In this document: piece by piece, positions 1 to 61,974 of the stretch
How the letters are laid out: each line of letters begins with the position of its first letter
Numbering within the stretch: position 1 is the stretch's first letter
NCBI GenBank assembly: GCA_015487165.1
Contig: WFQE01000227.1
Span: 81,966-143,939, forward strand
Reading direction: 5' to 3'
Origin: Paracoccaceae bacterium
GTDB taxonomy: Bacteria; Pseudomonadota; Alphaproteobacteria; Rhodobacterales; Rhodobacteraceae
DNA: 61,974 nt
The notes under the pieces: generated by a model
The model's input: only the letters and a program-made list of their open reading frames with translations
Database searches by the model: none
What the model was told of the DNA's origin: nothing
Position numbers and translations under genes: made by a program

Positions 1-1532
1 GACTACGCGGAGCCGGGCTTCATCCTGATTGACGAGGTGAACAGGATGAACAACAACTGGTTCTGTGAGGAGATTCGGGCCACCAACCCGTAAGTGAGCA
101 TGCGGCCTTCCGGTGCGAAAGCCGGAATGGAAAACCGTTCCTGATTGACTTGGAAGCCCCGCGCCGGGGCGACAGGGGGCAAGCAGGGCAGATTGCCCGG
201 GCAGCCTGAACGACTGAGTGGAACGGCATCCCGAAGCGGATGATGCGACAGTCTGATCTCCCCGATAGGCGACGCAGGAAAGGGGAGAGGGAGCGCCGAA
301 GAGCCTCCCCGCCATCGGGCATCCCGGTGGTCAGTAGCCCGAGAGGGTGAAAGCAACAGAATGGTGGTGAACAGCCCTTGCCTCCGAACGGAGCCTGCCT
401 GCTCGGCAGCGTGAACCTGACGAAGTTCGTCCGCGATCCATTCACGGAGCGGGCGGAGTTCGACTGGAAGCGTTTCCGCGAGGTTGTGCAGGTCTTCACC
501 CGGATGCTGGACAACGTGGTGGAGATCAATGGCCTTCCCTTGGAAGAGCAGCGCCGCGAGATCATGCGTAAGCGCCGGCACGGCATGGGCTTTCTTGGCC
601 TGGGCTCGACGCTGGCAATGCTTCGCATGGCCTACGGCTCGCCGGAGTCCGTCGAGTTCACCGAGCGCGTCTCGTTCGAGATTGCGAAGGTGGGCTTCGT
701 GACGGGCGCCCAGCTTGCGGAGGAAAAGGGTTGCGCCCCGATCTTCGACGAGGAGTTCGAGGTCACGCCCGAGCTGCTCCGCAAGATGCGCGAGCGCGGG
801 ATGGACGCCGAGCTCGGAGACAAGGTTTCCGCGCGCGACCTGTGGCTGAACAGCTTCTACATGAAAGAGCTGCTCGATGCCATGGGAGAAGCGGGCGAGA
901 AGCTGCGGGGGATCCTGCGGAAGACGGGCTGCCGTTTCACGCATCATTCCTCGATTGCTCCGACCGGCACGATCTCGCTGTCGCTGGGCAACAACGCCTC
1001 CAACGGCATTGAGCCGAGTTTCGCTCATCAGTACAAGCGGAACGTGATCCGCGAGGGGCGCAAGGCCAAGGAGCAGGTGGACGTGTACTCGTTCGAGCTG
1101 CTGGCCTATCGCACCTTCGTGAATCCGGAGGCGACGGCGGCCGACCTGCCTGACTACTGCGTGGTCGCGGACCAGATTGATCCGCGCCAGCATGTGGACA
1201 TCCAGGCGGCGGCGCAGAAGTGGGTGGACTCGTCCATTTCCAAGACGATCAACGTGCCCACGGATTTCCCCTATGACGAGTTCAAGGACATCTACCTCTA
1301 TGCCTACGAGAAGGGACTGAAGGGTTGCACGACCTTCCGGTTCAATCCCGAGGCGTTCCAGGGCGTCCTGGTGAAGGAGGAGGACCTTGAGAAGACCACC
1401 TACCGCTTCAAGCTCGAAGACGGTTCGGTGATCGAGTGCAAGGGGAACGAGGAAGTCGAATATGACGGCGAGGTGATGACTGCCGCCAACCTGTTCGATG
1501 CCCTCAAGGAAGGCTACTTCGGGAGGCTGTGA
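1..1532 (+). CDS. nrdJ: Class II (adenosylcobalamin-dependent) ribonucleotide reductase, catalytic part; 5' partial, interrupted by an intron
   Basis: Reduces ribonucleotides to deoxyribonucleotides using a thiyl radical made from B12. The gene enters the window in frame and reads to ATNP at 79-90, is broken by an insertion, then resumes as GEQPLPPNGACLLGS from 366. Joining T91 to GT at 364-365 restores TGT, giving NPCGEQ. This is the NxCxE finger-loop motif of class II RNRs, with the second cysteine 11 residues later, as between Cys322 and Cys333 of the Thermotoga enzyme. Spliced exons are 1-91 and 364-1532, giving 419 residues here. Later motifs such as APTGTISL (barrel region) and the end EGYFGRL match the part of NrdJ that normally precedes the TSCPD domain. 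That domain is missing here and is encoded at 2573-3220. Without splicing, translation stops at TAA 91-93, so expression depends on intron removal. Confidence 0.9.
92..363 (+). ncRNA. Predicted group I self-splicing intron in nrdJ (272 nt, no ORF)
   Basis: The insertion follows a U (91) and ends in G (363), the boundary rule of group I introns. Exact joining restores the catalytic Cys codon T|GT. A P1 helix can form between exon CCGU (88-91) and GCGG near 102-105 with the required U-G wobble. A hairpin with arms TTCCGG and CCGGAA follows. P7 could be GACT 212-215 with AGTC 250-253, enclosing a P8 hairpin CATCC 227-231 / GGATG 238-242. P9-type helices follow: CTCCCC 258-263 / GGGGAG 282-287, an eight-pair CCATCGGG/CCCGGTGG stem, and a CCC-GAGA-GGG tetraloop hairpin near the 3' end. 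There is no homing endonuclease gene. No group II domain V or intein is visible. The fold was drawn by eye. Confidence 0.75.
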
Positions 1533-1897
1533 TGAACGCAGTGACGAAGATGATGATGGACACGGGCGATGACGCCCGTGTGGCCTCTGGCCGTCCTCCG
1601 TTGAGTGCGGTCAAGGCGTCGGACCTCCAGCCTGGGCATTTTCATATCCAGGTCTGGGTGCTGTCCGAGAAGGCGCGTCGGATCCCGTGGCCCGAGTGGC
1701 TCAAGATCGGCGGCTGTGGAACGCCCAACGATTCCATGGCCTTCGTCGAGCTTGGCCCGGAGTGCCATTGGGACGAGGACGTGACCCTGGGCGACATCGC
1801 CGATGCGTGCCCCTACACGGGACGCACGCTGGCGCGGTTCGCCGTGGAGCATCTCGGACGTGGCGATTTCGCAGAGCCCTATGAATCCGAGAGCTGA
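1532..1897 (+). CDS. Hypothetical protein between the two halves of NrdJ
   Basis: A 121-residue soluble protein with no motif I recognise. The start ATG overlaps the nrdJ stop and is preceded by GGGAGG at a good distance, so it is probably translationally coupled to nrdJ. It has several tryptophans and a fairly acidic C-terminal half (for example HWDEDVTLGDIADACPY). It sits inside the RNR operon and separates the catalytic and C-terminal domains of the enzyme. That position suggests, but does not show, a link to nucleotide metabolism or element maintenance. Confidence 0.7.
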   Translation: MNAVTKMMMDTGDDARVASGRPPLSAVKASDLQPGHFHIQVWVLSEKARRIPWPEWLKIGGCGTPNDSMAFVELGPECHWDEDVTLGDIADACPYTGRTLARFAVEHLGRGDFAEPYESES

Positions 1898-1973
1898 AAT
1901 CCAACAAGCCGTGCCCGAGGGGGCGTTTCTGCCCCTTCGGGGCAGTGCGCTCGCCTCGGGGAAGGAGGTGAGC

Positions 1974-2447
1974 ATGAAGGCAAGGAAGTTGGAGCTCGTG
2001 CCCGAGCAGAAGCCGGCCGATGACTCGATGGCCCGGCATGCCATCCGCATCCGTCACAACGGTGCGTTGGCCAAGGCTCTGGGCAACCCCAAGCGCGGGG
2101 ATCTGGTCCGCATCCGCACCTATGACGCGGCCGGCAAGAGGATCGAGGAGGTGTACCGCGTGGTCATCTTCTCGCCCTACATGAAGGCCGACCGCGTGCG
2201 GATGGACTATGACACCCTGCTGGAGCTGGGGGTGCGGAAACAGGCCGCTGCCGGCTCGGCCGACGGCGAGCCTGTTTTGATGGAGGTGAAGGCTTGCGGC
2301 GACAATCCGTACCACAAGCTGAAGTACCTCTGGGATCATCCGGATGCGAACATGAGGATCGCCGTCCAGGCGTTCTTCTGGGGCATCGTCGTGATGATTC
2401 CCATTGAAATCCTCATCAACATCCTGACCAATGGCATCACGTTCTGA
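1974..2447 (+). CDS. Hypothetical protein with one C-terminal membrane helix
   Basis: 157 residues. The start is chosen at 1974 because a strong ribosome site (GGAAGGAGGTGAGC) lies immediately upstream; the frame stays open further upstream but without such a site. The N-terminal part is basic and carries a segment near residue 41 (GDLVRIRTYDAAG) that looks like a small beta domain. The last about 30 residues form one hydrophobic helix (VQAFFWGIVVMIPIEILI), so it is likely tail-anchored in the inner membrane. It lies within the nrdJ operon. Function unknown. Confidence 0.75.
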   Translation: MKARKLELVPEQKPADDSMARHAIRIRHNGALAKALGNPKRGDLVRIRTYDAAGKRIEEVYRVVIFSPYMKADRVRMDYDTLLELGVRKQAAAGSADGEPVLMEVKACGDNPYHKLKYLWDHPDANMRIAVQAFFWGIVVMIPIEILINILTNGITF

Positions 2448-2572
2448 GGTCGGCCGCGATGGGGATTTCCGGCTTTCGTGGCCGGAACTTCGATTCCCTC
2501 CGATCAACCTGTGGAGCCTGGCGGCGATGCCGTCTGCGCTCCGCGGGCCGGAGGAAAACAAGGAGGTGAAGC

Positions 2573-3220
2573 GTGGGAGCACCCGCGAAGAAGATTGACA
2601 AGAAGATCACCGGCTACGAGGTGGTCAAGCCGGACGCCGCGCAGGCTGCCGCGCCTGCTCCGGAGCAGCACACGCCGCTGTTGACGCGCGACGAGGTGCT
2701 GGAGGGCATGACCTACAAGGTCAAGACGCCCAACTCGGAGCATGCCATGTACATCACGATCAACGATGTCGTGGTGAACAAGGGGCAGCCGGACGAGCAC
2801 CGTCGGCCCTTCGAGATTTTCATCAACTCGAAGAACATGGAGCACTTCATGTGGATCGTGGCGCTCACGCGCGTGATCTCGGCCATCTTCCGCAAGGGCG
2901 GCGATGTGACGTTCCTGGTGGAGGAGCTCAAGGCGGTGTTCGATCCTCGTGGCGGCCACTTCAAGAAGGGCGGCAAGTTCATGCCGTCGCTGGTGGCCGA
3001 GATCGGCGAGGTGATCCAGCAGCACCTGGTTTCCATCGGCATGATGGAGGGCCAACTATCCACGCCCGAGCTGGAGGCCAAGCGTCGCGAGGCCAAGGAG
3101 AAGCTGGGCGAGGAGGCCGTTGCCAAGGGCAAGCAGTGTGGCAAGTGCGGCGCCATGGCCGTGGTGCGGCTGGATGGGTGCGAGACGTGCCTGGAGTGCG
3201 GTGACTCCAAGTGCGGATAA
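2573..3220 (+). CDS. Detached NrdJ C-terminal domain: TSCPD domain plus redox CxxC tail
   Basis: 215 residues starting at GTG, preceded by AAGGAGGTGAAGC. Residues about 45-150 match the TSCPD domain at the C-terminus of class II RNRs, with signatures such as MYITINDVV, FEIFINSKNMEHFMW and ALTRVISAIFRKGG. The C-terminus has CGKCG, then GCETCLECG and a final SKCG. This is the cysteine-rich tail that in intact NrdJ shuttles reducing equivalents to the active site. In most class II enzymes this is one polypeptide with the catalytic barrel; here two genes intervene, so the protein presumably assembles with the 1-1532 product in trans. A Lys/Ala-rich N-terminal leader of about 40 residues is extra. 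Confidence 0.85.
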   Translation: MGAPAKKIDKKITGYEVVKPDAAQAAAPAPEQHTPLLTRDEVLEGMTYKVKTPNSEHAMYITINDVVVNKGQPDEHRRPFEIFINSKNMEHFMWIVALTRVISAIFRKGGDVTFLVEELKAVFDPRGGHFKKGGKFMPSLVAEIGEVIQQHLVSIGMMEGQLSTPELEAKRREAKEKLGEEAVAKGKQCGKCGAMAVVRLDGCETCLECGDSKCG

Positions 3221-3447
3221 AGGACGCACACTTCCGGCACTCCACGGTTGCGTTCAATGCCCCGTGGACGGAGGAGCAGGCAAGCATGGTCTGCTTACTT
3301 CGTCTGTCCCTTCTTCAGTGCAAGTCGGACATGGCCGAGAGGCTGCGGCTGGCACTGGCGTATCAATCAATGAAGGGAGAAATACGACAAGGACTGCTGA
3401 ACGCAGCCAGAAAAACAGTCCTCCAAGAGAGGGGGATCAGAGTGTAA
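3211..3447 (+). CDS. Small hypothetical protein, last gene of the RNR operon
   Basis: 78 residues starting at a GTG that overlaps the last codons of the TSCPD gene, so expression would be by coupling. The sequence is mostly helical with a basic C-terminus and shows no recognisable domain. A strong terminator begins three bases after its stop, consistent with being the last gene of the unit. It could also be an unused reading frame; the overlap and the terminator position are the only support. Confidence 0.4.
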   Translation: MRIKDAHFRHSTVAFNAPWTEEQASMVCLLRLSLLQCKSDMAERLRLALAYQSMKGEIRQGLLNAARKTVLQERGIRV

Positions 3448-3450
3448 ATG

Positions 3451-3487
3451 AAACCGCTGGCCCGAATGGGCCGGCGGTTTTTTTGTT
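3451..3487 (+). terminator. Rho-independent terminator of the nrdJ operon
   Basis: A long perfect-type stem AAACCGCTGGCCC / GGGCCGGCGGTTT with loop GAAT runs directly into seven or more T residues. Confidence 0.9.
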
Positions 3488-3508
3488 TTCGGGATTCGGT
3501 TTCGGGCA

Positions 3509-3538
3509 TTGACATTCGTTCCGGAATTGGTCTATGGT
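3509..3538 (+). promoter_or_regulatory. Candidate sigma-70 promoter upstream of the 3828 gene
   Basis: TTGACA at 3509-3514 and TATGGT at 3533-3538 with 18 bases between. It is preceded by TTCGG-type repeats resembling the module near 5461 and 30344. It would give a leader of nearly 290 nt for the 3828 gene. Confidence 0.5.
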
Positions 3539-3707
3539 TGAGCGTGAGTCGCGTCGAGCGTCGAGCAAAAAGCAGCTCCGTTCCGCGATGACCGGTTTTT
3601 CTGGTTGGTGATTCTCCTTGAGATGACCTGGCCGGAGTAGGGATGGAGATGGTGGTTCCGCCGATTCTGTCCCGGGGGGTGCGTAGGTGTTAGCCGAGCA
3701 TTCCCGG

Positions 3708-3790
3708 ACAAAAGACCCACCAGGGTCGCTTCGCAAGCGCAAATACCCCTGGTGGGTGATCCGATGGCCTTCCGGCCACCGGAGTTTTGT
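3708..3790 (+). ncRNA. Structured 5' leader (three-way junction) of the 3828 gene
   Basis: The 380 bases between 3448 and 3827 hold the terminator, the promoter candidate and this structure, and no convincing gene. Closing helix ACAAAA 3708-3713 / TTTTGT 3785-3790. Arm 1 is CCCACCAGGGT 3716-3726 / ACCCCTGGTGGG 3745-3756. Arm 2 is CGATGGCC 3762-3769 / GGCCACCG 3774-3781. It precedes the ribosome site of the next gene by about 25 nt. Resemblance to a known riboswitch class was not recognised. Confidence 0.5.
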
Positions 3791-3827
3791 GCTGCGTGCG
3801 CGACTCGGGTGGACTGGGAGGTGTCCC

Positions 3828-4286
3828 ATGAATCAGAATCACAATACCGATAAGATGGTCCGCGCCGACAGGCGCGAGCGCGCCCGCGTGGTGCGCGAGG
3901 CGGCCAAGCTGCTGGCGGCCGAGGCTCCTGCATGGGCCGAAGCCAATCCGCAGCATGCCGACGGCATCCTGGCCGCTGGCAAGCTCCTAGCCGAGCTGTC
4001 CAAGATGGATCTCCTGCCTCTGACGAGGAAGGAGAACCTGAAGACCGTCCGGCGCGAGCTGGCACGTTTCGTGCCGGCGCTGGAGCTGGTGCGTGGGGAC
4101 TCGGATTTCGAGGGAGAGATCATCCTCGAATCCGAGGGGTTTCCCAGCTCGGTCGCGGCCATCCGCGGCATCCAGCTCATGCTGGAGCGCGGTCGCGGAA
4201 AGCCGCGCAAGGCCAAGAACCGGGCGAAGGGGCGCAAGCCCCGGAACCCGGCCATGGCCGAGGCGTTCGCCAAGGCCAACGGATAA
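3828..4286 (+). CDS. Hypothetical basic protein
   Basis: 152 residues. The start at 3828 follows a GGGAGG site. The N-terminus is rich in Arg/Ala helices and the C-terminus (KPRKAKNRAKGRKPRNPA) is very basic, so nucleic-acid binding is possible. It stands alone between a structured leader and a terminator, so it is probably a monocistronic accessory gene. No family recognised. Confidence 0.75.
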   Translation: MNQNHNTDKMVRADRRERARVVREAAKLLAAEAPAWAEANPQHADGILAAGKLLAELSKMDLLPLTRKENLKTVRRELARFVPALELVRGDSDFEGEIILESEGFPSSVAAIRGIQLMLERGRGKPRKAKNRAKGRKPRNPAMAEAFAKANG

Positions 4287-4292
4287 GAAGAC

Positions 4293-4326
4293 AAACCCGG
4301 AACCATCAGGTTCCGGGTTTTTTTTG
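4293..4326 (+). terminator. Terminator after the 3828 gene
   Basis: Stem AAACCCGGAACC / GGTTCCGGGTTT with loop ATCA, followed by a run of T. Confidence 0.9.
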
Positions 4327-4458
4327 CCTGTATCCCGCGTGTTGCTCATTCCCCTTTGAAATGGGTGGAACAATCGTCAATGATTCGGGCATCCGCTGCG
4401 GGGCATCAACTCTCCCACCATCTAGTTGAATGCCACCAACCCAGCAGCGTTTCCCTGG

Positions 4459-4487
4459 AAGCCGCCGTCACAAGACGGCGGCTTTTT
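4459..4487 (+). terminator. Hairpin terminator overlapping the end of the convergent gene
   Basis: AAGCCGCCGTC / GACGGCGGCTT with a T run on the plus side. The stop codon of the minus-strand gene 4468-5373 lies inside the stem, so the same hairpin may end both transcripts. Confidence 0.75.
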
Positions 4488-5373
4488 CCATGACCTCTCG
4501 CTGGTCCAGGGACTTGCCCGGCATCAGGATGAACTCCTCGTGCCGGGGGCCGCGCTTGGGGCGCACGGCCAGGAATACGACGAACGGGCCTTCGTGGTCG
4601 TTCTCGTAGCCGTACCATTCGGTATCCTCGTCCACGAAGTACCAGAAGCTGTTGGCCATCCTGGCCAGATCATCGCGGTTGGCCGCATAGGCGAGCCGGA
4701 AGACGTAGCCGAGGAAGTTGATGGGCTTGCCCACGGGAAACACCTTGATCTCCCCGGTTGCTTCGACCTTGAACACGGCCCGCTGCTCGTCGCAGCGCAG
4801 CAGGGTATGGCCCTTGGTGGTCATGCCTACGCCGGCCAGGGTGAGGTCGCGGATGGGCGCCCAGCTCTCGTGCTGCGCGGTGAAGCCCTCGGGCGTTTCC
4901 GGAAGGTCGTCCACGGTGAAGTGGGGCGCGCCCAAGTTGACGCCGGCCAGGCGCTCGTCGTCCGGGATGTCCTGTCCGGTCGAGGTTCCGGCTTCGGATT
5001 CCGGCAGCCGGGACGCTTCAGGCGCGGGCGCTTCCTCCGGCTCGGGCTCCGATTCAAACTCCTCGTCGGTAGTCGGCACGCCGCGCCGGCGGTCCAGCCA
5101 TTCGGCGAACTGGTTGTAGGACTCGAACAGGCGGCCGGGGGAGATGTCGAAATCGGCGAGATACCAGAAGTAGCGGTCGCCGAGCTTGCGGTAGGCGAAT
5201 CGCGCGCCGATGAACGCGAGCAGGAGCAGGCCGTACACGATGCCAAGCATGGTTGCGCCGGCCGCGTAGTGGCCATCCTTCAGCATCACGCCGTGAACGA
5301 TCTCGTAGGTGGACATGCCGAGATAGAACAGCGCCACGAGATGCCCGAAATAGTAGAGCAGTAGCGTTCGCAT
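4468..5373 (-). CDS. Hypothetical membrane-anchored protein
   Basis: 301 residues. Two N-terminal hydrophobic helices (about residues 5-25 and 35-57) are followed by an acidic Pro/Glu-rich linker (residues 105-140). A C-terminal globular domain of about 160 residues follows, so it is probably an inner-membrane protein with a cytoplasmic tail. The start follows a GAGGAAGAAAGG site. It lies downstream of a TTGACATCCG promoter with palindromic TTTCCGG/CGGAAA sites, the same module as upstream of the lipoprotein at 30409. No family recognised. Confidence 0.75.
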   Translation of the reverse strand: MRTLLLYYFGHLVALFYLGMSTYEIVHGVMLKDGHYAAGATMLGIVYGLLLLAFIGARFAYRKLGDRYFWYLADFDISPGRLFESYNQFAEWLDRRRGVPTTDEEFESEPEPEEAPAPEASRLPESEAGTSTGQDIPDDERLAGVNLGAPHFTVDDLPETPEGFTAQHESWAPIRDLTLAGVGMTTKGHTLLRCDEQRAVFKVEATGEIKVFPVGKPINFLGYVFRLAYAANRDDLARMANSFWYFVDEDTEWYGYENDHEGPFVVFLAVRPKRGPRHEEFILMPGKSLDQREVMEKAAVL

Positions 5374-5429
5374 ATCCTTTCTTCCTCATCGGCGGAGTAC
5401 CGCCTGCCGGTCCGCCCGGCTTTATATTC

Positions 5430-5549
5430 ATATTTGCATAATTATTTTCGGATGTCAAATGGTTTCCGCGATCCGGAAAACGCACCGCCATCACGGACGG
5501 CAGAATACGACAATCGGAAACGAAACCGCAACAATGGTTTCCGGAAACC
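5430..5549 (-). promoter_or_regulatory. Promoter with CGGAAACCA operator sites (type 1 module, copy 1)
   Basis: Read on the minus strand: a 14-base palindrome GGTTTCCGGAAACC (5536-5549), then TTTCCGG-N4-CGGAAACC (5461-5479), then TTGACA (5453-5458) followed by TCCG, and AAATAT (5430-5435) 17 bases later. Nearly the same arrangement occurs at 30310-30401. This suggests control by a shared regulator. Confidence 0.6.
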
Positions 5550-5606
5550 GAAGCCGACAAGGTTGGGAGGCTTGCGCGCGAGACAGGCCCGGACGAGCAT
5601 GGCGGC

Positions 5607-5834
5607 ATGCTGGTGGACTTGGACGATCTGTTGCTCGCGCCCAGCGTGGTCATGGACTGGCACGCGGCCTGCGAACGCGAGATGGAGAAGCTGGAAGGAT
5701 TCGACCCGTCCACGATTCCGGACGAACAGGCGGAGATTCTCGATGACGGCAGGTTGCGCGTATTCGTCGAGATGGACGGTGATGTGCTGATGGAGCGGGT
5801 CTATCCGCCCGGCTCATGGGCCAGGCGTTCCTAG
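5607..5834 (+). CDS. Small acidic hypothetical protein
   Basis: 75 residues, acidic, starting at an internal ATG without a clear ribosome site. The composition (MDGDVLMERVYPPG near the end) is protein-like, and the ORF ends just past the convergent recJ stop. No family recognised; it may start upstream at a non-ATG codon or not be expressed. Confidence 0.4.
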   Translation: MLVDLDDLLLAPSVVMDWHAACEREMEKLEGFDPSTIPDEQAEILDDGRLRVFVEMDGDVLMERVYPPGSWARRS

Positions 5835-7624
5835 TGCTCCAGGATCGCCTCCACGATGAACTGCCTGCGGACGCTGCCCCGGAAGTAGTTGAACGAGGGC
5901 CGTAGCACGAAGGTTGCCGTCTGACCGGCCATGGCGCGCGCCTTGTCGGCGCAGCCAAAGGCGATGGCGTCGAGGCCTCCGAACCGGAAGCGCACGGAGC
6001 TTTCCCCAACGAAGCGGTCGGCTTCGAGGGTGGTGGTCAGAGCCACGCGCGGCGCCTCGAACCCCGGGCCGAACGGCGCGCACTGCATCCAGCCGAAGAT
6101 GAACTCGACCTGCTCCTGGTTGAAGCCGCCCTGGACGTGGACATCCACGGGATAGGCCGCGTCCTCCAGGCGCTCGCTGGCGCAGATGGCGATGGACTCG
6201 GAGACGATGAAGGGCAGAGCATCCTTGATGATGGTCAGTCCCGCGGCCTTGGCGTGGCCGCCGTATCCGACGATGGCATCCGGCGCGATGGCGGAGAGCC
6301 GGTCGAGGAAGTCCTTGAGGTGGAAATTGGCGTCGCCGCAGCGGCCCGAACCCTTGAGGATGTCGGGGTTCTTCTCGTCGCCACCGAACACGAAGGCGGG
6401 CTTGCGGAACTTCTCGGCGATGCGGCCGGCGATGATGCCGACGACACCCTGGTGCCAGTCCGCGTCACCGACGAAGATGATGGGGCAGTCGGGCTTTTCC
6501 TCGACGAACCGGGTTGCGCGCTCTTCCGCGGCCTTGAGCACGTCGGCCTGCACTTCCTTGCGGTGCTCGTTGAGCTGGTTGAGCTGCTGGGCGAAGCGGC
6601 GGGCCTCGGTCGGATCGTCCTCGCAGAGGAAGTGGATGGACGGCGCGGCATCGCCGATGCGGCTGGATGCGTTGATGGCCGGTCCGATCTTGAACCCGAT
6701 GCTTTCCTCGTCCACTTGGCCTGGCTCGATGCCCGCGGCCTCGATGAACGCCTTGTAGCCGGGGTAGGGGGCCTTGCGAAGCATTTCCAGTCCGACGCGC
6801 ACCAGGGCGCGGTTGACGCCCAGCATGGGCACGCAGTCGGCGATGGTGGCTGCGCCGACGATCTGGAGCATGCGGCGCATGTCAATGCGGTGCGCCTGGG
6901 CGTAGTTGCGGGCGATGAGCTTCTTCTTGACCAGGGACAGCACCAGGAAGATGACGGCCGCGCCGCAGAGGACGCCGCCCTGGTATCCGCAATCCCGGCG
7001 TGCCGGGTTGACGATGAGGTGCGCCTCCGGGAGTTGCTCGGGCGGCAGGTGGTGGTCGGTGACGATCAGCGGAAGCTCAAGCTCCCGCGCGCGTTTAGCG
7101 GCCTCGAATGCGGCGATGCCATTGTCGGCGGTGACGATGACATCCGCGCCCCATGCGGCGGCCTCTTCGACGATGCCGGGATTGATGCCGTAGCCGTCGC
7201 GGAAGCGGTTGGGAGTGAAGATGCGGATATTGTCGGCAAAGCCTCCCTCGCGGGCAAAGCGCATGATGACGGCGGCCGAGGAGCAGCCGTCGCTGTCGTA
7301 ATCGGTGCAGAATGCGAGCAGGCCGTCGGCCGTGATGATGTCGGCAAGCATGTTGGCCGCCGCCTCCGCGTCCTGCATCCGGTTCATGTCGGCGAGGTCT
7401 TTCAGGTCTGCCTCAAGGCTGCGGATGGCGTCGTCCACGCGAGAAAACCTGCGCGCGAAGAAATCGGCGATGGCGGGATGCCGGCCGCGGTCGCGGATGG
7501 CCTGGAACACGGCGGCATTCCGATTCCGAATGGCGAGCCTGGGATCGGGACGTGCCGGCCCGGCCGGAGCCCCTGTCGAGGCTCCGGCGCGTCCGGTCGT
7601 CACGCGTTCACTTTCGGGCTGCAC
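5831..7624 (-). CDS. recJ: Single-stranded-DNA-specific exonuclease RecJ
   Basis: 597 residues, about normal family length. RecJ degrades ssDNA 5' to 3' in recombination and mismatch repair. The DHH phosphoesterase motifs are all present: DYDSDG (residues 108-113), TADNG (166-170) and TDHH (189-192). IADCVPM and the DHHA1 motif GGHAKAAG follow, with a C-terminal OB-like domain. The start is a GTG at 7624 overlapping the EF-hand gene stop by 17 bases; a second in-frame GTG at 7603 is possible. It is the last gene of the operon that starts with the ParM-like gene, an unusual place for recJ. Confidence 0.93.
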   Translation of the reverse strand: MQPESERVTTGRAGASTGAPAGPARPDPRLAIRNRNAAVFQAIRDRGRHPAIADFFARRFSRVDDAIRSLEADLKDLADMNRMQDAEAAANMLADIITADGLLAFCTDYDSDGCSSAAVIMRFAREGGFADNIRIFTPNRFRDGYGINPGIVEEAAAWGADVIVTADNGIAAFEAAKRARELELPLIVTDHHLPPEQLPEAHLIVNPARRDCGYQGGVLCGAAVIFLVLSLVKKKLIARNYAQAHRIDMRRMLQIVGAATIADCVPMLGVNRALVRVGLEMLRKAPYPGYKAFIEAAGIEPGQVDEESIGFKIGPAINASSRIGDAAPSIHFLCEDDPTEARRFAQQLNQLNEHRKEVQADVLKAAEERATRFVEEKPDCPIIFVGDADWHQGVVGIIAGRIAEKFRKPAFVFGGDEKNPDILKGSGRCGDANFHLKDFLDRLSAIAPDAIVGYGGHAKAAGLTIIKDALPFIVSESIAICASERLEDAAYPVDVHVQGGFNQEQVEFIFGWMQCAPFGPGFEAPRVALTTTLEADRFVGESSVRFRFGGLDAIAFGCADKARAMAGQTATFVLRPSFNYFRGSVRRQFIVEAILEH

Positions 7625-7997
7625 GCTCGGCCTTCGCCTTGCCGGGCTGCGAGCAGTTGCCGTCCTGGACGCACTTGGGCGGCGCGGGCGGCAGCTTGGC
7701 CTTCATGTCCTTCATGGCCTGTTCCATCTGCTTGCGCGCGAACGCATCCATTTCCTCCGGCGTGATGTAGCCGTCGCGGTTGGCGTCCACCTTGCGGAAC
7801 ATGCCGTCCATGAAGGCCTGGTGCTCCTTGAGCGACACCTTGCCGTCATGGTTGGCGTCCATGCCTGGCGGGAACGGCGCATGCGGCATCGGCGCGTGCT
7901 GCGCGGTCTTCGTCTTGGCGTCGCAGGTGTCGCAGGCGATGGCCGGTCCGGCCCACGCCGCGAGCATGAGTGCAGCCGTGGCCACGATCTTCTTCAT
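7608..7997 (-). CDS. Exported EF-hand calcium-binding protein
   Basis: 129 residues with a signal peptide (about residues 1-21, ending AIA). Two canonical EF-hand loops follow: DANHDGKVSLKE near residue 47 and DANRDGYITPEE near residue 71. The C-terminal tail is Lys/Pro-rich. It is probably periplasmic and calcium-binding. The start overlaps the HU stop (ATGA) with a good AAGGAGG site. A periplasmic calcium sensor within a partition operon is odd; no role can be assigned from sequence. Confidence 0.85.
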   Translation of the reverse strand: MKKIVATAALMLAAWAGPAIACDTCDAKTKTAQHAPMPHAPFPPGMDANHDGKVSLKEHQAFMDGMFRKVDANRDGYITPEEMDAFARKQMEQAMKDMKAKLPPAPPKCVQDGNCSQPGKAKAERAARK

Positions 7998-8251
7998 TGC
8001 GCCGCCTCCTTGAACGTGAGCACGTCGCGCGCCGGCACCTCGATGGTTTCGCCGGTGCGGGGGTTGCGCGCCTTGCGGGCGGCCCGGTGCTTCATCTTGA
8101 AGGTGCCGAGCGGCCGCAGGATCAGCGCGCCGTCGCCGTGGCGGGCGCCCATGGTGATTTCCTCGACCACGGCATCGAGGATCTCCCGCGCCTGGGACTT
8201 GGGCACGGACAGCCGGTTGGCGATCCGGCCGACGAGTTCGTTCTTTGTCAT
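7994..8251 (-). CDS. HU/IHF-family DNA-binding protein
   Basis: 85 residues. Start at 8251 with an AAAAGGAGG site; upstream in-frame codons are part of the previous gene's end. It has the typical HU fold pattern: MTKNELVGRIANRL, helical region, LRPLGTFKMKHRAARKARNP and GETIEVPARDVLTFKEA. The arm tip usually has RNP, and here ARNPRTGE is intact. It bends DNA and may help compact or partition the element. Overlaps its neighbours on both sides in the operon. Confidence 0.92.
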   Translation of the reverse strand: MTKNELVGRIANRLSVPKSQAREILDAVVEEITMGARHGDGALILRPLGTFKMKHRAARKARNPRTGETIEVPARDVLTFKEAAQ

Positions 8252-8640
8252 TGATGACCTCCTTTTCGAGTCTTGGTTTTCTTCATGCCGGACTGGCCGG
8301 CCGAAGTCGGTTTGCCGCATCCCAGCTTCTCCCGTATGACGTAGAAGCTGACCGCATCGGACAGGAAGCGGCTGAGATTCATGTTCTCCCTGGTGCCGAG
8401 GACGCGGGACAGAATCTCCCTGAGCTTTTCCTCGTCATTGGAGATGACCCGCTTGCGGGCCTTGCCCGAGTGCACGAACATGCCGTTGTCGCGCAGGAAG
8501 CGGCTGTATTCGTCGGCGCAGAGATAGACGAACCGGGTGAAGTTCATGCCAAGCCGCTTTTGTTCCTCATCCAGCACGTCATCCACATATTCCGGCACGG
8601 TCAACGTGACGACGGACGCCTTCTTCTTGTCTTCCACCAT
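8248..8640 (-). CDS. Putative ribbon-helix-helix DNA-binding protein
   Basis: 130 residues. The N-terminal pattern (VVTLTVPEYVDDVL, then KRLGMN and FTRFVYLCADEY) fits a beta strand followed by two helices as in RHH proteins. A second, helical region and a basic tail follow. The start overlaps the previous stop (TGATG) with AAGGAG upstream. Sitting in the ParM-like operon, it may be an accessory centromere binder or the operon repressor. The fold call is from pattern only. Confidence 0.6.
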   Translation of the reverse strand: MVEDKKKASVVTLTVPEYVDDVLDEEQKRLGMNFTRFVYLCADEYSRFLRDNGMFVHSGKARKRVISNDEEKLREILSRVLGTRENMNLSRFLSDAVSFYVIREKLGCGKPTSAGQSGMKKTKTRKGGHQ

Positions 8641-9056
8641 CAGCTCCTTCCGAACATCCCGCGGAAGCCTGCCCGCAGGTTGTTCCCGTGTTTTGTCGTT
8701 TCCCTGGATTCATTGGCGGCCTCGGAAGCAGGCGTCTCCCGGACGGGCTCGACCGGGGGCCGCTCGCGCGGAGTCTCGGGATTCGGCTTCCGTTCGGCCT
8801 CGGGCTCCCGCTCATGCGTGCCTGTTACCGGACTGGAGGGCGCTCCTGCCATGAGTCCATGGCCCATCATGGCAGGAAAGGCGCCCATGTGCATGCCAGA
8901 GGCCATCTGGCCGCCCAGCATGTTGCGGAGTCCGACGGCGAGCGCAAGCCGCGCCAGGGATTCCCTGTCTCGTTCCGGGGCCGCATTCAGCAGGGACAGG
9001 GCCTCCAGTTCGAGCGCGGAACCGGCCGGATCGAGTTCGATGACGATCCGGGCCAT
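8640..9056 (-). CDS. ParR/StbB-like partner of the actin-like partition protein
   Basis: 138 residues directly downstream of the ParM-like gene. The N-terminus (ARIVIELDP, then a helical stretch to VGLRNML) looks like an RHH-type dimerisation and DNA-binding domain. The C-terminal half is low-complexity, rich in Pro/Glu/Arg. This matches the usual order of ParM then ParR or StbA then StbB in plasmid segregation cassettes. Identity rests mainly on context. Confidence 0.6.
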   Translation of the reverse strand: MARIVIELDPAGSALELEALSLLNAAPERDRESLARLALAVGLRNMLGGQMASGMHMGAFPAMMGHGLMAGAPSSPVTGTHEREPEAERKPNPETPRERPPVEPVRETPASEAANESRETTKHGNNLRAGFRGMFGRS

Positions 9057-9059
9057 GGC

Positions 9060-10211
9060 TTAGGCGGCCTGCTTCTGCGGCTGTTCCTGGTTGGCCGGCG
9101 CGTTCTCGGCGAAGGCCTCGGCCTCGATGTCGGCATACTTCGCGTAGCCCTTGGCATTGGCGAAGAAGCCGTCCGCGCAGAGCAGCAGCCGCTCGAACCG
9201 GTCGCCGCCGGCCTTGCGGATGGCGTCATGCAGGCGCAGGCCCGCGCCGCCGGTGAGCAGCAGCACGTCAATCTCTTCGAGGTTCCAGCCGAAGGATACG
9301 CTGTCGCAGACGCGGCTGGCGACGCTTTGCAGGGCATCCTCGGCCAGGTCGCTCACGTCAATCTCGCGGTTGCCGCCCGCGCGCAGAGTGCACTTGCCGT
9401 CCCTGAACACGAGCATCCGGGACGTGCGCGACTCGGGCACGGTGATGTGGTGCGTCTTGAAGATGCCGTCCAGCAGCCGCCGGAACACGTCGCGCATGCC
9501 GATTTCCTTGAAGCCCTTGCGGCTGGGGATGTAGTTGTAGCGCCCGTTCCGCATCTGGATGAACGCGAGATCCGTGGTGCGGTGGCCGATGTCCATGATG
9601 CCGATGACCTCGGCATCCGCCAGCGGCGTGCCCTCGCGCACGTTGCCCGCGTCATCGAACAGTTCGTTCAGGAACGAGGCATAGCTTTGCGGCAGGCAGA
9701 AGGCACGGATGCGTCCGGGCTGAACCGGATGCAGCACGTTGCCGACGTGGAACGGCTCGATGGCCTCGATGCTGTCAATGAGCCGCTCGCGCGCCTTCTC
9801 GGAGTCGTAGAAGCGCACCGGCAGGCCGGAAGCCACGAAGATGTCCTCGGGCCAGGCCTGGTGGCGGTGATAGTAGCCGCGCATGGCCACGCCCAGGGCG
9901 CCGCGCATCAGCGCCTGCCAGACCGGGCCTTCGGCCACATTGGCGTCGTCGCGGTTCTTCAACTGGCGGGAATCGTCCACGCAGGTGGCCAGCGAGCCGA
10001 TGAAATAGCGGTCGCCGCCGTATTCGACCATGAACGCGGCCAGCTCTTCGGGATTGATCAGCGAAATGTCCTCCTCGGCCAGGGACACGACCGACGGCAG
10101 GCTGTGCGTGACGACATGCTCGCCCGGGCCGGTGGAGTAGGCGATCTTGGTGAACCCGTGGCCGATGTCCGCGCCAACGACCAGGGGCGGGAGATGGTTC
10201 TTCTTGGGCAT
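9060..10211 (-). CDS. Actin-like plasmid segregation ATPase (ParM/StbA family)
   Basis: 383 residues. The actin-fold motifs are clear: phosphate 1 GADIGHGFTK near the N-terminus, phosphate 2 GIMDIGHRTTDLAF mid-protein, and the adenosine motif LLLTGGAG near residue 318. Such proteins form filaments that push plasmid copies apart. The start is at 10211 because GGAGG lies nine bases upstream; the frame extends ten codons further without a site. First gene of a six-gene operon (parR-like, RHH, HU, EF-hand, recJ). It is preceded by the GGAATA-TATACC / ATATCC motif also found before parE and the gene at 40169. Confidence 0.9.
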   Translation of the reverse strand: MPKKNHLPPLVVGADIGHGFTKIAYSTGPGEHVVTHSLPSVVSLAEEDISLINPEELAAFMVEYGGDRYFIGSLATCVDDSRQLKNRDDANVAEGPVWQALMRGALGVAMRGYYHRHQAWPEDIFVASGLPVRFYDSEKARERLIDSIEAIEPFHVGNVLHPVQPGRIRAFCLPQSYASFLNELFDDAGNVREGTPLADAEVIGIMDIGHRTTDLAFIQMRNGRYNYIPSRKGFKEIGMRDVFRRLLDGIFKTHHITVPESRTSRMLVFRDGKCTLRAGGNREIDVSDLAEDALQSVASRVCDSVSFGWNLEEIDVLLLTGGAGLRLHDAIRKAGGDRFERLLLCADGFFANAKGYAKYADIEAEAFAENAPANQEQPQKQAA

Positions 10212-10231
10212 GGTTTTCAACCTCCGCTTTC

Positions 10232-10257
10232 GGATATGCAAAAAGGTATATTATTCC
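10232..10257 (-). promoter_or_regulatory. Shared motif (type 2), copy upstream of parM
   Basis: On the minus strand GGAATAATATACC, seven bases, then ATATCC, ending 20 bases before the ATG. The same box, 7-base gap and ATATCC occur before parE (37884-37906) and the 40169 gene (40120-40146). Confidence 0.6.
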
Positions 10258-10320
10258 TTATGGCATGTCAAGCGCCCGCTCCGTTTTGAGCGTTCCACCT
10301 GTTCTGATAGAGTCCGGGGC

Positions 10321-10845
10321 ATGGACATATCGAAGTACGAGCGCGTCGCGGAGATGGCGACGGACCCGACCATGCCCCACCGACGCCGCAAGTATCTGCT
10401 GGACATCCCGCGCGCGATGGACGAGCAGGAGCGGCATGTCATCAAGCATGCAACGGCCTGGCTGGCGCACTACGGCCTGCTGGGGAAGAAGGAGATTGAA
10501 ATCCGGTTCTCGGACGAGAATCCTACCAATCCGGACTCGATCCAGATCGAGCTGGACCGCGAGCTGTGCCACAAGAACATGCTCGACGCGGAAGCGGAAG
10601 CGCGCCGTCTCATCGTGACCCTGGTAGCCACCGGGGCGGTGGCCCGCCAGAGCGATGTCCGGAAGCAGCAGAAAGAGCGCGAGGAACGGGAACACGCAGA
10701 GGCCGCGGCCAGGGGAAAGGATGTCCGCAAGCGTATCAAGCTGCGCTGCTCGTGCCCGCCGCCGGACAACTATGTTTGGGACGACGAGGTGGGGGAGGGC
10801 ATGACGCTGGAGTGCCGGAAGTGCGGGTCGTGGTTCGTGCCGTGA
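10321..10845 (+). CDS. Hypothetical protein with a C-terminal zinc-ribbon-like motif
   Basis: 174 residues. A long helical middle (KQQKEREEREHAEAA) precedes a C-terminal module with CSC near residue 143 and CRKC near residue 167, a possible metal site. The ATG is about seven bases after a TAGAGT -10 (TTGAGC -35, 16-base gap), so the transcript is probably leaderless. Divergent from the ParM operon. It resembles small metalloprotein-like plasmid proteins, but no family is recognised. Confidence 0.7.
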   Translation: MDISKYERVAEMATDPTMPHRRRKYLLDIPRAMDEQERHVIKHATAWLAHYGLLGKKEIEIRFSDENPTNPDSIQIELDRELCHKNMLDAEAEARRLIVTLVATGAVARQSDVRKQQKEREEREHAEAAARGKDVRKRIKLRCSCPPPDNYVWDDEVGEGMTLECRKCGSWFVP

Positions 10846-10861
10846 AGAAAAGGAGGATTGC

Positions 10862-11605
10862 ATGACGAATTTCTTGATTTTGTTGGTGTTTGCAGCCGTT
10901 GTGGGTGGCGTCATCAGCGCCGTCCGGCAGAATGGTGCCAGGAAGACGGGGTACAGGCCGTCCACCATGCCGGTGCCGCAACCGAAGGAAGACGAGCCCA
11001 AAAAGGATGTGGTGCAAATGACCCGTTTCCGGAAGGCGGCTTCGCTGATGACGCCTGCGGAACGGTCATTCTATGGCGTGCTATGCGAGGCGGTCGAGGG
11101 ACGCGCGCTGGTGTTCAGCAAGGTGAGAATGGAGGACGTGATTCAGGTGAAGAAGAACTTGCCTGGCAAGGACTGGGCTGCGGCCAGGGGCAGGGTTAGG
11201 AGCCGCCACTTCGATTTCGTGCTGTGCGATAAAGAACGCGTGGCGCCGCTATGCGCCATCGAGCTCAACGACAGCTCGCACAATAGCGCCAGCCGGAAAG
11301 AGCGGGACGATTTCGTGAATACCGCGTGCAAGGAAGCCGGCCTTCCCCTGGTCATGTATCCGGCCAAATCCGCCTACCGAGTGGCCGAAGTGCGCGAGGC
11401 AATCGAGCCGCATCTGTCCAGCCAGAAGCCTCAAGATCAAGTTACTGAGCTAACGCGAAAGGAAGGCGAACGCTTGTGCCCAAGGTGCAATGCGCCATTG
11501 GTTAAGCGCGTCGGCAGGAAGGGAAAGAACGCCGGCCAGGAGTTCTGGGGATGCAGCGCATACCCGCAGTGCAGGCACACGGAGCCTATTGCGGAGCCTT
11601 CTTGA
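10862..11605 (+). CDS. DUF2726 protein with N-terminal membrane helix and topoisomerase-type zinc finger
   Basis: 247 residues. A hydrophobic N-terminal helix (residues 3-20) comes first. A DUF2726 domain (about 55-185) follows, with the signature FDFVLCDKERVAPLCAIELNDSSH, a nuclease-like core. A C4 zinc finger follows (CPRCNAPLVKR, then FWGCSAYPQC), as found at the C-terminus of topoisomerase I and in nuclease-fused proteins. Starts 16 bases after the previous gene with AAAGGAGG. The second DUF2726 gene of this window (38550-39104) lacks the zinc finger. A role in DNA processing at the membrane is inferred. Confidence 0.8.
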   Translation: MTNFLILLVFAAVVGGVISAVRQNGARKTGYRPSTMPVPQPKEDEPKKDVVQMTRFRKAASLMTPAERSFYGVLCEAVEGRALVFSKVRMEDVIQVKKNLPGKDWAAARGRVRSRHFDFVLCDKERVAPLCAIELNDSSHNSASRKERDDFVNTACKEAGLPLVMYPAKSAYRVAEVREAIEPHLSSQKPQDQVTELTRKEGERLCPRCNAPLVKRVGRKGKNAGQEFWGCSAYPQCRHTEPIAEPS

Positions 11606-11951
11606 CATTCCAACCGGGGATGTCCTACGCTTTTGCGTGACGTTCCGCGTTGAGCGGCACGGTTCGGTGCCATGCTCCGCGGGCGCGGGAAACGGTTTTT
11701 GTTGGCTTTCAATGTCTCTTTGAGATACGGGAGCCGACAAAGAGAAGCGGCTTTGTTGTCCAGAGTCGCCGCTTCGGGAGGTCGTGACGTGGTAGCGTTG
11801 CGGTTTCCGGACAAAAGATAAATTCAAGCCCTTCGGGGGCTTGCGTGAGCACGCCTCCGGAAGGGCGGGATTTCATCATCCCCTCCCTCCTCCCCTGTCC
11901 CGTCCGGACGGGGGCGTGTTCATGCAAGCCTCTGAAGGGGAGGAGGTAACA
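11606..11951 (+). ncRNA. Structured non-coding region and 5' leader of the 11952 gene
   Basis: No gene is seen in these 346 bases, but there are three hairpins in series. Hairpin 1 is 11698-11741 (TTTGTTGGCT / AGCCGACAAA). Hairpin 2 is 11744-11775 (GAAGCGGC / GCCGCTTC). Hairpin 3 is a 27-pair hairpin with arms 11829-11855 and 11913-11939 in which all four departures from perfect complementarity are G-U pairs on the plus strand. Hairpin 3 ends against the AGGAGG ribosome site at 11940. The G-U pattern favours a transcribed RNA over a DNA palindrome. Confidence 0.55.
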
Positions 11952-12158
11952 ATGGAAATCTACGAGATCCGTGAACTGTTAGAGGAGATCAACGGCGGAG
12001 AGGATCGCCGTTATTACTCGGACGAAGTAGGCTATTCGTCATACTTCGCCCGGGCGTGGTACGACGGGAACGCCGTCATCGGCGAAACCTACTTCAACTG
12101 GAAGAAAACAAGCGCCGAAGAGGCGCGCAAAATATGGGAACGGGAGGCGTCCCGATGA
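11952..12158 (+). CDS. Small hypothetical acidic protein
   Basis: 68 residues, start after a strong AGGAGGTAACA site. The sequence is rich in Tyr, Trp and acidic residues (for example YYSDEVGYSSYFARAWY). It is followed by two terminators and preceded by a large structured leader, so it is probably tightly regulated. No family recognised; small acidic aromatic plasmid proteins can be anti-restriction or anti-CRISPR factors, but nothing here shows that. Confidence 0.65.
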   Translation: MEIYEIRELLEEINGGEDRRYYSDEVGYSSYFARAWYDGNAVIGETYFNWKKTSAEEARKIWEREASR

Positions 12159-12175
12159 GCCGCCTCCCCGTTTTT
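12141..12175 (+). terminator. Terminator after the 11952 gene
   Basis: GGGAGGCG / CGCCTCCC hairpin followed by CG and TTTTT; the gene's stop lies within the stem-loop. Confidence 0.8.
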
Positions 12176-12236
12176 AGTTGCCGTGACGGCGCCGTCGAGC
12201 GCGGCGCCGTTGTCGAGATCTTTTAGATAAATACCT

Positions 12237-12277
12237 CCCCCACGTCTGCGATTCGTTCGCGGTGGGGGATTTTTTTG
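12237..12277 (+). terminator. Second terminator before the convergent genes
   Basis: CCCCCAC / GTGGGGG stem with an inner GCG-rich loop, followed by A and seven or more T. Confidence 0.8.
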
Positions 12278-12300
12278 CCCGGACTTCGACCGATCACCTG

Positions 12301-13053
12301 TCAGGACAGGATATGGTTGACCAACCTCTCGGACTGACGCCATAGCTGTTTCGAGATGCCGCCCAGCTCGTGCATGCGCGCAATCTGCCGCGCCCACTGC
12401 CGGAACATCTTCGCCTCATCGTGCAGTCCGCCATCCACCATCTCAAAGAGCTGCATGGCCAAGCCAAGATCATCGAGCTTCATTTCGACATCCAGCCGCT
12501 GGATGACATCTTCCTGCTCGACGGTGAGCAGTCCTTCCCGCATGCGCCTACGCTGTTCCTCCAGCCAGCGCGCAAGGCTCCGCATCTCGGACGAGATGGC
12601 GTCCCTGGCCGGCAGACGGCCGGTTTCACGAACATATGCCTCGATGGTTGCTGCGCGCTCGAACCATTTCTCCATGTGCTCACGGCCGCGTTGGCGCCGT
12701 CGCACGACGAAGTGAGCCAGGCCCAGCGTATTCAGCAGCCGAATCCGGCTCTCGGAAAGGAGCCCATCCCGATGCAGGCGCACCTGCTCATGGAACCAGA
12801 CGTTGACCCGACGCTCGGCAGCTCCCATTTTTCCTCCGGCCCGCAGTTCCTGGTATCGGCCGACGACGGCCGCGGCCTCGGCGAATGAGCGGAGCCATTC
12901 CTGTTCTGTCTGTCCGAAGTTGATATTGGCTTCGTCGCGCAGCGCCTGGATCTGGCGCGCGGACAGGCGGCTCTCGACGTATTGCCTGCGGAGCCGTTCG
13001 CGCCATTTCACGAGCTTGGCTTCCCGGGCGCGCTCGAACATATCTGTCGGCAC
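12301..13053 (-). CDS. Helicase-associated-domain (HA repeat) protein, probably the 3' part of a gene cut by the tnpB element
   Basis: 250 residues from a GTG at 13053 (an ATG at 13041 is also possible). At least two repeats follow the HA pattern found at the C-terminus of some DNA helicases. The clearest is KWFERAATIEAYVRETG, LARWLEEQRRRMREG and LTVEQEDVIQRL at about residues 128-193. Another is near 40-110 (VWFHEQVRLHRDGLL, LNTLGL). The frame stays open upstream into the right end of the IS element. A 32-codon fragment with a good ribosome site lies on the far side of the IS at 14479-14577. I infer one original gene, third in the csf4 transcript. Confidence 0.65.
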   Translation of the reverse strand: MPTDMFERAREAKLVKWRERLRRQYVESRLSARQIQALRDEANINFGQTEQEWLRSFAEAAAVVGRYQELRAGGKMGAAERRVNVWFHEQVRLHRDGLLSESRIRLLNTLGLAHFVVRRRQRGREHMEKWFERAATIEAYVRETGRLPARDAISSEMRSLARWLEEQRRRMREGLLTVEQEDVIQRLDVEMKLDDLGLAMQLFEMVDGGLHDEAKMFRQWARQIARMHELGGISKQLWRQSERLVNHILS

Positions 13054-13086
13054 ATGATCATCGGGGGCTTCCCCCGGAACGTAGCC

Positions 13087-13250
13087 TTGACATCCTCCCC
13101 GGCCTGAAGGCCGGGGATTCCCGGGAGCCGGCTCATACCGGCTCCGGGAGAAGCCGCGTCACCGCGACTTCAGGTTCCTGCTTCACGGGGAGGCCAGTGC
13201 CCTTTCCCTCCACAGGCTTCCACGGCATGCCCTGCCGCGGGGCGGCGATG
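13087..13250 (-). ncRNA. Putative omega RNA / reRNA of TnpB
   Basis: In this family the guide RNA is made from the 3' end of tnpB through the right end of the element. The segment carries two GC-rich hairpins, GAGCCGGT/ACCGGCTC (around 13124-13147) and 13097-13116. The natural guide would be the minus-strand sequence just beyond 13087. Boundaries are inferred. Confidence 0.5.
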
Positions 13251-14374
13251 CCCGCCGCCAAGATGTTCTTCGCCGCATTCACGTCGGCGTTGTCGCAATG
13301 TCCGCAGGCCGTGCAGCGGAAGGCCGCCTGCGATGTCCGGCTGGCAGCGTCCACATGCCCGCAGGCGGAGCACCGCTGCGAGGTGTGCTTCGGATCCACC
13401 AGCACCAAGCGTCCGCCCAGCCAGGACAGCTTGTATTCGAGCTGCCTGCGGAACTCGCCCCATCCGGCATCGAGGATGGAGCGGTTGAGTCCGGCCTTGG
13501 CGCGGACATTGCGACCGGGGCAATCGAGCGTGCCCCGGGCTGATGCGCTCATGTCCTTGACGCGCAGATCCTCAAGGCAGACGACCGCGTGGCTCTTGCT
13601 GATCGCCGTGGTGGCCTTGTGGATCGCGTCCATGCGCGCATCAGAAATCTTGGCGTGGATGCGGGCAATGCGCGCGCATTGCCGCTTCCAGTTGTTCGAG
13701 AACTTCTGCTTGCGGGCAAGCCGCCGCTGCTCCCGGGCGAGCTTGCGGCCCAGCCGTTTCAGCGCCTTGGCGCCGGGAAAGGTGGAACCGTCGGAGAGGG
13801 TGGCCATGTTGACCACGCCCATGTCCACGCCGATGGCCGTATCCGCCGGATGCGCCGGCTCGGGCACTTCCATCTCCGTCTGGATGGAGACGAACCAGTG
13901 ACCGGCCCGGCGGGACACGGTGGCGTTGCGTATTTCTCCCTCGACGGGCCGTGACAGGCGCAATTTCACCCAACCGGCCTTCGGCAGGTACACGCGGCTT
14001 CCTTCCAGCTTGATGCCTTGCGGATACCGGAACGCATCATGCCGCCCCTTGCGCTTGAAGCGCGGCAGGCGCTTGTTCGGCCGCTCGGGATCGAAGGCGT
14101 CCATGAACGCTCGGTCGAGCGCCTTCAGCGTCTGCTGGAGCGCCTGGGAGTGGGTTTCGCAGAGGAAGGCAAGTTCGTCGGTCTGTTTCCAGAAGCGCAG
14201 CAGGTTGCACATCTCGCCGTACCGCATGATCCGGTGTCCGTCCCGGAGCCGTCGCAGGTTGATCTCCAGCGCCTTGTTCCAGATGAATCGGCAGCAGCCG
14301 GCCTGTATCGCGAACAGGCTCCTCTGCCCTTCGGTCGGCTCCAGCCGGAAACGGAATCCCTTGCGGATCAACAT
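13133..14374 (-). CDS. tnpB: TnpB, RNA-guided nuclease of an IS1341-type element
   Basis: 413 residues from the ATG at 14374. TnpB uses an RNA from the element's right end to cut DNA beside a short motif. The RuvC residues are intact: D184 in GVDMGVVNM, E268 in VCLEDLRV and D364 in NADVNAAKN. The zinc finger cysteines are C335, C338, C354 and C357. The N-terminal wedge begins FRFRLEPTEGQ. All catalytic residues are present, so it may be active. It lies inside the csf4 transcription unit. Confidence 0.93.
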   Translation of the reverse strand: MLIRKGFRFRLEPTEGQRSLFAIQAGCCRFIWNKALEINLRRLRDGHRIMRYGEMCNLLRFWKQTDELAFLCETHSQALQQTLKALDRAFMDAFDPERPNKRLPRFKRKGRHDAFRYPQGIKLEGSRVYLPKAGWVKLRLSRPVEGEIRNATVSRRAGHWFVSIQTEMEVPEPAHPADTAIGVDMGVVNMATLSDGSTFPGAKALKRLGRKLAREQRRLARKQKFSNNWKRQCARIARIHAKISDARMDAIHKATTAISKSHAVVCLEDLRVKDMSASARGTLDCPGRNVRAKAGLNRSILDAGWGEFRRQLEYKLSWLGGRLVLVDPKHTSQRCSACGHVDAASRTSQAAFRCTACGHCDNADVNAAKNILAAGIAAPRQGMPWKPVEGKGTGLPVKQEPEVAVTRLLPEPV

Positions 14375-14478
14375 GACTTTGATTTTACAGGCGTATCTGT
14401 CGGATCGCAACATGCGAGAACTAGTTCTGACGGATCGGAACCGCGCGCCTTATATCCCCATGCCTGAAGGCAGGGGCT

Positions 14479-14577
14479 TTACGGCGCGTCTTGGTAATGG
14501 CTTCGCACCTTCGTCCGCAGCTCGTCTCGCGTGCGCGCCACGATGGTGACGATGGGGATTTTCTTGAGTCTTCGCAT
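14479..14577 (-). pseudogene. 5' fragment of the gene interrupted by the tnpB element
   Basis: A 32-codon ORF starting at an ATG with a GAGGAGCAGC site, eight bases after the stop of the membrane-protein gene at 14586. The sequence begins MRRLKKIPIVTIVARTRDEL and looks like a genuine protein start. It stops at a TAA at the left edge of the IS. If the IS is removed right after the CCG codon, the frame continues into the HA-domain ORF beyond 13087. The exact junction is inferred. Confidence 0.5.
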
Positions 14578-14585
14578 GCTGCTCC

Positions 14586-14912
14586 TCAACGGCCCATCCG
14601 CTCCAATAAGCTAATGGCCATGTAACCATTCCCAACAAGAAAAGAACCAATCATTAGAATGTATGCTGCATAAATCTCGGAGGGACGTGGCGATTTTGCA
14701 GAGGAGCCCACGATAGCAGAAAAGAACGCAAGCATCCCTGAGAGATATGCAAGGCCTGTGGCGGCTCCATAACCGAGGCGCTCATCAAAGAAGATCAGCA
14801 CCAACAACCAACCCCCAACAAAAAAAGCGATATGGCCCGCGATTTGAACTTCCTTGCGCGCCAGTATCTTCTCAAACAGATCACCAGTTTCAGTGTTCCT
14901 TTCCATTTGCAT
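14586..14912 (-). CDS. Small multi-pass membrane protein next to csf4
   Basis: 108 residues with a strong AGGAGGAAAA site. About three hydrophobic segments (residues 25-43, 50-66 and 84-101). It lies 58 bases downstream of csf4 on the same strand and overlaps nothing, so it is probably co-transcribed with it. The base composition is slightly lower in GC than csf4. No family recognised; it is not a known Type IV component. Confidence 0.7.
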   Translation of the reverse strand: MQMERNTETGDLFEKILARKEVQIAGHIAFFVGGWLLVLIFFDERLGYGAATGLAYLSGMLAFFSAIVGSSAKSPRPSEIYAAYILMIGSFLVGNGYMAISLLERMGR

Positions 14913-14970
14913 TTTTCCTCCTGCCGGATGTTTCTACTTCTACCATAAAATGTGAAAACAACGCAACCGC

Positions 14971-17229
14971 TTACAACCACTCGCGCTTCGGATACTTCTC
15001 GACGTATTTCCTGAGCGGCAGCAGCCAGCGTTTGCGCTTGGGGTCATCGTCCCAGATGCGCGGATCGAGGATCCAGAGCCTGCGGTCACGCACGCCTTTT
15101 CGGCGCATGAGTCGGCCCATGCCCTGCATGGTGGCGAAGAACGTCTCGGCCGCAAGCGCGTTCATGCGGAGCTTGCGGCGCGAGCGGACGGCCCATGTCG
15201 TGGTTCGGCCCAGGCTGACCTGGACGGCCGGAATCACGAGGTCGGTGAGCAGGGTGTCGCGCGCGGCTTCGGAATCCGGAACCGAGTCATCGCGCAGGTC
15301 CAATCCGGTCCATGCCGTGCCGGTGGCCAGCCAGATGGGCCGGTTGCCTGCCCTGGCCTCGGCCTTGAACCGTTCCTTGAGCGCCGTGATGCGGTCGCCC
15401 CGGTGCTGCTCGATGAGGCGTCCGTTGATCTCGTCGTCGCCTTGCAGCAGCTCGGCCAGCGCATGGAGCATCCGGTAGCCTGTGGCGAGCACGAGCGTTC
15501 CGCCGACGGCATCCGGGGCAATCCGGGTGGATATGACCTCGGCGATGGAGGCGATCCATTCCCATGCGGCCGAGTCCAGGCGGGCGTCATCGGCGGCGGC
15601 GCCATTGTCGCCCGGCCGGACGAGCTGGGAGGACATGGCGCAGATGACGGTCGGGATATTGTAGCCCCATGCGTGCTCGATGGGCGGCATGATCCTGGCG
15701 CGGTGCGGCGGCACGCCGAGGACGGTCTGCATGTAGCCATAGTTCCAGCGGCCCTTGGCGTCGGGCACGGCCAGCGAGGCGCTGAACAGCGCGCCGGTCT
15801 TCAGCGAGGCGAACATTCGCCTGAGCTTTGCCCGGACGCTGGCTGGGCCGGTGCCGACGGAGACGCGCCACTTTTTTTCCACGGGCGTGCTGGAAATGAG
15901 CATCGTGGTCTTGGGATGCGCGAGCGAGCCCAGCACGGCGATGTCGCGCCGCATGAGCATGAGGTCGGCTTCGCTTGAGCCGGCGCGCCGGGCGGCGTTC
16001 TTGGCGTGGCGGTGCAGGCCTGTCGCCATGCGTTTCATTTCCGAAACTCGGGGATCATCGTCGGACGAAATCACGGCCAGGGTCTGTTCCTGCACGTCGC
16101 GAAGCCAGTCGCGGCAAAACTGTTCCATTTCGGTCACGGCCGCCTTGGCGTTCTTGCGGCTGCTGGGCGCGGCCATGCGGTCGAGACGCAGCTTGAGCAT
16201 GTGCAGCGAGGTGATGGTGGTGAGCGCCATGGCGACGTTGCTTTCAAGAAGGTGCGCCTCGTCCACATACAGGGCGGAGAATAGGGGGAGGATGCTGCTT
16301 TCGCCCTCCTCGCCGCTGGCGCGCAGGTGGCATCCCAGCATGGCGTGGGTGCAGAGCACGAGCGAGCGTTCGGCGGCCAGGTTGCGGGGAGCCCTGTAGG
16401 CGGCGGCGCCACGGTCTTTCTCCGCGTCTTTCTCGGTAGCCTCGTCGGAGGCAAGTGCAATGGACTGCAATTCGAGTCCCGACAGGGACGGAGCGAGAGC
16501 CTCCACGTCGTGCAGCAGGTGGGATATGGGGTGGATTTCCGCGATGGCGCGGGAAGCGGCGGAAACGGGCGGCGCGCCTTCGTCGAGCCAGCGGGCGAGC
16601 GCCTCCGCCTCGTCTTCCGGGAGCGTATTTTCGGAGAGCATGTCTCGCAGTCGGCGTTCGGAGCAGAACTGGCCGCTGCCGAGGATGACGGCGGCATCAG
16701 GCTCGCAGCCGTCCTGCCGGCAGATCTCGCCCAGCTCCGCGACGGCGTGTGCGACGGTCTGGATGGAGGGGAAGGCGAGGACCGCCCGGATCATGTCCGG
16801 CATGGCCGCGACTTCCATGGCGGCGACGAGCATGGCCCGCGTCTTGCCGATGCCGGTTCCGGCCTGGGCCAGAAGGATCTCATGGTTCTGTGCGGCGGCG
16901 ATGGTTTCGCGCGCGATGGTGTCCTGTTCGGGCCGCATCCACGGGCGCAGCTTCTCGTGCGTGCGCTTGGCGGCGGCTTCCGCCGCGCGCGCGAGGATCA
17001 CTTCCATCCAGCGGGATTCGGATAGTCCATCGCGTTCGGCGGCCTTCCGGATCTCCTCGCGCTGCCGTTCCGACAGGTGGATGGTGGCCCATTCATAGGT
17101 TCCCGAGGCCGGCGGCTCGCCGGTGGCTTTCGCCTCCTGCTCGATGGCCCTGACCAGGGCGTTCTTGGCGGCCCTCGCCGCCGACAGCCCGCCTCGTATC
17201 AGGGCTTTGGGCACCTTGACCGAAATCAT
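14971..17229 (-). CDS. csf4: Type IV-A CRISPR-associated DinG-family helicase
   Basis: 752 residues. XPD/DinG superfamily 2 helicase with Walker A AQAGTGIGKT (121-130), DEAH box in YVDEAHLL, ATGTAWTGLDL and QGMGRLMRR (motif VI). The N-terminal about 95 residues form a separate helical and basic region before the helicase core, as in Type IV-A DinG proteins. No tight four-cysteine Fe-S cluster is obvious. In Type IV-A systems DinG unwinds 5' to 3' and is needed for loss of targeted plasmids. Starts with CGGAGG four bases upstream; divergent from csf5 with a 114-base gap. Confidence 0.9.
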   Translation of the reverse strand: MISVKVPKALIRGGLSAARAAKNALVRAIEQEAKATGEPPASGTYEWATIHLSERQREEIRKAAERDGLSESRWMEVILARAAEAAAKRTHEKLRPWMRPEQDTIARETIAAAQNHEILLAQAGTGIGKTRAMLVAAMEVAAMPDMIRAVLAFPSIQTVAHAVAELGEICRQDGCEPDAAVILGSGQFCSERRLRDMLSENTLPEDEAEALARWLDEGAPPVSAASRAIAEIHPISHLLHDVEALAPSLSGLELQSIALASDEATEKDAEKDRGAAAYRAPRNLAAERSLVLCTHAMLGCHLRASGEEGESSILPLFSALYVDEAHLLESNVAMALTTITSLHMLKLRLDRMAAPSSRKNAKAAVTEMEQFCRDWLRDVQEQTLAVISSDDDPRVSEMKRMATGLHRHAKNAARRAGSSEADLMLMRRDIAVLGSLAHPKTTMLISSTPVEKKWRVSVGTGPASVRAKLRRMFASLKTGALFSASLAVPDAKGRWNYGYMQTVLGVPPHRARIMPPIEHAWGYNIPTVICAMSSQLVRPGDNGAAADDARLDSAAWEWIASIAEVISTRIAPDAVGGTLVLATGYRMLHALAELLQGDDEINGRLIEQHRGDRITALKERFKAEARAGNRPIWLATGTAWTGLDLRDDSVPDSEAARDTLLTDLVIPAVQVSLGRTTTWAVRSRRKLRMNALAAETFFATMQGMGRLMRRKGVRDRRLWILDPRIWDDDPKRKRWLLPLRKYVEKYPKREWL

Positions 17230-17289
17230 AGAACCTCCGTCGCTGCATCTCGATTGACTTAGGGCAAATCAAAACACAAAGAAATGCAC

Positions 17290-17318
17290 TTGACAAGTCC
17301 TGATAACATGCGTGATGA
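17290..17318 (+). promoter_or_regulatory. Candidate promoter of the csf5-csf1-csf2-csf3 operon
   Basis: TTGACA at 17290-17295 and TGATGA at 17313-17318 (17-base gap), 25 bases before the csf5 ATG. It lies in the 114-base gap between the divergent csf4 and csf5 genes. Confidence 0.5.
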
Positions 17319-17343
17319 TTCGAACAAATCGCAAGGAGGACAC

Positions 17344-18012
17344 ATGCAGGCAACACGACTTCGCATCAACCTGCCGCGCGAGATGCGCTCGGCGCCCACC
17401 CGGGCGATGGTCGCAGCCATCCTGAACGGCCGGGTTTCAGGCGAATTCTTCCGTCCCAGAAATGACGACGCCTACCCCACGACCATCGTTGCAAGCTATC
17501 CGCGCCAGGACGGCGGCCATGCCGTCATCATCACCGCGACCGGGAAGCAGGAGCAGGAACTGATCCAGAATCTCCCGGTCATCATTTCCGGATTCCAGGC
17601 CCGATTCGGGCCGTGCCAGTTCAATGTCACGACCGTGTATCCGACGATTTCCACTGCCGAAGCGCACCACAAGTATGTGATTCACCGGCCCGTTCCCTCC
17701 CGCAGCTACAGATGCGAGGACGCGCGGATCACCGGGAAGGAGGCGGCGGACTTACTGGAACAGGCCGTGCGCCGGGGCGTGAGACGCTTCGCCGAACTGG
17801 CTGGCGTGGACATCCCGGATTTTGATTTCTACACCGATCTGGCCAGGCAGGACTGGATTGACCTGAAGCCGGTGGTGGTCGAGCGCAGGGGCAAGGAAAA
17901 ATACAGCTACCTGTGCATGCCGAACTGCGAGTTCGTCACCAACCTTGCCATGAGAGACGTGTACCTGGGTGGCATGGCAACCCACGGGCACGGGGCGGTG
18001 CGCCATGTCTGA
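17344..18012 (+). CDS. csf5: Csf5, Cas6-like CRISPR RNA endonuclease of Type IV-A
   Basis: 222 residues. It cuts the pre-crRNA within repeats and stays bound to the hairpin. It has a RAMP-like N-terminal strand (TRLRINLPREM) and a C-terminal glycine-rich segment (VYLGGMATHGHGAVR) as in Cas6/Csf5. Arg and His residues that could serve catalysis are present, but I cannot assign them. The start at 17344 follows CGCAAGGAGGACAC. The ORF overlaps csf1 by eight bases. It must recognise the structurally conserved but sequence-variable repeats of this array. Confidence 0.85.
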   Translation: MQATRLRINLPREMRSAPTRAMVAAILNGRVSGEFFRPRNDDAYPTTIVASYPRQDGGHAVIITATGKQEQELIQNLPVIISGFQARFGPCQFNVTTVYPTISTAEAHHKYVIHRPVPSRSYRCEDARITGKEAADLLEQAVRRGVRRFAELAGVDIPDFDFYTDLARQDWIDLKPVVVERRGKEKYSYLCMPNCEFVTNLAMRDVYLGGMATHGHGAVRHV

Positions 18013-18811
18013 AGTCACCTGGATCAGGGCGCCGGAGCTGGCCGCGCGCGCGGCCGGATACGAGCCGGTCGGCGTGCCATGGATCGGCCCGGAGCCCACG
18101 ACATGCTACCTGTGCGGCCGGCCCATTCGTCCCGGCGAGATGCACTCGGAGGCCAAGCTGCCCAGCTCGTTCGTGGATCAGCCCGGGGCGGGGTGGGGTG
18201 GAAGCCACCACCTGTGCGGGTTCTGCCCGCTGGTATTCAAGCGACAGGGGCCGGACGGCGCGCCGCTGGGGAACACACTCCAGAAGACGAACACGCTGGT
18301 CTGCAAGGACGCCATCTATCCCATGAACAAGAACGTCCACCTGGTCTGGTTCCTGTTGCACACGCCCGAACCGCCGTTCGCCATGTGCATCACCACGGCC
18401 AAGTCGCAGCACCTGATCTGGAAGGCGCCGGTGACGCTGGATCACGAGGCCATGCAGCTCCAGGTCGGCGACAGCCGGCTGCTGATCCGGCGTGGATTCC
18501 TGTTTGGGCAGTTGATTCCAGCGGCAACCCGCCTGGGCGGCGCGCTGGAGAAGCTGCTCGGCCGGAAACGGGCGCCGCACCCGTTTGCCTCGATCCGGAA
18601 CAACGATGCGCCGGTCGGAGCGGCGACGATGCACCCGCGCATCATGGAAGCGGTGGGCGACGACCCATCGCTGCACGAGGACCTCTCCGTGGTCATGCAG
18701 GCCACGAACGGAGAAACCTGGGCCATGGGGCTCCTGCTGCGGCAGAACGCCATTGAGCCGGAAACCCCGGACCCGCTGTTCACACACGACAAGAAAGGAG
18801 ACAAGCAATGA
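18005..18811 (+). CDS. csf1: Csf1, large-subunit-like protein of the Type IV-A complex
   Basis: 268 residues. The N-terminal zinc-finger motif is CYLCG (residues 34-38), followed after about 35 residues by HLCGFC. This is the hallmark of Csf1. The rest is mixed alpha/beta. Csf1 sits at the base of the crRNA complex. The ATG lies within the last codons of csf5 and the stop overlaps the csf2 start (ATGA), so the four genes are translationally coupled. Confidence 0.88.
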   Translation: MSEVTWIRAPELAARAAGYEPVGVPWIGPEPTTCYLCGRPIRPGEMHSEAKLPSSFVDQPGAGWGGSHHLCGFCPLVFKRQGPDGAPLGNTLQKTNTLVCKDAIYPMNKNVHLVWFLLHTPEPPFAMCITTAKSQHLIWKAPVTLDHEAMQLQVGDSRLLIRRGFLFGQLIPAATRLGGALEKLLGRKRAPHPFASIRNNDAPVGAATMHPRIMEAVGDDPSLHEDLSVVMQATNGETWAMGLLLRQNAIEPETPDPLFTHDKKGDKQ

Positions 18812-19836
18812 GATATGTGATTGAAGGTGAAATGACCGCCGTGACCCCGATGCACATCGCATCCGGCGAAGGCAATGTCCGGTACGACTTCAAGACCGGC
18901 CGGAAGATCTACGGGCCGAGCGGCGGGGTGCCGCTGACGACGACCCAGCACAAGACCATCGTGTTGCCGGAGAAGGGCGGCACGATGCAGGTCCCCGGCG
19001 TGAATGCCAACACGCTGCGCGGCGGCATCCGGCGCGCGGGCGCCCGGGTGGTCGCTCGCATGCTGGCCGACAAGGGCGAGGCCGTTTCCAACGACACCAT
19101 GCTTCGCATGCTCGCCGGCACGTCCTCCGGCCGGCCGTCCAAGGAAATGACCGGCCTGGACGAGATGGACGAAATCTTCAACAACCCGTTCGTCGGACTG
19201 TTCGGCGGCGGAGAACGGATGCACCGCTCGCGCTTCGTCTGCTGCGATGGCTGGCCGATGCTGGACGAGCTGGTGGAGCTGGGAACCATCCCGTCCGATG
19301 CCCAGACCATGGAATCGCGCAAGGGACTGACCTCGGTGCTGGTGTTGCGCCGGGTCAACGACATCCTCCGCAACCTGGCCTCGGTGCGCGAGAACTTCGA
19401 GGCCGCGGTCAAGGATTTCAACGCCGAGGCGCAGCGCATCATCGAGGACGCGGCGGAGCGAACCAAGCGCAAGAAGCAGGGCGAAGAAGCCAGCGCCGAC
19501 GACTCGATGCTGGACTCCATCAACGCGCTGGAGATCGTGAATCCGGGCACGCGCTTCTATGTCCGCTTCGAGGCCAACGGCGCGGCCCACCACGCGGGCA
19601 TGCTGCTCAAGGCATTGGAGGAATTCGTTTCCACGGACAACGTGGGCGGCTGGGGCCGCAATGACTTCGGGCGCGTCCGCTTCGACCTGCATGTGCGCGC
19701 CGAGGACGAGCACGAGCCGGTTCCGGCATTCGGACCCGACGGCCGACTGTCGCCGGACGTGAAGCCATACCTGGACGCTCTCGACGAGGCCTCCGGCGAG
19801 ATCAACGCCGAGAAGCTCGAACGGCTGCTGGCGTAA
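18808..19836 (+). CDS. csf2: Csf2, Cas7-like backbone subunit of Type IV-A
   Basis: 342 residues. A RAMP-like N-terminus (MRYVIEGEMTAVTPMHIASGEG) is typical of Csf2. VPGVNANTLRGGIRRAGAR (residues 63-81) and the C-terminal GGWGRNDFGRVRF follow. Several copies coat the crRNA spacer. It overlaps csf1 by four bases with AAAGGAGA upstream. Length is normal for the family. Confidence 0.9.
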   Translation: MRYVIEGEMTAVTPMHIASGEGNVRYDFKTGRKIYGPSGGVPLTTTQHKTIVLPEKGGTMQVPGVNANTLRGGIRRAGARVVARMLADKGEAVSNDTMLRMLAGTSSGRPSKEMTGLDEMDEIFNNPFVGLFGGGERMHRSRFVCCDGWPMLDELVELGTIPSDAQTMESRKGLTSVLVLRRVNDILRNLASVRENFEAAVKDFNAEAQRIIEDAAERTKRKKQGEEASADDSMLDSINALEIVNPGTRFYVRFEANGAAHHAGMLLKALEEFVSTDNVGGWGRNDFGRVRFDLHVRAEDEHEPVPAFGPDGRLSPDVKPYLDALDEASGEINAEKLERLLA

Positions 19837-19839
19837 CCC

Positions 19840-20499
19840 ATGCGACCGCTACGCATTGACTGGCAAATCGTGACCCCGGTGGTCGCCGATGACGCCATGC
19901 TCCACCTGGACGGCATGCTGGCATGGGCGGCGGCGGACATGGCCATCGAGGATGGCGTCCCCGCCGAGCAGGCCATCGCAAACCTGCCGCTCGAAAAGCA
20001 TGAGCAGGGCGACGACTGGGTATGGAAGGCCAGCGCCGTGGCGTTCAGCCGTGACGGCGTGCCCGAGAACCTCGTCTATCGCCGCTCCGTGGACTTTGCC
20101 CTGATGCGCGACATGCAGCGGGAAACAGGCGGGTTCGAGTACAGGCGCAAGAACGCGGAGCTCACATACGTCTGCAAGGGCATCAGCAAGCGATGGCAGT
20201 TGCAGACGGCCACAATCTGGGCGCAGCATGCCGTCGCCTGGTGCGTGGGGGATCCTGACCGGGTGCGGGAGCTGCTCGGCCGGCTGAACTACATCGGCAA
20301 GCTGGCCCGGCTGGGCTGCGGGCGCGTGGCCAAGGTCACGGTGACGGAAGATGATGCCGCGCACGAACGCTGGAAATGGCGGCACCTGCCGTGGCGCGAG
20401 GATGGTTACGTCCCCATCGAGGGATGCACCTCGCCGCCATACTGGCGCCGGGATCAGGCGCGCATGTGCTGGCGGCCCACGGCCAACGCGAACCTGTAG
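19840..20499 (+). CDS. csf3: Csf3, Cas5-like subunit of Type IV-A
   Basis: 219 residues, four bases after csf2. Csf3 caps the 5' handle of the crRNA. It has an N-terminal RAMP strand (LRIDWQIVTPV), the pattern YIGKLARLGCGRV near residue 150 where Csf3 has a glycine-rich loop, and a conserved-looking C-terminal region with several Trp. It is the last cas gene before the leader and array. No cas1 or cas2 follows, as is usual for Type IV-A. Confidence 0.87.
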   Translation: MRPLRIDWQIVTPVVADDAMLHLDGMLAWAAADMAIEDGVPAEQAIANLPLEKHEQGDDWVWKASAVAFSRDGVPENLVYRRSVDFALMRDMQRETGGFEYRRKNAELTYVCKGISKRWQLQTATIWAQHAVAWCVGDPDRVRELLGRLNYIGKLARLGCGRVAKVTVTEDDAAHERWKWRHLPWREDGYVPIEGCTSPPYWRRDQARMCWRPTANANL

Positions 20500-20662
20500 C
20501 GACCGCGAAAGCGGGGGAGGTTCGCGCAAGGCGGAAAGCCTTGTCGTTCTTTACAATCTGGTCGTTCTGAGAACTCCATTCGCGGCGGTCGTATGGAGGA
20601 AGGGAGAGGTTCGCGAAATAGAAGTCATTTGCCTTGCAATTCCATGGGGTTGCAGAGGCAGA
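20500..20662 (+). promoter_or_regulatory. CRISPR leader
   Basis: 163 bases between csf3 and the first repeat. It contains two copies of GAGGTTCGCG (around 20517 and 20607) and an AT-richer middle with TTGTCG and TTTACAAT. The leader side is inferred because the repeats next to it are the most uniform and the far end is degenerate. Confidence 0.55.
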
Positions 20663-22149
20663 GTCTGATTCGCCCGGTAAGGTGCCGGGTGGTTGAAAGA
20701 CTATGATTAGCCGCGAGGCCTTGCGGCCTCTTGCGTCTGATTCGCCCGGTAAGGTACCGGGTGGTTGAAAGGCTGGGTAGTTACGGCCTCTGGCTGGCTG
20801 GTGCTATCGTCTGATTCGCCCGGTAAGGTGCCGGGTGGTTGAAAGCAAGGAGCGACCGAGCTCGCCCCCGGCGGCGACGAGTCTGATTCGCCCGGTGAGG
20901 AGCCGGGTGGTTGAAAGTCGCGGAGCTTGATGCCGTGTGCGAAGAGCTTGACCGTCTGATTCGCCCGGTGATGCACCGGGCGGTTGAAAGACCCCGCCGG
21001 CCTACATGAACCGGCCGGGCACGGAGTCTGATTCGCCCGTGGATGACCCGGGCGGTTGAAAGTGGATGGCCCTGGTGGCGATTGTACCGGTGGTGGCCGT
21101 GTCTTATTCACCCATGGAAATCCATGGGTGATTAAAGGTTGTGGAGGGTATTCGACTTGCGCCCTGCAAGAGGTCTGATTCACTTGGTGAAGCTCCAGGT
21201 GGTTGAAAACTATGATATCTGGCCGGAGGCGTGCTGGCTCGATCCATCTAGTTCATCCGGGGCTCTGGGTGGTTGGAAGATCGAGAACGTCGGCCTCGAT
21301 CCGGCCGGCGAAGGTCTGATTCGCCCGGGGAAGAACCGGGTGGTTGAAAGCGCACTAGCCGAAAGATGGTCGTAGCCGCTGCGTCGTCTTATTCACCCGG
21401 GAGATGCCCGGGTGGTTGAAAGATTGCGCGGGCTCTTCAAACTGGCTTTTCCTCCGACGTCTGATTCGCCCGGTGATGCACCGGGCGGTTGAAAGGAGCG
21501 ATGGCCGAATTTGACCACTCGTGATAATTCGTTTGATTCACCCGGTGAGGCACCGGGTGGTTGAAAGGCCTCCATACGGTGGACGAGGCCGTGCAGCGCT
21601 GGTCTGATTCGCCCGTGGATGACCCGGGCGGTTGAAAGTTTGGAGAATTGAATGGCCTCTTGAATGCAACCCCGTCTGATTCACCCGGGGAGTGACCCGG
21701 GTGGTTGAAAATCGAGACAATTCACGCAAACCGTGCATTAAATAAGGTGTCTGATTCGCCCGGGGAATACCCGGGTGGTTGAAAGCTCATACTGTCACTG
21801 ACCACCATCATACTGCGCTTGGTCTGATTCGCCCGGTGAGGTGCCGGGTGGTTGAAAGGAGCGCGTGGGCAAGCGGGTGGAAGAGGTGCTTGCCGTCTAA
21901 TTCGCCCGGGGAAGACCCGGGTGGTTGAAAGAAGACGCGGGCTTGGACATCCATTGGCAGCCGGGCGTCTGATTCGCTCGGGAGCACCCCGGGCGGTTGA
22001 AAGGCCTTTCGCCCGGTACGATCCGCAACAAACTGAGTCTTCTGATTCGCCCGGTGAGGTACCGGGTGGTTGAAAGGACGCTGGCAACCTGGAGCCGGTC
22101 GCCAGCGAGCTGGTCTTATTCGCCCGGGTAGGTTCCGGACGGTTGGTTT
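20663..22149 (+). CRISPR. Type IV-A CRISPR array, 21 repeats and 20 spacers
   Basis: Repeats are 37 nt (one 38) and spacers 33-38 nt. Repeat starts: 20663, 20735, 20809, 20881, 20954, 21026, 21101, 21173, 21243 (degenerate), 21314, 21386, 21459, 21531, 21602, 21674, 21749, 21822, 21895, 21967, 22040 and 22113 (degenerate). The flanks are constant (GTCTGATTCG at the 5' side, GGTTGAAAG at the 3' side). The central hairpin changes from repeat to repeat but keeps pairing. The 3' end GGTTGAAAG fits a 7-8 nt crRNA 5' handle after cleavage at the stem base. The array follows csf3 on the same strand. Confidence 0.97.
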
Positions 22150-22331
22150 TCGGCGATATGCTGGGCAATCGCCTTCCATATATCGAACAGTTCGCACGCT
22201 TCTTCCTCGAATCGCCCGGCCTGCTCCGCAATGCCTTCGACCCTCTTGAGGATTCGTTCGGAGCCTGCGGCAACCTGCTCCATGAGCGTTTCGGCCGCTA
22301 TCACGCTAATCTCGGTCTGTTTCGTTCCCAT
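22116..22331 (-). CDS. Small helical protein at the distal end of the CRISPR array
   Basis: 71 residues, start with GAGGAGTGAGC. Largely helical and acidic (EQVAAGSERILKRVEGIAEQ). Its start overlaps the stop of the recombinase gene and its stop codon falls inside the last, degenerate repeat. Coding on the minus strand thus runs into the array end, suggesting the array is abutted on or grew into this gene. Function unknown. Confidence 0.55.
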   Translation of the reverse strand: MGTKQTEISVIAAETLMEQVAAGSERILKRVEGIAEQAGRFEEEACELFDIWKAIAQHIAENQPSGTYPGE

Positions 22332-22333
22332 GC

Positions 22334-23320
22334 TCACTCCTCGAACACCTTCCTGACCCGATCTCTTCGTTTCCGTTCTTCGGAATCATCATAGAGCCTG
22401 GTCGTCTCGATGTTGGCATGCCGGGCTGCCGTGGCCACCTCGTGGATGGATGCTCCGCTGTCGAGAGCCCACGTCACGAATGTGTGCCGCAGGTCATGGG
22501 GGCCAAGGGACTCCTTGGCAATTCCCGCTCGTTCCATGCACTGGCGGGCGAGCAGTTGAACCATGTCCTTGCTCAGTGGCGTGCCGCGTTTGGACACCCA
22601 GAGGTGATCGGACTCCTTGCCCGCGAACAGGGCGGGGCGCGATTCCCGGATCCACTGGCGTAGCGGCTCGGCTGCCTGGCGGGTGATGATGACAGGCATG
22701 TTCTTGCCGCCCTTGCCGATGACGCGGATCTCCATGGCGTCCCAGTCAATATCGGACATCCGGATGCCCACGAGTTCGTGGACGCGCAGGCCGGAGTAGG
22801 CGAGCAGGTAGAAGATGGCCACGTTGCGCGTGACGATGTGCGGATCGTTGCTGGAGGCGCGCACCTGCTCGATGAAGCGTTCCCATTCCTTTTGCGACAG
22901 GGCGTACTCGCGCGGTTTGTGACGCCGCTGGCGTGGCCGGTGCGTGCGCTGGTATTCGCGCGCCCAGTTGCGCTCGCACTTGTTGAGCATGATGGCCTCG
23001 TCGAGCAGGCCGACGAGGACGGACAGGCGCATCTGGCGATAGCTGGGCGATGGCGCGATGAGTTCGGCGGCCTGTCCCTGCCGGACGGACCTGTTCTTGG
23101 AGAGCTTGCGCCTGACCGGCCTGGACACCAGCTCGGCCACATGCTCGGCCACGATGTCGGCGGGGTGGATGACGCGACCATCGGGATTGGCCACGATCTC
23201 GAACCACTCGCGGATGATGCGGCGATAGGTTTCCCGCGTGCGTTCGCTGCTGATGCTTTCGCGGTTCAGCAGGGATTGGGCGATGATGTTCCAGTCCTCG
23301 ATGATGTTGTTCTTGCTCAC
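22334..23320 (-). CDS. Tyrosine recombinase (XerC/D-like integrase)
   Basis: 328 residues from a GTG at 23320 preceded by GGAGGCTTCGCC. Catalytic residues are present: R in AYSGLRVHELV, K in IGKGGKNMPV, H and R in PHDLRHTF, H in ARHANIETTRLYDD and the nucleophile Y in RLYDD. The N-terminal half is a SAM-like core-binding domain. It may resolve multimers or integrate the element. The GTG overlaps the stop of the GT-C gene (GTGA). No attachment site was identified nearby. Confidence 0.92.
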   Translation of the reverse strand: MSKNNIIEDWNIIAQSLLNRESISSERTRETYRRIIREWFEIVANPDGRVIHPADIVAEHVAELVSRPVRRKLSKNRSVRQGQAAELIAPSPSYRQMRLSVLVGLLDEAIMLNKCERNWAREYQRTHRPRQRRHKPREYALSQKEWERFIEQVRASSNDPHIVTRNVAIFYLLAYSGLRVHELVGIRMSDIDWDAMEIRVIGKGGKNMPVIITRQAAEPLRQWIRESRPALFAGKESDHLWVSKRGTPLSKDMVQLLARQCMERAGIAKESLGPHDLRHTFVTWALDSGASIHEVATAARHANIETTRLYDDSEERKRRDRVRKVFEE

Positions 23321-24672
23321 GGCGAAGCCTCCGGCTGCCTGTCGGGCAGCAGCGCAAGGATGGCATAGCAGGCGACATAGGGCAGCAGGTATCGTGACAC
23401 GGACACGAGGAACGGCGCCATGATGAGAGGGATGGCCGCCGACGCCGCCAGGCTGGCGATGATCGGATTCCGGATGCCGGAGCGCAAAGCCGAGCCGATG
23501 CCGATGCAGATCAGGCCCAGCGTAAGGGTCACGAAGACGCCGGACAGCAGTTGCGCGACCGGCTGCCGGTAGATGGTGAGGTTGTCCACGGAGGACAGGA
23601 GCAGCGAGACGTTCGCCGCGAGGCGTTTGAGCAGGCCGGAAGGGCCGAGGTAGGCAATGCAGTCTTGGGCGGCGATGCGGGGCTCCTGCGCGCTCCAGGG
23701 AGGGGAGGGGAATACCAGGTAGTTGCCGGTTCCGCGCACCTTGGCCGTGGCGCCCGCGCCGCCCTTGGGGACGATGCAGCTCCCGGCTTCCATGAAGGAG
23801 GCAAAATCGGTTCGGACCTCGCGGTAGGGAACGCCGGGCGTAACGACGTGCGCGAGGGGACAGTCTCCACGCCGACATTCCGGACAGACGAATGCGTAGC
23901 CCGCGGGGTGGCACATGGCGATCATGTAGGCGACGCCCGCATTGGGGGAGATGCCTTGTATCCGTCCGTCGGAGGCGAATCGCTCCAGGGCTGCCGCGCC
24001 GACGACGAACAGCGTGAAGGTGAGCGCGAGGGAGGCCATGTTCCGGAGGTTGGCGCGCCAGCCGACATGAGGTTGAAGTGCCAGGCCGGCCAGGACAAGG
24101 CCTGCCGGACCCAGCGCGGGCCGGGCAAGGAAGGCGAGGCCGAACGCCGCGCCGGAGGCGGCCATGCTGGCGGGACTGGGCGCGAACCGAATGGCGGCCC
24201 AGATGGCGGCAACGAACATGGGGATGGCGACGTGTTCGGACATGATGAATGTCTGGAGCTGCACCAGGGGCGGGAACAGCCCGAAGACCAGGCCGGCGGC
24301 CAGCGCCCGTAAGCGTGACCGTGTAACGGTTATGGCGATGCGGCAGACGAGCGCGGCGGCCAGGCCGTGAAGCAGCGCGAACACGACATGCGCGAACCAG
24401 AGCGGATCGGCATGGAGATGGAGGGCGAGCCAGCGCAGGCCTGCCAGCATGAGCGGGAATCCGACGCTCCAGAGCCACCATTGCTCGATGTCGTGGATGC
24501 GACCGTCGAGGATGTTTCCGGCCATGGTCCAGTATTTGCCCGAGTCCAGGCCGTGGCTGATGGCAAGGCGCAGGGTTTCGGAGCCTGATGCGGCCAGGAA
24601 CGCGAGAACGGCGCCGGTCGTGACGGTTGCAGCAATACTTGAGCAATGGCGCTCCAGGAATTGAAGCGGCAT
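23317..24672 (-). CDS. Multi-pass membrane protein, GT-C glycosyltransferase-like
   Basis: 451 residues. About ten hydrophobic segments and a large polar loop (about residues 235-340) that contains CPECRRGDC. The N-terminal pattern (long first loop with GLDSGKYW and DGRIHDIEQWWLWSVGFP) resembles PMT/ArnT-type GT-C transferases, which move sugars from lipid carriers. The start at 24672 is taken at an ATG before a hydrophobic N-terminus; upstream in-frame sequence is low-quality coding. Overlap GTGA with the recombinase suggests coupling. Confidence 0.65.
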   Translation of the reverse strand: MPLQFLERHCSSIAATVTTGAVLAFLAASGSETLRLAISHGLDSGKYWTMAGNILDGRIHDIEQWWLWSVGFPLMLAGLRWLALHLHADPLWFAHVVFALLHGLAAALVCRIAITVTRSRLRALAAGLVFGLFPPLVQLQTFIMSEHVAIPMFVAAIWAAIRFAPSPASMAASGAAFGLAFLARPALGPAGLVLAGLALQPHVGWRANLRNMASLALTFTLFVVGAAALERFASDGRIQGISPNAGVAYMIAMCHPAGYAFVCPECRRGDCPLAHVVTPGVPYREVRTDFASFMEAGSCIVPKGGAGATAKVRGTGNYLVFPSPPWSAQEPRIAAQDCIAYLGPSGLLKRLAANVSLLLSSVDNLTIYRQPVAQLLSGVFVTLTLGLICIGIGSALRSGIRNPIIASLAASAAIPLIMAPFLVSVSRYLLPYVACYAILALLPDRQPEASP

Positions 24673-24742
24673 TCGATGATATTGGCGCAAGGCTGCGATA
24701 TTCAAGGGGAAATGGTTGTGATTATCCGATAGGCAGCCGGGC

Positions 24743-25015
24743 TCATTCGGCCCACTTGGAGAAGACGACCGGCTGGCCGCACTTCGGGCAGCGGTTCCCG
24801 GGCGCGGGAGGTCCGTCCACCGGCTCAACGTAGTCGCAGACCAGCTCGCGTGCTTCCTCGATGTGGTCGCACGGCGTGGTTGCGTTGCCCGCGGGGCATG
24901 TGCATGTGGCCCGTCCATTGGTGTGGAAGTGCTGGACGAACCCGCCGACGTTGGTGATTTTTCCGTGGGCGGCGTCGCGGCACATGGCGACGGTACGGAA
25001 CGTGAACTCGGGCAT
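24743..25015 (-). CDS. Small SWIM zinc-finger protein with a second zinc ribbon
   Basis: 90 residues from the ATG at 25015 (GCGGAGG eight bases upstream). Residues 36-52 carry the SWIM signature CTCPAGN...CDH (CxCxnCxH). A C-terminal CPKCGQPV gives half of a second metal site. SWIM domains bind DNA or proteins in transposases, SNF2 helicases and recombinational repair factors; a stand-alone 90-residue form is unusual. Confidence 0.7.
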   Translation of the reverse strand: MPEFTFRTVAMCRDAAHGKITNVGGFVQHFHTNGRATCTCPAGNATTPCDHIEEARELVCDYVEPVDGPPAPGNRCPKCGQPVVFSKWAE

Positions 25016-25142
25016 GTTGGCGTCCTCCGCTGGTTCCGGTTGGAACGCGTGGAACACTAACGCTGCCGCGCCCGTTTCTCAACTAAATTATCATTATGCT
25101 GAATAGCGACAGCCAAGAACTATCGGAGGACCGAAGTGCCCT

Positions 25143-26336
25143 TCACTCCTCCCGCCAGTCGTCACCCGGCATGATCCGGCGCATGAACTGATCGAACAGG
25201 GGAACCGTGAACGCGGTCATCCCGTGATTCGGGCTCCAGATCATGCCCTTTTTGATGAGGTTGTTTCGTGTCGGGGCCATGGACTGGACATCCCGGCGAA
25301 GCTCGCGCGCAATCGCGCCGGAGCGGTGCGGTCCGGGGCCAAGTTCAGCCATGGCCCGAAGGTAGCGTTTCTCGGTGGCGGTGAGCCTATCGAACCGGAC
25401 GCGGAAGAAGCTGGAGTCCAGCTCGGCAATGGCTGTCCGTTCGGCTTGCTGCACATCCGAAATCGTGATGGGAGACGCGTCGGCGGCGTTCCATGCGTGC
25501 TTGCCCCATGCCTGGATGAAATAGGGATAGCACTGCGTACTGGCGATGATGCGGTCAACGGCGGCTTCCTCGTATTCCACGCCCTCGTCCCTTGCGGGTT
25601 TCTCAATGGCAATGCGGGCATCCTCTTTCGGCAAGGCGCCGATCTCGCAGAATTCAAACAGCCGTTCTGCATAGGATCTCGCATTGCCCATTTTGCCACG
25701 CAACTGGGGAAGCCCGGAACCGAACATGACGACAGGCAGAGTCTCTCGGGATGTGCGATGCAAAGCGGAGATCAGGGCCGCGAGCTCGTTCCTCTTCACA
25801 TATTGCAGCTCGTCAATGAAGATCGCGATGGCCGTCGAAGCCTGTTGCGCTGCCTGGCCTGCGACCACGAGAAGCGCCTGTAGATCCAGCTCCAGGTCGC
25901 CGTTGTCCGCCAGTCCTGGCTCGGCCTCGAAATCCATCGCTACTTCAATGTCCTGATAACTGACCTTGAGAGCCTTGGCAAAACCGGTAAGGCCGCGCAG
26001 CGCCCTTTCAGCAAAGTCCTTGGCTCGCTCGACGCGGGAGATGGCCAACAGAACCCTTCGCAATTCGGGCGCAAGGATCGAGGGAAGCGAGCGGCCTTCC
26101 GGCGCTTCGATGTTGATCACCTGAAGCTCCTTCGCCTCCGCATCTCTCTTGAATCTGTCCAGCAGGACAGTCTTCCCTACTCCGCGAAGACCTACCAGGA
26201 CGAGGCCATTGGCGGCCCTGCCCTTGAGCGTTCTCCCCATGGTGATGTTGGCCCGGCTGATCAGTTCGTCGCGGCCTGCAAGCTCCCGGGGCTGCGACCC
26301 GGCGCCAGGAGCGTATGGATTATCTGTCGGATTCAT
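25143..26336 (-). CDS. AAA+ ATPase with winged-helix C-terminus (Orc1/Cdc6- or STAND-like)
   Basis: 397 residues. Walker A GLRGVGKTVLL (about 49-59), Walker B AIFIDELQYV (about 170-180), sensor region VVMFGSGLPQLRGK, and a C-terminal region like a winged helix (EKRYLRAMAELG to MIWSPNHGMTAF). Similar proteins occur on plasmids and prophages as ATP-binding proteins of unknown role. It faces the 26442 gene, with mirrored promoters. The function may lie in replication or in defence; sequence alone cannot decide. Confidence 0.75.
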   Translation of the reverse strand: MNPTDNPYAPGAGSQPRELAGRDELISRANITMGRTLKGRAANGLVLVGLRGVGKTVLLDRFKRDAEAKELQVINIEAPEGRSLPSILAPELRRVLLAISRVERAKDFAERALRGLTGFAKALKVSYQDIEVAMDFEAEPGLADNGDLELDLQALLVVAGQAAQQASTAIAIFIDELQYVKRNELAALISALHRTSRETLPVVMFGSGLPQLRGKMGNARSYAERLFEFCEIGALPKEDARIAIEKPARDEGVEYEEAAVDRIIASTQCYPYFIQAWGKHAWNAADASPITISDVQQAERTAIAELDSSFFRVRFDRLTATEKRYLRAMAELGPGPHRSGAIARELRRDVQSMAPTRNNLIKKGMIWSPNHGMTAFTVPLFDQFMRRIMPGDDWREE

Positions 26337-26342
26337 GGGTCT

Positions 26343-26370
26343 ATTATACTGAACTTAGCGATTTTATCAA
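26343..26370 (-). promoter_or_regulatory. Promoter of the AAA ATPase gene
   Basis: On the minus strand TTGATA (26365-26370) and TATAAT (26343-26348), 16 bases apart, close to the ATG at 26336. It is the mirror of the plus-strand promoter just to the right. Confidence 0.75.
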
Positions 26371-26388
26371 GAGGATATAAACTCGGGC

Positions 26389-26416
26389 TTGATAGATCGG
26401 ATGGTTATGGTATAAT
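26389..26416 (+). promoter_or_regulatory. Promoter of the 26442 gene
   Basis: TTGATA (26389-26394), 16 bases, TATAAT (26411-26416). The same -35, -10 and spacing as the divergent promoter on the other strand. Confidence 0.75.
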
Positions 26417-26441
26417 GAACGAACCAAGACAGGAGGAACAC

Positions 26442-26912
26442 ATGGGCCACTATTCCTACATCTATTTCCCGTCCTCGGCCATGCGCGCCTATCGCACCCA
26501 GTTCAACGAGGCGCTGGAAAGCGACGTTGTGTTTGAGCGCGCCATCGAGGACGACGGAACCGTTGTCGAGGTCAACGGTTTCACCGGCGACCAGGGCTTC
26601 CCGCGGCTGGTCGAGACGCTTTCGGTGCTCGGCGTGCCCTACGATCTCCGCATCGGGCGCAACCTGGATGACCCGGATTCCGGCGACGTTGCCATCTACG
26701 CGCGCCCGGACATGGCCGAGCAGCTCATCATTTACGATCCCGACCTTGTTTCCACCTGTAATCTGGTGGAGATGCTGGAGAACTTCGGCGATTCGCCGGA
26801 CAAGCTCGCAGAGGCGCTCCGCAAGCTCGTTCGGAGCAAGGTCCCGGAGGTCACGCCCATCGTGGAAGTGGCCAAGACCTGGCAGCCGAAGGCGGAGGCT
26901 GCCGCAGCCTGA
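26442..26912 (+). CDS. Hypothetical acidic protein
   Basis: 156 residues, start with AGGAGG. Acidic, with mixed alpha/beta character (GHYSYIYFPSS at the N-terminus; DLVSTCNLVEMLENFGDSPD near residue 105). A terminator follows, so it is monocistronic and divergent from the AAA ATPase. No family recognised. Confidence 0.75.
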   Translation: MGHYSYIYFPSSAMRAYRTQFNEALESDVVFERAIEDDGTVVEVNGFTGDQGFPRLVETLSVLGVPYDLRIGRNLDDPDSGDVAIYARPDMAEQLIIYDPDLVSTCNLVEMLENFGDSPDKLAEALRKLVRSKVPEVTPIVEVAKTWQPKAEAAAA

Positions 26913-26932
26913 GTCCGTATCGGCAACCGGAG

Positions 26933-26963
26933 ACGGCGCGGCTTCCTGGCCGCGCCGTTTTTT
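26933..26963 (+). terminator. Terminator after the 26442 gene
   Basis: ACGGCGCGGC / GCCGCGCCGT stem and a TTTTTT run. Confidence 0.85.
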
Positions 26964-26967
26964 GTGC

Positions 26968-27297
26968 CTAGTTGAACCTGGCCCGGTCGAAGTTCCGGCT
27001 GAAGATGGCCGCAATCGGCGTGAACACGCATGATGCCAGTGCGAAGATGACAATCTGCTCCGGCAGCGAGGCGATGTGCTTGATGCCCGTCACCAGGGCC
27101 GTGAATGCGGCTCCTGCGCTGACGGCGAGCCCTCCCGGCGGCAACCGGTCATGCTTGAGCATGACGAAGAACGTCATGGCGATCAGCCAGAAGCTGGCGT
27201 CATTCCAGTTGGCAATGGCCATGTTCACGGCCTTTGCGGCAGCGGCATCCGCCCCGCTGCTGGCTGCATGGGCGGCATCCGCGGCCTGGGCGGCCAT
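26968..27297 (-). CDS. Small membrane protein downstream of the UvrD-like helicase
   Basis: 109 residues. An Ala-rich N-terminus is followed by three hydrophobic segments (about 32-45, 55-72 and 78-98). Start taken at the ATG 27297; an in-frame TTG overlapping the helicase stop is also possible. Probably co-transcribed with the helicase. No family recognised. Confidence 0.6.
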   Translation of the reverse strand: MAAQAADAAHAASSGADAAAAKAVNMAIANWNDASFWLIAMTFFVMLKHDRLPPGGLAVSAGAAFTALVTGIKHIASLPEQIVIFALASCVFTPIAAIFSRNFDRARFN

Positions 27298-27311
27298 ATC
27301 GGCCTTGCCGC

Positions 27312-28829
27312 TCAAAATCCCGCCTGCGCGCGCATGTCGGCCATGGCGTCGTCCACGGTGCCGTCCATGCCCCGCCGCAGGCCCTCGATGGATTCCGTGA
27401 CCTTGGGCGGCAGGAATGCGCGGTCCGTGAACCGGGTGATGGCCACATACATGAGATTCACTTCGTCCTCGGTGAGTCGCCCATTGGCCTTGGCCTCGTA
27501 CAGGCTGGGGAAATCGTCGGCCAGGCATCCGACGGGAAACTCCAGCCCCTTCGACTTGTGCGCCGTGCAGAGAACGAGGTCGGCATCCGAGATCCGGCGC
27601 GCGGCGCCGGCGCGGATCTGCTTGACGACCTGCGGCAGGTCAATCTCCTTGGACTCGCACCGGAAGATGATGCCCATGATGCCCTTGAGTTCCGGGTCTT
27701 CGGTGTGATGCGCCACGCGCATGAAGTCCCCCCACCCCTGGAACCCGGCGAAGAGCGGGTTGTCCGGCTTCTTGCCGCGCTTGAAGAAGTAGGCGTCCAC
27801 GAAGTCGTTGAAGCGGTATCCGCCGATGCCGCCGACGAAGTACGGGCGCATGTCCTTGGCGATGGCGGCAGCGGCCAGCGCGAAGATTCCCGCGTTGGTT
27901 CGGGCGATGTATGCGGAGCCGCGCGCGACGGATACCCAGCCGGCGTCCACGACCTTCGTGGGCTTGCCGAGTCCGCGGATCTCCGTCCCCTCCCCCTTCC
28001 ATTGCGCGAGCAGCGCATTGGCGCGCCAGGCCACCTCGGGGCCGAAGCGGAACGAGCCGGTGAGCGGGTATTCGGTGTCCGGGTTCATTTCGGCCATTGC
28101 GTTGACGGCGTTCCGGAAGCTGTAGATCTGCTGGTGGCGGTCGCCGATGAGCATGATCCGGGGCTTGTCCTGGTGCTTGAGGATGTTGAGCAGCACCGGG
28201 TTTGAGTCCTGGGCCTCGTCCACCTGGATCGTATCGAAGTCGTCTCCGAGATTCGGACGCGTGAGGCTGTAGAGCTTCATGTAGCCGTCATGCAGGATGG
28301 GCACGTCACTTGTCGGGTCGCACATCGCAACCCAGAGGCGCTGGGCCTGTTCGATCATCCTGGAGAACGGGAGGATGGACAGGTTCCCGGGAGCTCGCTC
28401 CTTGAGATGGATGGGGTCCATGTCGTCGAAGGATTCGATGTCGTTCTGAAGGAAGTGGTTGAGCATCCGCAGCACGCCCTGTGCGAACAGGAAGCGTCCC
28501 GTGTTGGAATAGCCCGGGGGCACCTCGATCCACTTCCGTTCCAGCAGTTCGCCCGGCTTCATGTCGTCGGCCAGCTTGTGCTTGTATGCCTTGCCGATGG
28601 CGCTGTAGGCCAGTCCGTGCGCGGTGGTGGCAAACACGTTGGACGGCATCTTTTGGCGCGCTTCGAGCGCGACCGACTTGTTGAAGGCCAGGTAGAGAAT
28701 GCGCTCCTTGGGGTGCGCGCTGGCATAGGCGCGCATGGTGGTGCTCTTTCCGGTTCCCGCGAAGGCATTGACGCAGATGACGCGGCCCTGCGCGCCGATG
28801 ATGGCCTTCTGCTCGTCCGTCAACTGCAT
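27312..28829 (-). CDS. UvrD/Rep-superfamily DNA helicase (FBH1-like)
   Basis: 505 residues. Superfamily 1A motifs in order: AFAGTGKST (22-30), TTAHGLAYSAIG, DEAQDSNP (motif II), GDRHQQIYSFRNA (III), AHKSKGLEFP (V) and YVAITRFTDRAF (VI). It is shorter than UvrD or Rep, close to the stand-alone FBH1-like form. The ATG lies about six bases after a TATGAT box, with no ribosome site, so the transcript is probably leaderless. Role in recombination or replication of the element inferred. Confidence 0.9.
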   Translation of the reverse strand: MQLTDEQKAIIGAQGRVICVNAFAGTGKSTTMRAYASAHPKERILYLAFNKSVALEARQKMPSNVFATTAHGLAYSAIGKAYKHKLADDMKPGELLERKWIEVPPGYSNTGRFLFAQGVLRMLNHFLQNDIESFDDMDPIHLKERAPGNLSILPFSRMIEQAQRLWVAMCDPTSDVPILHDGYMKLYSLTRPNLGDDFDTIQVDEAQDSNPVLLNILKHQDKPRIMLIGDRHQQIYSFRNAVNAMAEMNPDTEYPLTGSFRFGPEVAWRANALLAQWKGEGTEIRGLGKPTKVVDAGWVSVARGSAYIARTNAGIFALAAAAIAKDMRPYFVGGIGGYRFNDFVDAYFFKRGKKPDNPLFAGFQGWGDFMRVAHHTEDPELKGIMGIIFRCESKEIDLPQVVKQIRAGAARRISDADLVLCTAHKSKGLEFPVGCLADDFPSLYEAKANGRLTEDEVNLMYVAITRFTDRAFLPPKVTESIEGLRRGMDGTVDDAMADMRAQAGF

Positions 28830-28947
28830 GGGCCAATCATAGCAATCGAAGATTGAGCGCGCACTGCTTGATTCTATTGGTCGCTTTGTTCTAAGATAGC
28901 ACCGTCTCACTCTGCGGCTCTTGCCTAGAGAGTCGCGTGCCCCATCT

Positions 28948-29005
28948 GGGGAGGCGAAATCCTCCCCTCCTGGGGGTGGATTCCGTCTTGAGAGAATTCA
29001 CCCCA
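28948..29005 (+). ncRNA. Hairpin leader of the 29020 gene
   Basis: Two consecutive hairpins: GGGGAGG-cgaaat-CCTCCCC (28948-28967) and an extended stem TGGGGGTG / CACCCCA with inner GATTC/GAATT (28971-29005). The second ends at the AAGGAGG ribosome site, as in the leader before 11952. Confidence 0.5.
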
Positions 29006-29019
29006 AGGAGGGAAAAACC

Positions 29020-29661
29020 ATGATTCTCCATTCACAAGAACTGGAGGCCGCCCTGGCCTCGCAGAGCGCCACGTCCATCGAGGCGGCGCGCTACCGCCGT
29101 GGCCGCGCGCGCGGCAAATTGCTGCCGGTACAGCCGGAACTCCCGGCGAAGCGGCAGCCCGCCATCGTCGGCGCCATCCGGCCCGGCGCGGCGGACGAGG
29201 GCTTCTTCCGCGCCGCCGGAGCCATGCGGTACGAGACGGAGGTTCGCCTTCTGTCGTGCCAGCATGGCTTCGACGAGGTTGGCTTTGAGTGCCGCCTCGT
29301 CGTGGAAGGCGGCCAGGCCGTGGCCACCTACCGGCTCAAGGGCCGGAAGAAGGTGGCCGAGGTCGTGGACATCACCCCTGACTTCAGGGTGAGGGACATG
29401 GCCTCGTTCGTGCGGTTCCGCACGAACGCCCGCCGCATGGCGCGACAGATCCTGTTCGAGAAGGAGCAGGAGCGCCGGCGGCTGGTCAAGGCCATGGACG
29501 CGGCCAACACTCGCAAGGCGTTCGACGCCGCGCGGGATGCCCACCGGAAGCTGACCGGCGGGTATGTGCCGCGCACGCAGTGGCGCGGCGAGGCCGCCGA
29601 GAAGGCCAACCAGGAACTCCCGCCGGAGATCCTGGAAGGCACGTCTGCCATGGAGTTCTGA
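29020..29661 (+). CDS. Hypothetical basic protein
   Basis: 213 residues from the ATG at 29020 with CAAGGAGGGAAAAACC. Arg-rich N-terminus (ARYRRGRARGK), a probable alpha/beta domain (YETEVRLLSC to VDITPDF) and a helical Arg/Glu-rich region (RQILFEKEQERRRLV). It is four bases upstream of the next small gene, in one unit with a terminator. No family recognised. Confidence 0.75.
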   Translation: MILHSQELEAALASQSATSIEAARYRRGRARGKLLPVQPELPAKRQPAIVGAIRPGAADEGFFRAAGAMRYETEVRLLSCQHGFDEVGFECRLVVEGGQAVATYRLKGRKKVAEVVDITPDFRVRDMASFVRFRTNARRMARQILFEKEQERRRLVKAMDAANTRKAFDAARDAHRKLTGGYVPRTQWRGEAAEKANQELPPEILEGTSAMEF

Positions 29662-29664
29662 GCC

Positions 29665-29913
29665 ATGGCGACCTTCGAGGTGGCTGAATTCCTGAAAACC
29701 CCGGAGTCGGGGTTTCAGTTCCTGGAAACGCAGGGAGTTGTGGAGGCCGACAGCAAGCACCAGGTCTTGCTTCAGGCCTTCGTCCAGGCGATCCAGGAAT
29801 ACGGATCAAGCGCGAAAATGCGGAAGGACATGATCTTTCTTCCGGATGATCGCGTGATCCGGATCGAAGAGGTCGAGGATGAGTCCGTGCAGGCTCAACT
29901 GAACCTCTTCTGA
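29665..29913 (+). CDS. Small hypothetical protein
   Basis: 82 residues, helical and acidic, starting three bases after the previous stop. C-terminus QAQLNLF. Preceding gene and terminator define a two-gene unit. Unknown family. Confidence 0.7.
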   Translation: MATFEVAEFLKTPESGFQFLETQGVVEADSKHQVLLQAFVQAIQEYGSSAKMRKDMIFLPDDRVIRIEEVEDESVQAQLNLF

Positions 29914-29916
29914 GCA

Positions 29917-29951
29917 AAAGCCCCCAGCCGTTACGGCTCGGGGGCTTTTTT
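29917..29951 (+). terminator. Bidirectional terminator
   Basis: AAAAGCCCCCAGCCG / CGGCTCGGGGGCTTTTTT with loop TTA; T runs on both strands, so it may also end a minus-strand transcript from the right. Confidence 0.85.
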
Positions 29952-30009
29952 GCTGCGCCGGTCAAACCCATGGGCCGAAGAATGTTGAAGCCGAATTGCA
30001 AAATAAAGG

Positions 30010-30198
30010 CTATTTGCATTTTGAGGTTGGAACTCCGTCCTTGGGACGTGTTCCAGCCCCGCCATGATTGGCAACCTCGGCATCGAGCGCGTCGCAGAAG
30101 TATGGATTTTCGCGCAGCAGCTCGACCCGTTCGGGGGAGCAAGCCAAGAAGACTCCCTGGTGGCGCTCAAGAAACTCGCCCACGAGCTTTCTAGGCAC
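30010..30198 (-). CDS. Doubtful small ORF
   Basis: 62 residues from a GTG. The sequence (FLERHQGVFLACSPERVELL) looks protein-like and the bidirectional terminator lies just downstream. There is no clear ribosome site. The region 29952-30300 otherwise shows overlapping short ORFs on both strands and no clear gene. Confidence 0.3.
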   Translation of the reverse strand: MPRKLVGEFLERHQGVFLACSPERVELLRENPYFCDALDAEVANHGGAGTRPKDGVPTSKCK

Positions 30199-30309
30199 CG
30201 TGCGCCGGTGCGCGTGATGCAGTCATTCCGGCCACGAACGTCGTGTGCGGATGTTGGCCGCCGCGCGCCAAAGTGCGCCAGGGGGTGAGGAGGGAGCTCC
30301 CTCCCCCAC

Positions 30310-30401
30310 TTCCGGAAACCAACTTTCCATTCTCGCATTTCGCTTTCCGGCCTTCGGAAACCAGCTTTCGGTTGACATCCGTTTTTCGGCTGGATTATGC
30401 T
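30310..30401 (+). promoter_or_regulatory. Promoter with CGGAAACCA operator sites (type 1 module, copy 2)
   Basis: TTCCGGAAACCA (30310-30321), TTTCCGG-N4-CGGAAACCA (30344-30363), TTGACA (30372-30377) followed by TCCG, and TATGCT (30396-30401) 18 bases later. It closely matches the module at 5430-5549. The ATG at 30409 is seven bases past the -10, so the message is probably leaderless. Confidence 0.6.
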
Positions 30402-30408
30402 TATTTGC

Positions 30409-30999
30409 ATGAAAGTGACGACCTGGATCAAGACCGGGACATTCGCCCTGCTGCTGGGCGGGTGTGTAGCAACGACTGGGACACCCCCGGCGCAGCCGGA
30501 GGTGGGAGACGACGCCATCAACCGTGGCCCGTCCGTATATCTGAATGCCATTCAGGTGGGTGCGCCTGAAGGCTACCGGACGCCGATCCGCGTGACCCTG
30601 ACGGTGCCGAACAACTGCTACCGTTTCATGGGAGGCTCGGTGTACAGCCGCGGACGCGGCATTGTCCTGGACCTGTCCGTGAGCGAGGGATTCCACATCG
30701 GCCAGGTGTGCGCCGGCCCGGCGCGCATCTCGGACGTGGTGGCCTACCCGCTGGCCATGCGCCGGGGAAAGGCATATCGCATCCGCGTGGTGGTCAACGG
30801 CCGGCTCGTCGGCGACATGACGACGGTGGCCGGCGGCCCGTCCTGGGTGGCGCAGCCTGCGCCCTACTTCGGGTCGGGTCGGGCTCCGCGGAAGGCAGCT
30901 CCGCCGGCAGACCGGAAACGGGAACGAGACGGTCGGAAGCATGAGCATGACCAAGAGGGCAACGACACCTTCTACGGGGGTGAAGGCCATGAACGGTGA
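30409..30999 (+). CDS. Putative lipoprotein
   Basis: 196 residues from the ATG at 30409. Signal sequence with lipobox LLGGC near residue 19. Beta-rich middle (YLNAIQVGAPEGYRTPIRV, then FMGGSVYSRG), and a basic C-terminal tail. It probably sits on the periplasmic side of a membrane. It has the type 1 operator-promoter and overlaps the next gene by 11 bases. No family recognised. Confidence 0.7.
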   Translation: MKVTTWIKTGTFALLLGGCVATTGTPPAQPEVGDDAINRGPSVYLNAIQVGAPEGYRTPIRVTLTVPNNCYRFMGGSVYSRGRGIVLDLSVSEGFHIGQVCAGPARISDVVAYPLAMRRGKAYRIRVVVNGRLVGDMTTVAGGPSWVAQPAPYFGSGRAPRKAAPPADRKRERDGRKHEHDQEGNDTFYGGEGHER

Positions 31000-31882
31000 C
31001 GCTTGGCATCCGAACGTCGTGCGCCTATCTTCCCGGGACGGGGAATCCCCCGAGTCGGCGGAGGCGATGAGCAAGGACATTTACGAGTTTCCGGCCTGGT
31101 TCCGCGTTCCTGAGAGCTTCGAGCTGGCGGCCGGCATGCCGGAGCATGACGATTCGCGCTGGGTGGTCATCGCCTACGACATGGTGATGGCGGCGCTAGG
31201 ACCGAATCCGGACGACGATGCGCCGGACGAAGGCATGGTCATCTCGCGCGATGAGCTGGAGCAGAAACTGGCCAGGAAAGACGACCTGGCGCTCCCCCGC
31301 TTTCGCAGGCGAATGGCGGAAATCCGGCGCACCGCGATGGAGAAGCCGGAGGGCGTCCGTGGCGCGTCCCGAACGACCGGAGAAACATGGGATGGCGCCG
31401 AGATCGGCGCTGACGAGGTGACGGAACCGGGAAACCCGTACCGCATCCTGTCGGCAAAGACGAACTCGGGCATGCCGAAATCCGTGTTTCGCGCCCTGGT
31501 CGAGCACGAGGCGTTCCATCGCTGCCTGGAGGAGATGTTCGAGGACGCGGACGATGTTCTCGACGATTTGGAGAACGGCGTGCTGGCCATCATCCTCGAC
31601 CGCAAGGCGCGCACGATTGCCGTCGGCAACTACGAGGACGTGTGCATCTTCTCCGAGCTGTCGGTCGCCAAGGCGCCGCGCTCGGGTTCTCTGGACTCGA
31701 TGCTGAAGCCGATTGCGGACAGCCTCGACCGGATCGGCAAGGATGCGGAGCGGATCCGGGAGCGCATGTCGGAACTACTGCTGGACGTGATGCGCCTGGA
31801 GATGAACCGCCTGGATCCGGCCAGCGAGCAGAAAACGGGCAACCAGCCGGCAAATGTCGTGGAATTCAGGCCGAAGAGATAG
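30989..31882 (+). CDS. Hypothetical protein
   Basis: 297 residues from the ATG at 30989, which follows GGGGGTGAAGG and overlaps the lipoprotein end. Acidic N-terminal half, then a segment VFRALVEHEAFHRCLEEMFED with an HEAFH motif that resembles a metal-binding HExxH-like helix but with a different spacing, so protease activity cannot be claimed. C-terminal coiled helices (about 235-275). Unknown function. Confidence 0.7.
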   Translation: MNGDAWHPNVVRLSSRDGESPESAEAMSKDIYEFPAWFRVPESFELAAGMPEHDDSRWVVIAYDMVMAALGPNPDDDAPDEGMVISRDELEQKLARKDDLALPRFRRRMAEIRRTAMEKPEGVRGASRTTGETWDGAEIGADEVTEPGNPYRILSAKTNSGMPKSVFRALVEHEAFHRCLEEMFEDADDVLDDLENGVLAIILDRKARTIAVGNYEDVCIFSELSVAKAPRSGSLDSMLKPIADSLDRIGKDAERIRERMSELLLDVMRLEMNRLDPASEQKTGNQPANVVEFRPKR

Positions 31883-31901
31883 GCCCTGTTCCGCAGCCTG
31901 G

Positions 31902-31939
31902 AAACGGCGCCCACGCATAACAGCGTCGGCGCCGTTTTT
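31902..31939 (+). terminator. Terminator after the 30989 gene
   Basis: AAACGGCGCC / GGCGCCGTTTTT with a 16-base loop. Confidence 0.85.
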
Positions 31940-31955
31940 CATGGCGGGCTGAAAA

Positions 31956-31994
31956 TTTCATCTGTTTGTCAGACGTTTCATTGGTTTCTCAGAC
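31956..31994. repeat. Tandem 20-bp direct repeat (two copies)
   Basis: TTTCATCTGTTTGTCAGAC at 31956 and TTTCATTGGTTTCTCAGAC at 31976, exactly 20 bases apart. They lie in a 280-base AT-richer gap (31883-32163) that also holds TTGTTGCAACA (around 32072) and a perfect CATCTCA/TGAGATG hairpin (around 32115). Iteron-like, but only two copies are seen. Confidence 0.5.
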
Positions 31995-32163
31995 AACAGA
32001 TCGCGCTTCTGCACAAGAACGGAGCCGAATCCGCAACGGCAGCAACAGCATGAAGCGTGGTTTTCATCAATTGTTGCAACATTTCATTGAAAATTGCCAC
32101 AAGCTCAAGCAAGCATCTCAGCCTTGAGATGCAGATAGCCCTAACCCCCGCCCTGCCGAAGTC

Positions 32164-32775
32164 TCACACTTGCGCCGCTGCGCGAACCTTCCCGCTGCGG
32201 GCGAACATCCCGACGGGTAGCAACTGCTCGACCATATCCATGTGGCGGTCACTGAACATGCCGCCTCCTCGCAGCACGAAGGCCGGATGGAAGCACGGGA
32301 TGATGTACCTGATGCGGCCGCCGAGATCGGCCAGGAATTGCCGGCCGGCAACGTCCTTGAGCTTGGGCCGTCCGTCTTCGTGGAACAGCTCGAAGATGAC
32401 CTCCACGGCCTTCTGGCCGACGGGCACGATGACCCTGGCACGGGACGCGGCGAGCAGGCGTTCGCCGAAACGGTCCCAGCACTTTCGGCGCTCGGTGAGC
32501 GGGAATCCGGCGTTGTTGCGGCTGCGGTGGTAGTTGATGTTGGTGATTATCCGGTCTTCCGGACGGATGCCGACCATTTCGAGCGTCTCCCGTAGCAGCT
32601 TGCCTGACGGGCCGCAAAACGGCCTGCCCTCTTCCAGCTCGGTTGCGCCCGGATCCTGCCCGATCAGCAGTATGGGCGCGTCCAACCGCCCTTCGGCGAC
32701 GACCACGCGCTCGTATTCATGGACGCCGGCGCATTCCCGGCAGCGTCTTGCCTCTGCCTCGATTGTCTCGATCAC
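32164..32775 (-). CDS. Uracil-DNA glycosylase family protein (type 4/5-like)
   Basis: 203 residues. Removes uracil from DNA. Motifs: GQDPGATELEEGRPFCGPSG (residues 39-58), TNINYHRSRNN near 79-89 and IIPCFHPAFVLR near 160-171 (the HP catalytic loop). N-terminal CRECAG and later Cys residues could hold the 4Fe-4S cluster of the family. It ends the unit that begins with topoisomerase IV and overlaps the PilZ-like gene start by four bases. Confidence 0.85.
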   Translation of the reverse strand: MIETIEAEARRCRECAGVHEYERVVVAEGRLDAPILLIGQDPGATELEEGRPFCGPSGKLLRETLEMVGIRPEDRIITNINYHRSRNNAGFPLTERRKCWDRFGERLLAASRARVIVPVGQKAVEVIFELFHEDGRPKLKDVAGRQFLADLGGRIRYIIPCFHPAFVLRGGGMFSDRHMDMVEQLLPVGMFARSGKVRAAAQV

Positions 32776-33467
32776 AATACCTCTCCGATGATGGGTCTTA
32801 GCACGTCGCGCCGCTGGGTTTCCTTGGGCGACTGGAACTCGATGGCGATGCCGTATTCGTCCGGGATGCCGTCGCCATTGCGCGTGTGGGTGACGCGCTT
32901 GATGCGGCCGACAAGGTATGCAGGAATCGGCGGCGAATCCTGCCTATCGGAAAAGATGGCGACCTGGACGCAATCGCCTGCCGAGACGAGCCCTGGGCCG
33001 GTTCGTTCGCCCAATTCGTCCATGCCGACCCATGACGGTGGACAGGGAATGAATATGCCGCTCAGGGACAAGCTGGATGGCACCCGGATCATGCGCCAGA
33101 TGGAGGCCGTCAGGGATCGCAGCGATTCGGCAAGAAACTGGCGCTGAACTTGCATACTCCTGATGGCATGCAGCATGAACTCCCTTTCCAGCACGGGCGC
33201 GATTTCGCCGGGCTGGAGCGGCTGGTCGGAGACGTTGGCGAGGCCGAGGCTGCTCTTGAGCATGTCCGTTTCGGGTTGCGAAATCGTCTCGGCAGCTTCA
33301 TGGGCATGCTGGATCGCGTTGAATGGAGCGTTCCGCAGGTAGAAATTGGCGTCATCCTCGTTGACCGGACGCACGCCGATGAGGACGGGAATGGAATACC
33401 GCTGGTGACGCCGCTTCTCGGTGGTTTCGGACCGTTCTCCGACGCCGTTGATGAAATCTTCGGCCAT
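32772..33467 (-). CDS. PilZ-domain-like protein, possible c-di-GMP binder
   Basis: 231 residues from the ATG at 33467 with CGGGAGG. The pair of PilZ signatures is visible: KRRHQR (residues 18-23) and a later SLSGIF (DxSxxG-like) near residue 131. C-terminal IKRVTHTRNGDGIPDEYGIAIEF resembles PilZ strand pairs. It would bind cyclic di-GMP. It lies directly after parC on the same strand. Confidence 0.6.
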   Translation of the reverse strand: MAEDFINGVGERSETTEKRRHQRYSIPVLIGVRPVNEDDANFYLRNAPFNAIQHAHEAAETISQPETDMLKSSLGLANVSDQPLQPGEIAPVLEREFMLHAIRSMQVQRQFLAESLRSLTASIWRMIRVPSSLSLSGIFIPCPPSWVGMDELGERTGPGLVSAGDCVQVAIFSDRQDSPPIPAYLVGRIKRVTHTRNGDGIPDEYGIAIEFQSPKETQRRDVLRPIIGEVL

Positions 33468-33474
33468 GTGTCGC

Positions 33475-35763
33475 TTATCCTCCCGTTTGGATTGTTCCGT
33501 TTCGCGCCGCGCGCGGCAATGGCGCTCCGCGGCGTGCACGTTCGCCCAGGTATGTCTGGCGCAGCTCGTCCGCGCTGATGGTGCTGGCCCGGGCCGGACT
33601 TCCTACCCGGAGTTCGGAATCGAGCCTGACTGGCATGGCCTGGCGCACCTTTCCTGCTTCCTTTCCCAGGCGGATGGCGCGCACGCCTGCCCCCTTGGCG
33701 AGCGTGGGCAATTCGTCGAGGCGCACGATGAGCATGTATCCGTCATCGGCAATGAATGCGGCCGCGTCGCACCCATCCGGGATCTCCGCGATGGTCAACA
33801 CCTCGTCGCCAGCCTTGAGGTTGACGAATGCCTTGCCCTTTCTGTTCCGGGACACGAGATCGTCGCCGGTGCAGATGAAGGCATTGCCGTTGGCGGTGGC
33901 GACCAGGCAGCGGGCCTTGCGATTGACGACGAACATCTGCCCGGGGAACTCCCCTGCCGGGAACGTGAACCACTTGCTGATGGGATCGCCGTATCCGCGG
34001 CCGCACGGGATGTCGTTGGCGAGCATGGAGAACACGCGTCCCTTCCGGTTCACGAACACCGCATGGTCGGTGGTGTATCCATGCCGCTGGCAGGCGAGCT
34101 TGTCGCCATCCTTGACGGCGAGCGCCTCGTCCTTGCGCCCCTTGACGGCGCGTACCCAGCCCATCTTCGAGAACGCGACGGTGATGGGCTCGCGCAGGAT
34201 CAGGTCCTCCGCGCTGGCGGCGGCCGCGGCCGGCCTGGCATGCACGATCTCGGTGCGTCGTTCATCGCCGTATTGATCGCGCACCTGCTCAAACTCCCGG
34301 CCGATTTCCTTCCAGCGGAAGGCGCGCTCGTTGATGACGCGGAGCAGGTGGTTTTTCTCCGTCGTGAGCCGCTTCTTTTCCTCGCGCAGCACCATTTCCT
34401 CCAACTTCTTGAGCTGCCGCAGGCGCAGGGCCATGATGTCGTCGGCCTGGACGCGGCTGAGGCCGAACCGGGCCATCAGTTCGTCCTCGGGCTCGTCACT
34501 GGTGCGGATGATGCGAATGACCTCCTCGATGTCGGCCAGCACGATCAGGCGGCCCTCGATGATGTGGATGCGGTCGCGCACCTCGGCCAGCCGCGATTTG
34601 CTGCGCTGGACAACGACTCCCTCGCGGAACTTGAGGTATTCCTTGAGGATTTGCGGGATGGACAGCAGCGCCGCGCGGCGTTTCGGCCCTTCCGTGACGA
34701 TGACGTTGCAGTTGACCTTGATGGCGTTTTCAAGTCCCGTCTCGGCAAACAGCCGGTCCATGATCGCATCGGCCGACGCCTGGCTGCTCTTGGGAACGAT
34801 GACGATGCGGACGCCATCGGCCTCCGACTCGTCCACCACGTCTTCGACGAGCGGCAGCTTGCGCGCCTCCATGAGGGCGCCGATGGATTCGAGCAAGGCT
34901 CCCTTGGCGACCATGTACGGGATTTCGGTGACGACGATCTGCCACCGGCCGCGCGGCAGCCTTTCGGTTTCCCAGCGCGCGCGCAGGCGCAGGCTACCCT
35001 CGCCCTTGCGGTAGATGTCGCGGATCTCCTCGCGCGGGGCATGGACGATGCCTCCGGTCGGGAAATCCGGTCCCTTCACATGCTCGAACACCAGCTTGTC
35101 CAGCACCTCATCGTCGAGCGCGTCCGTGGCCTCGGCGACCGACAGGGCGCCGGCCAGCGCGATGCAGGCGTTCATCACCTCGGTCATGTTGTGGGGCGGG
35201 ATGCTGGAGGCGATGCCGACGGCAATGCCCTCAGTGCCGTTACAGAGAAGCATCGGGAACTTGGCCGGCAGCACTTCCGGCTCCATGGTCGAATCGTCGT
35301 AGTTGGGCTGCCAGCCGATCACGTCTTCCTTCAGCTCGGCCGCGTCCATCATGGACTGGCCAAGCTCGGTGAGCCGGCATTCGGTGTAGCGCATGGCTGC
35401 CGCGTTGTCGCCGTCCAGGGAGCCGAAGTTGCCCTGCCCTTTCACGAGCGGGTAGCGCAGGCTCCAGTCCTGCGCCAGGCGCACCAGGGCGTCATAGACG
35501 GCCTGATCGCCGTGCGGGTGGAACTGGCCGATCACGTCGCCGACCACGCGGGCTGATTTTCGGGTCGGAGAGCCGGGAGCAAGCCGCAGCTTGTGCATGG
35601 CGTAGAGGATGCGCCGGTGCACGGGCTTGAGGCCGTCGCGCGCGTCCGGCACGCTGCGATCCATGATGACGGCCATGGCGTAGTTGTAGTAGAAGGACTG
35701 GAACAGGTCCTCGATGAACGGGGCTTGCCCGTTTCCGTTTTCTGCGACGATGGCTTCGCTCAC
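33475..35763 (-). CDS. parC: Topoisomerase IV subunit A (ParC), element-encoded
   Basis: 762 residues, full length. Catalytic tyrosine is Y126 in [12 protein letters not shown]-gate region includes [18 protein letters not shown]. The C-terminal blades look like ParC ([34 protein letters not shown]) rather than GyrA, as no clear QRRGGKG box is seen. At the quinolone hot spot (HPHGDSA in E. coli) the serine is Gln (Q87) while D91 is kept. Operon: parE, tiny membrane gene, parC, PilZ-like, UDG. ParC and ParE unlink replicated circles, useful to a large plasmid. Confidence 0.92.
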
Positions 35764-35948
35764 TGGACGGCCTCGGACTGGAGTTCAAACGCCTTTCGCG
35801 CGAAGTGGCGTCGTCCGTAGTAGATCACGCCGCCCAGCGCGCCCATGAGGACGCCTCCGCCTGGATTGAGCAGCATGGTGATGATGGCCGCGATGCCAAG
35901 CGACATGCCGGCCACGCCGATGTCCATTTCCCATTCCTCGATGCTCAT
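35760..35948 (-). CDS. Tiny membrane protein between parE and parC
   Basis: 62 residues with one or two hydrophobic stretches (VAGMSLGIAAIITMLL and GGVLMGALGGVIYYG). Overlaps parE by four bases (ATGA) and parC by four, so it is firmly in the operon. Unknown function. Confidence 0.7.
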   Translation of the reverse strand: MSIEEWEMDIGVAGMSLGIAAIITMLLNPGGGVLMGALGGVIYYGRRHFARKAFELQSEAVQ

Positions 35949-37870
35949 GTGTCACCTCCGTATTCCGCGATGAATGTGCGGCGCATCCGGGCGTCGCCGC
36001 CCATGAGTCGTTCCAGGATGTCATCGAACTCGTCCGGGCTGCGCGGTCGCACGGGCACCAGCCGGCGCGTGTCCGGATCCATGGTGGATTCGTAGAGCTG
36101 CGCGGGATCGAGTTCGCCCAGGCCCTTGAACCGGGTGATGGTGTAGCGTTCGTTCTCGGCCTCGGCCTGGGCCTTCAGCCCTTCCAGCTCGGCGTCGTCC
36201 AGGGCGTAGGCGTACTGCCCTTTCCGGAACTCGATCTTGTAGAGCGGCGATTGCGCGATGTAGATGCGCCCGGCATCCACCAGGGGCCGCATGGCCTTCC
36301 AGAAGAAGGTCACGAGCAGCGTGGCGATGTGCGCGCCGTCCACGTCGGCATCGGGCATGATGATGATCTTGCCGTAGCGGGCGTCCCCGGGGTTGCAGCC
36401 TTTGCCCTTGCCTTCGACGCCGCATCCGATGGCATGCACGATGTCCGAGATCACGTCCATCCTGGACGGCGCCTTCTTCTTGCCGCCGCCATTGCCGCCG
36501 GGCGACTTGACGACGTTGCGGAGCTTGCCGCGGATGGGAAGCACGGCCTGGAAGCGCCGGTCGCGCGCCTGCTTGGCCGAGCCTCCGGCCGAGTCGCCCT
36601 CGACCAGGAACAGCTCGGTTTCTTCGACGTTGCGGGATTGGCAGTCGGCGAGCTTGCCGGGAAGGATGGTGCGCTTGCCGATGACCTTGCGCTCGGCGGT
36701 TTGGATGGCCGCGTTTTTCTTCTGGCGCTCGCGCGCCCGATTGACGATGGCGGCGATCCATTGGTCGGCGTCGTGGGCGCGCTTGTTCATGTCCATGAGC
36801 ATGTGATCCCTGACCACGCCCTCGACGAACCGGGTGGCCTCGCGGCTGGCGAGCTTCTGCTTGGTCTGCCCCTCGAACGCGATGTCCTCCATGTAGATGG
36901 ACAGGCACCAGACCAGGCCATCCATGATGTCCTGGGCCATGATCCGGATGCCGCGCGGCAGCAGCGAGCGCATTTCGGCGTACTCGCGCACGGCGGCGAG
37001 CAGGCCGTTCTCGAAGCCCTTGACGTGGGTGCCGCCGCGTGGCGTCGGGATGGCATTGGCGAAGCTCTGGCCAAGCGAGATGGGTTGCAGCGTTGCCTGG
37101 AGCGCCCATTCGATGCGGTTTTCAGCGCCGCCGACCTGGCAGTGGCTGGCGAACAGGCGTTCTCCTTCGTCGCAGTCTTGGCTGCTGGCCAGCTCGGGCA
37201 GGTAGTCGGCCAGGCCGGTCGGGTAGGAAAAGCGTTCGGCATTGCCATCGCACACGAACTCGGTTTCCAGTCCCGGAATCAGGATGGCCTTGTGCTTGGC
37301 CATCTCGCGGACCCGTTCCGTTCGGAAGCGCGGAGCCTCGTAGATGTCCGGATCGGGAGAGAAGCGCACCGATGTTCCGGTGCGACGCTTGCCGACTTTC
37401 CTGACCTGTTCCAGCTTGCCGACGGGCTGCCCCTGCCGGTATTCGCGTCGCCATTCGTATCCGTCGCGCCAGACGGTCACGACCATGCGCGAGGACAGCG
37501 CGTTGGCGACCGCCGAGCCCTCGCCGTGCAGGCCGCCGCTGACGCGATAGTTCTTGTGGTCGAACTTGCCGCCGGCATTGAGCCGGGTGAAGATCAGATC
37601 CACGCCTGGGAGCCCGGATTTCCTGTTGATGTCCACGGGAATGCCGCGCCCGTCATCCACGATCTCCACGTCGTTGTCGGCGTGCATGATGACGCGCACG
37701 TTGCGCGCATGTCCGGCCATGGCCTCGTCGGCGGCATTGTCGAGGATCTCGGCAAGGATGTGATGACAGCCGATTTCGCCATCTGTGAACGTGTACCGGT
37801 TCGGCCGGAGCCGGACGGCTTCGATTCCGGACAGTTCCTCCAGGGCATCAGCGGTGTACTGTGCGCTCAC
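35945..37870 (-). CDS. parE: Topoisomerase IV subunit B (ParE), element-encoded
   Basis: 641 residues from a GTG at 37870 (CGGAGG four bases upstream). GHKL ATPase: EILDNAADE (41-49), DDGRGIPV and GGLHGEGSAVANAL. Toprim: EGDSAGGSAKQARDR and MPDADVDGAHI. C-terminal region with FKGLGELDP. First gene of its operon, preceded by the type 2 motif. Confidence 0.92.
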   Translation of the reverse strand: MSAQYTADALEELSGIEAVRLRPNRYTFTDGEIGCHHILAEILDNAADEAMAGHARNVRVIMHADNDVEIVDDGRGIPVDINRKSGLPGVDLIFTRLNAGGKFDHKNYRVSGGLHGEGSAVANALSSRMVVTVWRDGYEWRREYRQGQPVGKLEQVRKVGKRRTGTSVRFSPDPDIYEAPRFRTERVREMAKHKAILIPGLETEFVCDGNAERFSYPTGLADYLPELASSQDCDEGERLFASHCQVGGAENRIEWALQATLQPISLGQSFANAIPTPRGGTHVKGFENGLLAAVREYAEMRSLLPRGIRIMAQDIMDGLVWCLSIYMEDIAFEGQTKQKLASREATRFVEGVVRDHMLMDMNKRAHDADQWIAAIVNRARERQKKNAAIQTAERKVIGKRTILPGKLADCQSRNVEETELFLVEGDSAGGSAKQARDRRFQAVLPIRGKLRNVVKSPGGNGGGKKKAPSRMDVISDIVHAIGCGVEGKGKGCNPGDARYGKIIIMPDADVDGAHIATLLVTFFWKAMRPLVDAGRIYIAQSPLYKIEFRKGQYAYALDDAELEGLKAQAEAENERYTITRFKGLGELDPAQLYESTMDPDTRRLVPVRPRSPDEFDDILERLMGGDARMRRTFIAEYGGDT

Positions 37871-37883
37871 GTTGCCTCCGTCT

Positions 37884-37906
37884 GGATATGGTATATGGAA
37901 TATACC
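37884..37906 (-). promoter_or_regulatory. Shared motif (type 2), copy upstream of parE
   Basis: On the minus strand GGTATATTCC, seven bases, ATATCC, 13 bases before the GTG. The box is the reverse complement of GGAATATACC, so the site is close to a palindrome (GGTATATTCCATATACC). Confidence 0.6.
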
Positions 37907-37942
37907 GCTCCGCCTGCATCTTTGCAACAGGTAGAACGCACG

Positions 37943-38557
37943 TCACAAGAGCCGGCGCATGAATTCATCATCGTCGAGCGGATCCGCGTCATCCCATATC
38001 TCGCTGGGCGCCCGTCCCATGACCAGGGCGATGCGGACGCGGCCATCGCGCTTGCCGCGACCGTAGAGGCAGCGCCGGAATGCGTCGGCCTCCATGTCGA
38101 GCGCGGCGGCCACGGCGGAGATCGAGCCGTCGCAGCCTAGCTTCTCGGCCACGGCTTGCAGCAGGCTTTTCTTGCCCTCGGGGTGATATTCCAGTTCGAG
38201 CGAGGCCTCGCGGGCATACCAGAGGAGCTGGGCGCATTCCTCCGAGTTGAAGTGATAGGCGCCGAGGTCGCGCACGCCCTGTTCGGACATGGCATACAGG
38301 TTGATTCGGGCGCTGACCGGGTTGTGAAGCAACAGCCCATCGTTGGCGGCGCGGACGCAGCCGACGGACGTGACCCTGGACTCCGCCAGCGTGTTGAATT
38401 CCTTGACCCGAACCCATCGTTTGCGGAGCAGCACCTGTGCAGCGGCGACCAGCAGCGCCGCCCGCTTTGGAAAGCTGAGGTCGCCTTCGCCGTTCAGCTC
38501 GATGACCAGGGGCGGCCACCGCGAGGCGACATCATCCAGCGTGAGGTAGTCAAGCAC
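37943..38557 (-). CDS. Hypothetical protein
   Basis: 204 residues, mixed, acidic C-terminus (DDADPLDDDEFMRRL). Overlaps the DUF2726 gene by eight bases and lies 72 bases upstream of parE on the same strand. No family recognised. Confidence 0.65.
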   Translation of the reverse strand: MLDYLTLDDVASRWPPLVIELNGEGDLSFPKRAALLVAAAQVLLRKRWVRVKEFNTLAESRVTSVGCVRAANDGLLLHNPVSARINLYAMSEQGVRDLGAYHFNSEECAQLLWYAREASLELEYHPEGKKSLLQAVAEKLGCDGSISAVAAALDMEADAFRRCLYGRGKRDGRVRIALVMGRAPSEIWDDADPLDDDEFMRRLL

Positions 38558-39104
38558 TGCCGACGATGAGCGTGCCGTATGGGAGTCGCCTCACGCAGGG
38601 CTGGGCGTAGATGCCGGTGCCCAGCTTGGACAGCAGCCGGTCGAGTTCCTCGCGCGAGAACATTCGCAGCGTGGAGATACGGAGCAGCGGAATGCCGGCG
38701 TTGGCGAACACCTGCTCAACGAGCTTGTCGCGCGCTTGCCGATCCGGCCGGTTGTGGCTGGAGTCGTCGAGTTCGATGGCAATGACGGGCTTGAGCGTAT
38801 CGCGTTCGGCAATAACGAAATCCACATGCTTGCGGTTGACCTTCATCAGGCGGTTCCAACCCTCTTTCCCGACAGCCGAAACCGAAACGATGTCGCCGAT
38901 GCGGACCTTGGGGCAAACCACCAGGCGTCCCTTCTTGCTCAAGTGCTGGTCGAGCGAGCGCCAGAGCATCAGTTCGCGGCGAGTGCAGAGCGATTCGACC
39001 GGGACATAGACCCTTCCCTTCCGGTCTTTCGACGGTGACAGCGCCCGCCATGCGAGGAAGGAAACGATGGCCGCGAGCGACGCTCCGATGATGTAGATTT
39101 CCAT
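38550..39104 (-). CDS. DUF2726 protein with N-terminal membrane helix
   Basis: 184 residues from the ATG at 39104 (AAGGGG site). N-terminal helix (IIGASLAAIVSFLAWRAL) then the DUF2726 core (VDFVIAERDTLKPVIAIELDDSSHNRPD). Paralogue of the 10862 gene without the C-terminal zinc finger. The conserved ELDDSSH and surrounding acidic pattern suggest a nuclease-like fold. Confidence 0.8.
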   Translation of the reverse strand: MEIYIIGASLAAIVSFLAWRALSPSKDRKGRVYVPVESLCTRRELMLWRSLDQHLSKKGRLVVCPKVRIGDIVSVSAVGKEGWNRLMKVNRKHVDFVIAERDTLKPVIAIELDDSSHNRPDRQARDKLVEQVFANAGIPLLRISTLRMFSREELDRLLSKLGTGIYAQPCVRRLPYGTLIVGSA

Positions 39105-39130
39105 GCGCGTTTCCCCTTGGGCGCTCCGGC

Positions 39131-39163
39131 TTGACGATCCGCCGCGCCAGCCGGCATTATACT
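39131..39163 (+). promoter_or_regulatory. Promoter of the 39167 gene, probably leaderless
   Basis: TTGACG (39131-39136) and CATTAT / TTATAC about 18-20 bases later; the ATG is only four to six bases after the box and has no ribosome site. Confidence 0.55.
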
Positions 39164-39166
39164 GGA

Positions 39167-40126
39167 ATGAGTGGAACACTCGCAAGGGACGCCGCGCTGG
39201 ACGCTTTCAAGGGCGTGATGGTGGTCGGGATGCTCCTGGTGCATCCGCCGATGATGATGACGGACATGGCGCACTGGCCGGGTCTGCTGGCGGCGGTCGT
39301 GACGGTTCCGATTGCGCCCGGCTTCCTGTTCGCGCTGGGCTATGCCATGGGCCTTCGGCGCAGGCCCATGGGGCGGGTCTTGCGCCGCTCGGGACAGATC
39401 CTGGCCGCGGCCATCGCCTTCGGGCTGATGCTGCGCGTGCTGACGGGCGAGTTCCTGTTTTCCGTCCTGTTCACGGCGGCTGTCGGCGTGCTTCTGGTTG
39501 GCTGGGCGATGACGACGGCCAGGCCTGCGAGCGCGATGGCCGCGCTGGGCATCGGCATTGCAGCGGCAGCGGCGTTCCTGTCGTCCACGCACGTCTGCCC
39601 ACCCTTGGAATACGCGTGGTGCATGGGCATGCCCGAATCAGAATGGAAGTGGAACACGCCGCTTGCGCCCTATGTGCTGTTTGTCCTGCTGGGCGGAATG
39701 GTGGCGTGTGATCCGGGGCGTGTGCGCGAGCATGGCGTGGCGGTTTCGGCGGGCATCCTGCTGTGCCTTGCTCCCCTCTTTCGCGGCGGCTCGTCGTGGT
39801 ATGGCATCCTGTATCTGTTGTTGATGCTCGGCTCCGCATTCGCGTTTCCGCCGTTGCTTGCGCGGCTCAGGTCCGTGGCGGCGGAAGACTGGCTGCCCGC
39901 GGCCGGCCGCCATGTCCTGGCGATCTATTTCCTTCACCATTTGGCATTGGCCGCGTTCACCGCGCTTTCCACGGGCGCCGTGTTCCGCTACACGGAGATG
40001 TTGCACCGGGCGCAACCGGCCGCGCCGGGCTGGATTGCCGCGGGCATTGCCGTCGCGTTGTTTTCCGGCCTGGTCCCTGTACTCCTGCTGGAGCCATCGC
40101 CCACAAAATTGTTGCAAAAGGAATAA
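39167..40126 (+). CDS. Multi-pass membrane protein, acyltransferase-3/DUF1624-like
   Basis: 319 residues with about nine to ten hydrophobic helices. The N-terminus ALDAFKGVMVVGMLLVH and a late HVLAIYFLHHLAL segment resemble the acyltransferase-3 / heparan-alpha-glucosaminide N-acetyltransferase-like superfamily, where the first helix carries a similar D-x-x-x-G pattern. A surface-modifying role is inferred. Another surface-related gene is the GT-C-like protein at 23317. Confidence 0.6.
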   Translation: MSGTLARDAALDAFKGVMVVGMLLVHPPMMMTDMAHWPGLLAAVVTVPIAPGFLFALGYAMGLRRRPMGRVLRRSGQILAAAIAFGLMLRVLTGEFLFSVLFTAAVGVLLVGWAMTTARPASAMAALGIGIAAAAAFLSSTHVCPPLEYAWCMGMPESEWKWNTPLAPYVLFVLLGGMVACDPGRVREHGVAVSAGILLCLAPLFRGGSSWYGILYLLLMLGSAFAFPPLLARLRSVAAEDWLPAAGRHVLAIYFLHHLALAAFTALSTGAVFRYTEMLHRAQPAAPGWIAAGIAVALFSGLVPVLLLEPSPTKLLQKE

Positions 40127-40146
40127 ATATACCTATAATAATATCC
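40120..40146 (+). promoter_or_regulatory. Shared motif (type 2), copy upstream of the 40169 gene
   Basis: GGAATAAATATACC (40120-40133), seven bases, ATATCC (40141-40146), 22 bases before the ATG; a TATAAT overlaps the gap. Confidence 0.6.
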
Positions 40147-40168
40147 ATCGGTTTGATGGAGAGAAACG

Positions 40169-41080
40169 ATGGCTCAAGCGCAACAACAGACGCAGAACAT
40201 GGACCCGCAGCAGCAGCGCAACATTGTCGGCCGCGCGATTGTGTCTGCGGGTTATTCCCGCGAGGAGGCTTCCCGCTGCCTGGACGGCATCTTTGACCAG
40301 TCGCCGGGATACCTGGCGTTCCTGGCCAACAAGCTGACCGAGGAGAAGCCCGCGAGCATCGAGGGCTTCATCAAGAGCTTCGTCAAGAACGGCTGGTTGC
40401 CGGCCGCTCCTGGCGCAGCCCGGAACCAGGGGCAGCCCGCGCCGGGTACTGCCAGTGCGCCGCAGCCGGCTGCGCCCCGGCAGCAGCCGCGGGGGGCGCA
40501 CCAAGGCGCGCGCCAGTCCGCGAACGAGGACGCGCAGCGTTACGATCAGGTGAAGGTGTTTGGCCGCAAGGCGGCGATCACGGTGCACGCCATCTGGAGC
40601 GACGACCGCAAGACGTGCGAGGGCATGATGTTCGACTTTGCCGAGGTGGACATGAACAAGCCCAAGAAGAACGGCCGCAACCAGTTTGGCTGGGACCGCA
40701 AGGTGATGTTCGCGGCCACGGAGGTCGAGTGCGTCGCCATCTGCCTGACGTTGCTGGGGCGGACGCAGAAGCTGAAGGGCCTGGTGCAGTCGAAGCTGCG
40801 CGAAGGCGGCTACGGCTACGATGACGGCATTTACCACCAGAACGGCCCGTTCAAGAAGCTGGGCGTCGAGTTGCAGGACGGCGGCAACGTCTATATCAGC
40901 ATTGCCACGAACCAGGACGCGGAACAGGGCAAGACGCGCCTGATCGGCGTTCCGGTCGGGCACGGCGACCGCATCAAGCTGGCCGGTTTCATCATGTCGC
41001 GCCTGCGGATGACGGACACGTTCCGGGGCATGTCGGCGTCCGACATCCTGAGCCTGGGCAGTGCGGTCCTGCGCGGCTGA
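40169..41080 (+). CDS. Putative ssDNA-binding protein with a Whirly-like C-terminal domain
   Basis: 303 residues. N-terminal helical domain (about 10-80), a Pro/Ala/Gln-rich linker (85-125) and a C-terminal domain (127-303). The C-terminal domain order is: beta-type start VKVFGRKAAITVHAIW; FGWDRKVMFAATEVECVAI, like the Whirly W-x-x-k...s.tE...l segment; GPFKKLGVELQDGG; then LIGVPVGHGDRIKLAGFI. This is the Whirly/kinetoplast MRP pattern of single-strand DNA binding. It is an inference from pattern, not from a search. It precedes the RecG-like helicase by 25 bases. Confidence 0.5.
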   Translation: MAQAQQQTQNMDPQQQRNIVGRAIVSAGYSREEASRCLDGIFDQSPGYLAFLANKLTEEKPASIEGFIKSFVKNGWLPAAPGAARNQGQPAPGTASAPQPAAPRQQPRGAHQGARQSANEDAQRYDQVKVFGRKAAITVHAIWSDDRKTCEGMMFDFAEVDMNKPKKNGRNQFGWDRKVMFAATEVECVAICLTLLGRTQKLKGLVQSKLREGGYGYDDGIYHQNGPFKKLGVELQDGGNVYISIATNQDAEQGKTRLIGVPVGHGDRIKLAGFIMSRLRMTDTFRGMSASDILSLGSAVLRG

Positions 41081-41105
41081 GAAGCATCCCGCCGGCGGGG
41101 CAGAA

Positions 41106-42941
41106 GTGGCAGCGGCGCGTCACCTGACGCGCCGCGAGCTTGTGATGCTGCTGCGCGAGCCGGCCAAGGGATGGCTGGACACCCGGGTGCACGACCAGGT
41201 GCTGCTGGGAGCGCAGCGCATCTACAGGGCGAAGGTGGTGTCCCGTCGCACGTTCTCCCGCGTTTTCGTCGTGCAGGTCGAAATCGGCGCAGAGCGCGTG
41301 AAGCTGTTGTTCTTCCGGTTCGGCCGGGGACTGACCGACCTGATCCGGGAGGGCATGACCATCTACGTTGAGGGCATTGCCAAGGCAGGTGACGGCGGCG
41401 TGGAGATGGCGCAGCCAAAGGTGATGGAGTTCGAGGAATTGCCGAAGCCGGATTTCGTGCCGGTCTATTCCTCGAAGGTGGACCGGCGCGAGCTGGACGG
41501 GCTGGTGGCCGGCGTGCTCGATGGAAGCCTGACGTTGCCCGTGCCGGAGGCCTTTATCGAATCCGAGTCCCTGACGCCGTTCGTCGAGGTTGTCCGCAAG
41601 CTCCACCGCGATGGCTTCGTTGCGCCGGAACGCGAATGGCTGGATCACACGGCGGCGGCCATCGAGGCCTGGCTGCTGGCCGAGTCCATCGTCAAGGCAT
41701 CGTCCATCCGGCGCGAGCCGCTGGGGGCGACGGTGGACATGGCCGCGGCCGCCCGCGATGCGGAATCGAGGCTGGGATTTCGGCTGACGGGCGACCAGAG
41801 AAGTGGGCTGGAGCAGATCGGGAAAATGCTGTCCGGCGTGGACTATGCCGGCGCCATGCTGATTGGGGATGTCGGAACGGGAAAGTCGCTGGTTGCGGCG
41901 GTGGCGGCGCGTGCCGTGCTGGACGCGGGGCATGCGGTCCTGGTGATGGAGCCAAACTCGATCCTGGCCCGGCAGATTGCCGATACGTTTCGGAGAATCG
42001 GAATCGAGCCGCAGATCGTGACCGGCTCGGACGACGGCGCGCCAGCAGCGCATTGCGTGATCGGCACGCACGCCCTTCTGCATCGGGCATACGGGGGCGA
42101 ACGCGAGATCGGGTTGGTCGTGGTGGACGAAACCCAGAAGTTCGGGGTATCCCAGTTCCAGTCGCTGTTCCGTCGGCATGAGCGCGCGCGGCTGTTGCAG
42201 ATGACGGCCACTCCCCTGCCCCGCTCGATGATGCGGTCGCGGCTGGGCGGAATGAAGGTACTGCGGATGCGGGAGACGCCCCGGCCGCGCACGGTGCAGA
42301 CGCATGTGGTGACGGAACCGGGAACACTCAAGCGCATCGTGATCTCGGCCATGCGCCGGGAGGGCACGAAGATGTTCATCGTGCACCCGTCCATCGGCTC
42401 GCATGTGATGGAGAGCGTGAACCGCACCTACCGGAACATGACCCTGATGCGCGACAGGGGGCTGTTCCCGGCGACTTCCGAGCTGGTGGTTCTGCATGGC
42501 GACATGGACGAGCAGGAAAAGGAGCGGGCGCTACGGAGGTTCATGGAAGCGCCGGGCTCGGCGGCCCTGATCTGCACCTCGATTGTCGAGATCGGCGTGG
42601 ATTGCGAGGGCGCGAACGTGGTGGTCGTGCGCGACGCATCGAGGCATGGCCTGTCCCAGTTGCACCAGATCCGGGGTCGCGTCGGCCGCCATGGCGAGAC
42701 GGGCCATTGCTTCCTGTATTGCGCGCCTGACGCAAAACCCGAAGTGTACGAGCGCCTGGCGTTCTTTGCCGCGACGAACGACGGCTTCGAGATCGCGGAC
42801 TATGACATGCAGCTACGGGGTTACGGCGACCTGATCGGACTGGCGCAGAAGGGACGCATCATGCGCCTGGACCTGACGGACGCGCTGCATTTCCACCTGT
42901 TCCATGCCGCGATGGCATGGATGGAGGAAGGCGGCGGCTAG
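41106..42941 (+). CDS. RecG-like superfamily 2 DNA helicase
   Basis: 611 residues from a GTG at 41106 (an earlier GTG at 41061 is also possible). N-terminal OB-like wedge region (about 30-100), then SF2 motifs: GDVGTGKS (Walker A), VVDETQKFGV (motif II, where RecG has DEQHRFGV), MTATPLPRS (III) and QIRGRVGRHGE (VI). RecG remodels stalled forks. It lies 25 bases after the ssDNA-binding gene. Slightly shorter than E. coli RecG. Confidence 0.85.
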   Translation: MAAARHLTRRELVMLLREPAKGWLDTRVHDQVLLGAQRIYRAKVVSRRTFSRVFVVQVEIGAERVKLLFFRFGRGLTDLIREGMTIYVEGIAKAGDGGVEMAQPKVMEFEELPKPDFVPVYSSKVDRRELDGLVAGVLDGSLTLPVPEAFIESESLTPFVEVVRKLHRDGFVAPEREWLDHTAAAIEAWLLAESIVKASSIRREPLGATVDMAAAARDAESRLGFRLTGDQRSGLEQIGKMLSGVDYAGAMLIGDVGTGKSLVAAVAARAVLDAGHAVLVMEPNSILARQIADTFRRIGIEPQIVTGSDDGAPAAHCVIGTHALLHRAYGGEREIGLVVVDETQKFGVSQFQSLFRRHERARLLQMTATPLPRSMMRSRLGGMKVLRMRETPRPRTVQTHVVTEPGTLKRIVISAMRREGTKMFIVHPSIGSHVMESVNRTYRNMTLMRDRGLFPATSELVVLHGDMDEQEKERALRRFMEAPGSAALICTSIVEIGVDCEGANVVVVRDASRHGLSQLHQIRGRVGRHGETGHCFLYCAPDAKPEVYERLAFFAATNDGFEIADYDMQLRGYGDLIGLAQKGRIMRLDLTDALHFHLFHAAMAWMEEGGG

Positions 42942-43513
42942 GAGCGGGCCAGGCGTTCCCTGGCGGCTTCCAGGCCGCCGAGCGTCTTGCGGAGTCGGTA
43001 GTAGCTGTGCTTGCCGTACTTGCGGTATTCCTGTCCGCTTGGCGGACGGCCCAGCATCTTGGCCACGCGGCAGTAGTCGGCGAACACTTCATCCTCGCTG
43101 ACGATACGCATGGTTTCGGCGCGCTTCTTTGCTTCGCCCCGGAACCCGGCCTTGCGGAGCAGCTCCAGGTAATTGCCGAAGCGGCGGAAGATGGTCTGGA
43201 TGCTGACCTTGCCGTGTTCCCGGTACTCGGCGCAGGTTGGCGGATGCCCGATCCGCTCATAGACGCGCCGCAGATCGGCAATGATGTCCGCGTCGGTGAC
43301 GGTCTTCTCTCGCGGCACAAGCCCTGCCGCCTTGATGGCGGCATTGAAGCTGCCGAAGCGATGGATCAGCGTGGACGTGGGATACGCCCCCAGCTCGCGG
43401 TATTCGGCTGCCGTCGGCGACCTGCCGAGATCGTGCGCGACGCGCTTGATGTCTTCGAGCATGAATCCGTAGCGGTCGGCCGCGGTGGACTTGTCGTGCT
43501 TCCTCTTGGCCAT
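42938..43513 (-). CDS. Protein with three homing-endonuclease-associated repeats
   Basis: 191 residues from the ATG at 43513. Three about 50-residue repeats, each reading D-x-x-RV-x-x-x-L-G-R-x-P-T-x-x-EYRE, then a helix with RFGS/RFGN and AGL (for example KRVAHDLGRSPTAAEYREL; RRVYERIGHPPTCAEYRE). This is the pattern of the HNH/homing-endonuclease-associated DNA-binding repeat. No nuclease domain is attached, so it is probably a DNA-binding regulator. Convergent with the RecG-like gene, overlapping its end by four bases. A CGGAAA/TTTCCG site lies upstream. Confidence 0.7.
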   Translation of the reverse strand: MAKRKHDKSTAADRYGFMLEDIKRVAHDLGRSPTAAEYRELGAYPTSTLIHRFGSFNAAIKAAGLVPREKTVTDADIIADLRRVYERIGHPPTCAEYREHGKVSIQTIFRRFGNYLELLRKAGFRGEAKKRAETMRIVSEDEVFADYCRVAKMLGRPPSGQEYRKYGKHSYYRLRKTLGGLEAARERLARS

Positions 43514-43579
43514 GTTCTCACCCTTCCATTGCGTTCCAGGATTTGACCATGCCTGTCGAGCGCAGATGGATTTTCTTAC

Positions 43580-43597
43580 GCGGAAAATCGTTTCCGC
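43580..43597 (-). promoter_or_regulatory. Inverted repeat upstream of the 42938 gene
   Basis: GCGGAAA, four bases, TTTCCGC. Shares the CGGAAA half-site with the type 1 modules near 5461 and 30344, but in the opposite arrangement. Confidence 0.4.
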
Positions 43598-43661
43598 ATA
43601 TCGGAATGATAGTGCACGGGCAAAAATTGTCCACCGGGGCGGCCTGCGCGGGCCGCCCGGA

Positions 43662-44045
43662 TCAGTTGATGTTGACGATGAAGCGGTTCTTGCTGGCCAG
43701 GACGGCATCCTCGCCAACGACGACATCGGCCTTGCCGGTATTGATGAGCTCGGCTGCCCTGGCGGCAATGGCGTCGGCGGCCTTCTTCCGCATCTTGTCG
43801 AGCTTGGCCTGCGCCTTGTCCAGGGCATCCTTGTCCTTGAGCTTGCGGTAGGAGAGCCAAGCGAAGCCGTACTTCTGGACGAGCGCCTTCTGTCTTTCGA
43901 GCGCCTCCTTGTTCTTGGCCGATAGCTTGACCACCTTGACGACGGGCGCCTCATGCCCGGCCGTCCAGGCATGGTAGGCGCCCAAGATGGATGTCGTGAT
44001 GATCACGTTCAGGATGACGATGCCGCGCAGGGTCAGGTTCATCAC
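43662..44045 (-). CDS. TrbI-like conjugation protein
   Basis: 127 residues with an N-terminal membrane anchor (residues 7-29) and a helical periplasmic part ending in KADVVVGEDAVLASKNRFIVN, reminiscent of the C-terminus of F-type TrbI. It is the last gene of the leftward tra operon, overlapping the traH start by four bases. Identity is by position and weak pattern; it could also be another small periplasmic transfer protein. A GC hairpin follows at 43637-43658. Confidence 0.45.
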   Translation of the reverse strand: MMNLTLRGIVILNVIITTSILGAYHAWTAGHEAPVVKVVKLSAKNKEALERQKALVQKYGFAWLSYRKLKDKDALDKAQAKLDKMRKKAADAIAARAAELINTGKADVVVGEDAVLASKNRFIVNIN

Positions 44046-45319
44046 TTCTCCCCGACCATGATCGTCGCATCCGGAGCGACGGCCCTGGATGAAATCTCGC
44101 GGGCCATCTTGTAAAGGTCCTTCAGGTTGGTCGCGGTCGTTCCCTGCTTCTGGTATTCCTCCTTCGCGATTCGCTGCACTTCATTGTGCAGGGATTCCTT
44201 CAGGCGCTTCAGGTCGGCCACTTCTTTCTCATCCAGCTTGTTGACGTTCTGGCATCGAGTGATGTATTCCTCGATCTGGGCCGAGGCGTAGGCAATCTCC
44301 GCCGTGGTGATGACGGAAGAGAGGTAGTCCACGAGATCGTCGGTCGCGCCGGCGCCGCCCGTCTTGGTGACGACGTAGATGGCGTTGATGTCCTCGGCAT
44401 AGGTCCGGACGCCGGGACCATTGAGCAGGTTGATGTCCGCGGCCGTGAGCGCCTGCCCGTTCTTCACCTTTGTCAGGATGGCCTTTACCTGCGCTTTTCT
44501 CTTGTCGTACAGTGTCTTGAACTGTTTGGGCCAGTTCACGTTCTTCACATGCTCAATGGTAAGCCCCGTGCCTCCACCCTTTCGGTATCCCGCATTCCCA
44601 AGAATTTGGTTGATGAGCGTCTTCAGTGGGCCGTTGATTTGGATTTCGTTACTGCAAAAATCCACTATGCGGCCCGGCACGGGGTTGCCTGCGGCGTCCT
44701 TCTCGCCGGGCAGGATCTTGCAGTTGTCCCAGAGCTGCTGCCAGGAGCCGAAGTTGCCGAAGCTGAACTGATTGAGGCAGTCTCCAACCGAATGCCAGGC
44801 TTGCTCCAATGCCCCAGGCTTACCTAGCTTCTGCCCCAGCTCGCACGGATTTTGCAGAAGCTGCGAAAATACCTGGCCCATCGAGCGCGCCGTGTCCAGC
44901 GCCGAGCCGATGTCGGTCGAAGCGATGGTCATGGACAGCACATAGGTGAACGCCATGCTGGTCAGCAGTTGCTTCAGCCAGTTCAGCACCTGCTGCATGT
45001 CGAGGTTGGCGAATGCCTCGGCATTGAAGTCCATGCCTCCGCAGTTCATGCCGAAGTCGAAGTTCCAGCCAGCCGCGATCTCGGTCCTCGTCTCCGGCGG
45101 GAATGCGATGGTGAGATTGGCGGCCGCCCGTGCGCCGGTTCCGTTGAGGGACAGCATCGCGCCGCCATTGCCCAGGTATCCGGCGCTTCGCAGCGAGTTG
45201 AGGTAGTTGGTCAGGCTCATGTTCGTTACCAGCGCGTTGGCGGGCATGGGCACGGAAAACACGATCATCGCCGCCACCATCAGGCCGGCGATTTTCCTTG
45301 AACGGAAGATGTTCAGCAT
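44042..45319 (-). CDS. traH: Conjugative pilus assembly protein TraH
   Basis: 425 residues with an N-terminal signal peptide (ending around PANA). The region WNFDFGMNCGGMDFNAEAFANLD (first 20 of interest: GWNFDFGMNCGGMDF) and the following segment up to QNPCELGQKLGKPG follow the TraH pattern of the F family. C-terminal coiled coil. TraH is a periplasmic protein for pilus extension. It starts a few bases after traC, unlike F plasmid where it follows traF. Confidence 0.85.
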   Translation of the reverse strand: MLNIFRSRKIAGLMVAAMIVFSVPMPANALVTNMSLTNYLNSLRSAGYLGNGGAMLSLNGTGARAAANLTIAFPPETRTEIAAGWNFDFGMNCGGMDFNAEAFANLDMQQVLNWLKQLLTSMAFTYVLSMTIASTDIGSALDTARSMGQVFSQLLQNPCELGQKLGKPGALEQAWHSVGDCLNQFSFGNFGSWQQLWDNCKILPGEKDAAGNPVPGRIVDFCSNEIQINGPLKTLINQILGNAGYRKGGGTGLTIEHVKNVNWPKQFKTLYDKRKAQVKAILTKVKNGQALTAADINLLNGPGVRTYAEDINAIYVVTKTGGAGATDDLVDYLSSVITTAEIAYASAQIEEYITRCQNVNKLDEKEVADLKRLKESLHNEVQRIAKEEYQKQGTTATNLKDLYKMAREISSRAVAPDATIMVGEK

Positions 45320-45330
45320 GGCAGCCCTCC

Positions 45331-48036
45331 TCAGTTGCCGTAGTTCTCGGCCATCCAGGCGGCGGCTTCCACGTCGGTCATGCCCTGCTCCGCCTTCAGC
45401 CTGTTCATCATTTCCACTTCTTCGCCCTTGGTGGAATACATGAAATAGGAGAAACGGTCAACAATCAAGCGTGACACGCCGCGGCCGTTGCCGGTGATGA
45501 AGAACACTTCCGAGAACACGCCGTCCTGCTTCTGAAGGTTGGCCATCAGTTCCCATTCCTCATCGCTCATGTGGAGCGCGCCCGAGCCCTTGGCGCTGAA
45601 CACCGCCTCGGGCTTCTGCATCAGGATGAACTTGAACTCGACGTTGCCCCAGATTTGGCGGCCGGTCGGAATCTTTTGCTCTTCCGGGCGTTCTGCGATC
45701 ACGTCGGAGATGGCCTGCGTGAGCAGGCCGAAGCAGGCGCGCCGCTTGCGGAATGTCCGCACGCCGAGCTCGGCCGCCTCGGCCACGGCGGGATCGGTCA
45801 GCAGGCGCCAGGCCTCGTCAATGAGGAAGAACTTGGCAAGGTTGCGCGGCAGTGTCCGGACCTTCTGGAAGCAGTTGGAGATGTGGGTGTTCACCAGCAC
45901 GTTGATGAGATCCTTGGCGTCGCCCAGGCTCTCCAGCTCCAATGACGAAATCGGGTTGGCGAACAGATCCTCGCCCCTGCCGTGGAAGAACTTGGCGTAG
46001 CGCCCGCGCTTGCGGTGGCAGAACGGGTTCATCACCTGTGCCAGCGCGGCGCAGTATTCCGCATGCGTCTTGTCCTGATCGCGCATGAACTCCTGGCGCA
46101 TCAGCTCCAGCTCGTTCCTTACCGCGTCGGGGTTGCCCTCGTGCCCCTCCTTCTCGACCGTGCGCCGCACGGCCTCCTCGACGAGGGACTTGGTTGACGG
46201 ATTCGGCGATCCGTTCGGGTGCGTCATCTTGATGAAGATGCTGTTGAGCATCTCGATCTCGTCCAGGTCCTCGACCACGCCCTCGTCGTTGATGTCCAGT
46301 CCGGCGAAGGGATTGAACACGATGTTTTCCTTGGCCACGTCAATGACGCGGCCGCCGAGGTTCTCGATGACGCGGGCTGCCGACATGCCGTAGTCCATGT
46401 GCGCCACGAACACGTCCTCGTCCAGCGAGACATGGGAGTTGATCATGTCGTTGAGGAAGAACGACTTGCCCGAACCGGTCATGCCGGCCGTGACGAAACT
46501 GAACGTGCTCGATGCGCGGAACAGGTCGAAGGTCTGCAAGCCGCCGCGCCTGCCGATCATTATCATCGTCGGCGGCCCCATGCCGGGCCAGTCGGCCACC
46601 CACGGGATCGCGCAGGACCAGTTCACGCTGGTCTTGGTTTGCGGCGACAGGTGGTTGAACGGCCCCTTGTTCCCGACGCTCATGGGCAGGATGCTTGTCA
46701 TCACCACCGTTGGATTGAGTTGGCCGACCTTGCTGGCCGTGAAGCCGGTGTTGCTGATGGTCTGTATCATCCGCTGGGCGCGGTCTTCGGCTTCTTCCTT
46801 GGTCGGACCGAAGCAAACGCCATGGAACGCGCCCTTGCAGAACGTGATCGAGGCATCCGCGTTCAGGAGCGCCTGCACCTGCTGGTAGGTTTCCGCCTTT
46901 TGGAGCGCATTCGGGTTGATCTTGGACAGGAAGCTGTCCGCCGAGCCGCGCGTCGTGAACGCCTTGGCATTCATGTTGGCGATAACCCCGCTGCGCGGCA
47001 TCGGATTGATGGTGACAAAGAAGCAGAACTTGCCCGGCACCTGCTGGAAACGATCAACGGCCGAGCCGAAGAAGTCCCGCATCTGCGACAGACGCTGATT
47101 GCTGCCCTCGGGCCAGGATGCGACGGTCACGCCAACGGCGAACTCGCCGCCGCGCACCACATGCTCGGAGCCGCCGCGCATGATGACGTTCTTCTGAAAC
47201 TCCCGCTCTTCGGACGTGGCATTCTCCATCGGCACGACGGTTCCGTTGAACACTGCGTCACCATCGTCCGAAACCGACATGACCGTTTCGCGGGAGATCA
47301 GGTAGTCGCGCAGAAGCATCGAGTTGTTCGGATCGTACTTGGGCAGCTTCCGCCGCTCGTCGAACGTGCCGTTGAAAAACTCGTCGGCCAGCTCGATCAG
47401 GTCGTCGGCCGTGACCATCCTCGTATGGCCGCCGAGCTGCTGGATGGTGGCCCGGAATCGGCGCACGCGGTCATCCAGCGCGGTACGCACCTTGTTCACC
47501 TGTTCATAATACTTCTTGACCGTATCCTTCTTGCGCGCGGCGGCGCTGAACACCTTGAGCATCTTCTCGGCCAGCGGTTCGTCATCGGTGATCGGCGCGC
47601 GGATGGACAGGAAGCATCGGAATATCCGGGGCGTCACCGGCAGATCCTCATGCACGATGCCCTGAGCCAGGAAACGCCGGTACAGGTCGGTGCGGAAGCG
47701 GCCCAGATTGCGGCCGTGCTCCGAGCCCTTGCGGCATTCCTGGTAGGCATCCAGCACGCGGTAGATGCGCGTGGATGCGACCATGCCGAACTGGATCACG
47801 GTATCCTTGGGCAGGTTGCCGGTGATCAGGTGATGGAACTCGCGCTCCATGTCCGGCCCCAGCGAGAGGAACGGCGGCGTTTCGATGATGAAGCCGATGG
47901 ACAGTCCCTTGTCCGCATCCAGCTTGTCGTCACGCAGAAGGAATGCGTGAGTGCTGGGATCGTATGCGATGAACGGCAGGAACTCCGGCAGCCGCGCCCG
48001 GTTGCCGAGCATGCGCCATGTCTTTGCCGGTAGCAT
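45331..48036 (-). CDS. traC: Conjugative transfer ATPase TraC (VirB4 family)
   Basis: 901 residues. VirB4-type ATPase driving pilus assembly. Walker A GMTGSGKSFFLND near residue 520 and Walker B FFLIDEAWRLL near residue 740. The N-terminal half holds the TraC/VirB4 domain. TAATG overlap with the traV stop. Central gene of the leftward tra operon. Confidence 0.93.
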   Translation of the reverse strand: MLPAKTWRMLGNRARLPEFLPFIAYDPSTHAFLLRDDKLDADKGLSIGFIIETPPFLSLGPDMEREFHHLITGNLPKDTVIQFGMVASTRIYRVLDAYQECRKGSEHGRNLGRFRTDLYRRFLAQGIVHEDLPVTPRIFRCFLSIRAPITDDEPLAEKMLKVFSAAARKKDTVKKYYEQVNKVRTALDDRVRRFRATIQQLGGHTRMVTADDLIELADEFFNGTFDERRKLPKYDPNNSMLLRDYLISRETVMSVSDDGDAVFNGTVVPMENATSEEREFQKNVIMRGGSEHVVRGGEFAVGVTVASWPEGSNQRLSQMRDFFGSAVDRFQQVPGKFCFFVTINPMPRSGVIANMNAKAFTTRGSADSFLSKINPNALQKAETYQQVQALLNADASITFCKGAFHGVCFGPTKEEAEDRAQRMIQTISNTGFTASKVGQLNPTVVMTSILPMSVGNKGPFNHLSPQTKTSVNWSCAIPWVADWPGMGPPTMIMIGRRGGLQTFDLFRASSTFSFVTAGMTGSGKSFFLNDMINSHVSLDEDVFVAHMDYGMSAARVIENLGGRVIDVAKENIVFNPFAGLDINDEGVVEDLDEIEMLNSIFIKMTHPNGSPNPSTKSLVEEAVRRTVEKEGHEGNPDAVRNELELMRQEFMRDQDKTHAEYCAALAQVMNPFCHRKRGRYAKFFHGRGEDLFANPISSLELESLGDAKDLINVLVNTHISNCFQKVRTLPRNLAKFFLIDEAWRLLTDPAVAEAAELGVRTFRKRRACFGLLTQAISDVIAERPEEQKIPTGRQIWGNVEFKFILMQKPEAVFSAKGSGALHMSDEEWELMANLQKQDGVFSEVFFITGNGRGVSRLIVDRFSYFMYSTKGEEVEMMNRLKAEQGMTDVEAAAWMAENYGN

Positions 48037-48506
48037 TACTTGCCAACCCAGGGGATGTTCATCTGTGTGCGGGCGTTCTCGTCGGGGCTGCCGCCCATGA
48101 CGAAGCCGCCGGGGATCTGCTCGACGACGATGACGTGGGGCAGCACCTCGAACGGGCGTCCGCTGCGCGTGTAGGCGACCTTGGCCGGGAAGTAGATGGT
48201 GCGGTACACGGGCTCGCGCACCAGGGCCAGGGCGCCCATGTTTTCCGGCTCCCGGCGTTGCACGGAGCCGCCGAACGACTTGAACGAGCGGTCGAGCGCG
48301 TCGGTCACGCGGATATTCTTGTCCGCTTTGCCGCCGTGTTCGTCGGCCTTTCCGGCCGGCTTCTCATGCAGCACGTCGCGCTTGTACACCTCGGTGGCGG
48401 GCATGCAGGTCTTGCCCTCCGGCATTCCGCACGCGAATTTCTCGTCGGACGCGCAGCCGGTGAGCAGGATCAGCGCGCCCATGGCGACCATGAATCCGGA
48501 CTTCAT
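48036..48506 (-). CDS. traV: Conjugation outer-membrane lipoprotein TraV
   Basis: 156 residues. Signal peptide with lipobox LLTGC at about residue 18. Cysteines follow (CGMPEGKTCMP), as in TraV. It anchors the outer-membrane part of the secretion channel with TraK and TraB. Overlaps traB by four bases. Confidence 0.85.
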   Translation of the reverse strand: MKSGFMVAMGALILLTGCASDEKFACGMPEGKTCMPATEVYKRDVLHEKPAGKADEHGGKADKNIRVTDALDRSFKSFGGSVQRREPENMGALALVREPVYRTIYFPAKVAYTRSGRPFEVLPHVIVVEQIPGGFVMGGSPDENARTQMNIPWVGK

Positions 48507-50113
48507 CTTGCGCCTCCTGTATAGGGAATGTCCCAGTATCCATTGCCGTCCACGCCCTGCATCTGTTCCAGCGGATAGAACTTGAGGTCGTGGGTGAACA
48601 CCACTTCGACCTTGCGGCCTGCGTCAATCTCGATGACCGGGAAGATGGACTCGGCCATCTTCATGTAGAAGTCGGCGATCCGCTTGGATGCCTCGCCGAG
48701 GCCTCCGCCGATGCCGGAGCGGATCAGGTCGGTGCCGCGCACCGGCAGCACGGTCGAAGTCCCCGTGAGCGGCGAGATCGAGGTCTGCGTGGAGTTGGTG
48801 GAAATCACGTTGCCGAAGCCTTGCAGCAGGCCGGCCATGAAGGACTTGGCGATCAGCGACCCCTGCTTGCTGACCAGGCGGCCGCGGATGCCGGCCTTGC
48901 CGTCCTCGCCCAGGATGTAGCCGTCGGCTTTGGCCGAAAAGGCGCGGCCGTCCTCGGCGACGCAGACCAGGCGCTCGGTCAGGAAGTAGCCGCGTTCCGA
49001 TGCCAGGTCCCCGGCTCCCGAAGCGAGCAGGCGGCACCCCTTGATCGGCACGTTGTCGAAGTAGCTGGCCGTGTGCCCGTCGGCCAGGAACTGCATCACG
49101 ACCGGGATTGGATCCTTGCGCGCCGACGCGCCCGTGGGCGCATCCACGCCGTTGAGCAGCACGGCGCGTCCGATGGTCGAGGCCGGGATGACGGCGATGG
49201 CGTTCTTCCTGGCCTTGCCGTTGTCGCCGAAGGCAGCGTTTTCGACTGCGGCCGCGCCGCCCTTCACCGCATCCTTGACCGGGGAATAGACGTAGATTTT
49301 CTGCTCCTGCGGCGTGATGACGCTGCCGGGCACGGGCGCTCCCGCGTAACCGACGGGGTTCCGTTGGGCGAACTCGTCGGGCGATTCGATGTCCGGCGGC
49401 GGCACGGGGCGCTTGTTCAGGTTGTTCGGAATCTGCGCGGCCAGCGGATCGAGTCCTGGCACGCTCGGAGCCTTCACGACCGGGGCCCCGGGCTTGGCCG
49501 GAGCGGCGGCGGCGTTTCCGTTTTCGGGCTTCGGGATCGGAGGCAGGTCGCCCAGCGCGACCGGACCCGACGCAGGCCTGCCGCCAGCCTTGAGCTTGGC
49601 GTTCTCCTGTTTCAGCTTTTCGTTTTCCTGCTTGATGGCCTTGATCTGCTGGTTGAACCGACTTTCCATGTCGCGCAGCTTCTTCTGGAGCGCCTCCTGA
49701 TCCATGAGCTGCCCCTTGAGGTTGGCCACGTCCGGCCGGAATTCATCGCCGAACAGGGACGGAGCCGACGAATCGGGAGCGGCCGCCTGCTGCTGGACGC
49801 CAACCTTGTGTGGCGTAGGCCCGGCGACCATCTTGAGGACGATGATGCCGCCGATGGCGGCTGCGCCGGCGAGGATGAACGGCAGCATGGCCTTGGCCCG
49901 CTTCTTCTCGGGCGACTCGTATTCCTCCTCGATGTCTGCGGCCTCGCCCTCTTGCAAATCCTGCCCTTCGGCCTTGATGAGGCCGATGGAAATGAGGACG
50001 TTGCGTACCAGTTCGAGAAGGTTCGGCTTTTTCTCCGGCTCCTGGAAAAACTGGTTGTCGCCGCCGCCGTTCTGCGGTGGCGTATCGTCCGGATGGAACT
50101 TCTCGTCACTCAT
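48503..50113 (-). CDS. traB: Conjugation channel protein TraB (VirB10-like)
   Basis: 536 residues. One membrane helix (77-97), a coiled coil (about 130-175), a Pro-rich stretch and a C-terminal beta-barrel-like domain (from about 300) with the VirB10 region (GSLIAKSFMAGLLQGFG). It spans both membranes. Overlaps traK by eight bases. Confidence 0.9.
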   Translation of the reverse strand: MSDEKFHPDDTPPQNGGGDNQFFQEPEKKPNLLELVRNVLISIGLIKAEGQDLQEGEAADIEEEYESPEKKRAKAMLPFILAGAAAIGGIIVLKMVAGPTPHKVGVQQQAAAPDSSAPSLFGDEFRPDVANLKGQLMDQEALQKKLRDMESRFNQQIKAIKQENEKLKQENAKLKAGGRPASGPVALGDLPPIPKPENGNAAAAPAKPGAPVVKAPSVPGLDPLAAQIPNNLNKRPVPPPDIESPDEFAQRNPVGYAGAPVPGSVITPQEQKIYVYSPVKDAVKGGAAAVENAAFGDNGKARKNAIAVIPASTIGRAVLLNGVDAPTGASARKDPIPVVMQFLADGHTASYFDNVPIKGCRLLASGAGDLASERGYFLTERLVCVAEDGRAFSAKADGYILGEDGKAGIRGRLVSKQGSLIAKSFMAGLLQGFGNVISTNSTQTSISPLTGTSTVLPVRGTDLIRSGIGGGLGEASKRIADFYMKMAESIFPVIEIDAGRKVEVVFTHDLKFYPLEQMQGVDGNGYWDIPYTGGAR

Positions 50114-51299
50114 AGGACTTGCCCCTGCGGTGGTTCATGGCCACATACAGGTATGTGCTTTCGCCGGGCTTGAGCGAGTGCCGATCCAATGACATGAACT
50201 CGACCGCGCGCACGCGCTCGACGCTACCCAGCACCGCATCGTTGTGCAGGTTCCATTCCTTGATGGCGACGGGCGCATCGGTGGCGTTCGTCACCTGATA
50301 GACGGCAAACTCCGCGTCCCGGCGCACGAACGAGCCCAGGTGGATGACGTGCAAGCCGCGGAAATCGCGGATTGTCGGCTCTCCGGTCTTGCGCGCGAAG
50401 CCCTTGGGCGTCTTTCCGTTGGCGATCAGGATGAGCGTGTCAATCGCGCCGCCGTACTTGCCCTGGCTGTTCTTGCGCGCGAGCGTCGGATGATTCAACG
50501 GATCGCTGCCAGCGTCCTCGTCGTCGGACTTGCGAACGATAAACTTCTGGCTGGGCAGCGTCGCGTCCATGTGCAGCAGGAAATTCTCGACATGGAAATC
50601 GTCGGTGAGGATTTGCAGGTCCACGTCGCGCCCGGCCTCCGACGGGACACGCACCAACACGACGGGACCACGGATTTCCACGAACAGCTTGCGCGAGCTG
50701 AACGCCTGCAACACCTTGCGCGGCATCGTGAACGTGTTTTCGTGCGATGCCGATGCAACCACCTCGTGCGTCTCCTGTCCCGACACGATGACAGTCGGCT
50801 CGTATTGCTTGCGGACCGGTCTTGCGGACACCACGGTTGTCTCCTCGGCATCCGGCTTGTTGCCATCTTCGGGATCAGGCAGCGAATCGGCCAGCGGCTT
50901 CGGGGCTTCGGCAAAGCGTTGCACGTCGTCGGATTTCGCCATTGGCGCTGGACTGGTCTGCGGCTGTTTGACCGCATTGACCTGCTTCGGCGTGGCGGTC
51001 TGCGCCGGCGCCTTCGCTACGGCCTTCTTTGCCGGGGTTGCAGGCCGGGCGTGCTCCGTTGCCACCGCTTTTGGCTTGGCCGCGACCTTCTGTTTCGGCG
51101 ATGCGGCCGCGCGTGCTGGCCTCTTCGCGACAGCATGAGCAGGGCGGGATACGGGCGCGGGCTTCGGCGCCGGAGCCGCTGCCGGTCGCACGATGGGCAC
51201 CGCCGGCGGCTGCTCGTCGAGCGACGGGATGTTCAGTCCGTCCGCGAGCGCCGACGCCGGCATGGCGGCGACGGCCACGAGGATGAAATGCCGTTTCAT
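50106..51299 (-). CDS. traK: Conjugation outer-membrane-associated protein TraK
   Basis: 397 residues, longer than usual because of a Pro/Ala/Lys-rich insertion (about 33-130) after the signal peptide. The C-terminal half carries the TraK/VirB9 secretin-like domain (about 200-397, from HENTFTMPRKVLQAFSS). Start taken at the second of two adjacent ATGs because GGGAGG is six bases away. It overlaps the traE stop. Confidence 0.85.
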   Translation of the reverse strand: MKRHFILVAVAAMPASALADGLNIPSLDEQPPAVPIVRPAAAPAPKPAPVSRPAHAVAKRPARAAASPKQKVAAKPKAVATEHARPATPAKKAVAKAPAQTATPKQVNAVKQPQTSPAPMAKSDDVQRFAEAPKPLADSLPDPEDGNKPDAEETTVVSARPVRKQYEPTVIVSGQETHEVVASASHENTFTMPRKVLQAFSSRKLFVEIRGPVVLVRVPSEAGRDVDLQILTDDFHVENFLLHMDATLPSQKFIVRKSDDEDAGSDPLNHPTLARKNSQGKYGGAIDTLILIANGKTPKGFARKTGEPTIRDFRGLHVIHLGSFVRRDAEFAVYQVTNATDAPVAIKEWNLHNDAVLGSVERVRAVEFMSLDRHSLKPGESTYLYVAMNHRRGKSYE

Positions 51300-51949
51300 C
51301 ATGCACCTCCCTTGGCGGCCGCCGCGACCGAGCGCGCCCACTTGTTGTAGTCGTCATGCAGCTCGATGTTGTCAATGCGGACGCGCTTGAGCTGCGGAAC
51401 GTATTGCATCCTCACGATCATAATGGCGTCGTCCGCTTGGCTGATGACGCGTCCGTTGGACGCAAAACGGCGGATGCTCCCGCGCACATAGACGACCGGC
51501 CCCTTGGCGCGGATGTCGTGTATGCCGAAGAACTGGGAGATCAAGTTGGTCTTGATGGCATCCGCGGCCTTCTTGAGCCGCTTGCTGGCTTCCGCGTAGA
51601 AGCGCGGCGTGACGTAATCCAGGAACAGCGCCAGGTTGCTGTGCACGGTTGAGGGCGTGTAGGTGCCGTAGAGCGTGGCGGCCTTGAGCGCCATCTCGCG
51701 ATAAAAGTCCTGCGTGACCTGCCCTGTGCGGACGTGAATGGTGTCCGTGATGGCAGGCGGCACGAGCGCGATCTTCTCGTTGTCGAACTTGGTCGTGAGC
51801 AGGAAGAACTGGATCAGGTTGCCGAGCACGGAGATGACCAAGAATATGGCCAAGACCGACGTGCTCAACAGGCTGTTGATCCAACCGTCGAGCGCACGGT
51901 CGAACAGGGTTGGATGCGATTCCTTGTCCGCTGCCTTCGTCTTCTTCAT
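51299..51949 (-). CDS. traE: Conjugation inner-membrane protein TraE (VirB5/8-like position)
   Basis: 216 residues with one N-terminal membrane helix (about 27-52) and a periplasmic domain containing IHVRTGQVTQDFYREM and YVRGSIRRF, as in TraE. Start at 51949 with GGGGAACGC. Shares a base triplet with the traK start. Confidence 0.87.
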   Translation of the reverse strand: MKKTKAADKESHPTLFDRALDGWINSLLSTSVLAIFLVISVLGNLIQFFLLTTKFDNEKIALVPPAITDTIHVRTGQVTQDFYREMALKAATLYGTYTPSTVHSNLALFLDYVTPRFYAEASKRLKKAADAIKTNLISQFFGIHDIRAKGPVVYVRGSIRRFASNGRVISQADDAIMIVRMQYVPQLKRVRIDNIELHDDYNKWARSVAAAAKGGA

Positions 51950-52022
51950 GCGTTCCCCTCGCAACTATGGTTGACCGCCGCCCTCCCACCGAGCGGCCGT
52001 CCAGGCGCACGGTTTCCGCGCC

Positions 52023-52298
52023 CTACCAGCAATAATCGCTGGTGATCTTGGGTGGAGGCATGCACCCCCGAAAGGAGATGCCAAGGCTCAACAGCTTGGC
52101 TGCCAGGTTGAATCCGGCGACCTTGGCGATCTGCGAATACAGGACGAAGATAATCGCCCCGACGATGATGCCGCTGCCCATGGCGCCGAACGCGGTGCCG
52201 AAGCCAATGGGAAGGATGAGGGCGAGCGCGCGGTCCAGCGGAATTCCCATGAGCTCCACGGGAGTATCGAGAAAGCCATAGACCTTGTACCGATCCAC
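52023..52298 (-). CDS. traL: Conjugation protein TraL
   Basis: 91 residues with a hydrophobic centre (LALILPIGFG to IFVLYSQIA), typical of F-type TraL between traA and traE. Inner-membrane protein of the pilus assembly apparatus. Confidence 0.85.
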   Translation of the reverse strand: MDRYKVYGFLDTPVELMGIPLDRALALILPIGFGTAFGAMGSGIIVGAIIFVLYSQIAKVAGFNLAAKLLSLGISFRGCMPPPKITSDYCW

Positions 52299-52316
52299 GC
52301 GCTCGCCCTTCGCTCC

Positions 52317-52607
52317 TTACATCGTGGCCAGAGCCGCCACAATGGTGTCGCCAAGGCCGACGATCAGGGCCAGGGCGAACGCAGCCAGGGCGGTGGTGAT
52401 GCGGCCACCGATAGACAGGATCACGCCAGCCAGCAGCGCGACCAAGGCGATCAGCTTGGCCAGCGAACCCTGATACCAAGAGGTCACGGTGCTCAAGCCG
52501 CCGGAGAACGGATCCGCCGCAGCAGCCCAGGCCGGGTGGGCCACCAGCAGGGACACGCCCATCACCATCGCGAACGTGGCGATGTTCTTCACAAAGTACT
52601 TCTTCAT
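52317..52607 (-). CDS. traA: Pilin precursor TraA-like
   Basis: 96 residues from the ATG at 52607 with GGAAGGAGG. Leader peptide (about 1-33) followed by two hydrophobic helices (about 55-72 and 78-95), the plan of F-type pilin. Sequence is weakly conserved in this family; position directly before traL supports it. Confidence 0.8.
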   Translation of the reverse strand: MKKYFVKNIATFAMVMGVSLLVAHPAWAAAADPFSGGLSTVTSWYQGSLAKLIALVALLAGVILSIGGRITTALAAFALALIVGLGDTIVAALATM

Positions 52608-52667
52608 TACAAAACCTCCTTCCAAGGTTTCCAAATTTCCGCCCCCCTCGATGGGATGCGGATCCGG

Positions 52668-53315
52668 TTATCCGCCCGCGACCACGAACGCATCCACGCG
52701 GCGATTGCTTGCCGCCTGCGTGCGGTTGGCGTGGTTGGACAGATGATCGGTTTCGCTGGCCGACTCGACGCGAACGATCTGCTTCGCGTCATGCAGTCCC
52801 AGCTTCAGCATGGCCTTCTTGACCGCGACGGCGCGGCGCTTGGCCAGTTTGCGGTTGTACTTGGCCGGCCCCTCGGCATCGGCATACCCGACCAGAGCAA
52901 CGCGCAAGTCGGGATTGGCATTGAGCAGCCGCACCAGCGACTGGACGACGCCGTATTGGTCGGACTTCACCACGGCCGCGTCGAAATCGAACGTGACGCG
53001 CCAAGGCAGCGTTACGCGCTCGATCTTGCGGACCGGCTGTTGCGCGATCAGGTATGGACGCGCACCGCGCCGGTAGTGGACGCCATTGGCATCGCGCGGC
53101 GCGACATTCAGCATTTCGACGTTGGAATAACGGACATCCTCGGGATGTGGCAAGTATGTGGAAATGTCTCGGTCATACTTGGGTGCAACATGCACGATTG
53201 TAGGAGCCGTTGGCGTTCCCGCCTTGGCTTCCTGTTTCTTACCCGTGGCACAGCCGGCAATAAAGATTGCAGTTACTGCTGCTGCAACGGTGATGTGAGT
53301 CGTTCTCCCGTCCAT
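52668..53315 (-). CDS. OmpA-family lipoprotein
   Basis: 215 residues from the ATG at 53315. Lipobox IAGC near residue 21. C-terminal OmpA-like peptidoglycan-binding domain (about 100-215) with TFDFDAAVV, VALVGYADAEGPAKYNRKLA and RRVDAF. It may fix the transfer channel to the cell wall. First gene of the leftward operon. Its -35 TTGACA (53345-53350) is on the same palindrome as the -35 of the rightward operon. Confidence 0.8.
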   Translation of the reverse strand: MDGRTTHITVAAAVTAIFIAGCATGKKQEAKAGTPTAPTIVHVAPKYDRDISTYLPHPEDVRYSNVEMLNVAPRDANGVHYRRGARPYLIAQQPVRKIERVTLPWRVTFDFDAAVVKSDQYGVVQSLVRLLNANPDLRVALVGYADAEGPAKYNRKLAKRRAVAVKKAMLKLGLHDAKQIVRVESASETDHLSNHANRTQAASNRRVDAFVVAGG

Positions 53316-53342
53316 GCGGCGCATCTTGGCCGCGAGATTTCC

Positions 53343-53373
53343 GCTTGTCAAGCGTTCCCGTTCGTTCCAAAAT
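53343..53373. promoter_or_regulatory. Divergent promoter centre of the two tra operons
   Basis: The palindrome CTTGTCAAG (53344-53352) reads TTGACA on the minus strand and TTGTCA on the plus strand, so the two -35 boxes overlap. On the plus strand the ATG 53381 would be close to the start site. Confidence 0.5.
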
Positions 53374-53380
53374 GCGCGGC

Positions 53381-54142
53381 ATGCTGTTCAGGTTCGGGAT
53401 ACTGTTTCTCTTGTGCGTGGCCGCGGCGACGGGCGCGATGGCCGAAACCGTACATGCGCCCGAGGAGCCGGGTCTGACGCCGCAGCAGATCGAGGGCCTG
53501 AAGCGTCTCGGAATGCGTATGGCGCGCAACGGCCTGCAACGCGAGGTCGAGACAGGCAAGGCGCGCCCGGTACAGTCCAGCCCGCCGAAGACTATTGCCA
53601 GCGCCAAGGTTGGACAGACCTATCCCATCTCCGAGCCCGAGGGCGATGTCTATTTCCTGGCCAAGCTGCTCAGGAAACTGGACGAGGAGGAGCCCGATCC
53701 GCGCAAGCTGGCCCGGAAGCTGTACACGGTGAAGACGCCCGTGCCTCGCACGCGAGAGGAACAGAGCTATAAGGTGGACCTGACCGTGACGGCCAAGAAA
53801 TCGGTCTATGGCTACGACACGAACATGCAGAAGGTCCCGGTCATCAGGGCTGGCCAGAAGATCAACCCGTTCCAGCGCACGGCCTTTCCGTGGACGATGT
53901 GGTTCCTGGACGAGGGTGATGACGCGCTGTTCGACAAGGCCATGCACACGCCCCTTTCCATCATCATCGTGACCAATGGCAACCTGCTCGAAATCTGGCG
54001 CAAGCACCGCGGCATCCGCCTGTTCAAGGCGACGAAACAGATGATGCAGCGGTTCGTGATACGCAGCGTGCCGGCCAAGGCATGGAAATGCGACGGCGAG
54101 GACTTGCTGTGTGTGCAGACGCTCAAGGGGCATGGCGCATGA
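53381..54142 (+). CDS. traW: Conjugation protein TraW
   Basis: 253 residues from the ATG at 53381; ATG 53372 is also possible. Signal peptide, then the TraW pattern with GQTYPISEPEGDVYF near residue 75. Works with TrbC and TraU in the periplasm. First of the rightward operon; overlaps traU by four bases. Confidence 0.87.
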   Translation: MLFRFGILFLLCVAAATGAMAETVHAPEEPGLTPQQIEGLKRLGMRMARNGLQREVETGKARPVQSSPPKTIASAKVGQTYPISEPEGDVYFLAKLLRKLDEEEPDPRKLARKLYTVKTPVPRTREEQSYKVDLTVTAKKSVYGYDTNMQKVPVIRAGQKINPFQRTAFPWTMWFLDEGDDALFDKAMHTPLSIIIVTNGNLLEIWRKHRGIRLFKATKQMMQRFVIRSVPAKAWKCDGEDLLCVQTLKGHGA

Positions 54143-55209
54143 GGCACAAGAGCGCGGCAGTTCTGGTGGCGTTGAGCCTGCTGGCCAATGCCTGCCTGGC
54201 CCCCGCGCCGGCCATGGCCGCGGGCGGTGGCGGCTACGTCTCCAAGGTGTTGTCCACCGTGGACTGGCCCTGGTTGCTCAAGAAATACCTGAGCGGTTTG
54301 TTCAAGGGCATCTGCAAATGCCCCACTCCACTCGGGATTCCGAGGTTCGGAATCAAGCAGGAGTTCTGGCAACCGCAAGCGGTGGTCGAGACGGTGGACA
54401 AGCCGGGCGTGTTTCCCCTTTGGGGGTTCTCGACGCCCATGCCGTTCGCCGAGGACAAGGACGCGAACAGCGGCACGCGCCGCAACAAGAGCAGCAACAA
54501 GCCGGACAAGAGCAAGATGATCTCCAGGCACGCCCACTACTGGGCATTCCCCGTGTTCTCGCTGCTCCAGCTCGCGGCCGACCTCATCTGCGTGCGCGTC
54601 AACTCGATTGACCTGGGCTATGCCTCCGAGATGGATCCGACCTGGTCGCACCCTGCAATCGCGGGGTTGCTGGCGCCGGCCATCCTGGCCGTGGACAACA
54701 CCGTTGGCGCGGTTGCGGCGGCGGTGGATTGCGGCATCACGACCGTGACCGGCCCGAATGTCGTGAGCGGCTACATGTTCTTCTCGCTGGGCTGCTGGGG
54801 CATGACCTATCCGATGTCGGGCAAGACCAAGAACACCAACGGGCTGCTCCAGGCCGACAGCCTGTTCTTCGGGCGCGTGCTGGCGAAGATGCACTCGATC
54901 TTCGGGCTATGGGCCACGACCCAGGCGCACACGCTGGACCCGAACTGGTGCTATGCCTATGCCTACCCGATCCTGCCGAAGGACGAGTACCTGTGGTCGT
55001 ATGTCGGGCCGAGCTTCACCGGCGGCTCGGCGAACACGACCGCGACGGGGACGAAGGGCCAGACGGCCACCGGCGGCGACCGTTCGGCCACGCGCTATGC
55101 CGTGGGACAGTCCATTATGACCTACCCGGAGGTGGGAAAGACCGTGCCATTCAAGGAGCACGAGGCGCTGTTCCTGCTCTATAAGAAAATCCAGTGCTGC
55201 GCCTTGTAG
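54139..55209 (+). CDS. traU: Conjugation protein TraU
   Basis: 356 residues with signal peptide (about 1-27). Cys-containing segments typical of TraU: LFKGICKCPTPLGIPRFGIK and KKIQCCAL at the C-terminus. Periplasmic, needed for DNA transfer. Confidence 0.9.
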   Translation: MRHKSAAVLVALSLLANACLAPAPAMAAGGGGYVSKVLSTVDWPWLLKKYLSGLFKGICKCPTPLGIPRFGIKQEFWQPQAVVETVDKPGVFPLWGFSTPMPFAEDKDANSGTRRNKSSNKPDKSKMISRHAHYWAFPVFSLLQLAADLICVRVNSIDLGYASEMDPTWSHPAIAGLLAPAILAVDNTVGAVAAAVDCGITTVTGPNVVSGYMFFSLGCWGMTYPMSGKTKNTNGLLQADSLFFGRVLAKMHSIFGLWATTQAHTLDPNWCYAYAYPILPKDEYLWSYVGPSFTGGSANTTATGTKGQTATGGDRSATRYAVGQSIMTYPEVGKTVPFKEHEALFLLYKKIQCCAL

Positions 55210-55219
55210 GAGTTTTGCG

Positions 55220-55732
55220 ATGAGGAAGATTGCGTTGCTGGGAGTGTTCATGTCTTTGGGATTCTCCCCTGCCCTGGCGGGAACGGTGCAGGATCCAGCC
55301 TATTATCAGGAGCGTGCGCGCTACATCGCGCTGCGTTCGCCGGTGGACGCCATGGCCGACGGCGAATACCTGTTCATGTCCTCGTCGGTTCCGGAGCAGA
55401 GCTGGCGCCGTTACATGGCCGAGGCCAAGGGTCGGTCGGACTTCCGTGGCTTCGTGCTGCGCGGGTTCACGGAGAAGCAGGTCAAGGAAATCAAGAAGCA
55501 GGCGATTGCCGCGCAGAAGCGTGGCGAGAAGCCCGAGCCTCCCGCCTGGGTGGCGGCCCGACCCGACATTGAGCCTGCATGGTTCCGGATGCTGGACATT
55601 CGCCGTGTTCCCGCCTTCGTGGTCAAGCGCGGCAACGAGGCGTGTATCGCGTTCGGCGACAACTCGATGGATGTCGCGCGGGCAATCCTGCGCCAGAAGG
55701 GCTGCGCGTTCCTGGCCCGGGAGAGCCGTTAG
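55220..55732 (+). CDS. trbC: Conjugation protein TrbC (F type)
   Basis: 170 residues with a signal peptide. C-terminal thioredoxin-like pattern with PAWFRMLDIRRVPAFVVKRG, as in F-type TrbC. Ribosome site GGAG upstream. Ordered traW, traU, trbC as in F-type systems. Confidence 0.85.
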   Translation: MRKIALLGVFMSLGFSPALAGTVQDPAYYQERARYIALRSPVDAMADGEYLFMSSSVPEQSWRRYMAEAKGRSDFRGFVLRGFTEKQVKEIKKQAIAAQKRGEKPEPPAWVAARPDIEPAWFRMLDIRRVPAFVVKRGNEACIAFGDNSMDVARAILRQKGCAFLARESR

Positions 55733-55743
55733 GAGGGATTGGA

Positions 55744-56643
55744 ATGTTGATCAGAGCTATGGCTGCGGGCTTTGCCGTGTTGCTGGCGGTACCCGCATGG
55801 GCCGCCGCGCCGGCCCCCTACAATCCGTTTGTCGTGGATCCGAACGCCACGACCTCGATTGACGGGACGCCGGATACGACCGGCGCGATCAATGACGTGA
55901 ACAAAACGTTTCAGCAGCAGGGGCTCAACAGCTACCAGTCTATCCAGAACAAGACGGGCACGAATGCGACCAATTCATCCCTGGCCAAGGACCTGGGCGT
56001 GACCCAGCAGCAGCTCACGGACGCGCAGAAAGGGCAGACGGCTTCGTGGTCGAGCACTGCGACCCAGACGGACATGCTGAACACGATCAAGAAGGCAGGC
56101 TATGGCACGGCCATCATCCAGTTGTCGGCCACCGCGTCATACAACGAAGCGATCTCTGCGCCAACCGGGTACGGCAAGGCTCCCACCATCGTCTATAACA
56201 CGGTGCTCGCGCGCACCGGCGTTCTCGACCCCACCAACCCGGCGCCCAAGCTGGCTGCCTGGCTGACGGCCCAGAACGCAGTGGACATCTCTCCGCTCAT
56301 TGCGACCAAGATGGTCATTTCCCGGGTTGCGCTGCCGACCGGGGGCAACGCCATGCTGGCGACCTACCAGTGCGGGATTGATACGAAACTCGGAACCGAC
56401 TCCTGCTGCGGCCTGGCCTCGGTCAACGTGAAGTTTCACCTCCGCGCGGCTCCGGGCATTGCCGACAACCTGGACGTGACCGGCCTGAAGGATGCGGCGC
56501 TGCTGGACAAGAACGCGGTCCCGATCACGACGCAGACGCCGGTGGACGTGCTGGCCCGGCTGCTTCTCTGCACCAGCGTTTCCGCGATGGACAACGTGAA
56601 TGCAGGCTCGGCCATGGTCGCCGGAGAGGGGGTGCCGCAATGA
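55744..56643 (+). CDS. Exported hypothetical protein between trbC and traN
   Basis: 299 residues with a signal peptide (ending AWA), a Thr/Asn/Gln-rich low-complexity region (about 30-110) and a C-terminal domain with a few Cys (YQCGIDTKLGTDSCCGL). Ribosome site GGAGG. Position suggests a mating-pair-formation role. No family recognised. Confidence 0.7.
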   Translation: MLIRAMAAGFAVLLAVPAWAAAPAPYNPFVVDPNATTSIDGTPDTTGAINDVNKTFQQQGLNSYQSIQNKTGTNATNSSLAKDLGVTQQQLTDAQKGQTASWSSTATQTDMLNTIKKAGYGTAIIQLSATASYNEAISAPTGYGKAPTIVYNTVLARTGVLDPTNPAPKLAAWLTAQNAVDISPLIATKMVISRVALPTGGNAMLATYQCGIDTKLGTDSCCGLASVNVKFHLRAAPGIADNLDVTGLKDAALLDKNAVPITTQTPVDVLARLLLCTSVSAMDNVNAGSAMVAGEGVPQ

Positions 56644-59600
56644 GAGTAATGCGAAAGTATCTGTCCGCGCTATTTATACTCGCGGCTTCGTTGTTAACGT
56701 CCCCACCAGCAAACAGTGCTACATGCCACGGGCCTTTTTCGGCTTCGGATCCCTATGGATGGATCACCGTATCCTGCAAGCCCGGCGGCGTCGTCCAATT
56801 GTATATGTGGCTCGCTGGAACCCGTTATTACAATCAAATTCCCGTCCCGTGGAATGCAGTCTGGAGAACATACTACCCATATGGGGCGAATGACCAATTT
56901 TGGATTGGCGGAAACGGAACATTCTTCGGCCGGATATTTGGTTATATGTCATGGTTTGGCACATGGATCTACGCTTATTATACTCAACTGTCCACAACAA
57001 TCCCGGTAAATTCACCTCCTTCGCTTACCGCTCCTGCGGCAATCACCATGCCTGCCGGCACGACGAAGACCGTGATCATCCCGGCCAGCGACGCAAACGG
57101 CGACACGTTGAGCTGGAGCGTATCCGGGCCTGCATGGGCCACCATTGATGCGGCAACGGGCGTCGTAACGGTGGCTCCGCCGGCCAGCGTGACGGGCACG
57201 TTCACGGTTACGGTCACGGCCAATGATGGATGGGGAGGCATTGCCTCCACCTCGTTCACCGTCACGGTCACACCGGGCAATGTCCCGCCGGTCATCCAGC
57301 CTATTGCCCCGATTACCGTGAACGAGGGCGCGGTCGCCACTGCGACGGTCACGGCCACCGATCCGCTCGGAGGTGCTGTTTCCTTGGCCCTGTCCGGTGC
57401 GCCCGGGTGGATCACGCTGAACGGGAATCAGATCACGCTGGCACCCGGATTCGGCGTGGTGGTGCATCCGGCGACGACCCTGACGGGCACGTTCACGGTC
57501 ACGGCCACGAACAGCAAGGGGCTGTCGTCGAACAAGACCGTATCCTACACGGTCAACGACGTGAACCGGCCGCCGGCTTTCCCTACGCTCGGGCCATACA
57601 CGGTGGTCGAGGGGAAAAGCCAGACGGTTTCGCTGGGCGCGACCGATCCGGATGGCGATGCCATCACCTACTCCATTGTCTCTGCCCCCACATGGGTGAC
57701 ACTTGGAGCTGGTGGCCAGGTGACGCTTGCGCCGCCGGTCGGGACGGCGGCCGGTCAATACACGGTCACGGTGCAAGCCAAGGATCCGTACAACGCATCG
57801 GCAACGGCGACGTTCATGGTCATCGTGAAGCCATCGCAGTCTGCGGCTGGCGTTGCCGCGGCGGTCGCGCGCGGCTTCTTGAGTCCGTTCGAGATCACGC
57901 GTGACGTGAAGTATGTGGTGGACGCCAACCAGAAAGTCCCTGCTTCGTTCAAGTATTGCAAGCAGACGGGGAACTCGGTGTGCAAGGTCGGGGCGACGCA
58001 GAAGAATATCTGCCTGCACGAGATCAATGGCACCTGCGACAAGTGGAAGACCGTGTGCTCGAATATGGACATCGAGTACGAGTGCGCGAAGTCTCCGGCG
58101 CAGGACGTGAGCGCCGAGCTGCAAGCAACGACGAACGAGAGAAATGCGCTGACGCCGAACAACCCCCAGTATCGCGTGACCACGCCCTACGGCCAGAAGC
58201 TGACGCAGACCACGAACACGAGCACGACGAACTCGACTTGCCACTACAAGGGCAATCCGTGGGACAACAAAGGGCCGGGTCGCATGCGGACCTATGGGTT
58301 GAAACGGGTGAAGATCGGAATGAAGTCCGTGGCGCGTACCTTCACGCTGATTCTGACGAATGACCAGCCGTTGATCTTCAATGCAAAGGTGGCGCAGAAC
58401 GCAACGGGAGCGTCTGTCGCCAATTTCAACATCAAGAAATCGGCACAATACTGCTCGGTCGGTTCCTCGCTAGCAACCGCGAGCATCTATGGCATTACTG
58501 TCCCGTACCAATACCATAGTTGGTACGGAAACGCGAGTTTTACTGCACTCTGTTCGCCAATTGGAGTCTTGACCAAGTTAAAAGTCTCGGGATCCAACGC
58601 TGGAGGAAACTGTGATTCCTTCAAGGGGTACTATGGACTTGGCCACTTCTTCTCTTATCTCGACCCAACCTTTACCTCGTGGACGAACATCGGCTCCCTA
58701 TATTACATTGGTTGGGCCAGCTATTTCTTCTGCTTTGCGGCACCACCTATTGCCATGAAACATTTGGGCTGCACTGGCTATGCGTGTAGTGCAAAATTCA
58801 GAGTTGACATGGGAACAAAACATTGGGTTTGTTCGGATGGAAAACCAGGCGTTTCCTACCGCATCAACAAGTATTGCTGCGGCACTCTTTCAGGCAAGCG
58901 TGGACGAGAGACATGCAACCCACGCGGAGCAAAATTGCAGCGTATAGGTCGCCGTTATCAACTTGTCGGAGGAGCGACTGCATACCAAGTTACGGACTAT
59001 GGGTATGCTACGCTCAGTTATATCGAAAACCACATGACGGCCACCAGAGCGGATATTGACAATGCCGTGACCGCCGCGATTGGTGCGATCACGAACCAAC
59101 ATCCGACATATCATTCCTGCACCTCCACGATTACGGGTTCGACGTTATCTGCTGCGTCCTTGGACGGATTCAACAAGAATCTCCACACTCCACCTCTGAA
59201 GGGCACGATCACCTGCATGGAGGATGTTCCCCTGTACACCGACCAGGTGCATCTGGTGAACGACACGAACCCGAACCCGAAGTCAACCTGCCGGATTGAT
59301 CCGAATACCCCGAAGGTGGCGCCGCCAACCGGCACGGTGGAGCTGACGGATCCGAACAATCCGCTGGTCTATGGCTGTGACCCGAACTCGGGCTATGCCT
59401 CCGCGTGCGTATCGTTCTACGACGGCACATGCCACGACACGACGCCGCGGGTGTATTGCAAGCAGGAAACGATCAAGTACCTGTGCAGCTCCACGGATCT
59501 GAAGCTGATGAACCAGGGCGTGTGCCCGGCGCAGTGCGAAGCCGACCTGGTGACGTATCTGAAGCAGCTATCCGTGGGCGGTCTGAGCTTTCCGTTCACC

Positions 59601-60725
59601 ACGTCGAACGGATGCACTGTCACGGGCTCGACCTGTGCGGCGACGTATTACGGCACCTGCATTGACCTGACGGTGAACGTGCAAGTCAAGGCGCAGACGA
59701 CGACGAAGCTGATGACAAACACGCCGACGCAGTTGCCCACGGTGGAGATGGACCCGTACAACCGTGACACGGATCCGAATCTCCAGCCGCTGCTGTCGCA
59801 GACCGGCACGAAGCCGGGTCCGACGCCGAACAAGACGACGCTGAAGTTGCCGGTCGGCGACGCGCACGCGACGCAGTATCCGATCCACCAGTCCACGCCG
59901 ACATTGCAGGACAATCCGGCCGACCCGAACGCGCTGGTGGACAAGATGAAGCCGGGCGAGGTCGGCACGGCAGAATTCGCGCAACTGGTGCAGTTGTTCG
60001 CGGTGGCTCCGGCGGCGTTGAACGACCTGGAGGCCCGCGGCGGGACCACGGATACGAACAAGGTGAGCCCGACGCAGTTCCTGCTGGAGAACGTGTTCTC
60101 GGCGGACTACTACAACTGCACGAAGGACTTGATTTTCGACTACTGCAAGATGAAGAACCCGAACGTGAAGCCGCAAACCTGCATGCAGTTTGGGTGGTAT
60201 TGCACGGCCAAAGCTCTTGGCGTCTGCTACACCTGGCACCAGGACAACTGCTGCTACCAGACGAAGTTCAACAAGAGCCTTGGGGTGCAGATCCACAACC
60301 AGCTCGGCATAAGCTGGGGTCCGCAGGGCGCCCGCAACTGCAAGGGTATCACCGTGGACGACCTGCGCCGCGTGGACTGGACGAAGATTGATTTTTCGGC
60401 CCTGAAGGACCAGGTGGCCAACAGCATGGGCCTGAACCTCGGCGCGGCCAAGAACGCCATCAAGGGCAACATGTCCAAGCTGACGCAGCAGTTTGGGCAG
60501 AAGCTGATGAACGGCCAGCAGTTCCAGTTCAATGGCGGGACAACCGCGCAGATGTTCCCGGACGTGGGCACCAGCACGACGGGCAAGGATGGCACGGGAC
60601 AGACGCTGAACCAGTTCATGCAGGATCCGACGATTCAGCGTCAGGTCACGCCGAACCCGTTGCAGCCGGCCACGAGCAATCCGCAACTGAACCAGTTGCC
60701 CTGGGCGCAGTTCCAGCAGCCGTGA
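56640..60725 (+). CDS. traN: Large mating-pair stabilisation protein TraN with N-terminal Ig-like domains
   Basis: 1361 residues; F plasmid TraN is about 600. Signal peptide (ending ANSA). Three cadherin/PIG-like repeats at about residues 120-400, each with the ITV..G/PPV motif (for example VPPVIQPIAPITVNEG and NRPPAFPTLGPYTVVEG). Cys-rich regions follow, with TraN-type motifs in the C-terminal third (YCTAKALGVCYTWHQDNCCY). AT-richer segments at about 56640-56990 and 58440-59110 differ in codon use from the rest. TraN meets recipient surface proteins. The ATG overlaps the preceding stop. Confidence 0.85.
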   Translation: MRVMRKYLSALFILAASLLTSPPANSATCHGPFSASDPYGWITVSCKPGGVVQLYMWLAGTRYYNQIPVPWNAVWRTYYPYGANDQFWIGGNGTFFGRIFGYMSWFGTWIYAYYTQLSTTIPVNSPPSLTAPAAITMPAGTTKTVIIPASDANGDTLSWSVSGPAWATIDAATGVVTVAPPASVTGTFTVTVTANDGWGGIASTSFTVTVTPGNVPPVIQPIAPITVNEGAVATATVTATDPLGGAVSLALSGAPGWITLNGNQITLAPGFGVVVHPATTLTGTFTVTATNSKGLSSNKTVSYTVNDVNRPPAFPTLGPYTVVEGKSQTVSLGATDPDGDAITYSIVSAPTWVTLGAGGQVTLAPPVGTAAGQYTVTVQAKDPYNASATATFMVIVKPSQSAAGVAAAVARGFLSPFEITRDVKYVVDANQKVPASFKYCKQTGNSVCKVGATQKNICLHEINGTCDKWKTVCSNMDIEYECAKSPAQDVSAELQATTNERNALTPNNPQYRVTTPYGQKLTQTTNTSTTNSTCHYKGNPWDNKGPGRMRTYGLKRVKIGMKSVARTFTLILTNDQPLIFNAKVAQNATGASVANFNIKKSAQYCSVGSSLATASIYGITVPYQYHSWYGNASFTALCSPIGVLTKLKVSGSNAGGNCDSFKGYYGLGHFFSYLDPTFTSWTNIGSLYYIGWASYFFCFAAPPIAMKHLGCTGYACSAKFRVDMGTKHWVCSDGKPGVSYRINKYCCGTLSGKRGRETCNPRGAKLQRIGRRYQLVGGATAYQVTDYGYATLSYIENHMTATRADIDNAVTAAIGAITNQHPTYHSCTSTITGSTLSAASLDGFNKNLHTPPLKGTITCMEDVPLYTDQVHLVNDTNPNPKSTCRIDPNTPKVAPPTGTVELTDPNNPLVYGCDPNSGYASACVSFYDGTCHDTTPRVYCKQETIKYLCSSTDLKLMNQGVCPAQCEADLVTYLKQLSVGGLSFPFTTSNGCTVTGSTCAATYYGTCIDLTVNVQVKAQTTTKLMTNTPTQLPTVEMDPYNRDTDPNLQPLLSQTGTKPGPTPNKTTLKLPVGDAHATQYPIHQSTPTLQDNPADPNALVDKMKPGEVGTAEFAQLVQLFAVAPAALNDLEARGGTTDTNKVSPTQFLLENVFSADYYNCTKDLIFDYCKMKNPNVKPQTCMQFGWYCTAKALGVCYTWHQDNCCYQTKFNKSLGVQIHNQLGISWGPQGARNCKGITVDDLRRVDWTKIDFSALKDQVANSMGLNLGAAKNAIKGNMSKLTQQFGQKLMNGQQFQFNGGTTAQMFPDVGTSTTGKDGTGQTLNQFMQDPTIQRQVTPNPLQPATSNPQLNQLPWAQFQQP

Positions 60726-60766
60726 TTGGCTTGAAACGGGTGGAACGGGCGCATAGTCTTCCGAAC

Positions 60767-61777
60767 ATGCGCCCTGTTCTGCCTGTTGCAACTGCAATCT
60801 TTCTCGCCCTCTCGGCGGGGCCGTTGTCCGCCCATGCGGCGGATCGGCGTCCGACCTCGGACCATTGGCTGGGACAGCACGAAAAGGGGTGGTTCTGGTA
60901 CCACTCCGAGGATGACGAGGAGAGCAAGAAGCCGAAAGCGGCTCCCAAGCCGCTACCTAAGCCGCAGCCGAAAGTGGAGAAAAAGCCGGAGAAGAAGGTT
61001 GCGAAGAAGAAGCCCGATCCGTGGGTGCCACGTCCCCGGCCCGATGTCATCGAGCCTCTCAAGCTGTTCTTCAACAATCCGCAGAAGAACGCGCGCAACT
61101 TCCTGATCTACCTGAACCGCCTCTCCAATCGCGGCTTCGAGATGGCCGCGGCCATCAAGCGCGCCCTGGACGAAGATCCGAGCATCTTCCCGCTGGCGTC
61201 TCCGGGATCCACCTATGCCGCCGCCTGGATGCAGAAGTTCCAGGACGCGCTACAGAAGAAGGTGCTGGAGAAGAACAAGGGACGCATCGGTTATGTGTTC
61301 TTCCTGCGGCCGGACTCTCCCGCCTCGGTCATCCAGGTGAAGATTGCGAACAACCTCCACAACCGAGGCTTCCAGGTGGTGGGGATCACGCCCTACGGGG
61401 CCGCCCTGCCCCACGCGAACTTCCCGGTGCAGGCCGACGACGGCCTGGCCAAGAAGCTGGGCGTAAAGGCCGTGCCATCGGTCTATATGATTGACATGAA
61501 GACGAGAAAACACATCAGCCTCGGCCACGGCACAAAGTCCGTGTTTGAAATCCAGCTCGCGGAACTGAACTACCTGGAGTCCATCGGCGAATGGAAGCCG
61601 GTGACGCCGATTGACGCGTGGGACAAGAAGAATCCGATCTACAAAAACCCGTATGACCGCGGCTTCAATCCGTTCTATGCCTACAAGCTCGCGAAGCAGT
61701 CCGAGGAGAACCTGATGAGCAAGATCCGCGCTCGGGCCAAGGCCGCGGGACAGACCATGCAGGAGGCCGCCAAGTGA
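60767..61777 (+). CDS. traF: Conjugation protein TraF
   Basis: 336 residues. Signal peptide, then a basic Pro/Lys-rich linker (about 50-85) and a thioredoxin-like C-terminal domain (GRIGYVFFLRPDSPASV to PSVYMIDMKTRKHI). The CxxC is absent (RPDSP), as in other TraF proteins. No ribosome site is seen before the ATG. Overlaps the next gene start by four bases. Confidence 0.85.
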   Translation: MRPVLPVATAIFLALSAGPLSAHAADRRPTSDHWLGQHEKGWFWYHSEDDEESKKPKAAPKPLPKPQPKVEKKPEKKVAKKKPDPWVPRPRPDVIEPLKLFFNNPQKNARNFLIYLNRLSNRGFEMAAAIKRALDEDPSIFPLASPGSTYAAAWMQKFQDALQKKVLEKNKGRIGYVFFLRPDSPASVIQVKIANNLHNRGFQVVGITPYGAALPHANFPVQADDGLAKKLGVKAVPSVYMIDMKTRKHISLGHGTKSVFEIQLAELNYLESIGEWKPVTPIDAWDKKNPIYKNPYDRGFNPFYAYKLAKQSEENLMSKIRARAKAAGQTMQEAAK

Positions 61778-61974
61778 ACCTGGACGTTTGGGCTCATTCC
61801 GATCCGAACCTGATTGCGGGCGTACTGAATTTCATCGCCCTCATGGTGCACTCGACGGTGTTCAAGTCGCTCTTGACCATCTTTGCGCTGATCGGCTTTC
61901 TGGGCGCCGTCATCAACTCGATGCAGGCGAAGTTCGGGATCGTGATCAACTTCCTCCTGGGCCTGGCGCTGTTC
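61774..61974 (+). CDS. 5' end of a TraG-like membrane gene, partial
   Basis: Starts at GTG 61774 with AGGAGG and runs off the window (67 codons). Hydrophobic segments (about 12-28 and 31-46) at the N-terminus, as in TraG, which follows traF/traH in F-type regions. Identity inferred from order. Confidence 0.5.
   Translation, partial: MNLDVWAHSDPNLIAGVLNFIALMVHSTVFKSLLTIFALIGFLGAVINSMQAKFGIVINFLLGLALF

Follow-up and report, generated by a model that had tools for sequence, protein, structure and literature searches.

The repeats of a CRISPR array are commonly regarded as copies of a single sequence. The part of Kunin et al. (2007) on which we draw describes compensatory stem changes between arrays of different organisms and states that repeats are generally identical within an array (PMC1896005). 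Arrays are known to end in variant repeats, for which a role in limiting recombination has been proposed (PMC8047081). Excerpts from two further papers on type IV systems indicate that adaptation genes are commonly absent and that they are thought, or in IV-A3 shown, to be borrowed (PMC8175902, PMC11656645), and in the section cited of another the 5′ end of the IV-A1 crRNA lies at position -7 (PMC11519345). A search by title found no paper on divergent repeats; the main type IV surveys lay beyond its scope and we make no claim of novelty. The type IV-A array described here has repeats that differ widely from each other, as do several related arrays, and most of these repeats keep their hairpin.

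The type IV-A locus and its repeats

The window, which is the whole stretch of DNA analysed (61,974 nucleotides of contig WFQE01000227.1 from a Paracoccaceae bacterium), contains a complete type IV-A CRISPR-Cas locus in which csf4, csf5, csf1, csf2 and csf3 are followed by an array.

14971-17229, minus strand (opposite to the other csf genes): csf4, CasDinG helicase; NCBIfam TIGR03117, 398 bits for a cut-off of 400; best PADLOC model Csf4_1_IVA1, E 3.3e-111
17344-18012, plus strand: csf5, predicted Cas6-type crRNA endonuclease; NF045575, E 7.8e-10, 39 bits for a cut-off of 150; fold match
17969-18811, plus strand: csf1, Cas8-like; TIGR03114, 155.9 bits for a cut-off of 140
18808-19836, plus strand: csf2, Cas7; TIGR03115, 215 bits for a cut-off of 130
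19840-20499, plus strand: csf3, Cas5; TIGR03116, 163.4 bits for a cut-off of 140
20500-20662, plus strand: presumed leader, 163 bp from csf3 to the first repeat, its role suggested by position
20663-22149, plus strand: CRISPR array, 21 repeats and 20 spacers of 34-38 nt
22334-23317, minus strand: tyrosine recombinase adjoining the array; Phage_integrase, E 1.6e-30

Csf1, Csf2 and Csf3 scored above the NCBI cut-offs and Csf4 two bits below. The best PADLOC models were of type IV for all five proteins, namely IVA1 models for Csf4 and Csf5 (Cas6_2_IVA1 for the latter, E 1.3e-6) and general type IV models for Csf1 to Csf3. The locus has the features by which subtype IV-A is recognized: the csf2 signature gene, csf1 and csf3, a DinG-type csf4, an array beside csf3 and no match to Cas1. 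The same csf4-csf5-csf1-csf2-csf3 set is found in the type IV-A1 systems of Pseudomonas oleovorans and Aromatoleum aromaticum EbN1. In EbN1, as in the window, csf4 lies on the other strand and the array follows csf3; the two Csf2 proteins have only 30% identity over 94%. The start of csf5 was placed at an ATG preceded by GGAGG, within a longer open reading frame that begins at 17284. In the presumed leader, two 17-nt stretches (20513-20529 and 20602-20618) are 88% identical.

The sequence of Csf5 is highly divergent, with 39 bits against the cut-off of 150. No Pfam match was found, and a single-sequence search gave no relevant PDB match. An AF2 model built from 12 aligned sequences (mean pLDDT 75.7) had Csf5 chains as its four best PDB matches (E 2.7e-10 to 3.7e-9, TM 0.64-0.67; nearest entries 8rc3, 8rfj and 6h9h), followed by Cas6 enzymes. 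The protein would thus belong with the Csf5/Cas6 endonucleases by the fold of its model only. Its glycine-rich C-terminal loop reads THGHG, and the site of the first H is occupied by R or K in 10 of 11 aligned Csf5 proteins and by I in that of locus L026.

Among 295 genomes of the same family Csf2 matched one, the window genome itself, and among 398 genomes of the phylum csf2 gave two matches, one of them again the window genome. A first scan of genome contigs gave no relative and the Csf2 profile had no matches in viral contigs.

The initial annotation had placed 21 repeats at 20663-22149, and these coordinates were confirmed, with the first repeat at 20663-20699 and the last at 22113-22149. 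Repeats are 37 nt long in 19 of the 21 cases. They are listed below with stem pairs numbered from the hairpin base, pair 1 being formed by positions 9 and 29 of the 37-mer; all are on the plus strand.

20663-20699, plus strand: R1, identical to R3 (20809-20845)
20735-20771, plus strand: R2, one base different from R1
20881-20917, plus strand: R4
20954-20990, plus strand: R5, identical to R12 (21459-21495); G-C at pair 2, T-A at pair 8
21026-21062, plus strand: R6, identical to R14 (21602-21638); T.C at pair 7, probably a bulge
21101-21137, plus strand: R7, both sides of pairs 6 and 7 changed (A-T, T-A); one base missing from the 3′ tag
21173-21209, plus strand: R8, both sides of pair 5 changed (T-A); T-G at pair 4; T.T at pair 8
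21246-21279, plus strand: R9, degenerate, 34 nt
21314-21350, plus strand: R10, G.A mismatch at pair 8
21386-21422, plus strand: R11, A-T at pair 2, G-C at pair 8
21531-21567, plus strand: R13, A-T at pair 2, T-A at pair 8
21674-21711, plus strand: R15, 38 nt; A-T at pair 2, G-C at pair 8
21749-21785, 21822-21858, 21895-21931, 21967-22003 and 22040-22076, plus strand: R16, R17, R18, R19 and R20, leader-distal core repeats
22113-22149, plus strand: R21, last repeat, degenerate; pair 3 is C.A; 3′ tag changed

The array departs, as had been proposed, from the near-identical repeats of ordinary arrays: 18 of the 21 repeats are distinct, with a median distance of 6 of 37 nt. The six stems quoted in the annotation all occur in the array as written. 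The flanks are nearly constant, with a mean diversity of 0.065 in the 5′ flank and 0.017 in the 3′ tag versus 0.476 in the loop (14 distinct 37-mers), and the tag reads GTTGAAAG in 16 of the 21 repeats. Loops had been said to run from 4 to 7 nt; the upper limit is correct and the lower one is not, predicted loops having 3 to 7 nt. Pair 2 is G-U, G-C or A-U in all 21 repeats and A-C in none (allowing for the shorter tag of R7), while changes at pair 8 are mainly switches between T-A or T-G and G-C. The annotation had omitted the pairing exceptions at pair 7 of R6 and R14, pair 8 of R8 and R10, and pair 3 of R21.

Pairing along the stem

In the half-swap test, the 3′ halves were exchanged among distinct repeats and pairs were counted at fixed positions. 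The 16 distinct core repeats (R9 and R21 left aside) had 125 of 128 positions paired versus 114.4 after swapping (sd 2.4, P at most 1e-4). The excess was also seen with all 18 distinct repeats (140 of 144 versus 128.2, P 5e-5) and when R7 was kept in the common register (119 of 128 versus 111.2, P 0.0002). In a MAFFT alignment of all 21 repeats, 93.8% of cells were paired versus 86.9% when the letters of the 3′ side were shuffled (0 of 500 shuffles), and pairing at other offsets was 30-58% versus this 93.8% at the named structure. The covariation score was 0.294 versus 0.176 in shuffles (1 of 500), and 8 cells were changed on both sides versus 3.8 (2 of 500). Two other measures on the same alignment were unremarkable, namely the pairs with a two-sided change (2 versus 1.2, 76 of 500) and the count of further pair types (362 of 500), and the RNAalifold covariation term was small (-0.38). 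The mean folding energy of 14 distinct repeats (R7, R9, R15 and R21 left aside) was -15.94 kcal/mol versus -14.11 kcal/mol after column shuffling (P 0.0005). Half-swap, MAFFT shuffle and folding energy therefore agree that the hairpin is kept beyond chance despite the divergence of the repeats, as the annotation had claimed; these shuffle tests treat repeats as unrelated, and repeats descend from each other by copying.

When R7 and R8 were left out, the first seven pairs gave no signal in the half-swap test (P 0.46) and pair 8 alone gave P 0.002. The pairing signal in the window thus rests on the eighth pair and on the two rewritten repeats, R7 and R8. Pair 2 had been presented as an example of compensation by G-U, A-U and G-C. 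These pair types are present, but a single change is enough to turn G-U into either A-U or G-C. Much of the variation at this pair is accordingly one-step change and not double compensation, and taken by itself pair 2 gives no significant signal (P 0.45). Among the 18 distinct repeats, 19 sites in the first seven stem pairs differ from the commonest pair: 14 are changed on one side and 3 on both sides and remain paired, and 2 are broken. Since 17 of 19 departures stay paired, variation does not break pairing as often as it keeps it, which supports the structural selection on the array put forward by the annotation. The overall pattern suggests that selection has preserved the hairpin shape and the basal part of the stem more strictly than the complete repeat sequence.

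These figures bear on whether the array is simply dead and decaying, with pairing left over from a perfect ancestral hairpin. The degenerate R9 and R21, the missing Cas1 match and the lack of convincing spacer targets (see below) would fit such an array. Left-over pairing, however, predicts no excess of native over swapped pairing, yet the excess is clear; the tag has been kept in 16 of 21 repeats while the loop columns are highly diverse, and the csf reading frames are open, with matches to their own families. We regard a dead array as quite improbable.

The non-Watson-Crick pairs are unevenly distributed. The 128 pairs of the 16 distinct core stems comprise 112 Watson-Crick pairs, 13 G-U, no A-C and 3 others; with all 18 distinct stems, the 144 pairs comprise 123 Watson-Crick, 17 G-U, 1 A-C and 3 others. 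A G-U pair tolerated in the RNA of the plus strand is an A-C on the other strand, which argues for selection on the plus-strand transcript. The counts point to RNA of the plus strand. The lean toward G-U over A-C is common to other type IV-A arrays described below (10:6 in L015, 6:2 in L017, 7:2 in L019 and 6:1 in L019b), L014 (4:4) excepted. The same counts bear on templated repair of the inverted repeat at the DNA level, which could keep the two arms complementary without any selection on RNA. Such repair would produce two-sided changes at one stroke, of the kind seen at pairs 6-7 of R7 and in the stems of L014, but it should erase G.T like A.C, and the plus strand of the window has 13 G-U and no A-C (17 and 1 with the degenerate repeats). 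On this excess of G-U over A-C it was rejected as the main cause, and we hold it to be very improbable.

Variation increases toward the apex of the hairpin. In 14 distinct 37-mers, mean diversity reached 0.48 in the loop; the two upper arms had 0.21 and 0.23, the two lower arms 0.14 and 0.09. These figures exclude R7, R9, R15 and R21, all four of which have a changed tag; most tag changes lie among them. In the window, L014, L015, L017, L019 and L019b alike, per-pair diversity shows an overall rise from the stem base toward the apex. Pair 2 of the window is the exception to this gradient (0.37, with its neighbours at 0). The layout suggests that the processing enzyme may recognize the sequence of the tag and of most of the stem base, and would require of the apex only that it close. 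Reading of base and tag in sequence and of the apex in shape is in line with the general binding mode of Cas6. The annotation's suggestion that Csf5 reads shape plus a few constant bases is a plausible hypothesis, better narrowed to recognition of the base and tag largely by their sequence and of the apex by its shape.

Other type IV-A arrays, inheritance and possible use

We compared 25 type IV-A arrays, obtained from plasmid records, from a profile scan of genome contigs (12 loci) and from a similarity search; L013a (9 repeats) and L037 (3 repeats) stand outside these 25. Repeats are divergent (median distance of at least 5) in 9 of the 25 arrays, the window included, and the other sixteen have medians of 0 to 4. 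The divergent arrays fall into about five groups, defined by repeat sequence alone, one of which we call the L019 lineage. The eight divergent arrays beside that of the window are the following.

L014: Pseudomonas sp. FeN3W
L015: Azospira sp. I09, pAZI09
L027: Puniceicoccaceae MAG
L017: Alcanivorax nanhaiticus, L019 lineage
L019: Shewanella profunda, L019 lineage
L032: Citrobacter freundii pN330-2, typed IncC, L019 lineage
L033: Vibrio parahaemolyticus pVPS91, L019 lineage
L034: Escherichia coli pEc8791, typed IncC, L019 lineage

The open reading frames after L017, L018 and L019 look by eye like an LPD-like protein, an IS30-like transposase and a methylase-like protein. In earlier repeat lists, ten of eleven consecutive identical L019 repeats had been omitted and the borders of L015, L017, L024 and L027 (in one list also of L022) were imperfect; the distance and neighbour figures were redone with all 58 repeats of L019 and L019b, which are halves of one array, and with better borders. 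One degenerate L015 repeat near 10200 was excluded from the half-swap and distance comparisons.

Half-swap tests gave an excess of pairing in L014 (57 of 66 versus 47.3, P 0.0007) and L015 (111 of 126 versus 105.1, P 0.004) and a borderline one in L017 (96 of 102 versus 93.8, P 0.04). No excess was found in L019 (P 0.51) or L019b (P 0.24). The pooled L019 lineage gave a weak signal: of 201 extracted stems, the 194 with a length of 16 nt entered the test, and the 60 distinct ones among them yielded P 0.03 over six pairs and P 0.59 over seven. The variable part of the repeats in this lineage is mostly the loop. Lower-stem departures in six data sets, which count L019 and L019b separately, remained paired in 47 of 60 cases (33 one-sided, 14 two-sided) and were broken in 13. 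The initial observation is right: pairing is kept more than by chance, and such repeats recur in 9 of 25 type IV-A arrays.

Cas1 had no match in the genome of the window (98.5% complete), nor in those of L017 and L019. The search, from which L027, L032-L036 and L038 were left aside, covered 17 of 18 genomes or records, six of them plasmid records that are uninformative about the host chromosome, and found Cas1 in four (L021, L024, L026 and L028), the arrays of which have medians of 1 to 4. Five genomes with no Cas1 match (L018, L020, L022, L023 and L025) have fairly uniform arrays as well (medians 1 to 3), so that an association between Cas1 and repeat uniformity was not seen (one-sided Mann-Whitney P 0.40 on the earlier lists with imperfect borders, 4 genomes with Cas1 and 8 without).

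In the L019 lineage the repeat variants are stable. Between L019 and L032, the repeat core is identical between 28 of 29 shared spacer neighbours; the variants are therefore inherited rather than quickly mutating. Neighbouring repeats are alike beyond chance in L015 (P 0.001), L017 (0.018), L019 and L032 (0.0002 in each) and L034 (0.035), marginally so in the window (P 0.063), and no more than by chance in L014 (0.42), L027 (0.52) and L033 (0.29).

Rearrangement was followed in the L019 lineage. At eight rearrangement junctions the stem-loop distances were 0, 1, 2, 3, 4, 4, 5 and 6, versus means of 3.75-4.2 for random pairs; the junction at distance 1 spans 51 units and may represent several events. 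This result bears on the idea that diversity is itself favoured, unlike repeats recombining less and so keeping spacers safe from deletion, a role already proposed for terminal repeats in the part of the source cited (PMC8047081). The longest identical run between repeats, taken from the earlier lists with imperfect borders, agrees with it to a degree: its median is 14 nt in the window, 6-12 nt in six other diverse sets and 23-31 nt in the seven most uniform arrays, but intermediate arrays overlap (18 in L011, 16 in L018, 14 in L025 and 13 in L024). Moreover, the eight junctions join unlike as well as like repeats. Divergence therefore does not stop rearrangement, the protection idea is weakened, and we consider it improbable as the driver of the diversity.

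Alternatively, recombination between arrays on different plasmids might have supplied most of the variants, from several sources and as ready-made hairpins. In the window, R5=R12 and R6=R14 are interleaved, an arrangement that fits copying or exchange of units and not independent drift alone. L017 and L019, from different species, have identical stem-loop variants and no spacer in common. Units move in the L019 lineage: for recurring spacers, both adjacent repeats agree in 36 occurrence pairs, the downstream repeat alone in 17, the upstream repeat alone in 2 and neither in 27 (pairs that are not independent of one another). Against such a mosaic, no second array with repeats of the window type was found in the same genome, in viral contigs or on plasmids, and the donors are unseen. 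It would account for the origin of the variants and not for their pairing; it therefore complements structural selection and does not replace it. As the main source of the variants we judge it possible, though rather unlikely.

The tyrosine recombinase gene next to the array raises the question of integron-like shuffling of repeat units, which would favour folded sites. Integron attC sites are structured and variable in sequence, hence their likeness to divergent repeats, and L015 has an annotated site-specific integrase about 7.5 kb before its array. The open reading frames listed after L017 and L019 (divergent) and L018 (moderate) are not recombinase-like by eye, and an integron-like attC array was rejected because no such recombinase is among those listed after these three arrays. 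Shuffling by the recombinase seems to us the most improbable of all these explanations.

Spacers of the window gave nothing below E 0.1 against phages and plasmids. Against the window's own genome they gave one 32-nt match (E 0.0023), which falls within the array, on the R7 palindrome. The S9 region has a 31-nt match (E 1) to a WGR-domain gene on two plasmids, which extends beyond the spacer. No repeats of the window type or the L019 type were found in viral contigs. A spacer of L019 matches the traG gene of conjugative plasmids, with 35 of 35 nt in records H65 (typed IncC) and H66 and 97% of 34 nt in H67-H80; the target is annotated traG in 13 of the 16 records listed, of 938 matched. Arrays related to that of the window thus seem to be in use, although this traG-matching spacer sits among identical repeats.

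Proposed explanation and comparison with known systems

Structural selection on the repeat RNA is the best explanation of these data, and we think it probably correct. The repeats would be transcribed from the plus strand, and nearly all are predicted to fold into a hairpin of about 8-10 pairs. Csf5 would cut at the hairpin base, as is the practice of the Cas6 family, and leave a tag of 7-8 nt with the sequence found in 16 of 21 repeats. Because the genome is without detectable Cas1, the repeats would not be regularly renewed from one template, and this would be the cause of their diversity. They would be inherited as separate, stable variants that recombination partly reshuffles, while purifying selection on the RNA would weed out variants that open the stem. 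Sequence would be held at most basal pairs and in the 3′ tag, and toward the apex only the ability to pair would be held.

Beyond structural selection, we tentatively propose, with less confidence than doubt, a class of type IV-A plasmid arrays that escaped repeat homogenization. Each repeat would be an allele inherited separately, recognized by sequence at its stem base and tag and by pairing only at its apex, and units made of a spacer and its downstream repeat would be exchanged between arrays. If this is true, a single array is a natural library of hairpin variants and a record of the tolerance of its processing enzyme. Divergent arrays allow the substrate requirements of Csf5 to be tested directly on natural variants. 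Array-finding programs built for identical repeats may overlook or truncate such arrays, which also prompt the question whether adaptation still operates, and how, in systems lacking their own Cas1.

The repeats of the window resemble the structured repeat clusters of Kunin et al., as described in the part of that paper used here (PMC1896005), in that stems change without loss of pairing, G-U pairs occur, loops vary freely and the end is conserved, as GAAA(C/G) in those clusters. Those clusters were compared across the arrays of different organisms, whereas in the window the comparison is between repeats of one array. The 5′ end of the IV-A1 crRNA at -7, again according to the section cited (PMC11519345), agrees with the 7-8 nt tag of the window. 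Mean repeat distance per nucleotide is 0.192 in the window (37-nt repeats), compared with 0.084 in the larger EbN1 block and 0.105 in P. oleovorans (L021). Further close counterparts are the type IV-A arrays of Azospira L015, FeN3W L014 and the L019 lineage (L017, L019, L032, L033 and L034), which, like the window, have divergent repeats and have largely kept the hairpin. Unlike the window, they have other repeat sequences, L019 and L032 reach 58 and 75 units, and the half-swap excess is not significant in L019.

Genes around the array and their possible origin

The array (20663-22149, +) lies among the following predicted features of the window:
9060-10241, actin-like protein
13076-13157 (-), HgcC-like RNA match, sub-threshold (34.3 bits against a gathering cutoff of 50)
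13133-14413 (-), TnpB gene (NF040570, 327.8 bits)
22334-23317 (-), tyrosine recombinase (Phage_integrase, E 1.6e-30)
27312-28910, UvrD-like helicase
32164-32775, uracil-DNA glycosylase
33475-35763, topoisomerase IV/gyrase A subunit

The stretch may be part of a plasmid or of an integrated element. About 185 bp separate the end of the recombinase gene from the final CRISPR repeat, and no recombinase of the tyrosine type is present among the ORFs listed after the type IV-A arrays of Alcanivorax nanhaiticus (L017) and Shewanella profunda (L019) and after a further such array (L018). The HgcC-like match overlaps the end of the TnpB gene and runs on past it; it could be the guide RNA of this TnpB.

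Leader, repeat stems and Csf5

The presumed leader of the array contains a near-identical pair of 17-nt sequences, GGGGGAGGTTCGCGCAA (20513-20529) and GGGAGAGGTTCGCGAAA (20602-20618), 89 bp apart. Stems rewritten on both sides were also seen by eye in variant repeats of fairly uniform Pseudomonas arrays (L036:7893-7921, with CCTCGC/GCGAGG as an example, and L021:10510-10538, from P. oleovorans).

The window Csf5 (17344-18012, +) carries the glycine-rich loop THGHG, the first histidine of which is replaced by arginine or lysine in 10 of 11 aligned relatives. PMC8175902 describes the active sites of Csf5 as arginine.

Related arrays and IncC plasmids

The S. profunda locus (L019:9882-14478) is a single array of 58 repeats, split in two by an ORF (12108-13055), named IS30-like by eye, that lies inside a spacer. 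Its counterpart on Citrobacter freundii pN330-2 has this arrangement unbroken. The latter array (75 units) and that of Escherichia coli pEc8791 (34 units) are both carried by plasmids typed IncC; in the pEc8791 stretch examined, only a 444-bp csf3, adjoining IS1, is annotated. The pN330-2 and S. profunda arrays have in common a spacer matching traG of other plasmids, one of which is typed IncC, and with its type IV-A array pN330-2 may therefore target plasmids of its own kind.
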